Shown: piece after piece, positions 1 to 64,000 of the stretch
How the letters are laid out: every line of letters starts with the position of its first letter
How positions within the stretch are numbered: the stretch's first letter is position 1
Source: Isoetes taiwanensis
Taxonomy: Eukaryota; Streptophyta; Lycopodiopsida; Isoetales; Isoetaceae
Assembly: GCA_021234155.1 (NCBI GenBank)
Contig: JAJEKV010000104.1
Span: 1 to 64,000 of the forward strand
Direction of reading: 5' to 3'
Length of the DNA: 64,000 nt
The notes under the pieces: generated by a model
The model's database searches: none
Told to the model about the DNA's origin: nothing
Seen by the model: only the letters and a program-made list of their open reading frames with translations
Program-made: the position numbers and the translations under genes

Positions 1-503
1 GGAAGTCCTATTTCCACAACAAAGATAATGTAGAGAGACCCCATCCGGCCGGGCCACTTCCGGGATTGCTTTCCACTAAACTCCGATTGTTATTGTTCCA
101 CCATTAGATCTATCATGAAAGTCACAGGTCCTCGAGCTCATCCAGTAGCACTTAAAGTAGTTATAAAGTCCTTCAATCTTACCAATTCTGTCCAATCCCT
201 TATTGTAACTTCGTCCCCATCTTCTACATGGTGGGACAATGCCATTAAAACAACTTCCTTATTGAAAAGACTCTTAGGGTTTCTCAATGGGAGTGGATTG
301 CCCCCAAAGTGACATCATACTTAGATGTCTCCATATAATCAGGAGAGCCATGCTTGGGGAAACATCCCGTCTGATCTGTCCAAGATCATTTACAGCGTTC
401 ATTTTAGTTGAGATTGTATGTAGTCTCATAATGGGGCATACCCCAATGCAAAATTCAATAATTTTGAATGAGGAAAGAAGAGATGTGAAAGAGATTGGCT
501 CTA
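1..503 (-). pseudogene. 3' end of L1-type LINE, copy A (fragment)
   Basis: This stretch matches 39409-39910 almost base for base. There the same sequence is the 3' end of a LINE whose ORF2 reads on the minus strand. The recognisable peptide (minus, 543 to 274) holds the end of the Cys/His-rich zf-RVT region (IIEFCIGVCPIMRLH) that follows reverse transcriptase in plant L1 elements, and then the short tail (LLIIWRH). The reading frame is broken by several indels relative to copy B. The fragment is cut at about 503 by a gypsy fragment; LINE sequence resumes at 2982-3009 and again at 17755. About 355 bp of LINE present in copy B (39911-40265) is missing here, so the gypsy fragment came with a deletion. 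The call as LINE is secure; coding capacity is lost. Confidence 0.85.
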
Positions 504-523
504 GGGATGCATGCAACCTCTTA
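504..523. repeat. 20-bp direct repeat, left boundary of gypsy fragment
   Basis: GGGATGCATGCAACCTCTTA occurs exactly here and again at 2962-2981. The two copies mark the junctions between the gypsy fragment and the interrupted LINE. They are too long for a usual 5-bp integration duplication. They are more likely ends of eroded LTRs, or a repair-associated duplication. Confidence 0.7.
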
Positions 524-1089
524 AAGGATGCATGCAAATGCATGCAATCCCTCTCACGGGCGTCCGTCGGTGTCTATGCATTCCCTCCCCTTGACATCGC
601 GGCAGTCCTCTGCCAACGAGGCTAGAGTCCTTTGCCATCTTAGCATAATCTTTTCTTGGCCTCTTTTTAGGCGCAGAGCTACTGAAACCTTCCCAATGTC
701 TTGTGCCTTCCGGTAGTTATATTCATCACGAGAATATCGGAATAGGCCTCAAATAAATACCCACGAACCCATGGGCGTCCTCCAAAGGCCGATTGGCAAA
801 ACTTAACAAATATTGCTTAGAACCACTAGTGTATTTATCATTCAACTGAAACATTAATCGGCGCCAACTTAAGGTCTTTCTTACTTGGCGTCCTTCTTAA
901 AAGTGGCCTTTGTGAATCCTCATCCATACCCAATCCACATTCCTTAAAAGTCATTTGCATGCATCATAAGTTTTTTAAGTTATTTGAACAAAGGAATAAA
1001 GTGGGCTTGCTTAGTCAAACAATCCACAAAACTGTCCAAATCATATTATTCTTAGAGAGCAATGCTAGCAAAATTCTTAACAAACTTGT

Positions 1090-1356
1090 CTATAATAAGT
1101 GCAAATGCAAATAGTATTCTTCCAAAGACTTGCAATACACATACGACAAGAATTGTTCCTTTTCGACCAATAAAACTGGTGCACCAAAAGGTGAATAACT
1201 ATGTCGAATCAAACCCGACTTGAAGTAACCACGGCAAGTTGTTGGCTTAATCTCGGCTTGTTGCCCATGCTTTTCCGAAATGGACAAATGACGAAACCAT
1301 TGGAATGGGGCGATCCACAAGATCCTTAACCAACTTAAAGGTCCTTTTCCCTCCAT
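1090..1356 (-). pseudogene. Gypsy reverse transcriptase, N-terminal scrap
   Basis: The minus-strand peptide contains SGLIRHSYSPFGAPVLLVEK, the conserved start of the Ty3/gypsy reverse transcriptase ('G.IR.S.SPF.SPV.LV.KKDG'). The match collapses just after this motif and the catalytic YxDD region is absent. The next recognisable gypsy sequence on this strand is an integrase scrap near 1055-990, so an internal deletion removed most of RT and RNase H. Not functional. Confidence 0.7.
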
Positions 1357-1362
1357 CCAAGG

Positions 1363-1659
1363 CTAACAAAAGAGTACCGAAACCAGATCAACCAAAGGAT
1401 TATACTCTTGATGCGGGGCATCCCAATCAAAAGATCCACCTTTGCCAAAGGTCAGCCACCAAAAAATGCGGCTTGGCGTTAAAACCTTGAATGGAGTATT
1501 CCAAATCTTTAACAACCAAAAGCAAGGTGAAAGTTGACCACGAAAAGCGGACGACAAATCCATCGCATTTGTCAATGGAAGAGTGGACAAGTCCAGCGCC
1601 TTCACTAACTGTCGAGAAATCACATCAAATTCACTACCGGGATCAAAAAGAGCATGCAC
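1363..1659 (-). pseudogene. Gypsy aspartic protease region (degenerate)
   Basis: The peptide opens with ALFDPGSEFDVISRQLV, which aligns with the retropepsin active-site signature 'ALfDsGAthsFIs..l' of Ty3/gypsy polyproteins. The catalytic D is kept, but the usual D-(S/T)-G reads D-P-G, which is not expected to be active. Later residues (VLTPSRIFWW...) correspond to the beta-strand part of the protease but are frameshifted. It lies between the zinc-knuckle remnant and RT, as expected for gag-PR-RT order. Confidence 0.6.
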
Positions 1660-2317
1660 TTACGATCCGGACGATTCTTAAAAGCATAAAAGGCGACTAT
1701 GTTCGGGATGGTCTAGTGTATAGGAATGACCCACAAAAGCCACCATTTTTTGTCCCGCTTTCTTTCTTAGATTCAGTGGAACTTTAGATGTACGATTTTG
1801 AATCCCCTTTTTTCCTTTGGGGTGTACGGAACATTCAAAAATTTATGGTCGGGACTAGAGCAAATAAAACACTTATGCTCACGGCCGAGTGATTCTTAGA
1901 AACCATATATAGGATTCTTTAGGCTCCCTCTCTGGCGAAGACTTATCCTCCTCAGAACGCTTTGCACCCTAAAGGCGGAAATAGGAGGAACATGATCTCC
2001 ATTGATGCAGCTCTTCACGATGCACGGGTTTAACAAACTTGTGAGAATGACGGCGTGGGAATCATCACGACATAGATTTAAACCCCTTTGTGCATTGATG
2101 GCTGAGTTAATGAAAGACCCTCCTCTTCAACTTTTTACGCTGGTTTGCGAGAGGGCCCAAAAAAAGGTTTGCGGCTTGAAGATCCAACTTGGCACCGGAT
2201 CCAGCGATGGACAACGCCCATCAACGGTCAGATTTCTCTGCATCATTTTGCCAATTTGGAGACCTTTCTTCCAAGACTCTTGCGAAAAAATCGAGCGGAC
2301 TCCTTGTCTTCTTTGGG

Positions 2318-2611
2318 TCAAGCCCCGGTTCCATTCGGCGAGCAAATCCAGCTCCCAATTATGACCCGAAACCTTTCCTTAATGAGTGTCTCAAACTCGC
2401 AAATGTTGTGATCGGAGTTTCCTTGGATTCGGTTCTTGAGTAGATCAAGCCACCAATCATAGCGACCCCCTCTAAGTGGCGTTGACAAAATAAAGCTGAG
2501 TGTCATCATCATCTTTGGTTTTGGCCCGAAATATGAGTTGAGATCCGCAACCATGCAAAAGTTCCTCGCATCATCGGTGGGCGCCAAATAAGGTTTGAAC
2601 TCAATTTTCAC
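2318..2611 (-). pseudogene. Gypsy gag domain (degenerate)
   Basis: The minus-strand peptide includes KIEFKPYLAPTDDARNF, LNSYF, RYDWWLDLLK and FETLIKERFRV. These fit the plant retrotransposon gag consensus, in which a capsid-like helical region ends with 'W...L...F...f...FrP'. Downstream on the minus strand, about 1885-1840, a CCHC-like knuckle reads HKCFICSSPDHK but lacks a clear last cysteine. The region upstream (2640-2890) may hold the coiled-coil start of gag but is full of stops. Confidence 0.6.
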
Positions 2612-2981
2612 ATTCGGCGCCCGATCTTAATACCAGCGACGCGTGGATGTCGCATCATCGCGACAACTTCAAGCTGCCAAACGGACGGCGAGTCCATGTC
2701 ACGAAGCTCGTATGCGAGCTAAAGCGACTTCAACTTTTAAGCTCAAAATCGCATTGTGGTCTCCAACTCCATTATCGATCCACTTCCCAGTTGGTCCATC
2801 GCAACCAAAATACGATACCGCTGAAACAGCACAAATGGCGGTACTAGCTATACTCGCCACCCAACCCACGAGCTCGGCGAGCGGATCTTGAATGCCGATG
2901 AGCTCTCCCAGAGCACCTCTTTATAGCTAGCAACCCTCCATGCATGCATGCAACCCCTCTGGGGATGCATGCAACCTCTTA

Positions 2982-3009
2982 GGGCTTTGAGTCTAAATTC
3001 CATCCACGA
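2982..3009 (-). pseudogene. Short LINE segment between two gypsy insertions
   Basis: These bases (CTTTGAGTCTAAATTCC...) match LINE copy B at about 40265-40289. They connect the degenerate gypsy fragment on the left with the intact gypsy insertion on the right. The last five bases, CACGA (3005-3009), are the left copy of the target-site duplication of the 3010-17754 element. Confidence 0.8.
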
Positions 3010-4630
3010 TGTGGCGTTCCCGTATTTATCTGGTCTACTATCACGGGACATTACAAATACAAGCACGTCACTCCCCTAAAGGTGCCGCTACCATGGGGGG
3101 TATGGGAACTTAATTGCAACCTAGGGGTTACCTTACAAAAGGATTAAATTAGCTATGCTAATTTAACACATTATTGATAATAACCTATAACCTAGGAAAT
3201 TGGGATAATTACCAATTGGGAAGGCGCCACCGCCCCAATCGATTGAGCGGCATGGGGATTGCCAAGTTTGGATGCCAACTTGACCCCTATCCCCAGGATT
3301 GACTCACGAAGATCGACCAAGGAAGGCGGTGAGGCCGAGCGCCATCAACCACTGCAGAGAACCGCCATACCCGGTCGTCCTGTGGAAGTCACTGACTGAA
3401 TCTTGAATCTTCAACCGAGGAGATGGAGGCCCCCATGGGAATGAGTCCGGACCCTTTAATTCAGGTAGGTGGCTATGTGAATTCTAGATAACACTTGGTT
3501 GTGTCGCCTTTCTCTGTTCTTTTTGTAATTCAGTCATAGAAACTAACCCTTGTTTGTGCAAACAAGTTCTCTTTATATTCAATTACGGTTCTTCTACTCG
3601 AAAGGATGGATTGTTAGTTCTTTGTTTCATCGACTCTCAAACGGGGGATTACGGGGGTAGAGGCCTACGAGGCAGTGTATGGTAGTATGCTCCTAGATAG
3701 CATACAGCAAAGTCCCATTAGATGCGGCATTGCACAAGAACCCACCGGTCCTAGATGCTATGGTCCTGGCTTAGCACAGGACAAGGAACACGGTGGTGAC
3801 ATGAGGGGTGGGGTCTTGCATGAGCATACAAGGCTCTGAGACTCCTCCCATGGGCTAGGCACGATAGCCGGGTCCACGTGGGGGCGGGTATGGGTCCGAC
3901 ACTCCCACAGGTGGGAAGGTGTGATCCGTGTATGGAGCACCTTGCACTTTGAGTAGATTTAGGGGTGAGTAAGTCGGGCACGGATGCGGGGTCGCTGATG
4001 CGGCACGTATTCTCTAGCTCACCCATGGAACCACCTTGTGGATTACGGAAGGGGACGCCCCCGACCTGCCTCATCGGACCAAGGCGTCATGAACACGAGT
4101 AGGCTCTGGAGGGTGATGCCCCGGGGTGCGTCTCAGGAAGGCTATAGCGAAGCCATAGCATGAATTGACCCATCCGCAAAGTGTGCAATGTGAGGGGCGG
4201 ATGGAGTGGACAACCCTAGCCAATGTTCCCACGCCAGATAGCGCCATGCCAAGACTTCGGTCCGCTGATCTCTTGAGGCCCCAGTGGTCGATCTTCACCG
4301 AGTCTTAGCCGGGTAGAACACGGGGGTTTGGGTGTTTTCTTAGGTTTAGATGCATATTCTATGCCGTTAGTATTTGGATGGATGCCACCCTTCGTGGTGG
4401 TTATTTATATATAATTTATGCCGTGTGCTAACCCTTGTATTCATGCTTCGCGGCGTAGGAGTCCCATTGAAGGCGTGGGCGAATGACCCTTTCGTGTCCT
4501 TCTTTCGGGCATCATTTCATAGATGGCCGAAATAGACGGAGAGTTCCGCTCATGGCAAGTTGGTTGCCATGGGAGGGGAAAGTCCCCCGTATGTATAACG
4601 TCCGAGGGTCATTATATATTCGGGGAGCCG
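3010..4630 (+). repeat. 5' LTR of the gypsy element
   Basis: About 1.62 kb, aligned along its length with 14478-16085 and 16138-17754. It begins TGTGGCGTT where the other LTRs have TGTGACGTT. Its 3' end is blurred: the expected GAGCGTCACA is replaced by a garbled GAGCCGCCGG just before the primer binding site. Differences from the other LTRs sit largely at CAG/CTG positions. Confidence 0.85.
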
Positions 4631-4634
4631 CCGG

Positions 4635-4648
4635 TGGTATCGGGAGCC
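4635..4648 (+). other. Primer binding site, initiator tRNA-Met type
   Basis: TGGTATCGGGAGCC lies directly after the 5' LTR. The classic plant LTR-element primer binding site complementary to initiator tRNA-Met is TGGTATCAGAGC. The difference lies exactly at a CAG, the triplet that is systematically disturbed in this sequence, so the true site is probably canonical. Confidence 0.65.
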
Positions 4649-7600
4649 GTGATTTTCGGTTGCTTTCGAAATCATAGCATCGCCAAACACTAACTCGTAT
4701 ACGGTAGTTAGGAGGAGGCTAAGTCAATGTGTCGTTAGTTCTCTTTGTTGTTTGGTTTGGTGTTAGGTTAAGTTAAGAAATTGTAGCTTTGAAGTGGAGG
4801 GGCCAAGATTGGAGGCCTAGCGAGGTGCCGATTGGAGTAACTCAAATGACAAAGATGATGGCTCCATTGGATTGGGCACTTTCGAATTACCCTAAAGCAG
4901 TCAACTCAGTGAAAAATAGTCAAAGGCAGGCCCAAAACGAATTCGGCGCCGCTTGCTTTTTGTAAACTGCGATCAAGTTAGAAGCACCCGAAATCTTCGC
5001 CGGCGACCGAATTGGTTTGACGCGAGTCAACGCTTGGCCCGCCCAGTCAACTTCGGCGCCGCTTGCATTCGGCGACACCGAGGCGTAAACCCGTATAATG
5101 CCATCATTACCGGCCGTATGTGGCGTATTTTCATACGTATATTTTTTTAATAATAATAAAATTTTTAAGTTAATAAGAAAAAAATTTGAAATTTTAAAAG
5201 TTAATTGGCCGTTTAGCAAACTATTTTCTGTCATTTGCTTTTGCTTCTGCGCCTCCAACCGCCTGAGCCAGCTCTCCTCCGCCATCGCCAGGGACGGACC
5301 TTGATATGCGCCCTTGTGCTTTGTGCCTCCTAGCGCCCCCTCTGCCATCCTTTTCGCCGCCAGCGCCTCACTATTCCCCATGGCTATTACCAAGAGCGCT
5401 CCGGACCCGTCCACCATGAGCATCGTGGAGATCTACGCCATGATTGCTAAGCACATGGCTACCTGACCCCGACCTCATCGACATCTTGTTGGATGAGCTG
5501 GTCAATAGGTTTGAGAACAATGACAGATTCCATATCCCGTCTATCACTTCTCGAGCCATTCCTCATCCTTTGAACCTACGCCCAGCTCCCCTACACCCTT
5601 GTTGAGCAACACGATATGGTGATGATGCTCATCAAGTTTTATCCTCGAACAAGAAGGCCATAGGAGGAGGAGGAAGATGTCGGGGCGAGGCCGGCCGGGA
5701 TTAGGGTTTTGCGGGGAAGGCGACCAGGGGGATTGAGGCCCGGTCGACGACCGCGGCCGGGGTAGGGAGTACGGTACCTGGAGAGCGGCTTTGCCGTCAT
5801 CGATGGCGAAACCATTGAGGTTCCCCCCATACCAATGGCATGAGGGTTCCAACAGTTTTGTGCGGGGAGAAATCCCCGACATCAACATCGACTATCGACA
5901 ACTATTGAGGATAGATATGGGTCTTCGACCACAAAGGTACCCTGGCCCGAACTTAATCGCCGTGCCGCACCCAACTTTTGCTCAAATCCAAGAAGACTTA
6001 AAGGCAAGCTCGGGGAAAGCGAGAAGTTGGAGCAAGAGGCCGGGACCAAACAAGATCGGCCGGGACCAACAGGGGAGGAGGTGCATCACGGGAGTGGCTC
6101 GAACCCAAAACCCACACATTCGGCCCGTTAAGCTCGAAGGAAGGGAGTTGCTCATAAGGCCGGTGATCAATATAAGGATAAGTTAAAGACTGTCGGGGCT
6201 TTTGGGAAGAAGACCAGCTCAACCTGCCGGAGGCGTGAGAGAGTGGATAACTCGTAGGTTCTTTGGGGCTAAGAGCGGTGCCAACATCGTCGGGGCCCCG
6301 ACCACGCGGAAGCCTCATCGGTTCCGACCGATGCGGGTGGCATTGCGGAGATCCGCCAAATTTTCGAAGATCCACGGACCTTCCGATCGAAGCTGCCTTT
6401 TGGTGAGGCCCGGTACGGAGATCGCCACGACAATTTAAGACCGATCTCCGTTCCGGACCTTTGCAATTTTGGCTCCAAGAGGTGCTTTGAAGCCTACTTG
6501 GTAGCACTTTTGGTGATGCCAACCTTTGCGCTATCCACGCAAAGAGGGTCACCATAATGCCTAAGGATTTGGCCCTCGCCCGTATTAGGATACGGGGAGC
6601 AATATAGCCTTCTTGCGGGGATCCGCATTTGTACATATTTTTTTGATAATTAATAAAAAGCTCTTATTTTGAATTAAAAGTTTAATGTTTTTTTTTTTCC
6701 ATGTTAAATTTAAAATAAAATCTTGACGTCGGCTTTATTAAGAGGGTTTAAAGGGGATTGTAGGGTCATTTTAAACGCTTCTTTTCCTCTCTCCTCCCTT
6801 CTAGCGCCATGGCTGCCGCATGCACCACCCTTGTTTGCTTTGGTACCTTGATGGAGAGAAATGGGATCCACGAGGTTCCCTTCGACCTCGACTGCAAGTA
6901 GCCTTTGCTATGCCAGCGATAGACCTCCTTGCCAACATCTGGCGGCATCAGGACTATGCGGATTCCTTGACTTTACATGGAGGAAATGCTTCCTCATGTG
7001 TATTCCTCTAGGGGATCCTCCCCACTTGTATTTGGAGGCGGGGAGATAGTTGGCCGGATGCTAGGCGGGGACACACATGCTTATGGCGTCACGAAGGGGA
7101 AACTCCGATGGGGTAAACACCTAGGTGGTCCAGCATCGAGGGGCAGCGATATCCGGAAGCTACTTTTCGCTCTAGCCATCCTCATGGACCAATATGTTGA
7201 GGATGAAACCTTGCGGCAGAGAAGGGCAAGCCGCGCGAGAATCCTCAGGAGGGGGATGACGAGCATATAGGAATGGGCGACTTTGCGTTGGAAAGAAACT
7301 AGCAGAGGAGCTACCACCGCCGTGACCAATCTATAGGCTTGTCGGGGTTAGAACTGACCTTCGATTATTTATCACCGGGGCGGGAATACCTTCTCTTGGA
7401 TGATATTATCACGGGCGTATCACGTAGTGGCGGATATAGGCGCAAGCGCGCAAAGACCATGTACTTTATGAGCTTGCGGAGTATTGTATGGATGATTTCA
7501 TCGACTTCACTTCTACCGAGCTTCCGAGGTGCACTGGCTGCTGCGCAGCCCGTCAGGAGACCCTAGAGCCGGCGGAGACTCTATTACGTCTTCGTGACTT

Positions 7601-9540
7601 TGTGATGCAGGAACCAGCTTCGCAACCTGCACCAGATGCCTTCACGGCTATGGGACCTCACGTCCCAAACATCAATATGGTTGAGGTTCCCTCCGGCTCA
7701 GATGATGAGGGTGAAGATTTATATCATAACCCTGCGCATAAGAAGGAGGACGGGAGCTCAAGGAGGAAGAAGTCCCCATGGACTTGGATAAGGAAGTGGC
7801 CTCATCGAAACTCCATAAAGGGAAGGGCTTTCGGTAACCACCTCACCCGTTTCTTTTTGTCGGCCTTCAAATGCGGGCGGGTTCTCTTCATAGCCGGGAC
7901 TTAGGGCGGCTGAAGCTTCATGGTGGGCCCTCAGGTGCACTTTCTACCCTCGCCCGGCCACAAGAAGCTTCCCTATCGTGCGTTTACGTATGTACTTTCG
8001 TCTGACGGGATCTTGCCCCTTACGACCTTGGGCGAGGATATGCGCCTTGGATGGGCATGAGCTCCTCACGGCAGCCCCATTGGCCGTTGCTTATCCACCG
8101 GAGGTTGCATCATTTGCGGCTGACCCCCGTGGACCACAGGGGTAGCTTCTGGCTGACACCGACCGCCTCCACCACCTCCTAGGGCTAAGGATAAAGAGGC
8201 GGGGGCCTAGTTCACGAACTACGGGTGTTATATAAATTTTGTTATATATATATATACACATGTAGTTATGAGATTTTGGATTGGCAATTGCTTAGACCAT
8301 ATTGAAAAATGTGTACCTTATCTACTTATTAAATACAAAGCTTTCTTGATGAGTATAACTAAATTGTTTTATTTATGACATCCTCTTCCAAAGCATTAAA
8401 GTTTAGGTGCAGTGGAATTACAAAATGTTCTCTATTCATTCCAACTATATTGCGAGAGGAAACCATTTGGGAGTATGAGGAAAGAATCACCGACATGGTT
8501 AGGAGGGGCGATCAGGGCCCGGACCGGGACTACTGCCAGAGATATGGTGAATATCAGTGGGAGGAAGGCTATGGCCGAACCACCGCCACCGGGGGAACTC
8601 TATGACCACGACAAAGGGGCTGGAGATAGTTAACATCCTTAGAGATCGAGCTTTCGAGGATTTAAAGATGACCCCTAATGTCGCACAGGACTATTGGAAT
8701 ATGACAAGGCACGAAGCCTTTGAGGGGCAACGACCATCTTTGGCAACTCTTTTATGCGATCTTGCGAAGGCTCTTTAACCTTTCGATTATCAGCCCAACA
8801 TGGGAATACCAAGTAGTCATTGTCCAAGCACGGGCGCGCTATAAACTTCGTCCAGAAGCATGCGGGAGAGTACGCTTCTGTGATCCTGTACCCCTTCGCC
8901 AACCCCTAGGCTTGGTCTCTTCCGTTGTGTTTTTCGTTCTTTGTGGTTTATTGTGCGATAGAACTTTAAAAGTTCCCATTGTATCATACCTACTTTTGTC
9001 TCAATCCATGTATCAATCAACCCGTTGTTATAAGCAACTTGAATGAAATACAAGTATTGTCTTCTATTTGTATATACTTTTGTTCAATTAACTTAAAAGG
9101 GATTGCACATTAATGGAAATCTGCTTATATATTCATGAATGACTCCTATAGGCGAAAATGCGTACTTGATCCCGCTTGGCAAACACCCTCCAACGCCCGT
9201 TGGGTCTCACCCTGAACGAGGAATTGATGTTAATGAAAAAGGTATTTGGATGGATCAACTTCGCGAATTTACGGGCTTATGTGTTGCATACCAATCCATT
9301 GCCACATACCTCGGGGAGGGCCGGACCCGGAATTACCTCGCGACCATTGAGTCCACTGCACAACAGCCCCTCTCCTCCCAGAGCTAGCCCACGTACTGCA
9401 TGCGAAAAGGGGAGGACTCATGCTAAAAGCGTCATCGAAGTTCCTCTAAGGATAGCGCCGCTTCCTCACATTCAACCACCGGGTTCTTCGGGTTCCTCGC
9501 TATCGGACGGTGACCATTCAAAGGCGTAAGGATAAGGAAT
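4649..9540 (+). other. 4.9-kb leader of the gypsy element with unassigned coding remnants
   Basis: This region lies between the primer binding site and gag and is unusually long for a chromodomain gypsy element. Low-complexity AT stretches (5140-5220, 6640-6720, 8230-8260) alternate with GC-rich, protein-like plus-strand segments. One is about 5381-5640 (start MAITKSAPDPSTMSIVEIYA, later DILLDELVNRFENNDRFH, in broken frames). Others are about 5880-6010 (LRPQRYPGPNLIAVPHPTF), 7488-7790 (acidic, PSGSDDEGEDLY) and about 8640-8900 (SKHGRAINFVQKHAGEYASV). I do not recognise any of them. Possibilities are an additional retroelement ORF, as some plant gypsy lineages carry before gag, or captured host sequence. 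Confidence 0.5.
7488..7904 (+). CDS. Unidentified ORF in the gypsy leader, acidic centre and basic tail
   Basis: A 138-residue plus-strand ORF, the longest in the leader. It opens MDDFIDFTSTELPRCTGCC, has a Pro-rich section (EPASQPAPDAFTAMGP), then an acidic cluster (SGSDDEGEDLY) and a Lys/Arg-rich stretch (RRKKSPW). Upstream in-frame-like sequence (YELAEYC before MDDF) suggests that the true reading frame starts earlier and is frameshifted. No domain is recognised and expression is unproven. It is more likely part of a longer leader protein than a separate gene. Confidence 0.3.
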   Translation: MDDFIDFTSTELPRCTGCCAARQETLEPAETLLRLRDFVMQEPASQPAPDAFTAMGPHVPNINMVEVPSGSDDEGEDLYHNPAHKKEDGSSRRKKSPWTWIRKWPHRNSIKGRAFGNHLTRFFLSAFKCGRVLFIAGT

Positions 9541-9549
9541 ACCGAAAAA

Positions 9550-10480
9550 CCGTTGATGACCATCACTAGTATATGGAAGAACCAGGAAGTTGGCTCGGTT
9601 TGATGGGAAATCCAGAGGAGGAGGCTTGAATGCGGAATCTTGGTTGGACGAAATGAAGGAATTGGAAAGTCCTATGGAATGACAGAGAAAGATATCTGAG
9701 GGAAGGTCGCCACCACCGAACCTTACGGGCTGCCCGTATTTGGTGGAAGGGTTACGCCAGAGCTAAACACGGATAGGAGCGGATGCAAGTTCAGGAAGTT
9801 TGCTAAGGCTTTTAAATCGCATTTCGTGCCCCAGCGCCCACAAATGCCAACAGATTCGGACCTTCTGAGGTTGGAGCGAGAAGGGCATGTCGCAGGCCTA
9901 CAGCGGCGAATTCATGCGTTTGAGGTTGTATGTGCGAGGAATGAATGAGAAAAAGAGTTAGAGGGCTACATTGAAGGGTTGGCCCCATCTATTAAGCGAA
10001 TGGTCAAGGCTATCGATCCAAAGTCGATGAGAGGAAGCCAAGGCATTAAGCCTTGAGGAAGATATCGCCAAGGAGCCGATGATCCGCGACTGCTCCTTAC
10101 TCGCTGACCACGGCCGTCCACACCTTACAAACCCCGATCGCCAAGTCCGGGGGCCCTCAAAGACAATTCCTATGGACGCCGGGAGAAGAAAGTTGCTTTT
10201 GCACGCCCGGATAAGCGAGAACAATGCGGCAAAAAGGAAATGGGGGCTCTTCTGGTCCATTCCTAAAGAGGCGGAGAGAACAGCTCCAGCGGGATAAGGC
10301 ATGCTACCGGTGCATGAGGCCTGGACACTTCATGCGAGAGCTGTCCGATGCGTCCGCTTGTGGCGCTCCAACCGGCCATGGCCGACCTCGATTGGGAAGA
10401 TTTGGAGTCCAATCTCTTGCTGCGGAAGGCGAGGCTCAGAGTACATTCATGGTGCGTCTCATATTCTTGCCGCTATAGAA
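9550..10480 (+). pseudogene. Gypsy gag polyprotein with CCHC zinc knuckle
   Basis: Plus-strand coding in several frames. ARFDGKSRGGGLNAESWLDE begins the capsid-like region. Further on come GEFMRLRLYVRGMNEKKELE, YIEGLAPSIKRMV and, at about 10290-10340, KACYRCMRPGHFMRE. The last is a C-x2-C-x4-H zinc knuckle whose final cysteine is lost at a GAGCTGTCC site, another CTG. The order capsid then knuckle then protease is standard for Ty3/gypsy gag. At least three frameshifts break the ORF as written. Confidence 0.75.
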
Positions 10481-10514
10481 GCGAGCCTTGAAAGTCGATA
10501 TACATTATTTCTAC

Positions 10515-10800
10515 AATAGGCCAAGTAGGCGGTAAGCCCTTCATAATTTTGATGGACACGGGTAGTATGCATAATTTTGCTTCTCCTAGAATGGCCAGAA
10601 TGCGGTTTGGAAACATTGAGATCCGACCTAAGCCGGATCACATTAGCTAGCGGTAAGATCGGACATACTCATGGCCGCCCGTATTAACCTTAAAATGCAG
10701 CTGCCGGGTGCACCCGGTTGCCTTGGGTGCGAGTTAATGGACATTGGCAAATATGATCTTATTGTGGGAATGGAGTTTTTAAGCGTCTGCTAGGGCTCAC
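10515..10800 (+). pseudogene. Gypsy aspartic protease
   Basis: Plus-strand frames give GKPFIILMDTGSMHNFAS, a retropepsin active-site motif with intact D-T-G. After a frameshift, KYDLIVGMEFLSV matches the conserved end of the domain ('yDvIlGMdwL'). The enzyme would process the Gag-Pol polyprotein. A premature TAG and frameshifts follow as written. Confidence 0.7.
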
Positions 10801-11049
10801 ATAGGCTGTGTGAGCGCGGAGGTCACCTTCAAGCGCCCGCTAATGGAACACGTGTGACAATAAAAGGTGATTCATTACACTTCGCTATGCGATCAATGTC
10901 ACTAAAGCGACTAGGAAAAGCATCATCTTGAGGAATGAACTTCTTTGCCTCATTAGACTTGCTTCCATTGAGTCGGACTCCAAACGGTGGCAAATGTCGG
11001 CGCTTTACCATCGGACATTGCTACCCTTCTTGAGAATTTAGCGATCTTT

Positions 11050-11930
11050 TTCGGATGAGATCCACAAGCTTCCTCCTTTTAGAGGGGTGGAATGTGAGAT
11101 AACTCTTGAACAGGGTACTAAGCCTACCGGCAAAGCCCGTTACCGAATGAGTCCTCCGGAGTTAGCGAGCTTAAGAAACAGACTACAAAAGTTCTTGAAT
11201 TTGGGGTTTATTAGGCCTAGTGTTTCACCATTTTGGCTCCTATTCTTTTGTCAAGAAGAAAGATGGCTCCTTAAGGATGTGTATTGATTATAGGCAACTC
11301 AATAAGCATACCATCAAAAATCGCTATGCTTTGCCAGGCGAGATGATCTTATGGACCCGATTACAAGGAGCAAAATATTTCTCAAAGATTGATCTGCGCT
11401 CGGGTACCATCAGATAAGGATTAAGGAAGAGGACATCCATAAGTCCGCTTTTAGGTACCCGATATGGGCATTATGAATTCAACTTGTCATGCCTTTTGGA
11501 TTGACCAACCCCCTACGCAGCGTTTATGCGGGTGATGAATGACATCTTCGCCAATACTTGGATGACTTTGTTGTCATTTTCTTTGATGACATTCTCATCT
11601 ATAGTAAAACCTTGCAGCAACATGAACAACATCTTCGATTAGCTTTGCAAAAGCTAAAAGCCATCAGCTCTTTGCCAAGTTCTCTAAATGCAAGTTAAGC
11701 CACTCAGGGTAGACTATTTGGGGCATATTATCTCTCAGAAGAAGGAATTACTCTACAGATCCGGCTAAGATAGAAGCGATAAAGGATTGGCCCATTCCAG
11801 CCAATGTTTTGAGTCAGGAGTTTCTTGGGACTCGCGGGATATTATCGGAAATTTGTTAAAGATTTTGCAACAATTGCCGCACCTCTTACTAATCTCACAA
11901 GACATGAGAAAGTAAAGGATTGGATGGAAC
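11050..11930 (+). pseudogene. Gypsy reverse transcriptase
   Basis: Two overlapping frames (11087-11287 and 11220-11417) together show [43 protein letters not shown] and [13 protein letters not shown]. These are the successive blocks of Ty3/gypsy RT. Near 11490-11600 follow MPFGLTN and VVIFFDDILIYSK, the catalytic block, where the usual YLDDIL or YIDDIL reads FFDDIL. It copies element RNA to DNA in cytoplasmic particles. It is frameshifted in several places as written, but the residue content is well preserved. Confidence 0.85.
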
Positions 11931-11989
11931 ATTGGAAAACAAAAGTCCAAGTCGACTTCGGAAACTCAAGGATGCTTTAACATCACGCA

Positions 11990-12480
11990 CCGGTCCTTAC
12001 CTTGCACGATCAGGAAAAGGATAAATCGGTAGCCACCGATGCGAGTAAGATAGCTACGGTGGTGTCTTGATGCGGGAGGGGAGAGTTGTTGCTTACGATT
12101 CAAAGAAGATGAAGCGATGCAGAGCAGCGATATCCTACCCATGATCGGGGAGTTGCTAGCGGTTATGCGTGCTCTTCGTATTTGGAGACACTACCTTCTT
12201 GGTAGAAGATTTCACTTGGATCACGGATCATCGAGTCTCGCTATCTATCCACCCAGCCAAATCTAAATCTCCGTCGGCCGAAGATGGATGGAATTTCTCG
12301 AGGAATATGACTTGAGATTGTATACAAGCCGGGGAAAGCACAATGTGGTTGCGGATGCTTTGTCACGTCATCCCTTTATAACCCGCACCCATTGTAATGC
12401 CATTTCCATACTTACCGGTGAGTTTGGGAAGCGAGATAGAATGGACCTTGGCCACTTGATCCGAATTACGTAATATTTGG
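11990..12480 (+). pseudogene. Gypsy RNase H domain
   Basis: After RT, plus-strand frames contain SVATDAS (first catalytic Asp), GRVVAY, AEQRYP-like residues, MRALRIWRHYLLG and, in the ORF at 12288-12473, MEFLEEYDLRLYTSRGKHNVVADALSRHPF. The last is the hallmark end of gypsy RNase H ('I.Y.pGk.NvvADaLSR'). It degrades the RNA strand during reverse transcription. The frame is broken as written. Confidence 0.8.
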
Positions 12481-12599
12481 GAAAGTTTGGGTAAGGAAGC
12501 CCCGTCTTGATAGAGAGCGTGAAGCATTAGTTCATATAAGAAGGAGGGCAATTTATTATATTACAAAGATAAGTTGTGTGTTCAGCTGACTTGAGGGTG

Positions 12600-13320
12600 C
12601 GAAAGTTGATTCTCCATGACACACACAACAGACCCTATAGCGAGGACATGCGGGTTTTATGAAAACTTACTTTAAGATCCGCTCCGGCTATTTTTGGCCT
12701 TCCATGAAGAAGGATATTGCTAGGTACATCAAAGCGATTAGTGCGGGGTTTTTGTCGGACAAACCAAAGGCGGAACAATTAAGAGTTCCCGGGAGTTGCA
12801 ACCTTTGGATGTGCCCAGCGCCAAGTGGAAGTCATAACCATGGATTTCATTGTGGGACTTCCATTGCTCTCGTGGGTATGATGCCTTAATGGTGGGGTCG
12901 ACAAATTATCAAAGATGGCTCACTTCACGCCATGTCGCACCTGCAAACACCGTAGCCGACACCGCCTTGCTCTTTGCAAAGGAAATTTTCAGGTTGTTGC
13001 GGGATGCCAAGAGTAATTGTATGGGATAGGGATCCTAAGTTTGTCGATTGCATTGCGGAAGGATTTCTTCGCCACCATCGGACCAAGCTTGCCATGAGTA
13101 CGACCTACCATCCTCGGGACGGATGGTCAAGCGAGCGTATCAATCGTATTATCGAAGATATGCTAAGAAGCTATGTATGGAGTAAAGCGGTCACAATGAT
13201 AGGATTATATTTACTTGGTGGAATTAGCCTACAAGCGATTACAAAGCGAGGAGTCTTCTAGAATGTCTCCTTTCATGATAAATTATGGCTACAAATGTCT
13301 TACTCGGACACATGGCATAA
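12600..13320 (+). pseudogene. Gypsy integrase core
   Basis: FMKTYFKIRSGYFWPSMKKD and DIARYIKA (from 12659) are the zinc-binding region that precedes the integrase core. About 12835-12870 gives ITMDFIVGLP with the first catalytic Asp. Then 12974-13261 gives RVIVWDRDPKFVD (second Asp), KLAMSTTYHPRDGWSSERIN (catalytic Glu region, usually DGQTERVN) and ML-S-Y. All three D, D, E landmarks can be seen. It inserts the cDNA into chromatin. Several frameshifts and a degraded HHCC region are present as written. Confidence 0.8.
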
Positions 13321-13419
13321 TCCTGTTTCTAAAGTGGAGGTCTCTCAACAACTCCTTCTAGAAATGCGGGCCTTGGTGGAAGAAGTTGGGGGTTACTTAT
13401 TGGCCGCGCGTGTCGTCGA

Positions 13420-13925
13420 GGAAGAGTCTAGCGGATAAGCACAGAACCCCACGAATCTTCGGATGGGCGAATCGGTTTGGCTTAAAATCAAAGTAAAACA
13501 AGCCAAGCTTAAAATTGGTAGCTGTAAGAAGGCGGCACCCGGATGGGGCTGGGCCATTCGGGATTCTTGAGCGTGTGGGAGAACAAGCATATCGCTTGGA
13601 TTTGCCACCCAGCTTGAAGATCCACAAGGTCTTTTCACGTGAGTCTTACGAAGCAACACACCCCTGATCGAGGAGGAGGTTTTGGATACCCCTACCCTCC
13701 TAGAAATGGTGAAGAGCACACGGAAATAGTGCGAAGCTCTTCTTGATCGAGCTTACAAGCGGACCCGGAAGGACTCAAATGTTGCAATACTTGGTCAAGT
13801 GGAAGCACTTACCGGTTGAAGATGCTACGGGTGATGAAGATAGACCTTGAGAAGCACTATCCGGACTTCATGCGAGAATCTCAAGGCCGCACCATCAGCG
13901 ATGCTATCAACCCGCTCGTGTAAGC
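13420..13925 (+). pseudogene. Integrase C-terminus with chromodomain
   Basis: Following the integrase core, plus-strand frames give AYRLDLPPSLKIHKVF (the usual 'Y.L.LP....ihpVFhvs' block) and then, at about 13770-13830, YLVKWKHLPVEDAT. The latter is the core of a chromodomain ('yLVKWkg.p...atWe'), with HYPDF following. A C-terminal chromodomain places the element among chromoviral Ty3/gypsy lineages and would direct integration towards modified chromatin. The lineage cannot be set from these fragments. Confidence 0.75.
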
Positions 13926-14464
13926 TTGAATGTATTGTTGATGTTGACATGACTCCCGCAATTGCTAGGAAGGCATCTAGTAAATAGGATCTGCGTTAGA
14001 TGCGGCTATAAGGGGAATTGCAAGCCGTACACATGATAGATTCCCTTCTAGATATTTTTTTTTCTTCTTTTATTTCTAGGGGGTGGTCCCTGCAACCACA
14101 ACTTAATCATACTATTAACCTACGGGTATATGGTTGTGTGCAGGCCAATGAACAAGTCGTCACCTGCATTGTATAGAGGGTTGCTGATGACCCAACTTGT
14201 CCCGTATTGCTTTTGTCTACATGTATGAATTTTGTTGTCAGAATGTTTTAAATCGGACTCCGGTCCTAAACTCCTTTGGTCATAAGATTGTATCGAGCAC
14301 CCTGTTGCTTGTACATTGATATTTTAACTTCAATATATTACTATCCAAATTACTATAATCTCAACGTATTAATGTTATATTCTTAACTTCATTCTCTAAT
14401 GCAGTGCTTTACATATATGTATTCAATTAGCTAACCCTAATGCCGAGGGGATGACATTATTTTT
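13926..14464 (+). other. 3' untranslated internal region of the gypsy element
   Basis: About 540 bp between the chromodomain and the polypurine tract. It has no convincing coding capacity and is AT-rich towards the end. It includes CAATTAGCTAACCC..., the start of the segment that reappears between the second and third LTRs (16086-16137). Confidence 0.6.
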
Positions 14465-14477
14465 AAGGAGGGGAGAA
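14465..14477 (+). other. Polypurine tract before the second LTR
   Basis: AAGGAGGGGAGAA directly abuts the LTR start TGTGACG. This is the expected primer site for plus-strand DNA synthesis. An identical copy precedes the third LTR at 16125-16137. Confidence 0.85.
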
Positions 14478-16085
14478 TGTGACGTTCCACGTATTTATAC
14501 GGTCTACTATACGGGACCCGTACAAATACAAGCACGTCACTCCCTAAAGGTACGCTACCATGGGGGTATGGGAACTTAATTGCAACCTAGGGGGTTACCT
14601 TACAAAGGATTAAATTAGCTATGCTAATTTAACACATTATTGATAATAACCTATAACCTAGGAAATTAGGATAATTACCAATTGGGAAGGCGCCACCGCC
14701 CCAATCGATTGGGCAGCATGGGGATTGCCAAGTTTGGATGCCAACTTGACCCCTATCCCAGGATTGACTCTGAAGATCGACCAAGGAAGGCCAGGAGCTG
14801 GCGCCATCAACCACTGCGCAGAGAACCGCCATACCGGTCGTCCCTGTGAAGTCACGGTGAATCTTCAACCGCCAGGGAGATGGGAAGCCCCATGGGAATG
14901 AGTCCGGCCCAGAATTCAGGTAGGTGGCTATGTGAATTCTAGATAACACTTGGTTGTGTCCGCCTTTTCTCTGTTCTTTTTGTAATTCGGTCATAGAAAC
15001 TAACCCTTGTTTGTGCAAACAAGTTCTCTTTATATTCAATTCGGTTCTTACTCACGAAAGGATGGATTGTTAGTTCTTTGTTTCATCGACTCAAAGCGGG
15101 GGGGGATTACGGGGGGGGTAGAGGCCTCTGAACCGTGTATGGTAGTATGCTCCTAGATAGCGCCCTGTAAAGTCCCATTAGATGCGGCCTGTGCACAAGA
15201 ACCCACCGGGTCCTAGATGCTATGGTCTGGCTTAGCACCAGACAAGGAACACAGTGGTGACATGAGGGGTGGGGTCTTGCATGAGCATACAAGGCTCCCG
15301 AGACTCCTACAAATGGGCTAGGCCGATAGCCGGTCACGAGAGGGGCGGGTATGGGTCGACACTCCCTGGGTGGGAAGGTGTGATCCGTATGGAGCACCTT
15401 GCACTTTGAGTAGATTTAGGGTGAGTAAGTCGGGTACGGATGCGGGGGTCGCTGATGCGGCACGTATTCTCTAGCTCACCCATGGAACCACTGTGATTAC
15501 GGAAGGGGGCCTCCCCGACCTGCCTCATCGGACCAGCGTCATGAACACGGAGTAGGCTCAGGAGGGTGATGCCCCGGTCCGTGCTCTCAGGAAGGCTATA
15601 GCGAAGCCATAGCATGAATTGACCCATCCGCAAAGTGTGCACGGGAGGGGCGGATGGAGTGGACAACCCTAGCCAATGTTCTCGCCAGCCAACGCCATGC
15701 CAAGACTTCGGCCTCGCTGATCTCTTGAGGCCCGGCCGTCGGTCGATCTTCACCGGAGCTCCGAGGGGTAGAACACGGGGTTTGGGTGTTTTCTTAGGTT
15801 TAGATGCATATTCTATGCCGTTAGTATTTGGATGGATGCGCCACCCTTCGTGGTGGTTATTTATATATAATTTATGCTGTGTGCTAACCCTTGTATTCAT
15901 GCTTCCGCGACGTAGGAGTCCCATTGAAGGCGTGGGCCGAATGACCCCTTCGTGTCCTTCTTTCGGGCATCATTTCATAGATGGCCCGAAATAGACGGAG
16001 GGCCCTGCTCATGGCAAGTTGGTTGCCATGGGAGGGGAAAGTCCCCGTATGTATACGTCCGAGGGTCGTATATATTCTGGGAGCG
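14478..16085 (+). repeat. Second LTR of the gypsy element
   Basis: About 1.61 kb, TGTGACG at its start. It is nearly identical to 16138-17754 apart from changes at CAG/CTG sites. Its end is truncated by five bases: GAGCG is followed by internal sequence (CAATTAGCTAACCC) rather than TCACA. Confidence 0.9.
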
Positions 16086-16137
16086 CAATTAGCTAACCCT
16101 AATGCTGAGGACAGCATTATTTTTAAGGAGGGGAGAA
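16086..16137 (+). repeat. 52-bp internal 3' segment with PPT duplicated between LTRs
   Basis: This spacer repeats the end of the internal region (about 14427-14477), including the polypurine tract AAGGAGGGGAGAA. The arrangement is therefore internal-PPT-LTR-PPT-LTR. It could arise by unequal recombination, by template switching in reverse transcription, or by assembly error. Confidence 0.85.
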
Positions 16138-17754
16138 TGTGACGTTCCACGTATTTATACGGTCTACTATACGGGACCCGTACAAATACAAGCACGTCAC
16201 TCCCTAAAGGTACGCTACCATGGGGGTATGGGAACTTAATTGCAACCTAGGGGGTTACCTTACAAAGGATTAAATTAGCTATGCTAATTTAACACATTAT
16301 TGATAATAACCTATAACCTAGGAAATTAGGATAATTACCAATTGGGAAGGCGCCACCTGCCCCAATCGATTGGGCAGCATGGGGATTGCCAAGTTTGGAT
16401 GCCAACTTGACCCCTATCCCTGGGATTGACTCCTGAAGATCGACCAAGGAAGGCCAGGAGCTGAGCGCCATCAACCACCTGCAGAGAACCGCCATACCAG
16501 TCGTCCCTGTGAAGTCACAGCTGAATCTTCAACCGCCAGGAGATGGAGGCGCCCCATGGGAATGAGTCCAGCCAGAATTCAGGTAGGTGGCTATGTGAAT
16601 TCTAGATAACACTTGGTTGTGTCCGCCTTTCTCTGTTCTTTTTGTAATTCAGTCATAGAAACTAACCCTTGTTTGTGCAAACAAGTTCTCTTTATATTCA
16701 ATTCGGTTCTTACTCCGAAAAGGATGGATTGTTAGTTCTTTGTTTCATCGACTCAAACGGGGGATTACGGGGGTAGAGGCCTCTGAACCGTGTATGGTAG
16801 TATGCTCCTAGATAGCGCCCTGTAAAGTCCCATTAGATGCGCTCACGTGCACAAGAACCCCACCGGGTCCTAGATGCTATGGTGCGGCTTAGCACCGCAC
16901 AAGGAACACACAGTGGTGACATGAGGGGTGGGGTCTTGCATGAGCATACAAGGCTCCCGAGACTCCTACAATGGGGCTAGGCGACAGCCGGGTCCGTGAG
17001 AGGGGCGGGTATGGGTCTGACACTCCCTGGGTGGGAAGGTGTGATCCGTATGGAGCACCTTGCACTTTGAGTAGATTTAGGGTGAGTAAGTCGGGTACGG
17101 ATGCGGGGGTCGCTGATGCGGCACGTATTCTCTAGCTCACCCATGGAACCACTGTGATTCTGGAAGGGGACGCCTCCCCGACCTGCCTCATCGGACCAGG
17201 CGTCATGAACCTGGAGTAGGCTCAGAGGGTGATGCCCTGGGTCTGCGTCTCCGGAAGGCTATAGCGAAGCCATAGCATGAATTGACCCATCTGCAAAGTG
17301 TGCACAGGAGGGGCGGATGGAGTGGACAACCCTAGCCAATGTTCTACGCCAGCCAACGCCATGCCAAGACTCGGTCTGCTGATCTCTTGAGGCCCAGCCG
17401 TCAGTCGATCTTCACCGGAGTCTGAGCCGGGGTAGAACCTGGGGTTTGGGTGTTTTCTTAGGTTTAGATGCATATTCTATGCCGTTAGTATTTGGATGGA
17501 TGCGCCACCCTTCGTGGTGGTTATTTATATATAATTTATGCTGTGTGCTAACCCTTGTATTCATGCTTCCGCGACGTAGGAGTCCCATTGAAGGCGTGGG
17601 CCGAATGACCCCTTCGTGTCCTTCTTTCGGGCATCATTTCATAGATGGCCCGAAATAGACGGAGGGCCCTGCTCATGGCAAGTTGGTTGCCATGGGAGGG
17701 GAAAGTCCCCGTATGTATACGTCCGAGGGTCGTATATATTCTGGGAGCGTCACA
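16138..17754 (+). repeat. Third (outermost 3') LTR of the gypsy element
   Basis: 1617 bp from TGTGACG to CGTCACA, the best-preserved copy, with 7-bp terminal inverted repeats. It is followed directly by the target duplication CACGA (17755-17759) and then LINE sequence identical to copy B from 40285. Confidence 0.9.
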
Positions 17755-18692
17755 CACGAGATCCATCTATCATGTTCCCAAAGATGCTGCAATTTTAAGA
17801 TCCCATGGTCTCTCCATTTCTTAAAGATACGAGGATGAACTAATGCCAAGGGACGGCCATTCTCTTCCCATACATGAATGTTCCAGAATAAACTGGTTTT
17901 CCCAGCCTCTTGAGGTACAGCCAAGGGGGAACATACTATTTGCCTCATGATTGAGGAAGTGCCAGGGGCCACCTTAAAGTTACAGAAAGAGGCTCCTAAT
18001 TCATCCCTAGGGAGAGATGGTTTACCTTGAATCTTGCACAGATCAAACCAGTGCTTAACAAATGCCAAAGCAGGAGATGTACCCCCTTGTAAAACTCGCC
18101 AGACAAATCTGGCCGCCAGGGCTTGAGCCTGCGTAAAAGGATCCTTACATCCTATCCCTCCATCCCTTTTATCTCTACATAGCTCGGACCATGCAACGTT
18201 AGCCATACCCCCCCAGATGAATTTTCTAATGATAACCTGTATTTGATTATATATTCCTTTCTGGGCTACCAACACTGACGAGGAATATACGTGAGAGCTG
18301 GCCAGAACAGCATTAGCAACTGTTACTCTTCCTGCTACAGACAATCCTTTAGAAGACCATAACCCAACCTTCTTTCTAAGTTTCCAAAGGCCCTTCATAC
18401 TATATGAGACAGAAAGGGGCAAACCCAATAACTTAATCTGCTTTCCCCCCGCAGCCCACGACCGGGAAGCCCAATCCATTAGCGGGGAGGGTCAATATCC
18501 CCCTCTAAAGCCCATAAAATGGTACACTTGGTGGCATTTAGCCCAGTGCCTGATATAACCTCAAAAGCAATCAATATCTCACGAAAGGAATGAAAGCTAC
18601 CATCGTCATACCTGAGGAACATAAAGGTGTCATCCGCATATTGCATGATTGTGAGTTTTTCTGCTTGACTCGGTATAACCAGACCACTTATG
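17755..18692 (-). pseudogene. LINE reverse transcriptase second half, copy A
   Basis: The minus-strand ORF (18479 to 17673, then 18692 to 18479 in another frame) carries the catalytic block LTIMQYADDTFMFLRY, the RT thumb region (GLNATKCTILWALEGDIDPP, LGLPLSVS) and the long linker (KFIWGGMANVAWSELCRDKR). It matches copy B 40285-41259. Relative to B it lacks 28 bp near 17943 and about 20 bp near 18381, and has a frameshift near 18479. Its right end at 18692 is the insertion point of the DNA transposon; the last six bases, CTTATG (18687-18692), are that element's target duplication. Confidence 0.9.
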
Positions 18693-18757
18693 GGTCCTCG
18701 CACGTTACGGCGTCTCATAATTAGTGTCCTTTTGTCCACCCAAATTAGCACTATTTT
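18693..18757 (+). repeat. Left terminal inverted repeat of the transposon, copy A
   Basis: Starts GGTCCTCGCACGTTACGG and continues through CATAATTAG...AATTAGCACTATT. The first 18 bases pair well with the right end; the remainder pairs with gaps. On the minus strand this repeat also extends the LINE reading frame by about 20 artificial residues (ending MRRRNVRG). Confidence 0.8.
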
Positions 18758-18889
18758 TTAGTATTATGGGAAGAGGGAAATTCAAAATTAACGAGAATAT
18801 CGGGGGGTGGTTGATTCCCCCTTTCTCGAGGGAGAGAGATCTCGTTTCTTTCTTTCCATCCATTTTTTGTTCAGGCTTCTTGTGATCCA

Positions 18890-21800
18890 ATGACTAATGA
18901 CGAAGACAGGAGGCGGAAATGGCATTTGCAGAAGCAACGACAAAGCAAGATGAGGCAACAATTGTCAAATGAAAATTTAGATTGGAGTATTGAGCACTCA
19001 AAAAAGCAATTGCAACATGCAGCCTCCATAATCACGAAAACATTTTTGGATTTGACAGGTTCGATGTCTACAGACCAGAAGAAAGAAGTATGGCATCTAG
19101 TGGAGAACAGCAAAGTTATGCAGGTTGCAGTGTCTGATAAGGAAAAGATTGTTCATAGTGAAATTGTCGGTAGCATCCAAGAAACCATACAGCACGTGAA
19201 AGGAGTGGAGTCCAATGACAAATTAGCAGCAAAAAGAGCAGCATTAGTCATGGCACTTGGGAAGGTCAGGCATGGAAGCAAAAGATTAGCTGCCAAGGCT
19301 TTGGGAATTCATCCAAGGAATTGTTCCAGAGCTAAGAAGCACCGTGTTGCAATTAGTCATAAAAACGCATTGTGAGCTCTTGGGGGAAGGAAGAAGAGAA
19401 AGGATTCCCTGAACCAAGAAGTGATTGAAAAGTTGTGGATTATTGGACAAACTACACCAGAGTTTCACCTAACTTCAAGGACGTTAGATCTGGTAGAGGA
19501 AAACATCCTAAGCATCCAACACATTACCTTGATGTGAGCCAGGTATACTATCTGTAGATCAGTTTTTTACTAAGTCTTTTTTCACGTTTACTAATACTAA
19601 TATTTTTTATAAGTTTTGAAGTATTGATTCTAATATGATCTGCTAATGGAATTAATCTGCACGTTCTTCTCGTGGTAGCAAGTCTTAGTGCTATTGATGG
19701 TTGATAATGGATCATTTCTTGATATAGTGCTAAGGTTTCTCACCTTTATAATGTTGGTGCCACGTTTAGTAATTGTGTTGATGTTAGTGCCACTGTTAGT
19801 GATTTTGTAAATGACAGTGCTAATATTAGTATTTTCGTTAATGTTGTTCCACTGTTAGTAATTTTGTCATTGTTAGCACTAAACTTAAACTTTAGTTAGT
19901 GAAGCACTAACTACCACTACAGATTAGCAATGCTTTCATCTCAATGTCCTAGCACTGGTTAGTGGTTTGGTTTGCTAAGGGTTATGTTGTAATGCTAATG
20001 GAATCAGTAATTAGTTCTAATTTGCTATTCATTAGCAGTTGCTTTTTCTAGTGGTATTAGCATTAGCATTTACTAAGTAGTTTTCTATTCTTATTCTGCA
20101 GACAGAATTCTTCACTAGTTTCAAGCAAGACAATCCAGATGTTCAAATTAAGCAGAGAGCCTTCGAGAAATTAAAGCCTTACTTTGTTGTAAAGCTATCT
20201 GAATTCAATACCTGTTGTTGCGTCTATCATGAGAGGATGTCAATGCTGAGGGAAGGGGTGAAGAACATGAGGAAAAAGTCCATGGTGCACGGTGCAGATT
20301 GCACCTGTGATTGCAAGATATGTGACCACACGGCAAGCCAAGTAGGGTGCAATGCAGCAAGACATGTTTGGCAGTCTAACAGTGACATGTGGAGAAGCAT
20401 GGTTTGCCCAAAGCCTGAAGGTGAGGAGTGGCACAATGAAGCATGCTTGTCAGGAACCTGCAGCAAATGTGGTGTGGACAAAATGGAAAGGTGTCTAAAA
20501 GAAGAAACAAAGGACAGTACCTCAAAAATCACTTGGGAGAACATAGACTACATTGAAATTAGTAAGGATAAAAATGGCAAACCCAAAAAAAGAATTGAGC
20601 ATCAATATTTACAGACTTCTCCCAATGTTTTGATGGAAACCTTCAGATCTAAAGCAAAGGAGTTTGTGACACATAATTTCAGGTATAAATGGCAGCAAGC
20701 CATGTTTAGACAACTACTGAACATGTTTGATGATGATACTATTGTATCAGTGGTTGACTTTGCAGAGAATTACTCTTTCAAGGAGCAGAATGAAGTCCAG
20801 TCCAAGCATTGGCATAACGAGCAGATCACTATTCTGGTGCACCTCACATATAGAAGGGATCCTGAGACACAAGAAATGATCAAGGAAGAACATTTTTATA
20901 TATCTGATGACAAAAACATGATTCTTTGTTTGTGCAGCATTGCTTTCTCTTACACAATCATTGGATGCAAGAGAAGGAAATCACTTTGAAGAAGCATTAT
21001 GTCTTCCCAGATGGTGCAGCCTCACAATTCAAAGGTAAAAAATCATTTTACTTTGATGCTAGATTCAAATCTTTAACACGTTTAGACATGATGTGGAACT
21101 TTTGGTGCTCTGGCCATGGGAAGGGAGAACATGATGGTGCAGGAGCAGTAATAAAGAGGGCTTTGAGAGCAGCACAGTTGAAGGGCAACAAGATGACCAA
21201 TGCACACGAGATGGTGGAATGGCTAAAGCAAAGACATGTCAACAAAGAAGACCCACAACATATAAAAAAGAAGATTCAAACTGTAAGTAGAACTTTTTGG
21301 GAGGTTGAAATAGGACAAGTGGACAGAAAAAATCAGTGGGAAGCACGTCCTATTGAAGGATCTAGAAACCTTCATTGTTTCCATGGGTGTTCAAATCACA
21401 TGACACATTTTACGTGTCGAAAACCTCTTTGCTTTTGCACATATTGTTTAGATTTGAATTGGGAATCTTGCCCCAATGTATCATATACTAAGAAGTTTGA
21501 ACTAGTTGTGGTACAGCCCATCAAAGCTATTGTTGAAGAAGAAGTACATGATGAAGGAGAAGAAGCATATATTGGCAGCGCTGACTTATGTAGCATGCAA
21601 GTATCTATAGGTGATGTCTTTGCAGTGGTGGCTCCAAATAACAATCACGAGAATGTGAAATTCTACCTTATCCTATGTACCAAAGCTAAGTACTTGGTGT
21701 TATAAGACTTTGTAGATATGCAAGGGCGTAAGTTTGTGAAAGGGGATGAGGTCATAGAAGGGACATACTATGAGAAGTTGGTGAATTGTAAATCCAGCTA

Positions 21801-21966
21801 CAAGTTTTGTAGAGGAAATAAAGCAATTGTTTATGCCACTCAAGTTGCAAAGAACAAAGTCAGGTTGGTTCAAGCAAAGCACGTTGTTAAGCGGGGAGTG
21901 GTTTACACTCTAAGTGCCAAAGAAGAAGAAGATATTCTAGAGAGGCTTCCCACGTTGTTGGAATAG
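18890..21966 (+). pseudogene. Transposase-like gene of the DNA transposon, copy A (spliced, disabled as written)
   Basis: Exon 1 ends at 19542 (GTATAC donor) and exon 2 starts at 20102 (TTCTGCAG acceptor), giving VSQ-TEFFTSF across the junction. Residue blocks in order: basic helical N-terminus (RRRKWHLQKQRQSKMRQQ); TRVSPNFKDV; KLKPYFVVKLSEFNTCCCVYHE; two Cys clusters (CTCDCKICDH; CSKCGVDKMERC); then acidic landmarks suited to a D-D-E nuclease, SVVDFAENYSF, YVFPDGAASQFK and GHGKGEHDGAGAVIKR; then a Cys/His-rich stretch (CFHGC...CFCTYC) and a C-terminal region to LERLPTLLE. Shared with copy B are an in-frame TGA (19373), frame changes near 19430 and 20912-20916, and an in-frame TAA (21703). 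A start upstream is likely: a TTTTTGTTCAG acceptor precedes 18879, and ATG 18890 is absent in copy B. The transposase role is inferred from motifs and position. Confidence 0.65.
19543..20101 (+). repeat. Transposase intron rich in TAGTGC / TGCTAA motifs
   Basis: A 559-bp GT...AG intron with more than ten short motifs of the types GTTAGTGC, TGCTAA, TTAGCA and TAGCACTA. The same motif family, mostly in the opposite orientation, crowds 30000-30470 near the other end. This suggests subterminal transposase-binding repeats rather than plain intron sequence. AT-rich and otherwise featureless. Confidence 0.55.
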
Positions 21967-22079
21967 TGGAAAGAGCAATTGTATAAAGGGTAATCAGATA
22001 TGTACTTTTATGAATATAAAGAAGTTTCGTTTTGCATTTTCATTTTTATGCTTCGCCACGTAAATTTGTACTCGAATGT

Positions 22080-22660
22080 TGAATGAATTCCAAGTTAAAA
22101 CAGAATTAGAAATTTACACAAGGCCCAAATTTACACAAGACACAAAGCCATTACAATTAAAGGCACTGAGGCCTGGATTAAACAAAAGGCACAAGGCCTG
22201 GATTACAGTTTAAAACAGAAAATACCAGAATACTTCAAAAACAGAAAATATCAGATTCAAAAAGGCACAAGGCCATCATATATTCAAAAAGGCACTAAGG
22301 CCATCATATATTACAAAGAGGCACAAGGCCATTACAATTAAAGGCACCGAGGCCCGGATTAAAACAAAAGGCACAAGGCCCGGATTACGCTTTTAAAACA
22401 GAAAATACCAGAATACTTCAAAAACAGAAGATACTCAGATTCAAAAAGGCACAAGGCCATAATATATTCAAAAAGGCACTAAGGCCATCATATATTACAT
22501 CATATATTCAAAGAGGCACAAGGCCATTACAACCAAAGGCACTAAGGCCTGTTTCACAAGGGGGTGAGATCAACAAGGGGGTGAGATCAAATGAAGGCAC
22601 TAAGGCCTATATACCATCTGTTTTTTAAAAAAAAATACAAAGGCACAAAAGGCCTGTAGA
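22080..22660 (+). repeat. Tandem array of GGCAC(A/T)AAGGCC units
   Basis: Downstream of the transposase gene, about 580 bp consists of imperfect repeats of AAAGGCACAAGGCC or AGGCACTAAGGCC linked by ATTACAATTA, ATCATATATTCA or GGATTA. A higher-order doubling is visible: the block with AAAATACCAGAATACTTC recurs once. It ends in a poly-A stretch (22671-22690). It is present in copy B at about 44690-45280. Confidence 0.8.
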
Positions 22661-22787
22661 TGAACTTGATCAAAAAAAAAAAAAAAAAAAGGTGGCACAG
22701 CCTGGGACTTCAAGCTTCATCAGAAGAAAAAGTAAAGAAAATTAGTTTAGAATACGTAAAAGAAAGCAAAAATTGAATGCATGCATG

Positions 22788-23240
22788 CTACTTACTACTG
22801 AGAAAATTTTGGAGTTCCAAAAAATTCATGTTCTTCTTCGTCTTCTTCTTCCTCTTCTTCTTCTTGGCCCCGGTCTTCGCCTCCATTCGTTATCAGAATC
22901 TTGGGAATCAATTTGATCATCGAAGAAGCTTCATCGAGGAATCGAATTAGAGGAGGATTCCACAAAGGTGGAATCTGCTCGAGCTAAGAGGTGGCTCGTG
23001 GCTCTGCTCGTACTCGTGGGCTCATTCAGGCCTCGTGCTCTGCCCCGCAAATGAAAATTGGCCAAGATCCTATGCCATAACTGGCAAGGACCTCCGCCAA
23101 AGGAATTGAAAGCGATTTCCGGCTTATGAGGGCGTGGGAGGTAGAGCGAGAGCGAGAGGGAGAGGCGAGTGGAGGGGAGAGCAAATGGCCGACATCTCGT
23201 TGGAAGGAATTGGACGATGCTTCTCCTTCACGACCACCAT
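22788..23240 (-). pseudogene. SR/acidic small ORF, copy A (frameshifted)
   Basis: Same locus as the intact 160-residue ORF in copy B (45379-45861). Here it is broken by several indels, many at sites where copy B reads CAG or CTG (for example CATCGAAG against CATCAGAAG, CATCGAGG against CATCAGAGG). Residual matches are the LSIPLAEVLASYGIGSWPIF stretch and the SPSRSRSTS region. The breaks may be sequence errors rather than true mutations. Confidence 0.55.
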
Positions 23241-23249
23241 AGCCTATAA

Positions 23250-26200
23250 AGGTCGGGCGGAAATTAATTTCATAGGCTACGATTTTAGGATTTCGTATCA
23301 TTAGTATCTTAATTGTAATGATTTAGTAGGATACTTAATAATTACCTCTAAAATGACCATTATTTTATTTTCTAAAAACATACAAAAAATATATATATAT
23401 ATATTAAGACTTAGCGGGTTTGGCGGTGCCATATGCCTTTGCATTATTGAAACTATTGATGCAATTTGTCTAAAAATTTTCTAAATGGTTGAGGAGGGTT
23501 TGAATTGCAATAATAGTAGATCAGCTAATTTCTTTAGTATAGTTTCATGGCTTATCAACTATGGCACCCCAAGTGCATCTCGAGCTCCACCAAATAATGA
23601 TGATTTGTTAGATTCTGCCTAAGCACTCACACCGGGTTGTAGAAGTTGATAAGCAATAGCAAAGCTCCACCAAATCGATGATTTGTTAGATTCGCCTAAG
23701 CACTCACACCGGGTTGTAGAAGTTGATAAGCAACAGCAAGATTAAATTGTGCACTATTGAATGATCGTCGACAAAGTGAAAGTGTTATGAGGTTTTTAGT
23801 TTTATGGTGAAACACACATATGCAAATATGGATAAAAGCAAGTGGGTAGACCATGACAAATAGTTAGTTATAGGGAAGAGATTTATCTATCTAGCAAGGA
23901 TTATTGGCTCTCATGGAACTTTACCTATGCCATGTCAAGTCTATATCTGTATGTAATGTATTTGATGTCTTCGTTCTTCAATGTTATTTTATATTAAACG
24001 CGTATACATTTTCAATAGATGTAGGAGGAAGTGCATTTTTTCTGGGAGGCGATAAAGTAACGTACCTATCTATATACCCCACATTTGCGAATTGGGAATG
24101 ATCGCAAAATGAGGAGCTAATTGCTAATGAATAAGGATAAATCTAACTGAATTTTCGACCGAATAATTTCCTTTCTGCAATACTATTTTGGTTGTGAGCA
24201 TATATACAATTGGATTTCTTCTGATATGCTTCAATTGTTATGTCTAGAAGATAACCACACCAATCAAATTTAGAATTCAGTCACAAAATCTGGTGTTAGG
24301 CAACTAGGGGTCCCTATAATACGTATCATTGCTTGATTAACATGTATATTCGCCTCTTTTGCCATGTCATGTTGGGCGCCATTTTTTTCATCAAATAGCT
24401 TCATGTGCCGATGAAAAATGAGCCCTTTGCATTGTTCATGCAAGTATGTTGGAACTTTAACTGTCCCTATACCTATCTCAACTCTAGTGCCCCAATCTAA
24501 TATAGCCATACACATGAAAATTTTGTTCTGTGGGATGGCATAGCAGTGGTTTTAGATAAGCAAAGACATTCGGTTTGGACATAAAATCCCCCTAATCTAC
24601 TACTCTCAAGGCCAACACAACATTTAGCAGACACCATACAAAGAGACATGTAGCACGTTGAATGTCTTTGTCCCTAAGCTCCTTGTACAAATGTGCAAGT
24701 ACTCATCAAGCATAAAGAGACATTGCATGTGCAATGTCATCATTCGTATGAGCCATCAAGAAACTCTCATATTTGAACATCAAAGACATTAGCCTAAGAT
24801 CACACATTTAATGGATGCTTGAAGTATGTGGTTGATAGGGCCCGTAGAAAAGTGAATATGAACAAACTATCTGCATTGCAGTCAAAGGATTATATCTTCT
24901 AAATAACAAAAATTAAATAACAAAAATGACGGTTGCTAACGTTTGCAAAAGTAAAAGCAAGTTATCTCATGAGTTCTAGCAAGATCCCAATTCTCAGATA
25001 TACTACTATGCACCATGATTGTAAGCAAACGAACATTAAGGTCTATACAAACATTAAGGTCTACTTTTGAAGATTTTATTGACTGGCAAGGACCTACCTT
25101 ATAAAAGAATGTGTTTATCAGTTTGAACATTTCCTAAGATTAATGCTTCCACTATGGATAGGTGAATTTTGGATGGACACCCTCTGGAATATGTTAGGTG
25201 CATGCAATATATCTTTTATAATCCTGTTCACCACGGCATCATAGACACCTCAAATATTTTTGGGTGGTGCAAAATGTTCATTTGCAAATACTTAGGCGTT
25301 TGAAAATAGGTCTTATTGGTTGCGGAAGATATTTCTGCATCAATTTGCAAGGGACGACAAAGCACAGGCTCCCAAAACATCCTGCATACTGGAAACTTAG
25401 GTATTGAAGGAAAAATCACAAGTATGACCTTGCCATAAATGGCTATGGCGTTGAAAACAGGGGATTTCGGCCCAAAATGGATCTCTTATTCATTCTTAGA
25501 GCAAAGCCCTGATTTGCAGCCTTTAGAGCAAGACTCAAAGCCCGCCTGACACAAAATTAGAGTTGCCGGATTGGAGCATATACACTTCTGAATCTCAGAA
25601 TTTTTCTTTCTCTGTGGCACGCTGCTTATCCAGAAAGTTTCCTTCGACCCAACAGCCCTCTTGCAACGCCCATATACAGCTCCAGTGATGTGCTCAGAGC
25701 CTAAAAGTCTTCAAATAGGATCTGCGAAGCCGCAAATTGGGCCTCAGGGCCCTTAAATCAAAAGTTTGAACCCTGTTTTGCTCGATAGGTCTCAAAATGG
25801 GTCTCTAAACCCTGTTCTGCTTGATGGGTCTGCGAATTGGCTTGGCAATCTGGAAATCCAACCTAGTAATAGCCAAATTACGCTAGTCCTACATTGCTCG
25901 CTGACCCCATGCACATCAAGAGCTATTTTCGCCCGTGAAATTTTTACCAAAGGAGTTGAATTTGAGCAAACAATCTTAGCCATGAGATATAAGTCAGACA
26001 TCCATTCCAAATAAGAACATCACGCATAAGCTATACATTCGTTTCAAAGACGGCAAAATTTTTAGCCCATCACCAAAGATCTTGCTCTCGGTTATAACAG
26101 CAGAGCCTATTTTCGACTTAGCATAAGCTTCAAAGGGCTTTGATGGCCGCACCATGAGCTCAGCCAAGGGTTTGAGCTATGGGAGCTCGTTGTTCTTAAA

Positions 26201-26415
26201 ACAAACCGTCCAATAGGCGGGAAACAAAAAGGACACGACTAATTCTAATTTTGGCCCATTTTTGCCGGAAAGATAGATATTGATAATTCCAAAAAGGCAG
26301 CTAGTAATCTTATATATAGGAAGATATATATCTATCCTGAAATGGCCATTCTTTTTTGGACACCAATCGCACTTGTTTAGTAATTCTAGTTATAATTAGC
26401 TAGTGTAAATTGATT
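23250..26415. other. Central non-coding part of transposon, copy A
   Basis: About 3.2 kb, AT-rich, with only short ORFs. Two minus-strand ORFs have plausible composition: 24515-24270 (opening MCMAILDWGTRVEIGIGTVK) and 25419-25228 (FPVCRMFWEPVLCRPLQI). I do not recognise either. The second has a donor-like GTAGGTCC in its neighbourhood, so a decayed spliced gene is possible. At 25770-25850 there is a short internal duplication (AACCCTGTT.TGCT.GATGGGTCT). Otherwise nothing identifiable. Confidence 0.4.
23582..23741 (+). repeat. Two-copy tandem repeat, about 80 bp, copy A
   Basis: AGCTCCACCAAAT...GATAAGCAATAGC is repeated at once (second unit from about 23662). In copy B the units are 78 bp each (46203-46280, 46281-46358). 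No function evident. Confidence 0.8.
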
Positions 26416-26945
26416 GTTGACTTACGCTTCACCAAACATGTTGGTCAATGAAAGTCAAACATGTAACAAAGGGGGTGATTCACACTTGTTGACTTGAAAA
26501 TTGTTGTCTTACACAACAATGCCTTAACATAATGCATATAATAGCATAGGTCAAAATTGTTGACTTACGCTTTACCAAATGCTTGGGGTTGATTCACATG
26601 GAAATTGTTGACTTAACCAATTTATGCCTTAACATAATGCATAGAATAGCATAGGTCAAAATTGTTGACTCATGATTTACCAAATGCTTGGGGTTGATTC
26701 ACATGGAAATTGTTGACTTAACCAATTTATGCCTTAACATAACGCATAGAATAGCATAGGTCAAAATTGTTGACTCATGATTTACCAAATGCTTGGGGGT
26801 TATTCACACTTGTTGACTTGAAAATTGTTGATAGCGCTTTTACTTAAACAAGGTTGGTCAATGAAAGTAAAACTTTAGCTTAGGGGTGATTCATACTTGT
26901 TGACTTGAAAATTGTTGATTTACGGCTTTACCATGGTCAATAAAA
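26416..26945. repeat. 105-bp tandem repeats packed with TTGAC (W-box-like) motifs, copy A
   Basis: A 105-bp unit (CTTGGGGTTGATTCACATGG...AAATTGTTGACT) recurs at 26582, 26687 and 26792. Flanking partial units share the TTGTTGACTT and GGTCAA motifs. I count about nine TTGAC on the plus strand and a similar number of GTCAA. TTGAC(C/T) is the core of the W-box bound by WRKY factors. Copy B has one more unit. Confidence 0.75.
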
Positions 26946-27712
26946 GTCATATAAAAGGATTACATCTAAAAGGATTACATCTAGAAAGGTCATGACACTC
27001 TCGCCTGTAACTGAAGATTACAAGCCAGAGAGCCATTGTTGGGATTATCAATGTTATATGATTATTCCTTAAGGGAAGTTGATAGCACTTTGCTCATACC
27101 TAAGGGTTATCATGTATTCAGGTTGAGGGACAAGCAGAAAGGCAGTTTGATCTTCATGAGCAAACACGGTTGAAGAATGAAGAATAGAGTTTGCATTAAG
27201 TCCAAAGATTACACATGAGGTGAGTTAATTATTAAGCTATATTTGTTTCAATGGTTCAATGGTTCGAGGGCATAGAATGATTCAAATGCATGTGGGATAT
27301 TGATATGCAAAAACCCTGTTGACCTCGAAAACGTGAGAACGCCTGTGGGATATTTTGTTGGGCAGAAAAGAGAAAATAGCAAGACCAAGAATGCCGCGGC
27401 CGTCGAAATGGGTACAATCACCGATCATTATATAACGTAGATAAGATTGAAGGAGTTGCCATGGTGTGGAGACAAAGGTAATCGGCTACTATAATCGAGT
27501 GCTTGGGCTCTCGGGGCAAATCATAAAGGATATGAATGTGAATGCTACATAATATAATCATATCCATTTGAACAGTGCTGACTATCCATTTGAGCCCACT
27601 ATAACGGGAACTGCATACCAGAGAATTATAAAGTTCTTTAAACGTTTGTGGTGTTCATAAACACCAAATTACAATAAAAAAGGGATCTAATATTAAAAAA
27701 GCATACAACAGT
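26946..27712. other. Non-coding stretch between W-box repeats and RING/FCP1 gene
   Basis: No ORF of note on either strand. It contains a small duplication (AAAAGGATTACATCT twice, about 26953-26983) and an inverted pair CTCTGGCCTGTAA / TTACAAGCCAGAG (about 27000-27030, clearer in copy B), which could form a stem. It probably includes the 3' flank of the minus-strand gene. Confidence 0.4.
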
Positions 27713-29933
27713 TTAGGTCAAGTCCATGGTCTTTAGTACCTCCAACACTTTTGTGCTTTTCTCGTCATACTGATTTCGAAAATGCACAGACCTCTGTACA
27801 TAAGCAATTACGTTCACTTCTGTTATTAGCTTCTCCAAGTAAGGTACCATAGTCTTCAACAGGTAATCACCGTCATTTATGTCAGGCACGAAGGACCTTG
27901 GTGTGATGCAGGAATCTGCATTATTCTTAAAATTCACATACCTGTAAGGATCAATCAGCTGAGTGATTGGAAGACCATATACCAACAGCAAAATGTTCGG
28001 TGACGAATTGCATGAACTGCACTGCCCCTGGCCTGACAGCAAGAACCTCTTTTCTTGATGGATAAAGTTGGACACCTTCCACCACATCAGGTACTGCTTC
28101 AGCCTTTTTGAAAACGTTGTACAGGAAATCTTCTGGCTCAATAACCAAAAGCTTCTTGCCAACAACACTAGCACTGCAATGACAACTATTAGAGAAATTA
28201 TATCAGTACAACAGGCAGAAAGAAACACACTAGAATCACCTTATTTTCTTAGTTATTGATTTGGATGGAGCTCGTTTGCTGGAGGAAACCTGCTTGGAAT
28301 TATTCTTAGAAGGAGATTCTCCAACTGATGCCAAATCACTTTCTTCCTCTGTGATTGTCTTCTCCACAATATCAGCACGTTTGTCCAAATTGGAAACATA
28401 ACCATCTACATTCTTCAACACTGCTTCACATTCTTCATTTATTACTTGCACGGCATTGTCTTCAATTCTGTTAGAAATGTCAACTATAGAGTTTGAAATA
28501 TCCAAACTTGAGCCTGCATCATTCAAATTATCAAACTAAATAAGTACTTATAGAAGAGAAATCCAAAGTAGTTATACTTCACAAGAATAACTTACTTTTC
28601 AGTCTTTTACAACTATTACTTTGTTCAGCATTGTCTCTCTTCAAGTTTGGGCTTATGGAAGATAATAAAGTGCAATCTTCAATGGATTGCATAATTATAC
28701 CAGGCTCCTCCAAGTTAGCAGGTGTGCTTAATGATGGATCTTGAGTGCATTCAATGGACTGCACTGCACTATAATTGGGAGCAGAATCCAGTGCAGATCT
28801 ACATGGAAGTCCAATGGACCTGAACCAATTATGAGGCGTCTGGCTCTCACAAGAGGGACAAGTTGATCTCTTTGAGAAACATATGTAAGCTAAATTGATG
28901 AAAACTGTGCATGCAATGTGCAACAATGGTCGAGACACAAAGTGGGTCATAGGCATATGTACGTAAAGAACAACTTTGTAATTTTGCAAATGCTACGGTA
29001 GAGAATGTTGGATGTTCCAAAATGGAAGGTTGAGTTGCAGTCCGCACATCTTATTTCGAGAGATGAAGCTATTTCATTCAACTTCTCCAGCCTTTGGTTG
29101 GAGTCTATGTTCGTCGCCTTCACTTGTTTAAAAATAATTAAAATGATGAAGCGTAAAGAATAATTATTGAGCACTATGTAATTGCAAAGGTCATTAGCAA
29201 TTACCCCTTTGTGAATTTCCTCCATACTCTTGTATGTCCGTTGTCGCCTCAAAAGTTCCTTTTCCTTGAAACCAAAGATTGACGACATGAATGTAATGAC
29301 ACCTTTGGAGTGCTCACATCCGCCTTTGTCGCTTCAATTTGTTGTTTTGCAAAGATCCACCTCGCACCGCACTTCTTCCACAACTTCCTTTTTTCCTTCA
29401 TTTCATTGGCTGCACTTTTAACTCTAACATTCAAGTCATCCCTTCGCTTATCTAAGCCAAAGAATCAAGGAGTTGATGACGTAATAGTCCACTACACGAC
29501 CAACAACGTTTTATATGAGGAAATGAGGCCTCATACTCACCTTCTTTCTCAACCTTAGTTTGTAACACTTTTCTTCGCTTTTAACCACAAATGATCGCCG
29601 GTTAATCTTTTGTCCTCTCACATACAAAGTGAATGCCTGTGCAAAAACTTCCCAATCTCTCCAACACAAACATCGGGTTCTTTGGTAACATCTTCTGTAG
29701 ATGTTCATAAACTGATCCACAAATAGTGGATTCATTCGACTAGACTTATAAATTTGCTTGGTACCCACCAGTTTTACACAGCCAAATATTTTGCTTATCT
29801 CATCTTCAGCCACATCTGCCTTTCTTACATCTGAAGAGGTCATGCCCTCAGAAGGCAACACAGATGTGTCAAACATCCTCCTTGCTTCCTCTTCGTCTAT
29901 GGTCACTTTAGGTTGAGTTTTCTTTGTTGCCAT
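27713..29933 (-). pseudogene. Multi-exon coiled-coil / RING-like / FCP1-like gene of the transposon, copy A
   Basis: Minus strand, start ATG at 29933 (MATKKTQPKVTIDEEEARRM). Exon 1 reaches about 29544 (GTGAGT donor). Exon 2 (NVRVKSAANEMKEKRKLWKK) begins a coiled coil that continues through KSMEEIHKG. Then come RCADC and HCMHSFH...CPSCESQTPHNW, a RING-like zinc finger; a Ser/acidic linker (SLDISNSIVDISN); and KLLVIEPEDFLYNVF, VEGVQLYPSRKEVLAVRPGA, FAVGIWSS, LIDPYRYVNFKNNAD and SFVPDINDGDYLLKTMVPYL, the blocks of an FCP1/NIF-like HAD phosphatase. The catalytic D-x-D-x-T is replaced by I-E-P-E-D, so activity is unlikely. Copy A lacks 162 bp (54 codons) present in copy B just after GIWSS, deleted between AATCA direct repeats. 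The domains could belong to more than one transcript. Confidence 0.6.
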
Positions 29934-29999
29934 TCTATCCCTGCACCAGCTTTGAAATTATATATCACTGGAAGTTCTTCATTGTGTCTGCAAAAAACT

Positions 30000-30480
30000 A
30001 AACCAATCCAAATCATAGCACTAAGTATCCTGAATAGTACTAACTCTAAGAGCTTAGCAATGAACTGCTACTTTTTCCAAATAATTACTAATTGTCATGA
30101 ACACCAATTACCTTGGGCCTACTGTCTGCAAATTAGCAAATGCTTAGCATGTCATGCTAAATAGCAGCTAACTCTTTCTAACTTAGCACTGAACTTCATC
30201 TTCTTAGCAACCGCCGCTAATAACAATTTGAGCCTGCAAGTGTAGCACAAAATTCGCGTTCTTAATGTAACCTGCTACTTAGCAAATGTTGCCTGCAAAC
30301 ATAGCACGAAATCACTAAGTAACTCGGGTACACAGAACATACTAACTAGCAAGTACTGCCTGCGAAACGTAGTACCAATATAACCTGTTAGCATAATTTG
30401 CTAACTGATTGTCTGCAAACATAGTACCAAATGCTAACCTCGTTAGCATCAACTTACTGAACTTGCACGACCAAACATTA
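30000..30480. repeat. TAGCA-rich subterminal region, right side, copy A
   Basis: TTAGCA, TAGCAC, TAGTAC and GCTAAC recur every 15-30 bases (for example TTAGCAAATGCTTAGCATGTC, GTTAGCATAATTTGCTAAC). The counterpart is the motif-rich intron near the left end. The region also overlaps the likely 5' leader or intron of the RING/FCP1 gene. Confidence 0.6.
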
Positions 30481-30719
30481 CTTTCCGATGATACCTCTCC
30501 ACAGCTGGAATGCAATCCTCCACACCTGCTACATTAACCTTTATCTTCAATATAGAAGCATGAAATATAATAGAATGAAACCATTTCCACATTATTTACC
30601 ATTCCCAAAGATTTGTCAACAAAGATTAGATGCTTACCACTAAAACAACTTTTCTTGAGTCTGGGAAATTGTTCAGATGAGCAATTTGATCCGAGCTCTT
30701 TACAAAGCAGAGTAATGGG

Positions 30720-31010
30720 ATCTCGATTGTCTGGCAATCGATTGTTTAGAATGGTACAAATAACCGAATTCGATAATTACTGCTGTGGAAGCAGCACAGT
30801 CACAGCAATTTACTCTGGCCAGTTAACCAAGCAGGGAAATGGGATCTCGATTGGGAATTTTGTTGAATCTAATGACTGGCAATTGTTTAGAATGGTACAG
30901 ATAACGGATTTCGATAATTACTGCTGTGGGAGCAGTACAGTCACAGCAATTTGATCCGGCCAGTTAACCAAGCAATGTACGGGGATCTCGATGGGGAGCA
31001 GCTATGTTTC
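30720..31010. repeat. Imperfect tandem duplication near right end, copy A
   Basis: The block TTGTTTAGAATGGTAC.. followed by TTCGATAATTACTGCTGTGG, CAGTTAACCAAGCA and GGGATCTCGAT.GGG occurs twice, starting at about 30743 and 30886. Each unit is about 145 bp. It contains CAG-rich stretches that are scrambled in copy B. Confidence 0.7.
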
Positions 31011-31126
31011 TGAATCCGATCCAAGAAACTCCAAGAAAGTAGGAAAGGGGGAAAGGTTCGACGGTTTAGGATCCCATGGGCGGGATTTAGTGCTAAAAAA
31101 ATTTTAAAAATTCAGTTAAACCCCCT

Positions 31127-31191
31127 TAATTAGCGCTATTGTTTAGGGCTAAAAATGGCGTCATTTATGCCACCCGTAGCGTGCGAAGACC
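31127..31191 (-). repeat. Right terminal inverted repeat of the transposon, copy A
   Basis: Reverse complement begins GGTCTTCGCACGCTACGG then GTGGCATAAATGACGCC and AATAGCGCTAATT. It is followed on the plus strand by the target duplication CTTATG (31192-31197) and LINE sequence. Confidence 0.8.
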
Positions 31192-31197
31192 CTTATG

Positions 31198-33257
31198 CCC
31201 CCTTCCAAAACTTTGAGATTAACCATCCTTGTGAGAAGGTTGGCCATAATTAAAAAAAGGTATGGGGCAAGCGGGCAGCCCTGCCTAATACCCTTCCTGA
31301 GATCAAAGAGACCAGAAGGCTCGCCATTAACCAAGACAGATGCAGAGGCAAATTTGTTCATTCCCATTGAAATGTCGATACAATGTTTATTGAATCCCAT
31401 ATGGCTAATCACTTCTCGCAGAGCATCCCACCTAAGGGAGTCATAAGCCTTTCTAAAATCCATCTTAATAAGTACACAGCTTTGCCGTGTAGATCTGCAC
31501 CAATGCATTCCTTCTCTAGCCGCTAGATAGTTGTCCAAAATATATCTACCTGGCAGAAAAGCTGATTGCTCCCTTCCAATAACCCTGTTTAGGATAGGCT
31601 TAAGACGGTTGGCGATGCCTTTCATAATTACCTTATATAAGACATTTGTTAGTGCAATGGGACGCCATTCCCCAAGTGATAGAGGTCTAGAAACTTTTGG
31701 GACCAAGGTGATGAATCCCGCAGCTAGAGTAGGATGTAATGAGCAAGAGGACCAAGCCCCCAAACAGCCTTCACAAAGTCCGGTCCAAGAGCATCCCTTA
31801 ACTCCACAAAGAATTCGGGAGGAAAGCCATCGGGGCACTGGGACTTACTAGAGGCCGAGAGCATAGTACTTTAAATATCTCATCTTCGCCTACCGAATAA
31901 TAAAGTTTGGTTGTCATCCACAAGTAATCTTATGTGCCCAATCAATGCGGGCCAACCAAAGAGAGATTTGGGATTGATAAGAGGATGGGAGATTTGTGCG
32001 CTTTGAATTGAGCCGAAAAACCGCCCCGAATAAATGCCTTGATACCCCGGGATCAAGAAGTGTGTTTTGACAATTTTCCTTAATTGAAGTAATCTTGTTT
32101 CTCGCTAATCCGCCCCTGCCATTCTAAAGAAGCACTTAGAATTTTCATGGTCTGACTCCGCATACCACTTTGTTTTGGAACGGACCGCAGCCCCCCTAGC
32201 TTCCTCCTCCTCAATAGCTTTGGCTTTTGTTTCCAGTTCCTCCTCTAAGGATTGCTTGTCTCTATTATGGGGATCTAGTAACAGTTCCTGCTTGACTACC
32301 CTTAGAAGGTTATATACGGCATCTTTTTCTTTCTTGAATTTCAAGCACTTATCCTTGCCCCATTTCTTGATCCACATTTTCATAAGGCTAATCTTTTTAA
32401 CCCATGCCTTCATGGAAGGGAGGCCTTCCGTATTAGTTAGAGAAGCCAAGAAAGTCCTAAAGGGACTGCAGAAAGCCTGCTTCCCGAGTAGAGAGGTATT
32501 AAACTTGAAAGGCACATTCCCTCCTCTTCTTTTAGTAGGGATACTCTCCAATACTAACTTTTGTGGCACATGGTCTGAATGCGAGAAAGCAAGCTCTCCT
32601 TCGACATAACATCTTTCCATGAAGGAGGCTGTCCTATTAGCCATGTAGAACATGTCTAATAAGCAAGATATACTGCCTTGCCCCTTCTGCTTATTAGACC
32701 AGGAAAATGCAGCGTTAGATGGAGGAATTAGGGAGAAGCCAACGCTGTTTAAAAGAGAGTTCCACGCAACTTCTTCCTTTTATAGCAAATTCCTGTGCAG
32801 CCCATTTTTTGATCCCATACATCCGGTCATATTCAAATCCCTCCAAGGATCCAATTTTCAACTCCACCACCTTGATGAGTTATCCGAGCTCAATTTCTCT
32901 CCACATCACTGCCCTTTCAGTCGGTATATTAGAGGCATAAATGTTGATGAGCCCCCACATACAATTCTTTGTTTCAAGAATTACAACCTGCCATCTACCA
33001 CACCCTCCTGCATATTGATATTTTTGGACTTGTCCCTTCCACGTATCTGAGGTGCCTCCTTTAGTTCCTTTAGCAAGACAACTAAAGGAGGAGTAATTAC
33101 CTCCATTCCAGCTACCAATAGACCTGGCCTCAAAGTCTGGAAGTCTATGCTCCTGTAGAAGGATGACATCCACCTTCATAGATCTGATAGCTGCTAACAC
33201 TCGCCCACGCTTAAGAACACCCTTGATGCCGCGCAAATTCCATGAGACGATAATCAT
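31198..33257 (-). pseudogene. LINE ORF2 first half (endonuclease and RT fingers/palm), copy A
   Basis: Starts at MIIVSWNLRGIKGVLKRGRV (33257), an APE-type endonuclease. Visible blocks are SWNLRG, ILLQEHRLPDF and SHSDHVP (catalytic SDH). Next is a linker with a long basic helix (KKWGKDKCLKFKKEKD), then RT: LVPKVSRPLSLGEWRPIALTN, KMDFRKAYDSLRWDAL and GIRQGCPLAPYLFLIMAN. It ends in LKVLEGG where the transposon cuts in; the second half is at 17755-18692. It is frameshifted near 32880 (the GGDLN motif region is scrambled) and 32105-31850. An L1-type LINE of plants by domain order. Confidence 0.88.
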
Positions 33258-33565
33258 AAGTTGAAAGTTGTGGGACGTCCAACTATATCATTGCCACCAT
33301 AGGCAAAACCCGTGATTCCAAGTCCCGAGTTTTTGCAAAGACATTCAATGACATCTACTAGAGATGATCTCACCTCCCATGCAAAGGTTGCAGAGAATCT
33401 GGTCCGATTATTGCCCTCGAAGGTATAGCCACTAGCCCACGACCACAGACTGATAGTACCAACCATGTCCGAGGAATTTGTACCTCTAATTTCCCAGCTC
33501 CCAGCATTAGAATTCATTGTGAACTTGAAAGGTACGAGGAAAATGACACTAGAGCAAAGGGACAA
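33254..33565 (-). pseudogene. LINE ORF1-like tail just upstream of ORF2, copy A
   Basis: A 103-residue minus-strand ORF (opening MSLCSSVIFLVPFKFTMNSN) whose stop overlaps the ORF2 start in the tetranucleotide ATGA. This suits an ORF1/ORF2 junction. No zinc knuckle or RNA-binding domain is seen, so the LINE is probably 5'-truncated within ORF1 at about 33565. The identity is inferred from position only. Confidence 0.45.
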
Positions 33566-33569
33566 GAAT

Positions 33570-34470
33570 GTTTTAGGTCACAAAGTCCACCATGGATCAC
33601 TTCTCACCCCTGGAGCGGCCATGGACTTAGTAAACAAGATGAAGAAACCACTTTTTGCAATCTTTATGGATCTCACTAAAGCTTTCGACACAACAAGAAG
33701 GGGGAGTCCATGGAATAGGATGGAGAGGATAGGCGCGCCTCCGTGATACCAACAAGTAGTAGCGCAACTATATGAGAAGGTATAGGTACAACTATCATCC
33801 CCTCTTTCTAAGATATATGAAGAGAAGATAAAGAGCCGCATAGGTATTTCTTTTTCCAACCTTGTTCAGAATATTCATAGATGAGTTGGAAGCATAGATT
33901 GCAGACATCGAGGGTAGTGGAACATAAATCTATGGGTACATGGTAGCTCTGCTTTTATGCGTGGATGACGTAGTACTGCTCTCCAGGAATGAATGAGATG
34001 CTAAAAGCACCTAGATGTGTTAGCCTCATTTGTGACAAGATGCAAATGATAATGAACTTGAGTAAAACAAAGGTCTTGCTAATTGGCAGTCGCTCAATAG
34101 ATTTCACATTCATTTTTTAGAATGAGAAGGCAGAAGTCACCATGGAGTATAAAGTTCTAGGTCTAATTGCATATAAAAACTACAAATGGAATAGAGCAAT
34201 TGAGCACAGAATAGACAGTGGGCTAAAAGCCCCTTTTTCAATGAAAAAGAGATGTAAAAAGGCAAAAATTGTAGATTTTGGGCTCAGAAAAATATTGTAT
34301 AAAGTCCTTGTTTAGGTCGCGTTGCTGTACGGGTGTGAAATTTAGGAACCAGACTCATTTCTTAATATGTGAAATTGGGTGGAAAAGTTCAAAAGAAATT
34401 TCTTATGACATATACTAGAATTGCATGAGACTTTTTTGTGTTTGATCAACCCATATGGGCTCCTCAAACA
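33570..34470 (+). pseudogene. Old non-LTR reverse transcriptase relic, plus strand, copy A
   Basis: Plus-strand frames show FAIFMDLTKAFDTTRRG (RT block with catalytic Asp), a remnant of the second block (VDDVVLLS, from F/YADD), MNLSKTKVLLIG, MEYKVLGLIAYKNYKWN (usual 'f.YLG.....w') and VALLYGCEI (usual 'LLYG.EiW'). This is the order seen in CR1/Jockey/RTE-like non-LTR elements rather than the L1 type next door. Many stops; long dead. The younger minus-strand LINE appears to sit at or in it. Confidence 0.65.
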
Positions 34471-36745
34471 CATGCACACTTTAAGGAATAAATCTATATA
34501 AGAGTTATGAAATTTTAAATGTTGAGAGTTGGATTGTAAAGCTAACTCGAACTTCTACCACAATATTCAATGGCTGGGTCAAATTCCTTGATATAATCGC
34601 AACTTAAAGTACCCTTATTTTTTACATTCTATCATCTCGTGGAACTCGAACATCCAACAAAGAACATGATAAAAATGTCATTTTTAAATGAAAATAGACA
34701 TTAAGTATTATTCGTTTCTCAATTTTCATGTGTTTTGTTAAAAAAATGAAGTAGTTTTGAATTATCAAAATTAAGAACTCAGTCGGGTCTTATACAAAAT
34801 TTCCTAACATAGGCTTCTAATCATCATATCTTATCCATAATATTTAAAGTGGAATAGAAATTTCAAGGCATTCTCATTGAAACTTAATGCTAAATATAAT
34901 TCATTTTTCATGTGATTTCTTCAAAAGATGAAGTAGCTATAAATATTCAAAAATTTAGCACTTGCAGGATCCATGCGGGTCCTTATAATATTTCTGAAAC
35001 CCAGAATTCTAGGAACTATTTCTTAAAAATTACACCATAATCTCTTCCGGGAATACTTATGAAATATCCATAATCTCAAACCTTTTATTTTGGTGTGTTA
35101 TGGGACATCATGTTTTTTTTATTTGAAAAAGAAATAAAAAATAAAAAAACACTATGCTGAGCTGATCCATCTTGGCCAGCCCCTGCATGAGATGTTGAGC
35201 ACGAGCTCGGTACGGAGGTTGGGCTCATACATTCAAGAGATCATGGATCGCCGAGATCAGCTCGACCCTCGGGCACTTACCTGATACATGTATATATTTC
35301 TGTCTATATTTGTTTTTGTATTTGTACAGTTTGATAGCAAGCCTATTCCTGTCATGATTTTTCCCCTAAACAACCCTTTGGGGCGGGGGCCAAGCTGCAG
35401 CCTGCAAACTCCAATTCAAATTAGAAAGTCCCATTTTATTCATTGCCATCCTGGGCATTAGAGAAGTACTTCTACAATAACCTGCAGATGATGATCACAT
35501 CAGGTTCTCTTTTGCCCTCCCTAGTGCTTTTGCAGTTTTATTAGGGAAATGAAAGGCAAGATATATAGAGAGACTCTCCAAATACCGACAGTGGACCTTA
35601 TGAATTTTCCGCAGTTCCTTAATCTACACGGTTGTCTATGGTTCTGGCTCTTCAGATCTGAAGTGATATGCAACTTTCAACCATGCACTGCATTATTTTA
35701 GTGTGTCCTCGTCTTATTGATACTTTGAGATAAATTTAGAACTTCACAATCATAAAAAATTGAAAGATTACACAGAAACAAGGCACCTATAATTAATTTA
35801 TTTATCTTCTAGTATTGTTATCTGCTGTTGGATGAATTTTGATGAATCTAATCCATGCAAAAGCATGGGGAAACCACAGTGGAGCCTAAAAACTAGAACT
35901 TAACATAGCTAGGCAAGGAGATACCACTATGTCAGATAGCATTTGCTGGCAGAACTGCTGGGCAGAGGAAGCTTTCCTCCAAAATTGCAAAATAAAATGT
36001 ACGGCTTTTGAAAAATACACTTAAGTTACATTCAAATGTAGACAATCTAATCATCCTTTCATCACTCACCAAGATCTTTGGGGATCTATAGCAACAATAA
36101 TATATGCCAAAACTCTATAGCAACAATAATATATGCCAAAAATTTGAAGCTTATTGTTAAGCCCATCCAAATCAAAGGTAACCACCGAATACAAGTGAAA
36201 AAAATTCTGACAGGCATAGTGGTGGCATCGAAAGTGAGATTAAACGAGTTAAGGAATAGTTAACGGGGCATGATTCCGTGTGAGAATAAAAAGTTTCATA
36301 TTAATTACTCGAGAACCTATTATTTATTTGGTTGCATATGGGGCTAATTGTTTACATATTAAAGTCCCACTTGTTGGAGTATTGTGGCCATGGTAGGGAA
36401 CACCACTTTTTTGTGGGGACTGGGGTGCTCGTAGAATTTACATGTTACTTTGTAAGATCTAGAACGATAAGTTCAACCAAATATATTTACTCAAATGTAA
36501 GTTGTTTGAGGATGCTATTGTAATAAGAAAATGCAAAAATATTTATAATAACCAACCCTTCCAAGAATTTCAAAATCATAAATTTAGGGGGCAACCAATT
36601 AAAAATGAACTTCAATCTTTAGGCATATTAAAGGCCAATATTTTATAGAAACATGGTGGCAATCTACAATAATCAAGTAGGAAAAATTTATCACAAAGGC
36701 CACTCGTAGAGGAAATAGAGCTAAAGCTTCTAAAGTCATGCTTGC
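34471..36745. other. 2.3-kb AT-rich intergenic region, copy A
   Basis: No credible gene. Short ORFs only. A 38-bp direct duplication CTATAGCAACAATAATATATGCC occurs at about 36084 and 36115. A GC-richer patch at 35155-35280 and another at 35370-35400 differ from copy B mostly at CAG/CTG. Otherwise I see nothing in it. Confidence 0.5.
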
Positions 36746-37303
36746 TTAATAAAATGGGGGGTACACTAGAGTGGCATTAAGTTTAGTGATTGAATCAGGC
36801 AAGTTATATTCAACGTGAGTGATATTGGCCCAACCCCTTACTCCTCTAAAATAACCAGTTCCACCAATTACTGGAATTTCATAACCAGTAGCGACATCTC
36901 TGCCATGAAAAGAGATGGTGCCATTGTATTCCTCTGTTTCAAGCTCAGCAGTAAGAAGTTCTTGAGCATGAGGATAATCAGTGAAAGTTGTATCAGCAAT
37001 GATAACCATAGATTTAAGTCTACCCACTACTTTTGAGCTATCGGATTGCTCTTCAGTGAGCACAATATTCCCTACTCCAATTGTACCAAATTTGGTGGTA
37101 GTATCATAGTCATCATCTGAACTGGCCACTACTACTACCACTGTCTCATTGGGCTTTGTGATCTTCGTGTGCACATAAAATACTAAGGTGGATATCTTTG
37201 GGTTCTCTAAAACACTCTCAACATGGTAATCAAATGCCCTAGTATAATGTACTAGCATCACTAGAAAGATAAGTGTGCATAAAGCCGCTACCTTCATTGC
37301 CAT
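36746..37303 (-). CDS. Dirigent-like secreted protein, copy A, minus strand
   Basis: Intronless 185-residue ORF. Residues 1 to about 23 (MAMKVAALCTLIFLVMLVHY...) are a signal peptide. Then come the dirigent-family blocks: VFYVHTKI near the start, FGTIGVGNIVLTEE, VGRLKSMVIIAD, AELETEEYNGTISFHGRD, and VIGGTGYFRGVRGWA near the C-terminus ('VvGGTG.FR.arGya' in the family). Length and intronless structure are typical. Dirigent proteins act in the apoplast as beta-barrel trimers that steer coupling of phenoxy radicals in lignan and related synthesis; the substrate here is unknown. The gene is paired head to head with 37991-38505. Several N-x-S/T sites suggest glycosylation. The copy B version is frameshifted. 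Confidence 0.85.
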   Translation of the reverse strand: MAMKVAALCTLIFLVMLVHYTRAFDYHVESVLENPKISTLVFYVHTKITKPNETVVVVVASSDDDYDTTTKFGTIGVGNIVLTEEQSDSSKVVGRLKSMVIIADTTFTDYPHAQELLTAELETEEYNGTISFHGRDVATGYEIPVIGGTGYFRGVRGWANITHVEYNLPDSITKLNATLVYPPFY

Positions 37304-37990
37304 TTTCTTCTTATCTCAACTCATAGCAATCCCTTCATTAAATAGTAGACAGTCCCATGTCTAATGTTAGATGTGACCGTCCTACATCTTCTTGCGTGTA
37401 CTGGTTGAATACTCAGAGTAGATTTGGACTTATGTATATGGGCACAAGTTCTTCTTGTCTTCCACTCCCATTGGTCAATTATTTCTTGTCTTCCACTCCC
37501 ACTGGTCAAATATTTAGCATCAAACAGAGAAAAGTGTACATGTGCATACATAGTCTTACGTCATATTACAAATGTGGTAGGAGCCGTCAACAAATTCTTC
37601 TTGTCGTCCGCCTATATACCATGTGAAATTACATACGGTCAATGATACAATAAATCTCTATTAATAAGTACTATACATATCACTACCTATATATTGTTTT
37701 GTCTAACGGAATGCATGCTTTAAATATCCAAGGAAGTGTCCAAGTCCAAATGTTACACTAAAATGCACGTTTAAGTCCAAAAGTCTAAGTGTCAAATTGT
37801 AGAAGTACTTCCGCATATCGTATTGGCCAAGGCTTCCCTTTTGTACCGTAGGCTTTATCTAAAGAAATTTACTAACAAAAAATGTCAAATTGTATACGGA
37901 AGCCAAATTGGATAGCAATTGGAACTTCTATATGTTGGAATGAGTATATAAGGGAGGGCATGGAATGGAAGGAAATAAAAAAAAGGAAAG
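37304..37990. promoter_or_regulatory. Shared divergent promoter of the dirigent pair, copy A
   Basis: 687 bp between the two start codons. For the plus-strand gene TATATAA lies at 37945-37951, 40 bp before ATG 37991. For the minus-strand gene TATTTAA (reverse of 37338-37344) lies about 35-40 bp before its ATG. A tandem TTCTTGTCTTCCACTCCCA(T/C)TGGTCAA occurs at about 37450-37510 and includes GGTCAA, the reverse of a W-box core. Confidence 0.5.
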
Positions 37991-38505
37991 ATGGAAAGCA
38001 AAGCGCTAGCGTTAGTTACAATAATTGCAATACTAAGTGTGACTATGATGTTAGAGGGGCAGAGCTCAAGGTTCAAAATCTAGAGTTATATCTTCATCAT
38101 ACCTACAATGTAACAGCAGTTAGAGTGGCAGGCCCAAACGGAGATAAATCCAGTACTCAGTTTGGAAGTATATTTGTGATAGATGATGTAGTGAGAGAAG
38201 GGTCTTCAAACACTTCAACCCAACTTGGTAGAGCAAAGGGAATTGTAGCAGTCACTTCTCCGGACTTGAGCGATGCCTTCTATGCCTTCACCACGGTCTT
38301 GGAGATGTCTAATTACAATGCGACTCTTTCCTTCCAAGGCACTGATGCAGTTGATGAATTGGCTATTGTTGGAGGCACGAAATATTCTCGAGTTGCTATG
38401 GGCTATGCCCATTACACTACTATTCTTGAGGAATACCCCTACCGCACTATTTTGTTGAACTGTACTATTTTCCTTCCTATTACGGCCCCATATACTTCCT
38501 ATTGA
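37991..38505 (+). pseudogene. Dirigent-like protein, copy A, plus strand (one-base frameshift)
   Basis: Corresponds to the intact gene at 60861-61376. The start (MESKALALV) is kept. A run of G just before GCAGAGCTC has four bases here and five in copy B (60926-60930), throwing the signal peptide out of frame with the mature protein. The dirigent body is intact (FGSIFVIDDVVREG, LGRAKGIVAV, FTTVLEMSNYNATLSFQGTD, AIVGGTKYSRVAMGYAHY). A longer out-of-frame N-terminus (from 37882) has no signal peptide and starts upstream of the TATA box, so it is not credible. The lost base is in a homopolymer and may be an error. Confidence 0.7.
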
Positions 38506-38525
38506 GCCTTTGTATTTTGCTGTAT

Positions 38526-39264
38526 AATAATATGGCATTAACCCTTCAAGGCAGGGTTATCTAGACAATAATGATCTTGTTGTTCTATCTTTCTGTCTTG
38601 GGTGGTCCCCATGGACGATAAATATTAATTCAATTTATTTCAATTAACATGGCATTTATTATTTGCATATGTATGTTTTATGAATATTGAGAAAATTTGG
38701 TAAAGGTGTGATGAGAGACAATAGATTCACACTAAGGGGACCTTAAAATTTGCCTCTACACTTTGTGCATCTCAACTTTGAGTAATTTCAGGGCAACACT
38801 ATGATTACTTTTAGATATAGTTCAGCTTAATAAACATGATTGCATAGATCAATTAATTTTTTGGTGATAAGGAACCATATGATAGATAGATAGATAGGTA
38901 GGTAGGTAGGTTGAATTTCTATACAATTTATCCGTAAGATAGGCAGAATTTTAAAAATAGAACTTTTAGAGTGAGTTATCTTTATATTTGAAAAAAAAAA
39001 GAATTGCTCATAGAAAATATATCTTATCTAGTTGGTTGCTTTCCATTTTCCATTATTGCTCCACTATAGCTAATAAATGAATCATACATTTGGTTGGGGA
39101 TCTTCTCAATGCAGGCTAGATAAGCCCAATCCCAAAGGAGCAACTTCACTGGGTTCTTCATCTCCTAATTTCTATTGCCTCATATTTTGTGAAGACTTAT
39201 GCTTTTGTAAAGGCAACATTTCCATAAGATACTTTTTGCAAGTGCTAATGCAGTTTGCACATTG
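38526..39264. other. Spacer between duplicated copies, with GATA/GGTA microsatellite
   Basis: Sequence after copy A's homology ends (38525) and before the LINE poly-A of copy B. It contains a GATAGATAGATAGATAGGTAGGTAGGTAGG microsatellite (about 38881-38912) and a short ORF from 39077 of no known kind. No gene or element recognised. Confidence 0.5.
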
Positions 39265-41259
39265 TTTTTTTTTTTTTGAGGGTAAGAGTGTGTTTTTTGT
39301 TATTAATAATAATAATAAAGATCTGAGAGAGTCCCCAATTGGGACAAATAGGAAGCATTAGGGCTATTATACGGGTTCTCTATGCATCAATGATGTGTGT
39401 ACTAAGGGAAGTCCTATTTCCACAACAAAGATAATGGTAGAGAGACCTATTTCCCGCCCGGGTCGAGACCCTCGATTGCTTTCTCCACTAAACTCAGATT
39501 GTTCCACCATTAGATCTATCATGAAAGTCTAGGTCCTCAGAGCTCATCTAATGGCACTTAAAGTAGTTATAAAATCCTTCAATCTTACCAATTCTGTCCA
39601 ATCCCTTATTGTAACTCGTCCCCATCTTCCTATGGTGGGACAATGCCATTAAAACAACTTCCTTATTGAAAAGACTCTTAAGTTTCTCAATAGAGATGGA
39701 TTGCCCCCCCCAAAGTGACATCGCACCGATGTCTCCATATAATCCAGAGAGCCACGCTAACCAGGGAAGCATCAATACAATCTCTGTCCAAGATCATTAC
39801 AACGTTCGGCCACCCAAGTTGGTGTATATGTAGTCTCATAATAGGGCATACCCAATACCAAAATTCAATAATTTTTGGACAGAAGAAGAGATGTGAAAGA
39901 GATTCGCTAGCCTGGCACCCAAGAGGACATAGGTCTGTAGACACAATTCCTCTATGGACCAGCTTCACTTTAGTGTTGAGACCTCCTTGGAGAGCCTCCC
40001 ATCTAAAAAATTGTATTCTCCTAGAGCATAAGGTTTTCCAGGAGTTTGCTAAGAGGAGCTTAGCCGCTGATCCGTTCACTTGAAGCCTAGCCTCTGCTTT
40101 AAGAGGAGAGTCATCACAAAGGGCCCGATAGATACTTGCAACATTGTATGTCTCCTTACCTGCACAGAACCACTTTTTCTCAGGACCAGTAGCCCCTGAG
40201 AGGAGCTTAACATTATCTAGAATTTTTCGTAGTATCTTTCTATCTCCCTCCCCTGCTCTTTGCACTTTGAGTCTAAATTCCATCCACGAGATCCATCTAT
40301 CATGTTCCCAAAGATGCTGCAATTTTAAGATCCCATGGTCTCTCCATTTCTTAAAGATACGAGGATGAACTAATGCCAAGGGACGGCCATTCTCTTCCCA
40401 TACATGAATGTTCCAGAATAAACTGGTTTTCCCAGCCTCTTGAGGTACAGCCAAGGGGGAACATACTATTTGCACCTCCCTCCAAGCATGAAGAATACGC
40501 CTCATGATTGAGGAAGTGCCAGGGGCCACCTTAAAGTTACAGAAAGAGGCTCCTAATTCATCCCTAGGGAGAGATGGTTTACCTTGAATCTTGCACAGAT
40601 CAAACCAGTGCTTAACAAATGCCAAAGCAGGAGATGTACCCCCTTGTAAAACTCGCCAGACAAATCTGGCCGCCAGGGCTTGAGCCTGCGTAAAAGGATC
40701 CTTACATCCTATCCCTCCATCCCTTTTATCTCTACATAGCTCGGACCATGCAACGTTAGCCATACCCCCCCAGATGAATTTTCTAATGATAACCTGTATT
40801 TGATTATATATTCCTTTCTGGGCTACCAACACTGACGAGGAATATACGTGAGAGCTGGCCAGAACAACATTAGCAACTGTTACTCTTCCTGCTACAGACA
40901 ATCCTTTAGAAGACCATAACCCAACCTTCTTTCTAAGTTTGTCTAAAATAGGAGCCCAAAGGCCCTTCATACTATATGAGACAGAAAGGGGCAAACCCAA
41001 TAACTTAACTGTTTCCCCTGCAGCCACGACTGGGAAGCCCAATCCATTAGCAGGAGGGTCAATATCCCCCTCTAAAGCCCATAAAATGGTACACTTGGTG
41101 GCATTTAGCCCAGTGCCTGATATAACCTCAAAAGCAATCAATATCTCACGAAAGGAATGAAAGCTACCATCGTCATACCTGAGGAACATAAAGGTGTCAT
41201 CCGCATATTGCATGATTGTGAGTTTTTCTGCTTGACTCGGTATAACCAGACCACTTATG
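39265..41259 (-). pseudogene. LINE 3' half (RT second half, zf-RVT, tail, poly-A), copy B
   Basis: The minus strand reads from the transposon junction (41259) as ISGLVIPSQAEKLTIMQYADDT, then RT thumb, the long linker, and the zf-RVT region (RRIQFFRWEALQGGLN; CPLGCQASESLSHLFFCP). The continuous ORF runs 41318-39687, but its first 20 or so residues come from the transposon end. A run of Cs near 39703-39710 shifts the frame just before the end; the C-terminus continues in another frame (to about 39548). The poly-A tail appears as a run of 13 T at 39265-39277. Together with 54072-56441 this is an essentially whole ORF2. Confidence 0.9.
40285..40289. other. Empty integration site for the gypsy element in copy B
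   Basis: CACGA occurs once here, within TTCCATCCACGAGATCC. In copy A the same five bases flank the 14.7-kb gypsy element on both sides (3005-3009 and 17755-17759). Confidence 0.9.
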
Positions 41260-41457
41260 GGTCCTCGCACGTTACGGCGTCTCATAATTAGTGTCCTTTT
41301 GTCCACCCAAATTAGCACTATTTTTTAGTATTATGGGAAGAGGGAAATTCAAAATTAACGAGAATATCGGGGGGTGGTTGATTCCCCCTTTCTCGAGGGA
41401 GAGAGATCTCGTTTCTTTCTTTCCATCCATTTTTTGTTCAGGCTTCTTGTGATCCAA

Positions 41458-44400
41458 GGACTAATGACGAAGACAGGAGGCGGAAATGGCGTTTGCAGAA
41501 GCAACGACAAAGCAAGCAAGATGAGGCAACAATTGTCAAATGAAATTTTAGATTGGAGTATTGAGCACTCAAAAAAGCAATTGCAACATGCAGCCTCCAT
41601 AATCACGAAAACGTTTTTGGATTTGACGGGTTCGATGTCTCTGCACTTAAAAAAGAAGTATGGCATCTAGCGGAGAACAGCAAAGTTATGCAGGTTGCAG
41701 TGTCTGATAAGGAAAAGATTGTTCATAGTGAAATTGTCGGTAGCATCCAAGAAACCATACAGCACGTGAAAGGAGTGGAGTCCAATGACAAATTAGCAAG
41801 CAAAAAAAGCAAAGATTAGTCATGGCACTTGGGAAGGTCGGGCATGGAAGCAAAAGATTAGCCGCCAAGGCTTTGGGAATTCATCCAAGGAATTGTTCCA
41901 GAGCTAAGAAGCACCGTGTTGCAATTAGTCATAAAAACGCATTGTGAGCTCTTGGGGGAAGGAAGAAGAGAAAGGATTCCCTGAACCAAGAAGTGATTGA
42001 AAAGTTGTGGATTATTGGACAAACTACACCAGAGTTTCACCTAACTTCAAGGACGTTAGATCTGGTAGAGGAAAACATCCTAAGCATCCAACACATTACC
42101 TTGATGTGAGCGGGTATACTATCGTAGATCAGTTTTTACTAAGTCTTTTTTTCACGTTTACTAATACTAATATTTTTATAAGTTTTGAAGTATTGATTCT
42201 AATATGATCGCTAATGGAATTAATGCGACGTTCTTCTCGTGGTAGCAAGTCTTAGTGCTATTGATGGTTGATAATGGATCATTTCTTGATATAGTGCTAA
42301 GGTTTCTCACCTTTATAATGTTGGTGCCACGTTTAGTAATTGTGTTGATGTTAGTGCCACTGTTAGTGATTTTGTAAATGACAGTGCTAATATTAGTATT
42401 TTCGTTAATGTTGTTCCACTGTTAGTAATTTTGTCATTGTTAGCACTAAACTTAAACTTTAGTTTGAAGACTAACTAACTACCACTCTGATTAGCAATGC
42501 TTTCATCTCAATGTCCTAGCACTGGTTAGTGGTTTGGTTTGCTAAGGGTTATGTTGTAATGCTAATGGAATCAGTAATTAGTTCTAATTTGCTATTCATT
42601 AGCAGTTGCTTTTTCTAGTGGTATTAGCATTAGCATTTACTAAGTAGTTTTCTATTCTTATTCGCATGTAATTCTTCACTAGTTTCAAGCAAGACAATCC
42701 GGATGTTCAAATTAAGCGAGAGAGCCTTCGAGAAATTAAAGCCTTACTTTGTTGTAAAGCTATCTGAATTCAATACTGTTTGTTGCGTCTATCATGAGAG
42801 GATGTCAATCTTTGAGGGAAGGGGTGAAGAACATGAGGAAAAAGTCCATGGTGCACGGTGTGCATTGCACTGTGATTGCAAGATATGTGACCACCACCGG
42901 CAAGCCAAGTAGGGTGCAATGCAAAGAAGACATGTTTGGCGATCTACTTGGTGACATGTGGAGAAGCATGGTTTGCCCAAAGCCCGAAGGTGAGGAGTGG
43001 CACAATGAAGCATGCTTGTCGGGAACCCGCAAACAAATGTGGTGTGGACAAAATGGAAAGGTGTCTAAAAGAAGAAACAAAGGACGATTACCTCAAAAAT
43101 CACTTGGGAGAACATAGACTACATTGAAATTAGTAAGGATAAAAATGGCAAACCCAAAAAAGAATTGAGCATCAATATTTCTGAGACTTCTCCCAATGTT
43201 TTGATGGAAACCTTCGGATCTAAAGCAAAGGAGTTTGTGACACATAATTTCAGGTATAAATGGCGACAAGCCATGTTTAGACAACTACTTGAACATGTTT
43301 CTTGATGATACTATTGTATCGGTGGTTGACTTTTGCAGAGAATTACTCTTTCAAGGAGCGAGAATGAAGTCCGGTCAAGCATTGGCATAACGAAAGCGAG
43401 ATCACTATTCTTGTGCACCTCACATATAGAAGGGATCCTGAGACACAAGAAATGATCAAGGAAGAACATTTTTATATATCTGATGACAAAAACATGATTC
43501 TTTGTTTGTGCAGCATTGCTTTCTCTTACACAATCATTGGATGCAAGAGAAGGAAATCACTTTGAAGAAGCATTATGTCTTCCCAGATGGTGCAGCCTCA
43601 CAATTCAAAGGTAAAAAATCATTTTACTTTGATGCTAGATTCAAATCTTTAACACGTTTAGACATGATGTGGAACTTTTGGTGCTCTGGCCATGGGAAGG
43701 GAGAACATGATGGTGCAGGAGCAGTAATAAAGAGGGCTTTGAGAGTAGCACAGTTGAAGGGCAGCAAGATGACCAATGCACACGAGATGGTGGAATGGCT
43801 AAAGCAGTACATGTCAACAGCAGCACCCACAACATATAAAAAGAAGATTCAAACTGTAAGTAGAACTTTTTGGGAGGTTGAAATAGGACAAGTGGACAGA
43901 AAAAATCAGTGGGAAGCACGTCCTATTGAAGGATCTAGAAACCTTCATTGTTTCCATGGGTGTTCAAATCACATGACACATTTACAGGTCAAAAACCTCT
44001 ATTGCTTTTGCACATATTGTTTAGATTTGAATTGGGAATCTTGCCCCAATGTATCATATACTAAGAAGTTTGAACTAGTTGTGGTACAGCCCATCAAAGC
44101 TATTGTTGAAGAAGAAGTACATGATGAAGGAGAAGAAGCATATATTGGCAGCGCTGACTTATGTAGCATGCAAGTATCTATAGGTGATGTCTTTGCAGTG
44201 GTGGCTCCAAATAACAATCACGAGAATGTGAAATTCTACCTTATCCTATGTACCAAAGCTAAGTACTTGGTGTTATAAGACTTTGTAGATATGCAAGGGC
44301 AGAAGTTTGTGAAAGGGGATGAGGTCATAGAAGGGACATACTATGAGAAGTTGGTGAATTGTAAATCCAGCTACAAGTTTTGTAGAGGAAATAAAGCAAT

Positions 44401-44539
44401 TGTTTATGCCACTCAAGTTGCAAAGAACAAAGTCAGGTTGGTTCAAGCAAAGCACGTTGTTAAGCGGGGAGTGGTTTACACTCTAAGTGCCAAAGAAGAA
44501 GAAGATATTCTAGAGAGGCTTCCCACGTTGTTGGAATAG
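41458..44539 (+). pseudogene. Transposase-like gene, copy B (spliced, more frameshifts)
   Basis: Same gene as 18890-21966. The intron starts at 42114 and ends near 42669 with a garbled acceptor (TTCGCATGT in place of TTCTGCAGACAG). Between 42100 and 43430 nearly every difference from copy A falls on a CAG or CTG of copy A. From 43440 to 44540 the two copies agree closely, including YVFPDGAASQFK, GHGKGEHDGAGAVIKR, the shared frame change (A-run 43488-43492) and the shared in-frame TAA before DFVDMQGQKF. Here WLKQYMSTAAPTT replaces WLKQRHVNKEDPQ, and HMTHLQVKNLYCFC replaces HMTHFTCRKPLCFC; copy B looks the more natural of the two at these points. Confidence 0.65.
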
Positions 44540-44689
44540 TGGAAAGAGCAATTGTATAAAGGGTACTGTATATGTACTTTTATGAATATAAAGAAGTTTC
44601 TGTTTTGCATTTTCATTTTTTATGCTTGATTCTGCTTAGTAAATTTGTACTTTCGAATGTTGAATGAATTCCAAGTTAAAAGCGAATTA

Positions 44690-45280
44690 GAAATTTACAC
44701 AAGGCCCAAATTTACACAAGACACAAAGCCATTACAATTAAAGGCAATCGAGGGCTGGATTAAACAAAAGGCACAAGGCACGGATTACGGTTTAAAGCGA
44801 GAAAATACCGAATACTTCAAAAAGCGAGAAAATACCAGATTCAAAAGGCACAAGGCCATCATATATTCAAAAAGGCACTAAGGCCATCATATATTACAAA
44901 GAGGCACAAGGCCATTACAATTAAAGGCACCGAGAGGCTGGATTAAACAAAAGGCACAAGGCACGGATTCTGATTTAAAGCGAGAAAATACCGAGAATAC
45001 TTCAAAAGCGAGAAGATACTCAGATTCAAAAGGCACAAGGCCATAATATATTCAAAAAGGCACTAAGGCCATCATATATTACATCATATATTCAAAGAGG
45101 CACAAGGCCATTACAACCAAAGGCACTAAGGCCTGTTTCACAAGGGGGTGAGATCAACAAGGGGGTGAGATCAAATGAAGGCACTAAGGCCTATATACCA
45201 TCTGTTTTTTAAAAAAAAATACAAAGGCACAAAAGGCCTGTAGATGAACTTGATCAAAAAAAAAAAAAAAAAAAAAAAAG
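44690..45280 (+). repeat. GGCACAAGGCC tandem array and poly-A run, copy B
   Basis: Same array as 22080-22690, with GGCACAAGGC(C/A) units and the doubled AAAATACC-GAATACTTC block. It ends in a run of about 24 A (45257-45280). Confidence 0.8.
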
Positions 45281-45378
45281 GTGGCACGACCCGGGACTTC
45301 AAGCTTCATCGTAAGAAAAAGTAAAGAAAAAATTAGTTTAGAATCTGTAAAAGAAAGCAAAAATTGAATGCATGCATG

Positions 45379-45861
45379 CTACTTACTACGCAGAAAATTT
45401 TGGAGTTCCAAAAAAAATTCATGTTCTTCTTCGTCTTCTTCCTCTTCTTCTTCTTCGGTCTGGTCTTCGCTCCATTCGTTATCAGAATCTTGGGAATCAA
45501 TTTGATCATCAGAAGAAGCTTCATCAGAGGAATCGAAATTAGAGGAGGATTCCACCTCTTCTGAAAGCTCCGAAAGATCTTGAGCTTTTCGGTAAGAGGT
45601 GGAATCGAGCTCGAGCTCTCGTGCTCGGGGCTCGGGTACTAGGCTCTCAGGCTCGGGCTCCTGCAAATGAAAAATTGGCCAAGATCCTATGCCATAACTG
45701 GCAAGGACCTCTGCCAAAGGAATTGAAAGCAGTTTCCGGCGCTTATGAGGGCCAGGGGAGGTAGAGCGAGAGCGAGAGGGAGAGGCAGAGCTGGAGGGAG
45801 AGCGGCAGCGCTTCGACATTCTGTTGGAAGGAATTGGACGATGCTTCTCCTTCACGACCAT
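45379..45861 (-). CDS. Small SR-like / acidic protein of the transposon, copy B
   Basis: Intact 160-residue minus-strand ORF. The N-terminal third is basic and Ser/Arg-rich (KRCRSPSSSASPSRSRSTS, then PHKRRKLLS, a likely nuclear localisation signal). The middle has a short hydrophobic motif (IPLAEVLASYGIGSWPIFHL). The C-terminal half is highly acidic (SSNFDSSDEASSDDQ; a run of glutamates in TEEEEEEEDEEEHE). No enzyme domain is recognised. Acidic, nuclear-looking accessory proteins are known beside some transposases, but that role is only a guess here. It lies downstream of and convergent with the transposase gene, after the tandem array. Confidence 0.6.
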   Translation of the reverse strand: MVVKEKHRPIPSNRMSKRCRSPSSSASPSRSRSTSPGPHKRRKLLSIPLAEVLASYGIGSWPIFHLQEPEPESLVPEPRARELELDSTSYRKAQDLSELSEEVESSSNFDSSDEASSDDQIDSQDSDNEWSEDQTEEEEEEEDEEEHEFFLELQNFLRSK

Positions 45862-45879
45862 AGCCTATAAAGGCTGGCG

Positions 45880-48800
45880 TGAAATTAATTTCGTAGGCTA
45901 CGATTTTAGGATTTCGTATCATTAGTATCTTAATCGTAATGATTTAGTAGGATACGAATAATTACCTCGAAATGACCATTATTTTATTTTCTAAAAAACA
46001 TACAAAAAAATATATATATATACAAGAATTTAGCGCCGGCGAAGCCGGCGCCATATGCCTTTGCATTATTGAAACTATTGATGCAATTTGTCTAAAATTT
46101 TCTAAATGGTTGAGGAGGGTTTGAATTGCAATAATAGTAGATCAGCTAATTTCTTTAGTATAGTTTCATGGCTTATCAACTATGGCACCCCAAGTGCATC
46201 TCGAGCTCCACCAAATACGATGATTTGTTAGATTCGTCTAAGCACTCACACTGGGTTGTAGAAGTTGATAAGCAATAGCAGAGCTCCACCAAATACGATG
46301 ATTTGTTAGATTCGTCTAAGCACTCACACTGGGTTGTAGAAGTTGATAAGCAATAGCACTGTCAAGATTAAATTGTGCACTATTGAATGATCGTCGACAA
46401 AGTGAAAGTGTTATGAGGTTTTTAGTTTTTTTGGTGAAACACACATATGCAAATATGGATAAAAGCAAGTGGGTAGACCATGACAAATAGTTAGTTATAG
46501 GGAAGAGATTTATCTATCTAGCAAGGATTATTGGCTCTCATGGAACTTTACCTATGCCATGTCAAGTCTATATCTGTATGTAATGTATTTGATGTCTTCG
46601 TTCTTCAATGTTATTTTATATTAAACGCGTATACATTTTCAATAGATGTAGGAGGAAGTGCATTTTTTCTGGGAGGCGATAAAGTAACGTACCTATCTAT
46701 ATACCCCACATTTGCGAATTGGGAATGATCGCAAAATGAGGAGCTAATTGCTAATGAATAAGGATAAATCTAACTGAATTTTCGACCGAATAATTTCCTT
46801 TCTGCAATACTATTTTGGTTGTGAGCATATATACAATTGGATTTCTTCTGATATGCTTCAATTGTTATGTCTAGAAGATAACCACACCAATCAAATTTAG
46901 AATTCAGTCACAAAATCTGGTGTTAGGCAACTAGGGGTCCCTATAATACATTATCATTGCTTGATTAACATGTATATTAAGCCTCTTTTGCCATGTCATG
47001 TTGGGCGCCATTTTTTCATCAAATAGCTTCATGTGCCGATGAAAAATGAGCCCTTTGCATTGTTCATGCAAGTATGTTGGAACTTTAACTGTCCCTATAC
47101 CTATCTCAACTCTAGTGCCCCAATCTAATATAGCCATACACATGAAAATTTTGTTCTGTGGGATGGCATAGCAGTGGTTTTAGATAAGCAAAGACATTCG
47201 GTTTGGACATAAAATCCCCCTAATCTACTACTCTCAAGGCCAACACAACATTTAGCAGACACCATACAAAGAGACATGTAGCACGTTGAATGTCTTTGTC
47301 CCTAAGCTCCTTGTACAAATGTGCAAGTACTCACTGCTTACAAAGAGACATTGCATGTGCAATGTCATCATTCGTATGAGCCATCAAGAAACTCTCATAT
47401 TTGAACATCAAAGACATTAGCCTAAGATCACACATTTAATGGATGCTTGAAGTATGTGGTTGATAGGGCCCGTAGAAAAGTGAATATGAACAAACTATCG
47501 GCGTGCATTGCAGTCAAAGGATTATATCTTCTAAATAACAAAAATTAAATAACAAAAATGACGGTTGCTAACGTTTGCAAAAGTAAAAGCAAGTTATCTC
47601 ATGAGTTCTAGCAAGATCCCAATTCTGTATATACTACTATGCACCATGATTGTAAGCAACGAACATTAAGGTCTATACAAACATTAAGGTCTACTTTTGA
47701 AGATTTTATTGACTGGCAAGGACCTACCTTATAAAAGAATGTGTTTATCAGTTTGAACATTTCCTAAGATTAATGCTTCCACTATGGATAGGTGAATTTT
47801 GGATGGACACCCTCTGGAATATGTTAGGTGCATGCAATATATCTTTTATAATCCTGTTCACCACGGCATCATACACCTCAAATATTTTTGGGTGGTGCAA
47901 AATGTTCATTTGCAAATACTTAGGCGTTTGAAAATAGGTCTTATTGGTTGCGGAAGATATTTCTGCATCAATTTGCAAGGGACGACAAAGCACAGGCTCC
48001 CAAAACATCCTGCATACTGGAAACTTAGGTATTGAAGGAAAAATCACAAGTATGACCTTGCCATAAATGGCTATGGCGTTGAAAACAGGGGATTTCGGCC
48101 CAAAATGGATCTCTTATTCATTCTTAGAGCAAAGCCCTGATTTGCAGCCTTTAGAGCAAGACTCAAAGCCCGCCTGACACAAAATTAGAGTTGCCGGATT
48201 GGAGCATATACACTTCTGAATCTCAGAATTTTTCTTTCTTTGTGGCACGCTGCTTATCCAGAAAGTTTCCTTCGACCCAACAGCCCCCTCTTGCAACGCC
48301 CATATCTGACTCGGTGATGTGCTTTCGAGAGCCTAAAAGTCTTCAAATAGGATCTGCGAAGCCACAAATTGGGCCTCAGGGCCCTTAAATCAAAAGTTTG
48401 AACCCTGTTTTGCTCGATAGGTCTCAAAATGGGTCTCTAAACCCTGTTCTGCTTGATGGGTCTGCGAATTGGCTTGGCAATCTGGAAATCCAACCTAGTA
48501 ATAGCCAAATTACGCTAGTCCTACATTGCTCGCTGACCCCATGCACATCAAGAGCTATTTTCGTCCAGGAAATTTTATACCAGCGGAGTTGAATTTGAGC
48601 AAACAATCTTAGCCATGAGATATAAGCTATACATCCATTCCAGCGCAACATCACGCATAAGCTATACATTCGTTTCAGCACGGCAAAATTTTTAGCCCAT
48701 CACCAGCATCTTGCTCTCGGTTATAACAGCAGAGCCTATTTTCGACTTAGCATAAGCTTCAAAGGGCTTTGATGGCCGCACCATGAGCTCAGCCAAGGGT

Positions 48801-49042
48801 TTGAGCTATGGGAGCTCGTTGCCGGAAACAAACCGTCCAATAGGCGGGAAACAAAAAAGGACACGACTAATTCTAATTTTGGCCCATTTTTTGCCGGAAA
48901 GATAGATATTGATAATTCCAAAAAGGCAGCTAGTAATCTTATATATAGGAAGATATATATCTATCCTGAAATGGCCATTCTTTTTTGGACACCAATCGCA
49001 CTTGTTTAGTAATTCTAGTTATAATTAGCTAGTGTAAATTGA
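45880..49042. other. Central non-coding part of transposon, copy B
   Basis: Equivalent of 23250-26415. It includes a 78-bp tandem repeat (46203-46358) and minus-strand short ORFs at 46931-47143 and 47748-48047. The second is longer than in copy A (99 residues, FPVCRMFWEPVLCRPLQI...) because of a one-base difference near 47870. None is recognised. A GC-rich palindrome, GCGCCGGCGAAGCCGGCGC, lies at 46033-46051; copy A reads GCGGGTTTGGCGGTGC there. Confidence 0.4.
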
Positions 49043-49690
49043 TTGTTGACTTACGCTTCACCAAACATGTTGGTCAATGAAAGTCAAACATGTAACAAAG
49101 GGGGTGATTCACACTTGTTGACTTGAAAATTGTTGTCTTACACAACAATGCCTTAACATAATGCATATAATAGCATAGGTCAAAATTGTTGACTTACGCT
49201 TTACCAAATGCTTGGGGTTGATTCACATGGAAATTGTTGACTTAACCAATTTATGCCTTAACATAATGCATAGAATAGCATAGGTCAAAATTGTTGACTT
49301 ACACTTTACCAAATGCTTGGGGTTGATTCACATGGAAATTGTTGACTTAACCAATTTATGCCTTAACATAATGCATAGAATAGCATAGGTCAAAATTGTT
49401 GACTCATGATTTACCAAATGCTTGGGGTTGATTCACATGGAAATTGTTGACTTAACCAATTTATGCCTTAACATAACGCATAGAATAGCATAGGTCAAAA
49501 TTGTTGACTCATGATTTACCAAATGCTTGGGGGTTATTCACACTTGTTGACTTGAAAATTGTTGATAGCGCTTTACGAAACAGGTTGGTCAATGAAAGTA
49601 AAACTTTAGCTTAGGGGTGATTCATACTTGTTGACTTGAAAATTGTTGATTTACGCTTTACCATGGTCAATAAAAGTCATATAAAAGGAT
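49043..49690. repeat. 105-bp W-box-like tandem repeats, copy B (one extra unit)
   Basis: CTTGGGG-anchored units occur at 49211, 49316, 49421 and 49526, spaced exactly 105 bp. There are four anchors here against three in copy A. The extra unit carries TTGACTTACACTTTACC. Each unit contributes two TTGACT and one GGTCAA. Confidence 0.8.
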
Positions 49691-50421
49691 TACATCTAAA
49701 AGGATTACATCTAGAAAGGTCATGACACTCTGGCCTGTAACTGAAGATTACAAGCCAGAGAGCCATTGTTGGGATTATCAATGTTATATGATTATTCCTT
49801 AAGGGAAGTTGATAGCACTTTGCTCATACCTAAGGGTTATCATGTATTCAGGTTGAGGGACAAGCAGAAAGGCAGTTTGATCTTCATGAGCAACACAGTT
49901 GAAGAATGAAGAATAGAGTTTGCATTAAGTCCAAAGATTACACATGAGGTGAGTTAATTATTAAGCTATATTTGTTTCAATGGTTCAATGGTTCGAGGGC
50001 ATAGAATGATTCAAATGCATGTGGGATATTGATATGCAAAAACCCTGTTGACCTCGAAAACGTGAGAACGCCTGTGGGATATTTTGTTGGGCAGAAAAGA
50101 GAAAATAGCAAGACCAAGAATGCCGCCGTGCTGAGCTGGGTACACCGCCTGATCATTATATAACAGAGATAAGATTGAAGGAGTTGCCATGGTGTGGAGA
50201 CAGTGCAATCGGCTACTATAATCGAGTGCTTGGGCTCTCGGGGCAAATCATAAAGGATATGAATGTGAATGCTACATAATATAATCATATCCATTTGAAC
50301 AGTGCTGACTATCCATTTGAGCCCACTATAACGGGAACTGCATATCAGAGAATTATAAAGTTCTCATAAACACCAAATTACAATAAAAAAGGGATCTAAT
50401 ATTAAAAAAGCATACAACAGT

Positions 50422-52798
50422 TTAGGTCAAGTCCATGGTCTTTAGTACCTCCAACACTTTTGTGCTTTTCTCGTCATACTGATTTCGAAAATGCACAGAC
50501 CTCTGTACATAAGCAATTACGTTCACTTATGTTATTAGCATCTCCAAGTAAGGTACCATAGTCTTCAACAGGTAATCACCGTCATTTATGTCAGGCACGA
50601 AGGACCTTGGTGTGATGCAGGAATCTGCATTATTCTTAAAATTCACATACCTGTAAGGATCAATCAACAAAGTTGTCATGCTAAATTCTGGACATTTCTC
50701 ATAAACTTTTGTGAGTTTTTTGATGTAGCAAGAAGTTCCTCCTTTCATTTTCAAAGGTTGCACCATCCATTTGAAAAGAAACTTATCCACTAAGGACTGA
50801 GGCATGAAAGACCTCAGGCGACTAATCAGCGAAAGTGATTGGAAGACCATATACCAACAGCAAAATGTTCGGTGACGAATTGCATGAACTGCACTGCCCC
50901 TGGCCTGACAGCAAGAACCTCTTTTCTTGATGGATAAAGTTGGACACCTTCCACCACATCAGTCTTGCTTGACCTTTTTGAAAAGCGTTTATGCAGAAAT
51001 CTTCGGCTCAATAACCAAAAGCTTCTTGCCAACAACACTAGCACTGCAATGACAACTATTAGAGAAATTATATCAGTACAACAGGCAGAAAGAAACACAC
51101 TAGAATCACCTTATTTTCTTAGTTATTGATTTGGAGCTCGTTTGCTGGAGGAAACCTGCTTGGAATTATTCTTAGAAGGAGATTCTCCAACTGATGCCAA
51201 ATCACTTTCTTCCTCTGTGATTGTCTTCTCCACAATATCAGCACGTTTGTCCAAATTGGAAACATAACCATCTACATTCTTCAACACTGCTTCACATTCT
51301 TCATCTATTACTTGCACGGCATTGTCTTCAATTCTGTTAGAAATGTCAACTATAGAGTTTGAAATATCCAAACTTGAGCCTGCATCATTCAAATTATCAA
51401 ACTAAATAAGTACTTATAGAAGAGAAATCCAAAGTAGTTATACTTCACAAGAATAACTTACTTTTCAGTCTTTTACAACTATTACTTTGTTCAGCATTGT
51501 CTCTCTTCAAGTTTGGGCTTATGGAAGATAATAAAGTGCAATCTTCAATGGATTGCATAATTATACCAGGCTCCTCCAAGTTAGCAGGTGTGCTTAATGA
51601 TGGATCTTGAGTGCATTCAATGGACTGCACTGCACTATAATTGGGAGCAGAATCCAGTGCAGATCTACATGGAAGTCCAATGGACCTGAACCAATTATGA
51701 GGCGTCTGGCTCTCACAAGAGGGACAAGTTGATCTCTTTGAGAAACATATGTAAGCGCAAATTGGATGAAAACTGTGCATGCAATGTGCAACAAATTTGA
51801 GACACAAAGTGGGTCATAGGCATATGTACTGAAAAAGAACAACTTTGTAATTTTGCAAATGCTACGGTAGAGAATGTTGGATGTTCCAAAAATGGAAGGT
51901 TGAGAGTTGATCCGGACATCTTATTCGAGAGATGAAGCTATTTCATTCAACTTCTCCAGCCTTGGTTGGAGTCTATGTTCGTCGTCTTCTGCCTGTTTAA
52001 AAATAATTAAAATGATGAAGCAGAAAGAATAATTATTGAGCACTATGTAATTGCAAAGGTCATTAGCAATTACCCCTTTGTGAATTTCCTCCATACTCTT
52101 GTATGCTGTTGTCGCCTCCAAAAGTTCCTTTTCCTTGGAAACCAGCATTGACGACATGAATGTAATGACACTGGAGTGCTCACATCTGGCCTTTGCTGCT
52201 TCAATTTGCTGTTTTGCAGCATCCACCTCGTACCTGCACTTCTTCCACAACTTCCTTTTTTCCTTCATTTCATTGGCTGCACTTTTAACTCTAACATTCA
52301 AGTCATCTTACGCTTATCTAAGCCCGGCAATCAAGGAGTTGATGACAGAATAGTCCACTACACGACCAACAACGTTTGTATGAGGAAATGAGGCCTCATA
52401 CTCACCTTCTTTCTCAACCTTAGCTGTAACACTTTTCTTCGTTTTAACCACAAATGACTGTCAGTTAATCTTTTGTCCTCTCACATACAAAGTGAATGCG
52501 CCCGTGCAAAAAACTTCCCAATCTCTCCAACACAAACATCAGTTCTTTGGTAACATCTTCTGTAGATGTTCATAAACTGATCCACAAATAGTGGATTCAT
52601 TCGACTAGACTTATAAATTTGCTTGGTACCCACCCGCTTTTTTACCTGACCAAATATTTTGCTTATCTCATCTTGACCACATCGCCTTTCTTACATCTGA
52701 AGAGGTCATGCCCTCGAAGGCAACACGGATGTGTCAAACATCCTCCTTGCTTCCTCTTCGTCTATGGTCACTTTAGGTTGAGTTTTCTTTGTTGCCAT
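50422..52798 (-). pseudogene. Coiled-coil / RING-like / FCP1-like gene, copy B (fuller version)
   Basis: Same gene as 27713-29933, start ATG at 52798. It retains the 162 bp lost from copy A, which encode MPQSLVDKFLFKWMVQPLKM and GGTSCYIKKLTKVYEKCPEF leading into TTLLIDPYRYVNF. This matches the FCP1/NIF order (crossing from the strand after 'vWSS' to the 'K.L..v' helix and 'tlliDd.p'). The RING-like part reads HCMHSFHPICAYICFSKRST then CPSC. Exon 1 (52798 to about 52405) carries more indels than copy A, at CAG/CTG sites. The catalytic HAD aspartates are missing in both copies. Possible roles (ubiquitin ligase, scaffolding) are inference only. Confidence 0.6.
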
Positions 52799-52859
52799 TC
52801 TATCCTCGCACCAGACTTTGAAATTATATATCTTTGGAAGTTCTTCATTGTGTGCGCAA

Positions 52860-53340
52860 AAAAACTAAACCAATCCAAATCATAGCACTAAGTATCCTGA
52901 ATAGTACTAACTCTAAGAGCTTAGCAATGAAGCGCTACTTTTTCCAAATAATTACTAATTGTCATGAACACCAATTACCTTGGGCCTACTGTCCGCAAAT
53001 TAGCAAATGCTTAGCATGTCATGCTAAATAGCGACTAACTCTTTCTAACTTAGCATGAACTTCATCTTCTTAGCAACCGCCGCTAATAACAATTTGAGCC
53101 GCAAGTGTAGCACAAAATTGGCGTTCTTAATGTAACTCGCTACTTAGCAAAATGTTGCAAACGCAAACATAGCACGAAATCACTAAGTAACTTTCGGGTA
53201 TACGTAACATACTAACTAGCAAAATGCTGCGAAACGTAGTACCAATATAACCTGTTAGCATAATTTGCTAACTGATTGTCTGCAAACATAGTACCAAATG
53301 CTAACCTCGTTAGCATCAACTTACTGAACTTGCACGACCA
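52860..53340. repeat. TAGCA-rich subterminal region, copy B
   Basis: Same as 30000-30480. The TTAGCA/GCTAAC motifs are retained, with changes near CTG sites (for example AACTCGCTAC against AACCTGCTAC). Confidence 0.6.
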
Positions 53341-54071
53341 AACATTACTTTCCGATGATACCTCTCCACAGCTGGAATGCAATCCTCCACACCTGCTACA
53401 TTAACCTTTATCTTCAATATAGAAGCATGAAATATAATAGAATGAAACCATTTCCACATTATTTACCATTCCCAAAGATTTGTCAACAAAGATTAGATGC
53501 TTACCACTAAAACAACTTTTCTTGAGTCTGGGAAATTGTTCAGATGAGCAATTTGATCCGAGCTCTTTACAAAGCAGAGTAATGGGATCTCGATTGTCTG
53601 GCAATCGATTGTTTAGAATGGTACAAATAACCGAATTCGATAATTACTGGCAGGGAAGCGGCCTGATCCACAAAGAATTTACTCGGCCGTTAACCAAGCA
53701 GGGAAATGGGATCCCGATTGGGAATTTTGTTGAATCTAATGACTGGCAATTGTTTAGAATGGTACAGATAACGGATTTCGATAATTACTGCTGTGGGAGC
53801 AGGATCTGATGCCACAAAGCAATTTGATCCGGCCAGTTAACCAAGCAATGTACGGGGATCTCGATGGGGAGCAGCTATGTTTCTGAATCCGATCCAAGAA
53901 ACTCCAAGAAAGTAGGAAAGGGGGAAAGGTTCGACGGTTTAGGATCCCATGGGCGGGATTTAGTGCTAAAAAAATTTTAAAAATTCAGTTTAACCCCCTT
54001 AATTAGCTATTGTTTAGGGCTAAAAAAATGGCGTCATTTATGCCACCCGTGAAGGCATGAAGACCCTTATG

Positions 54072-56133
54072 CCCCCTTCCAAAACTTTGAGATTAATTAT
54101 CCTTGTGAGAAGGTTGGCCATAATTAAAAAAAGGTATGGGGCAAGCGGGCAGCCCTGCCTAATACCCTTCCTGAGATCAAAGAGACCAGAAGGCTCGCCA
54201 TTAACCAAGACAGATGCAGAGGCAAATTTGTTCATTCCCATTGAAATGTCGATACAATGTTTATTGAATCCCATATGGCTAATCACTTCTCGCAGAGCAT
54301 CCCACCTAAGGGAGTCATAAGCCTTTCTAAAATCCATCTTAATAAGTACACGGCTTTTTGGGTGTAGATGCAAGCACCAATGCATTCCTTCTCTAGCAGC
54401 TAGATAGTTGTCCAAAATATATCTACCGGCGAGAAAAAGCTGATTGCTCCCTTCCAATAACCCTGTTTAGGATAGGCTTAAGACGGTTGGCGATGCCTTT
54501 CATAATTACCTTATATAAGACATTTGTTAGTGCAATGGGACGCCATTCCCCAAGTGATAGAGGTCTAGAAACTTTTGGGACCAAGGTGATGAATCCTGCC
54601 GCTAGAGTAGGATGTAATGAGCAAGAGGACCAAGCCCCCAAACAACCTTCACAAAGTCTGGTCCAAGAGCATCCCGAACTCCACAAAGAATTGGGGAGGA
54701 AAGCCATCGGGGCCCGGGGACTTACTAGAGGCCGAGAGCATAGTACTTTAAATATCTCATCTTCGCCTTTGTATAATAAAGTTTGGTTGTCATCCACGGT
54801 AATCTTATGTGCCCAATCAATGCGGGCCAACCAAAGAGAGATTTGGGATTGATAAGAGGATGGGAGATTGTCTGCTTTGAATTGAGCCTGAAAACTGTCC
54901 CGAATAAATGCCTTGATACCCCCGGGATCGAAGTGTGTTTTGACAATTTTCCTTAATTGAAGTAATACTGTTCTCTGCTAATCTGGCCCCTGCCATTCTA
55001 AAGAAGCACTTAGAATTTTCATGGTCTGACTCCGCGTACCACTTTGTTTTGGAACGGACCGCAGCCCCCCTAGCTTCCTCCTCCTCAATAGCTTTGGCTT
55101 TTGTTTCCAGTTCCTCCTCTAAGGATTGCTTGTCTCTATTATGGGGATCTAGTAACAGTTCCTGCTTGACTACCCTTAGAAGGTTATATACGGCATCTTT
55201 TTCTTTCTTGAATTTCAAGCACTTATCCTTGCCCCATTTCTTGATCCACATTTTCATAAGGCTAATCTTTTTAACCCATGCCTTCATGGAAGGGAGGCCT
55301 TCCGTATTAGTTAGAGAAGCCAAGAAAGTCCTAAAGGGACTGCAGAAAGCCTGCTTCCCGAGTAGAGAGGTATTAAACTTGAAAGGCACATTCCCTCCTC
55401 TTCTTTTAGTAGGGATACTCTCCAATACTAACTTTTGTGGCACATGGTCTGAATGCGAGAAAGCAAGCTCTCCTTCGACATAACATCTTTCCATGAAGGA
55501 GGCTGTCCTATTAGCCATGTAGAACATGTCTAATAAGCAGTATACTCTGTCTTGCCCCTTCTGCTTATTAGACCAGGAAAATGCAGCGTTAGATGGAGGA
55601 ATTAGGGAGAAGCCAACGCTGTTTAAAAGAGAGTTCCACGCAACTTCTTCCTTTTATAGCAAATTCCTGTGCAGCCCATTTTTTTGATCCCATACATCTG
55701 TCATATTCAAATCCCCTCCAAGGATCCAATTTTCAACTCCACCACCTTGATGAGTTATCCAGAGCTCAATTTCTCTCCACATCACTGCCCTTTCAGTCGG
55801 TATATTAGAGGCATAAATGTTGATGAGCCCCCACATACAATTCTTTGTTTCAAGAATTACAACCTGCCATCTACCACACCCTCCTGCATATTGATATTTT
55901 TGGACTTGTCCCTTCCACAGAATACAGGTGCCTCCTTTAGTTCCTTTAGCCGCACAACTAAAGGAGGAGTAATTACCTCCAATCCAGCTACCAATAGACC
56001 TGGCCTCAAAGTCTGGAAGTCTATGCTCCTGTAGAAGGATGACATCCGCCTTCATAGATCTGATAGCTGCTAACACTCGCCCACGCTTAAGAACACCCTT
56101 GATGCCGCGCAAATTCCATGAGACGATAATCAT
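54072..56133 (-). pseudogene. LINE ORF2 first half, copy B
   Basis: Reads MIIVSWNLRGIKGVLKRGRV at 56133 through ILLQEHRLPDFEARSIGSW, NIYASNIPTERAVMW and ILGGDLNMTD (the APE endonuclease catalytic block kept here but scrambled in copy A). The SDH-containing block and RT fingers to GIRQGCPLAPYLF follow, ending at the transposon target duplication (54066-54071). Two to three frameshifts remain (near 55654, 54817 and 54430). Endonuclease nicks target DNA and RT primes on it (target-primed reverse transcription). Confidence 0.88.
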
Positions 56134-56441
56134 AAGTTGAAAGTTGTGGGACGTCCAACTATATCATTGCCACCATAGGCAAAACCCGTGATTCCAAGTC
56201 CCGAGTTTTTGCAAAGACATTCAATGACATCTACTAGAGATGATCTCACCTCCCATGCAAAGGTTGCAGAGAATCTGGTCCAATTATTGCCCTCGAAGGT
56301 ATAGCCACTAGCCCACGACCACATACTGATAGTACCAACCATGTCCGAGGAATTTGTACCTCTAATTTCCCAGCTCCCAGCATTAGAATTCATTGTGAAC
56401 TTGAAAGGTACGAGGAAAATGACACTAGAGCAAAGGGACAA
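56130..56441 (-). pseudogene. LINE ORF1-like tail, copy B
   Basis: 103 codons, nearly identical to 33254-33565 (two substitutions noted: MWSW for LWSW, NNWTR for NNRTR). It overlaps the ORF2 start by ATGA at 56130-56133. No domain recognised. Confidence 0.45.
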
Positions 56442-56445
56442 GAAT

Positions 56446-57345
56446 GTTTTAGGTCACAAAGTCCACCATGGATCACTTCTCACCCCTGGAGCGGCCATGG
56501 ACTTAGTAAACAAGATGAAGAAACCACTTTTTGCAATCTTTATGGATCTCACTAAAGCTTTCGACACAACAAGAAGGGGGAGTCCATGGAATAGGATGGA
56601 GAGGATAGGCGCGCCTCCGTGATACCAAGTAGTAGCGCAACTATATGAGAAGGTATAGGTACAACTATCATCCCCTCTTTCTAAGATATATGAAGAGAAG
56701 ATAAAGAGCCGCATAGGTATTTCTTTTTCCAACCTTGTTCAGAATATTCATAGATGAGTTGGAAGCATAGATTGCAGACATCGAGGGTAGTGGAACATAA
56801 ATCTATGGGTACATGGTAGCTCTGCTTTTATGCGTGGATGACGTAGTACTGCTCTCCAGGAATGAATGAGATGCTAAAAGCACCTAGATGTGTTAGCCTC
56901 ATTTGTGACAAGATGCAAATGATAATGAACTTGAGTAAAACAAAGGTCTTGCTAATTGGCAGTCGCTCAATAGATTTCACATTCATTTTTTAGAATGAGA
57001 AGGCAGAAGTCACCATGGAGTATAAAGTTCTAGGTCTAATTGCATATAAAAACTACAAATGGAATAGAGCAATTGAGCACAGAATAGACAGTGGGCTAAA
57101 AGCCCTTTTTTCAATGAAAAAGAGATGTAAAAAGGCAAAAATTGTAGATTTTGGGCTCAGAAAAATATTGTATAAAGTCCTTGTTTAGGTCGCGTTGCTG
57201 TACGGGTGTGAAATTTAGGAACCAGACTCATTTCTTAATATGTGAAATTGGGTGGAAAAGTTCAAAAGAAATTTCTTATGACATATACTAGAATTGCATG
57301 AGAGACTTTTTGTGTTTGATCAACCCATATGGGCTCCTCAAACAC
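56446..57345 (+). pseudogene. Old non-LTR reverse transcriptase relic, copy B
   Basis: Duplicate of 33570-34470 with the same broken motif order (FMDLTKAFDTTRRG, VDDVVLLS, MEYKVLGL, LLYGCEI). Differences between the copies are few here (for example three bases missing at 56629), in contrast to the CAG/CTG-rich transposon. Confidence 0.65.
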
Positions 57346-59617
57346 ATGCACACTTTAAGGAATAAATCTATATAAGAGTTATGAAATTTTAAATGTTGAG
57401 AGTTGGATTGTAAAGCTAACTCGAACTTCTACCACAATATTCAATGGCTGGGTCAAATTCCTTGATATAATCGCAACTTAAAGTACCCTTATTTTTTACA
57501 TTCTATCATCTCGTGGAACTCGAACATCCAACAAAGAACATGATAAAAATGTCATTTTTAAATGAAAATAGACATTAAGTATTATTCGTTTCTCAATTTT
57601 CATGTGTTTTGTTAAAAAAATGAAGTAGTTTTGAATTATCAAAATTAAGAACTCAGTCGGGTCTTATACAAAATTTCCTAACATAGGCTTCTAATCATCA
57701 TATCTTATCCATAATCTTTAAAGTGGAATAGAAATTTCAAGGCATTCTCATTGAAACTTAATGCTAAATATAATTCATTTTTCATGTGATTTCTTCAAAA
57801 GATGAAGTAGCTATAAATATTCAAAAATTTAGCACTTGCAGGATCCATGCGGGTCCTTATAATATTTCTGAAACCCAGACTTCTAGGAACTATTTCTTAA
57901 AAATTACACCATAATCTCTTCCGGGAATACTTATGAAATATCCATAATCTCAAACCTTTTATTTTGGTGTGTTATGGGACATCATGTTTTTTTTATTTGA
58001 AAAAGAAATAAAAAATAAAAAAACACTATGCCGAGCTGATCCATCTTGGCCAGCCCCCATGATGAGATGCCGAAAGCACCCAGCTCTCGATGCGGAGGTT
58101 GGGCTCATATATTCAAGAGATCATGGATCGCCGAGATCATTTCGACCCTCGGGCACTTACGATACATGTATATATTTCGCCTATATTTGTTTTTGTATTT
58201 GTGCGGTTTGACAAAGAAGCCTATTCTGTCATGATTTTTCCCTAAACAACCCTTTGGGGTGAGGGGCCAAGTGCGACACCGCAAACTCCAATTCAAATTA
58301 GAAAGTCCCATTTTATTCATTGCCATCCTGGGCATTAGAGAAGTACTTCTACAATAACCTGCAGATGATGATCACATCAGGTTCTCTTTTGCCCTCCCTA
58401 GTGCTTTTGCAGTTTTATTAGGGAAATGAAAGGCAAGATATATAGAGAGACTCTCCAAATACCCACAGTGGACCTTATGAATTTTCCGCAGTTCCTTAAT
58501 CTACACGCTTGTGTATGGTTCTGGCTCTTCAGATCTGAAGTGATATGCAACTTTCAACCATGCACTGCATTATTCTAGTGTGTCCTCGTCTTATTGATAC
58601 TTTGAGATAAATTTAGAACTTCACAATCATAAAAAATTGAAAGATTACACAGAAACAAGGCACCTATAATTAATTTATTTATCTTCTAGTATTGTTATCT
58701 CCTGTTGGATGAATTTTGATGAATCTAATCCATGCAAAAGCATGGGGAAACCACAGTGGAGCCTAAAAACTAGAACTTAACATAGCTAGGCAAGGAGATA
58801 CCACTGTCAGATAGCATTTGCTGGCAGAACTGCTGGGCAGAGGAAGCTTTCCTCCAAAATTGCAAAATAAAATGTACGGCTTTTGAAAAATACACTTAAG
58901 TTACATTCAAATGTAGACAATCTCATCATCCTTTCATCACTCACCAAGATCTTTGGGGATCTATAGCAACAATAATATATGCCAAAACTCTATAGCAACA
59001 ATAATATATGCCAAAAATTTGAAGCTTATTGTTAAGCCCATCCAAATCAAAGGTAACCACCGAATACAAGTGAAAAAAATTCTGATAGGCATAGTGGTGG
59101 CATCGAAAGTGAGATTAAACGAGTTAAGGAATAGTTAACGGGGCAGGATTCCGTGTGAGAATAAAAAGTTTCATATTAATTACTCGAGAACCTATTATTT
59201 ATTTGGTTGCATATGGGGCTAATTGTTTACATATTAAAGTCCCACTTGTTGGAGTATTGTGGCCATGGTAGGGAACACCACTTTTTTGTGGGGACTGGGG
59301 TGCTCGTAGAATTTACATGTTACTTTGTAAGATCTAGAACGATAAGTTCAACCAAATATATTTACTCAAATGTAAGTTGTTTGAGGATGCTATTGTAATA
59401 GAAAATGCAAAAATATTTATAATAACCAACCCTTCCAAGAATTTCAAAATCATAAATTTAGGGGCAACCAATTAAAATGAACTTCAATCTTTAGGCATAT
59501 TAAAGGCCAATATTTTATAGAAACATGGTGGCAATCTACAATAATCAAGTAGGAAAAATTTATCACAAAGGCCACTCGTAGAGGAAATAGAGCTAAAGCT
59601 TCTAAAGTCATGCTTGC
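57346..59617. other. AT-rich intergenic region, copy B
   Basis: Equivalent of 34471-36745, including the duplicated CTATAGCAACAATAATATATGCC. No gene seen. Differences from copy A concentrate at 58030-58280, which is CAG/CTG-rich in copy A. Confidence 0.5.
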
Positions 59618-60171
59618 TTAATAAAATGGGGGTACACTAGAGTGGCATTAAGTTTAGTGATTGAATCAGGCAAGTTATATTCAACGTGAGTGATATTGGC
59701 CCAACCCCTTACTCCTCTAAAATAACCAGTTCCACCAATTCATTGGAATTTCATAACCGAGAGCGACATCTCGCCATGAAAAGAGATGGTGCCATTGTAT
59801 TCCTCTGCTTCAAGCTCGCCAGAAGAAGTTCTTGAGCATGAGGATAATCGGTGAAAGTTGTATCAGCAATGATAACCATAGATTTAAGTCTACCCACTAC
59901 TTTTGAGCTATCGGATTGCTCTCAAAGTGAGCACAATATTCCCTACTCCAATTGTACCAAATTTGGTGGTAGTATCATAGTCATCATCTGAACTGGCCAC
60001 TACTACCACTGTCTCATTGGGCTTTGTGATCTTCGTGTGCACATAAAATACTAAGGTGGATATCTTTGGGTTCTCTAAAACACTCTCAACATGGTAATCA
60101 AATGCCCTAGTATAATGTACTAGCATCACTAGAAAGATAAGTGTGCATAAAGCCGCTACCTTCATTGCCAT
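59618..60171 (-). pseudogene. Dirigent-like protein, copy B, minus strand (frameshifted as written)
   Basis: The N-terminal 80 residues match copy A (signal peptide; FGTIGVGNIVLT). After that CTCAAAGTGAG replaces CTTCAGTGAG and breaks the frame (about 59921). Further indels at 59740-59825 (AACCGAGAGC for AACCAGTAGC, CTCGCC for CTCTGCC) and a missing G near 59630-59635 follow. The first breaks fall on CAG/CTG sites, so this may be an intact gene with sequence errors. The terminus still encodes PPFY. In copy A VVVVVAS is one residue longer than VVVVAS here. Confidence 0.65.
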
Positions 60172-60860
60172 TTTCTTCTTATCTCAACTCATAGCAATCC
60201 CTTCATTAAATAGTAGACAGTCCCATGTCTAATGTTAGATGTGACCGTCCTACATCTTCTTGCGTGTACTGGTTGAATACTCAGAGTAGATTTGGACTTA
60301 TGTATATGGGGCACAAGTTCTTCTTGTCTTCCACTCCCATTGGTCAATTATTTCTTGTCTTCCACTCCCACTGGTCAAATATTTAGCATCAAACAGAGAA
60401 AAGTGTACATGTGCATACATAGTCTTACGTCATATTACAAATGTGGTAGGAGTCGTCAACAAATTCTTCTTGTCGTCCGCCTATATACCATGTGAAATTA
60501 CATACGGTCAATGATACAATAAATCTCTATTAATAAGTACTATACATATCACTACCTATATATTGTTTTGTCTAACGGAATGCATGCTTTAAATATCCAA
60601 GGAAGTGTCCAAGTCCAAATGTTACACTAAAATGCACGTTTAAGTCCAAAAGTCTAAGTGTCAAATTGTAGAAGTACTTCCGCATATCGTATTGGCCAAG
60701 GCTTCCCTTTTGTACCGTAGGCTTTATCTAAAGAAATTTACTAACAAAAAATGTCAAATTGTATACGGAAGCCAAATTGGATAGCAATTGGAACTTCTAT
60801 ATGTTGGAATGAGTATATAAGGGAGGGCATGGAATGGAAGGAAATAAAAAAGAAGGAAAG
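60172..60860. promoter_or_regulatory. Shared divergent promoter of the dirigent pair, copy B
   Basis: Nearly identical to copy A. TATATAA at 60814-60820 lies 41 bp before ATG 60861. This favours 60861 over the upstream in-frame ATG at 60834, which sits only 14 bp after the TATA box and would precede the transcript start. Confidence 0.5.
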
Positions 60861-61376
60861 ATGGAAAGCAAAGCGCTAGCGTTAGTTACAATAATTGCAA
60901 TACTAAGTGTGACTATGATGTTAGAGGGGGCAGAGCTCAAGGTTCAAAATCTAGAGTTATATCTTCATCATACCTACAATGTAACAGCAGTTAGAGTGGC
61001 AGGCCCAAACGGAGATAAATCCAGTACTCAGTTTGGAAGTATATTTGTGATAGATGATGTAGTGAGAGAAGGGTCTTCAAACACTTCAACCCAACTTGGT
61101 AGAGCAAAGGGAATTGTAGCAGATCACTTCTGGGACTTGAGCGATGCCTTCTATGCCTTCACCACGGTCTTGGAGATGTCTAATTACAATGCGACTCTTT
61201 CCTTCCAAGGCACTGATGCAGTTGATGTATTGGCTATTGTTGGAGGCACGGAATATTCTCGAGTTGCTATGGGCTATGCCCATTACACTACTATTCTTGA
61301 GGAATACCCCTACCGCACTATTTTGTTGAACTGTACTATTTTCCTTCCTATTACGGCCCCATATACTTCCTATTGA
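60861..61376 (+). CDS. Dirigent-like secreted protein, copy B, plus strand (intact)
   Basis: About 171 residues from MESKALALVTIIAILSVTMM, a signal peptide ending near LEG-AELKV. Family blocks follow in order: LELYLHHTYN, FGSIFVIDDVVREG, LGRAKGIVA, DAFYAFTTVLEMSNYNATLS, AIVGGTEYSRVAMGYAHYTT and a final ILLNCTIFLP. Length is normal for dirigent proteins. The segment DHFWDLSD differs from copy A's VTSPDLSD through compensating indels at a CAG and a CTG; copy A's version there looks more natural. Several N-x-S/T sites. Predicted apoplastic, guiding phenoxy-radical coupling; the exact product is unknown. This and 36746-37303 are the only two dirigent ORFs that read cleanly. Confidence 0.85.
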   Translation: MESKALALVTIIAILSVTMMLEGAELKVQNLELYLHHTYNVTAVRVAGPNGDKSSTQFGSIFVIDDVVREGSSNTSTQLGRAKGIVADHFWDLSDAFYAFTTVLEMSNYNATLSFQGTDAVDVLAIVGGTEYSRVAMGYAHYTTILEEYPYRTILLNCTIFLPITAPYTSY

Positions 61377-61402
61377 GCCTTTGTATTTTGCTGTATTTTT
61401 TT

Positions 61403-61871
61403 ACAATATAACAACCAACACATATATGCCATTAACATTTATTAACATAAACCATTGTATTTGACACATTTAAATTAAAATCCCCCTTAAACCCCCTTTG
61501 GTTTGGGTGCATATTCACACGGGGGGTTACTTCGGGCAACGAGAGCTGTCGGATGGGCATATTTGCCCTTTATTCCAAGATCTGGACCGTACATAGCGAT
61601 CCTCGTTTGTGGGGTACGCAAGTACAAGTTTTTGTATACTGTATATTAAGATTTACAAAATACTATAAGGTTTGAGAGAATGTACTTAATGGTGTTAATT
61701 TTATACATGTATTGTAAATTTTTTGAGGCTCTCGCTGCCCTACGTAACCCCCCGTGTGAATATGCACCCAAACCAAAGGGGGTTTAAGGGGGATTTTAAT
61801 TTAAATGTGTCAAATGCAATGGTTTATGTTAATAAATGTTAATGGCATATATGTGTTGGTTGTTATATTGT
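61403..61871. mobile_element. 469-bp fold-back / MITE-like element with about 144-bp inverted arms
   Basis: The left arm (61403-61546, ACAATATAACAACCAACACA...) and right arm (61728-61871, ending TGTTGGTTGTTATATTGT) are near-perfect inverted copies. The centre of about 180 bp is unrelated. It has no coding capacity. No clear target-site duplication was found: the flanks are poly-T on the left and AAGAAAATTT on the right. It begins six bases after homology between copies A and B ends (61396). It could be a non-autonomous long-TIR DNA element. Confidence 0.8.
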
Positions 61872-62653
61872 AAGAAAATTTGGGCCCTTCGGGCCCTAAT
61901 AAAGCCCTTCGGTCACTTTGGGCACTAAGAATGGCGTAAATGCATGTAACAATTTTAAAAACACTTTTGCATGTAACAATTTTAGAAACATTTGTGCATG
62001 TAATCCAATTACATGAGACAAGCCTAAAATCACAAAAATGCCTTGTTTTAATATAAATAGAACGATGTGCATTAGTACATGATGGGATGTTGCTGCGGGC
62101 AATCACAAATCACACAAATCACATATGATGGATTATAGGTTCCTAAGGCTATGAATGAAATTGTCCTGATGAGAAATAGTAAAACAGAGCATGTTGTAGC
62201 ATTGAATATCGCGCGACGACGATAACAAGTTTGCCAAGTAAATATTACCAACCCGGTGGGACTTGAACCCATTTTGTCCTTGTAATCATCTTAGTAAAAA
62301 AACTTGTGTATTTGTAAGAGCATAAATGCAAAAAAAATCCAGAGCATTTACACTACTTCCAGGCAATACTTCTGAAATCCCAGTGAATATGTATACGGGC
62401 ATGATGAGAGACACCATTAGCAGTTATAACATTCTCTGCTGATTTTCATTTTCATCCTGTGACTATGCTGATGCTTTTACGAACAGTGGATTTCTTAGCA
62501 TAAGCTTCTGTTGCCCTCTCACACATCTACACAGAATCGCAATCGCCTCAATAAGTCTTTCAGTTTGTCACAAAAGGTCGTTCTACCCAGATTAAGTTAC
62601 AGTAATATCATCCACATATGAATAAGTTCACAGACAAGAAACTATGATATTAC
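61872..62653. other. Intergenic stretch right of the fold-back element
   Basis: It holds a GGGCCCTTCGGGCCC palindromic motif (about 61883-61897) and a roughly 30-bp repeat TGCATGTAACAATTTTA(A/G)AAACA(C/T)TT in 2.5 copies (61942-62005). A tRNA B-box-like TGGGTTCAAGTCCCA on the minus strand lies near 62257-62271 but has no cloverleaf. No gene seen. Confidence 0.45.
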
Positions 62654-63683
62654 CTCTATCACAGGATCCAACATGGCAGCCATAACAGGATCATACTCCG
62701 GCTTAGAAACTAGCCTCCATTCGCTTCTCCTTTCTGTTCGCTACAACTTGCAACACTGAAACCATCCCAGAACCTAACTTCCGGGATACCTTCCGACTTT
62801 AATTTTGCTACTGCAACAGCAAAAGATCACGTCACAAGTGTCAAATGGATTTAAATAAATGGGAAATAGATTCAAATGCTCATGCTATTCTAAAGTGCCC
62901 CGTAAATCTGTCCAGACATGTGATCTTGTGTTAAAAACGTTTCCTTCTCACACATACAAAAATGACCTGAATAAGAATCAACCGAGGGAAGATGTTCCAA
63001 GCTGCAAATCGTCAACAATCATAAATCATCTGGCATGACCAAGTTTTAAGGATCTACATCTCAATGTTTTTGGATGGAATAAGATTTGGAAGCAAATAAG
63101 AGTCAAAGCCAAGAGCAAGCGCAGAGATTTGAAAACCCTTATAGCCACTTTTCGAAACACTCTCATAGCTACCATGTCTTCGGAATGGCCGAGAATAACC
63201 CCATAAAGGCTATTGGGTATTTTTAGTTTATCGAAAAAATTGACGAGATCTCTGTCTGTGTATGCATAACAAGGCAGAATCCGCGAAGGCTTACTTTAAA
63301 CTTGTCAAATGGTTTCAAATAGTAAGGCTCAAACATCCGAGTGTTAAAAAAACACATACGGATAGTTCTAGCTAAGACTAAAGCTTTAATGTTAAAGATT
63401 CTTGACTCAAAACATAAGACAACTTACCAATGGATGTCACAGTAACCAAGTTCCGATATCTCCATTTCACTCACTGTTTTTTGCAGAGAGGCTCTCAATT
63501 CCCCAACTGAAGCGTTTTCTGGAACTACAACATCTGCATCAAAAGTAGGCAGTGTCGGTACTTATTTAAACCGGCAAAAAAAATTGATATTCACCCTAAA
63601 GATTCATCAAAACCGGTTGCAGCTTTGAGCTTAGACCGATTCTTTTTCTTTTCACCAAACGTTTTAAATCCCAAGATCCTCAT
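62654..63683 (-). CDS. Unidentified multi-exon gene at right edge (partial model)
   Basis: Minus-strand exons suggested by open frames and splice signals. Exon 1 starts ATG 63683 (MRILGFKTFGEKKKNRSKLK) and ends near 63590. Exon 2 is 63533-63428, after a GATGCAG acceptor and before GTAAGT, and reads DVVVPENASVGELRASLQKT then EMEISELGYCDIH. Exon 3 runs from about 63293 to at least 63150 (YTDRDLVNFFDKLKIPNSLY then GVILGHSEDMVAM). A later exon is at 62810-62654 (VAKLKSEGIPEVRFWDGFSV, then after a shift SEWRLVSKPEYDPVMAAMLD). The exon 1/2 junction phase does not fit cleanly, so an indel or another splice site is likely. Exon 2 looks ubiquitin-like in rhythm, but I cannot assign the protein. Confidence 0.4.
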
Positions 63684-64000
63684 GCCTTCTAGAGGCTATC
63701 TTGGTGAGGGATTTGACGCAAGGTTTGCATTCAATAAATTAGAATAACAGCTCAAACTCGTGTATTATAGTTTCGCAGCAGAGCAAACGTACCAAATCTA
63801 CGATTTTGATGCCAGAATTCATGTGTTTTTGTGTGAAGCAAGCATCCGGCCGCATCATCCTCTGCACTAAAGCACAAGAACATTAATTTTTTTTTGCAAG
63901 AATGCCCTGAAATGCTATCCACGAGGCTTGCATGTTCAGCCTCTAAAATAAAAAGAGGGCTTTTGTTGTGAGCCCTTGGATGTTGGACCATTGAAAAAAA
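63684..64000. other. Upstream flank of the right-edge gene
   Basis: Contains a 79-codon minus-strand ORF (63991-63752) of unremarkable composition, with poly-T (63889-63896) and a poly-A edge. It may be 5' untranslated sequence or an upstream exon. Nothing recognised. Confidence 0.3.

Follow-up and report, generated by a model that had tools for sequence, protein, structure and literature searches.

The insertion that interrupts a LINE reverse transcriptase in the Isoetes taiwanensis genome raises the question of what kind of DNA transposon it is and how many target bases it duplicates. In the window, i.e., the whole stretch of 64,000 nucleotides analyzed here, CTTATG lies on both sides of the insertion (18687-18692 and 31192-31197), and the inverted ends of the pair at 18687-31197 match at 16 of 18 positions. 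When the element and one CTTATG are removed, VLEGG reads through to ISGLVIP and the LINE frame is restored. These features, reported in the original prediction, were all seen in the window sequence, and the predicted 12.5-kb element within a LINE was recovered as well, at a length of 12,501 bp that includes a nested insertion (Table 1). The original prediction took the duplication to be 6 bp and, from this together with a non-matching transposase and several cargo genes, proposed a poorly described superfamily, at least for plants.

Insertion site, ends, and target duplication

We compared the empty LINE site with solved structures, and the alignment of the restored frame to LINE-1 ORF2p spanned the junction with a single 3-residue gap, three residues upstream. 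The transposon thus inserted into an older LINE retrotransposon. As a control for the end pair, 10 Markov-resampled windows were examined, in which no pair with a 6-bp repeat exceeded 15/18, a value reached twice. The real window had three pairs with at least 16 end matches: the transposon pair and two within a separate inverted repeat at 61395-61879 with 152-bp arms. A chance origin of the pair at 18687-31197 is therefore unlikely. Taken alone, this insertion has an empty site that fits either a 6-bp repeat (CTTATG, with GG..CC ends) or a 4-bp repeat (TTAT, with GGG..CCC ends).

A search with the left end gave 40 matches in the Isoetes genome, 3 of them on the window contig, and 20 stretches were examined among the other 37. 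The base preceding the GGTCC-type start was G in all 20 examined left ends outside the window, found with a query that itself included the G at 18692 and allowed later match starts (L028 starts at query base 8). No right end was present in the stretch examined for 11 of the 20 (L010, L011, L013, L015, L018, L020, L021, L022, L026, L028, and L029). Eight of the nine copies with a located right end had an exact 4-bp duplication, different in each case, and the ninth, L016, had a decayed right end and no repeat. Among the nine insertions with an exact repeat, a 6-bp repeat was found in two, the window copy and L024, because the flanking bases there happen to equal the end bases of the element; the repeat was 4 bp only in seven of the eight other copies. 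Since G was found in 20/20 left ends and 4-bp repeats in 8/9 copies, 18692 (G) and 31192 (C) were assigned to the element. The target duplication is thus 4 bp, not the 6 bp claimed originally. The nine duplications (36 bases) contain 25 A or T, as counted by eye.

The eight other complete copies were 7.6 to 10.9 kb in size, with terminal inverted repeats (TIRs) matching at 17 to 18 of 19 positions and a right terminus of GGACCC versus AGACCC in the window copy. TTAGCA/TGCTAA occurred 10 to 12 times in the last 1.5 kb of all eight and 9 to 13 times in the first 1.5 kb of seven; L024 had none in its first 1.5 kb, a stretch in which an insertion is present. The insertion at 23405-26323 was missing from all eight, and L024 lacked a larger stretch there. 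The ends recur together in other copies of the same genome, as the original prediction had proposed to check. The element is a genuine multicopy DNA transposon, presumably of the cut-and-paste type, represented in the window by a decayed copy.

Two other readings of the locus bear on this conclusion. One assigns it to a DNA transposon duplicating 6 bp, whether an IS3EU/GingerRoot element or a member of some group not yet described, and accords with the exact CTTATG at the window copy, the 6-bp repeat at L024, and an integrase-like fold that would suit either duplication length. However, the predominance of repeats of only 4 bp elsewhere and the recurrence of the outer G and C as element bases run counter to it, and ends described as TA..TA in the extract of PMC10045372, versus GGG..CCC here, speak against the IS3EU kind. 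The independent insertions in the same genome have already refuted it, and we give it hardly any chance. The other reading posits no transposon at all, with a large insertion or an assembly artefact mimicking one through regional duplication. The whole region is indeed repeated (17755-38525 versus 40285-61396, 95.7 to 97% identity, differences clustered), and since this segmental duplication carries the second window copy, that copy is not an independent insertion. However, the copies are spread over many contigs and differ in their flanks and duplications, by which this reading too is already refuted, its probability being negligible. A single insertion can mimic a 6-bp duplication when target bases equal the element ends, and the misleading length is now corrected.

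Table 1 Features of the transposon and its surroundings in the window
Feature	Position	Strand	Remark
Left target duplication, TTAT, 4 bp	18688..18691		Window sequence; length from other copies
Whole transposon, 12,501 bp	18692..31192	+	Includes later nested insertion; starts GGGTCC, ends AGACCC
Left TIR	18692..18710	+	17/19 match to right TIR
Left subterminal array, 12 TTAGCA/TGCTAA	18745..20068		Candidate transposase-binding sites
Transposase exon 1	18890..19542	+	Putative boundaries, from P0013 comparison
Transposase intron, GT..AG	19543..20101	+	Putative
Transposase exon 2, D-D-D triad	20102..21966	+	Frame and alignment with relatives
Possible third frame, acidic 161-aa product	22800..23270	-	Unsure; open only in second copy (45379-45864)
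Later insertion, ~2.9 kb	23405..26323		Flanked by ATATATAT within AT microsatellite
Partner gene, probably several exons	27713..29933	-	Convergent to transposase
Right subterminal array, 12 TTAGCA/TGCTAA	30054..31096		Candidate transposase-binding sites
Right TIR	31174..31192	-	Comparison with left TIR
Right target duplication, TTAT, 4 bp	31193..31196		Window sequence and other copies
Interrupted LINE reverse transcriptase, upstream half, insertion host	31197..31844	-	Frame and LINE-1 ORF2p comparison
Second copy of insertion	41259..54066	+	Within segmental duplication; right inverted repeat diverged

Transposase and partner gene

The window transposase reads through to 836 aa, with one stop and one frameshift in exon 1 and, in exon 2, a frameshift near 20910 and a stop at 21703-21705, all identical in the second window copy, where the intron acceptor differs. 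Several related metagenomic frames start near the intron junction when compared by eye, which is at most suggestive. A protein search found relatives among the proteins of Klebsormidium and several animals, and 51 of the 60 proteins found were placed in alignment A1. The first two D residues of the predicted catalytic triad were present in 51/51 rows and the third in 50/51 (one gap), with 40 to 41 residues between the second and the third. The window's own protein is broken, and the structure modeled is that of a relative, P0001. In this model, D240 and D323 follow strands 1 and 4, respectively, and D364 sits on the last helix, so that both features of an RNase H-fold (DDE/D) transposase, the fold and the three acid positions, are found. 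For P0001, the model shows a predicted integrase-like RNase H fold with a DDD triad. The VIA-align structure matches for P0001 were mostly retroviral integrases, in a list where the absence of other proteins carries no weight, and no fold was matched convincingly by Foldseek on its own, where NurA led the rows (E = 2.8e-4, TM-score 0.09).

The transposase had been predicted to match no familiar type, and indeed it had no Pfam match above the curated cutoff. Across the 51 members, no Pfam transposase family matched at E ≤ 0.01, and the weak matches were to unrelated domains: DUF6597 in 2/51 (best 0.00024, below its cutoff for P0001) and three others, each in one member. Six members searched against NCBIfam had no match, one PDB sequence search was empty and another returned four weak rows (best E = 0.033), and a profile search with animal relatives found six proteins, none of them a named transposase. 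As a check for a viral or prokaryotic origin, relatives were sought in IMG/VR, where none were found, and in GTDB genome contigs, where A1 found none. A3 matched one 4-kb GTDB contig in a bacterial metagenome-assembled genome (MAG), on which no end pair was found and whose protein suggests animal contamination. The transposase family is eukaryotic, widespread, and without a Pfam model, and a multicopy family carrying it is now documented. In the Klebsormidium relative P0013, the gene model apparently joins the transposase to leucine-rich repeats; transposases of this family would be easily misannotated as host genes, P0013 being a likely example.

The partner gene encodes an N-terminal region, a coiled-coil-like part, cysteine pairs, and a C-terminal NIF/FCP1-like HAD phosphatase domain. 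In the window, its frame is broken, with about 157 bp lost near 27955. A protein search with residues 1-600 of the joined read found no homologues at E ≤ 0.001, and the joined NIF region had no relative in the PDB, the top row being a TetR regulator at E = 0.035. The Isoetes genome also holds a diverged member of the transposase family that likewise has a convergent NIF-like neighbor, and therefore the pairing of a transposase with a NIF/FCP1-like phosphatase-domain gene recurs. At L020, a suspected second element, ends were looked for and not found. In the window family, the catalytic first motif of the partner (KKLLVIEPED) seems degenerate, while that of the diverged L020 gene (LLIIDLNG) is nearer the usual form; because of this degenerate look, a scaffold role of the partner is possible. 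Of the several cargo genes predicted originally, this one partner is supported, the stretch at 23405-26323 being a later insertion. An Rfam scan of the window at gathering thresholds found nothing, and no polymerase or capsid Pfam domains were found in the 10 frames scanned.

Placement among superfamilies and mechanism

Sola transposons fall into groups that are very diverged from each other. The comparisons below refer to extracts of the cited papers. Sola elements are described with a 4-bp target duplication and a DDD transposase, among plants from moss (PMC10741241), and with TIRs of 11 to 1124 bp and sizes of 2 to 9 kb, some above 15 kb (PMC10741241, PMC3627910). Our element shares the duplication length and the triad, its TIR length and size lie within the Sola ranges, and moss and animals are known hosts of Sola. 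An 888-aa Sola2-type transposase with 12- to 21-bp TIRs in amoebozoan elements (PMC10741241, PMC3627910) comes near the 836 aa of our read-through and the 19 bp of our TIR. On the other hand, the AWWT duplications of Dictyostelium fasciculatum Sola2 elements (PMC3627910) fit none of our nine, and the extracted Sola descriptions mention no partner like the NIF/FCP1-like one. We consider the element probably Sola-like, as placed by published description.

The main competitor is a separate unnamed superfamily outside Sola, comprising DDD transposons of eukaryotes that duplicate 4 bp and carry a NIF/FCP1-like partner. The lack of Pfam transposase-family and NCBIfam matches among the members searched (51 and 6, respectively) and the non-AWWT duplications favor it. 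Against it stands the divergence among the Sola groups themselves. Sola has, moreover, already been described in print by the combination of these two features, duplication length and DDD triad (PMC10741241, in extract). We regard a separate superfamily as the less likely of the two. A more specific form, in which its integrase-fold transposons range over streptophyte algae, plants, and several groups of animals and the plant branch keeps a dedicated FCP1/NIF-like partner that acts on host transcription or silencing in favor of the transposon, is still less likely.

The original comparison with IS3EU and Polinton was misdirected, because the duplication length and the triad are those described for Sola, and Polinton is rejected on its 6-bp duplication. 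IS3EU/GingerRoot elements share an integrase-like transposase and have clubmoss and animal hosts reported, but were rejected for their 6-bp duplications and mostly TA..TA ends, versus 4 bp and GGG..CCC here (PMC10045372). IS3EU families of rust fungi with TET/JBP and alpha-kinase genes likewise have an opposite-strand second gene encoding a signaling-type enzyme, but their partner is an alpha-kinase and their duplications are 6 bp, versus a phosphatase-like partner and 4 bp here (PMC12730594). Dada resembles our element in its RNase H-type enzyme and N-terminal cysteines, but has 6- to 7-bp duplications, no TIR, and RNA-gene targets, and in Dada-U6_DR the second D is separated from the E by 175 residues, versus 40 to 41 between the last two acids here (PMC3706591); the 4-bp duplication and TIRs exclude it. 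Ginger1/Ginger2 have an integrase-related transposase and 4-bp (some 5-bp) duplications, but differ in their TGTNR ends, 40- to 270-bp TIRs, and Gypsy-integrase similarity (PMC2836005), and were rejected on the ends. Tc1/mariner, with its 2-bp TA, was rejected on duplication length. Our literature search (6-bp plant superfamily, IS3EU, GingerRoot, Klebsormidium elements, and the DFAENY motif, a coverage outside which Sola lay) found no paper naming the family, and neither Sola nor IS3EU was found in the extract of PMC5718144. The transposase family is little described, but the main argument for an unusual superfamily, the 6-bp duplication, was wrong.

With the ends, the 4-bp duplication, the many copies, the two-gene layout, and the fold and triad of a relative demonstrated, the element likely moves by 4-bp cut-and-paste with a DDD transposase. 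The RNase H/integrase-fold enzyme, supplied by other family copies, would bind the ends, probably aided by the subterminal TTAGCA arrays, and would excise the element at GGG..CCC; insertion by a 4-bp staggered cut would then give the target duplication. The NIF/FCP1-like partner may have either host transcription or the transposase as its target. A superfamily separate from Sola would use the same mechanism.

Boundaries and target duplication of the element

Both the inverted ends of the originally predicted 12.5-kb element and the CTTATG repeat at its flanks were found in the window sequence, but the reading of CTTATG as a 6-bp duplication, and hence as a pointer to a poorly described superfamily, was overturned by other genomic copies. 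The flanks read CCAC-TTAT-GGGTCC on the left and GACCC-TTAT-GCCC on the right, so the empty site CCACTTATGCCC is compatible with a 6-bp repeat and GG..CC ends, a 4-bp repeat and GGG..CCC ends, or 2 bp, and a single insertion cannot choose between these lengths. A search of the 1.66-Gb genome with the window left end, a check that the original prediction had proposed, gave 40 scored matches (of 220 candidates) at 95-100% identity, three of them on the window's own contig. We compared the ends in 20 stretches carrying left ends, all on other contigs. The base preceding the GGTCC-type start was G in 20/20 and therefore belongs to the element. After five stretches had been lengthened (4.4 kb in all), the right end was located in nine of the 20, eight of which have an exact 4-bp direct repeat adjoining GGG..CCC type ends (TGTA, CTGC, CATT, AGCT, AATA, TCGA, ACAA, and ATGT); in L016, the ninth copy, the end is decayed and there is no direct repeat. 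A 6-bp repeat is absent from seven of these eight, and that in the remaining copy, L024, is the same coincidence as in the window. The target duplication is thus 4 bp.

Removal of the element together with one repeat copy restores the LINE frame, as predicted, with 286 codons between stops. The joined frame aligns with human LINE-1 ORF2p across the junction, with a single 3-residue gap located three residues before it. The interrupted LINE has a zf-RVT domain, which is typical of plant LINEs and fits a plant host. In 10 Markov-resampled windows, the top site pair with a 6-bp repeat had 15/18 end matches, reached twice, while the real window has three pairs with at least 16/18; the other two are parts of an inverted repeat with 152-bp arms.

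Features of the window and their coordinates
Feature	Position	Strand	Remarks
Element	18692-31192		Inserted in LINE
Tandem segmental duplication	17755-38525 / 40285-61396		20.8 kb; 95.7-97% identity
Second element copy	41259-54066		Inside segmental duplication
Later insertion	23405-26323		Within element
Partner gene	27713-29933	-	Multi-exon; NIF domain at its end
105-bp tandem repeat	26413-26950 and 49042-49648		TTGAC recurs; one copy has about three units, the other four
152-bp inverted repeat	61395-61546 / 61728-61879		97% identical; at segmental duplication border
1.66-kb sequence, tandem pair	14424-17749		95% identical; no gene identified
1.66-kb sequence, third copy	3009-4628		About 91%; no gene identified

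Classification and the partner gene

Sola elements, by published description, combine a DDD transposase with a 4-bp duplication and occur in bacteria, animals, and a moss (PMC10741241), and the window family shares both features. We lean toward placing the family in Sola, by that description; a separate superfamily is a possible but less probable reading. In amoebozoan Sola2 elements the TIRs are short, the transposase is 888 aa long, and the duplications are AT-rich, being AWWT in one species (PMC3627910), whereas none of the nine duplications in the window family is AWWT. IS3EU/GingerRoot is ruled out by duplication length and ends (PMC10045372), and Dada (PMC3706591) and Ginger (PMC2836005) are also ruled out for the window element. 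Among transposase relatives, P0040 has a C-terminal OTU protease domain (E 2.9e-7). A further family member is encoded by an open frame of 705 aa on L001, a contig of 4 kb in a bacterial MAG; this contig is probably contamination from an animal.

The partner gene matched NIF (FCP1-like HAD phosphatase) at E 4.1e-5 in a joined read and at E 4.6e-9 in another copy, L025, whose last exon is open. A joined read of this gene, used as query in a protein search, gave no homologues. Of the 20 stretches, some of which stop short of the gene, 9 to 11 contained each of the four gene parts tested. A match to the NIF part in another stretch, L020, was rejected, as it belongs to a separate convergent NIF gene. 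The second half of L020, in the orientation of the match, carries a diverged same-family transposase, whose frame has an intron-like interruption, and a separate NIF-like gene convergent with it (E 2e-12 to Pfam NIF), so the pairing recurs beyond the window element's family. The ends of this second element were looked for in L020 and not found. In rust fungi, IS3EU families pair the transposase with an alpha-kinase in opposite orientation (PMC12730594), an interesting parallel, although the partner here is phosphatase-like.

Copies, decay, and subterminal arrays

The second window copy is not an independent insertion, because the whole surrounding region is duplicated. Further along the contig, at C913:69973, there is a third copy of the left end, and its left flank is the same. 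The two window copies share identical transposase lesions at the places checked (in exon 1, near 20910, and at 21703-21705), and the start codon and splice acceptor are altered only in the second, so the element had probably decayed before the segmental duplication. Differences between the two copies are clustered, with 409 of 625 neighbouring differences at most 10 bases apart against about 207 expected, which may be due to gene conversion or to an assembly of uneven quality.

The eight complete copies elsewhere measure 7.6-10.9 kb. All eight lack a segment of the window element that is therefore a later insertion; L024 lacks a larger stretch. Another stretch, L026, has three family left ends in tandem, all oriented alike and spanning about 4 kb; the sequence covered there contains no right end.

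TTAGCA is enriched at both element ends (12 copies per 1.5 kb, p 8.6e-9 per end) and is the top of 466 six-letter words occurring at both. The right 1.5 kb holds 10-12 copies in 8/8 other complete copies and the left 1.5 kb holds 9-13 in seven, L024 having none on the left because of an insertion there. Since these copies are related, the recurrence represents conservation rather than independent proof. The arrays are candidate transposase-binding sites.
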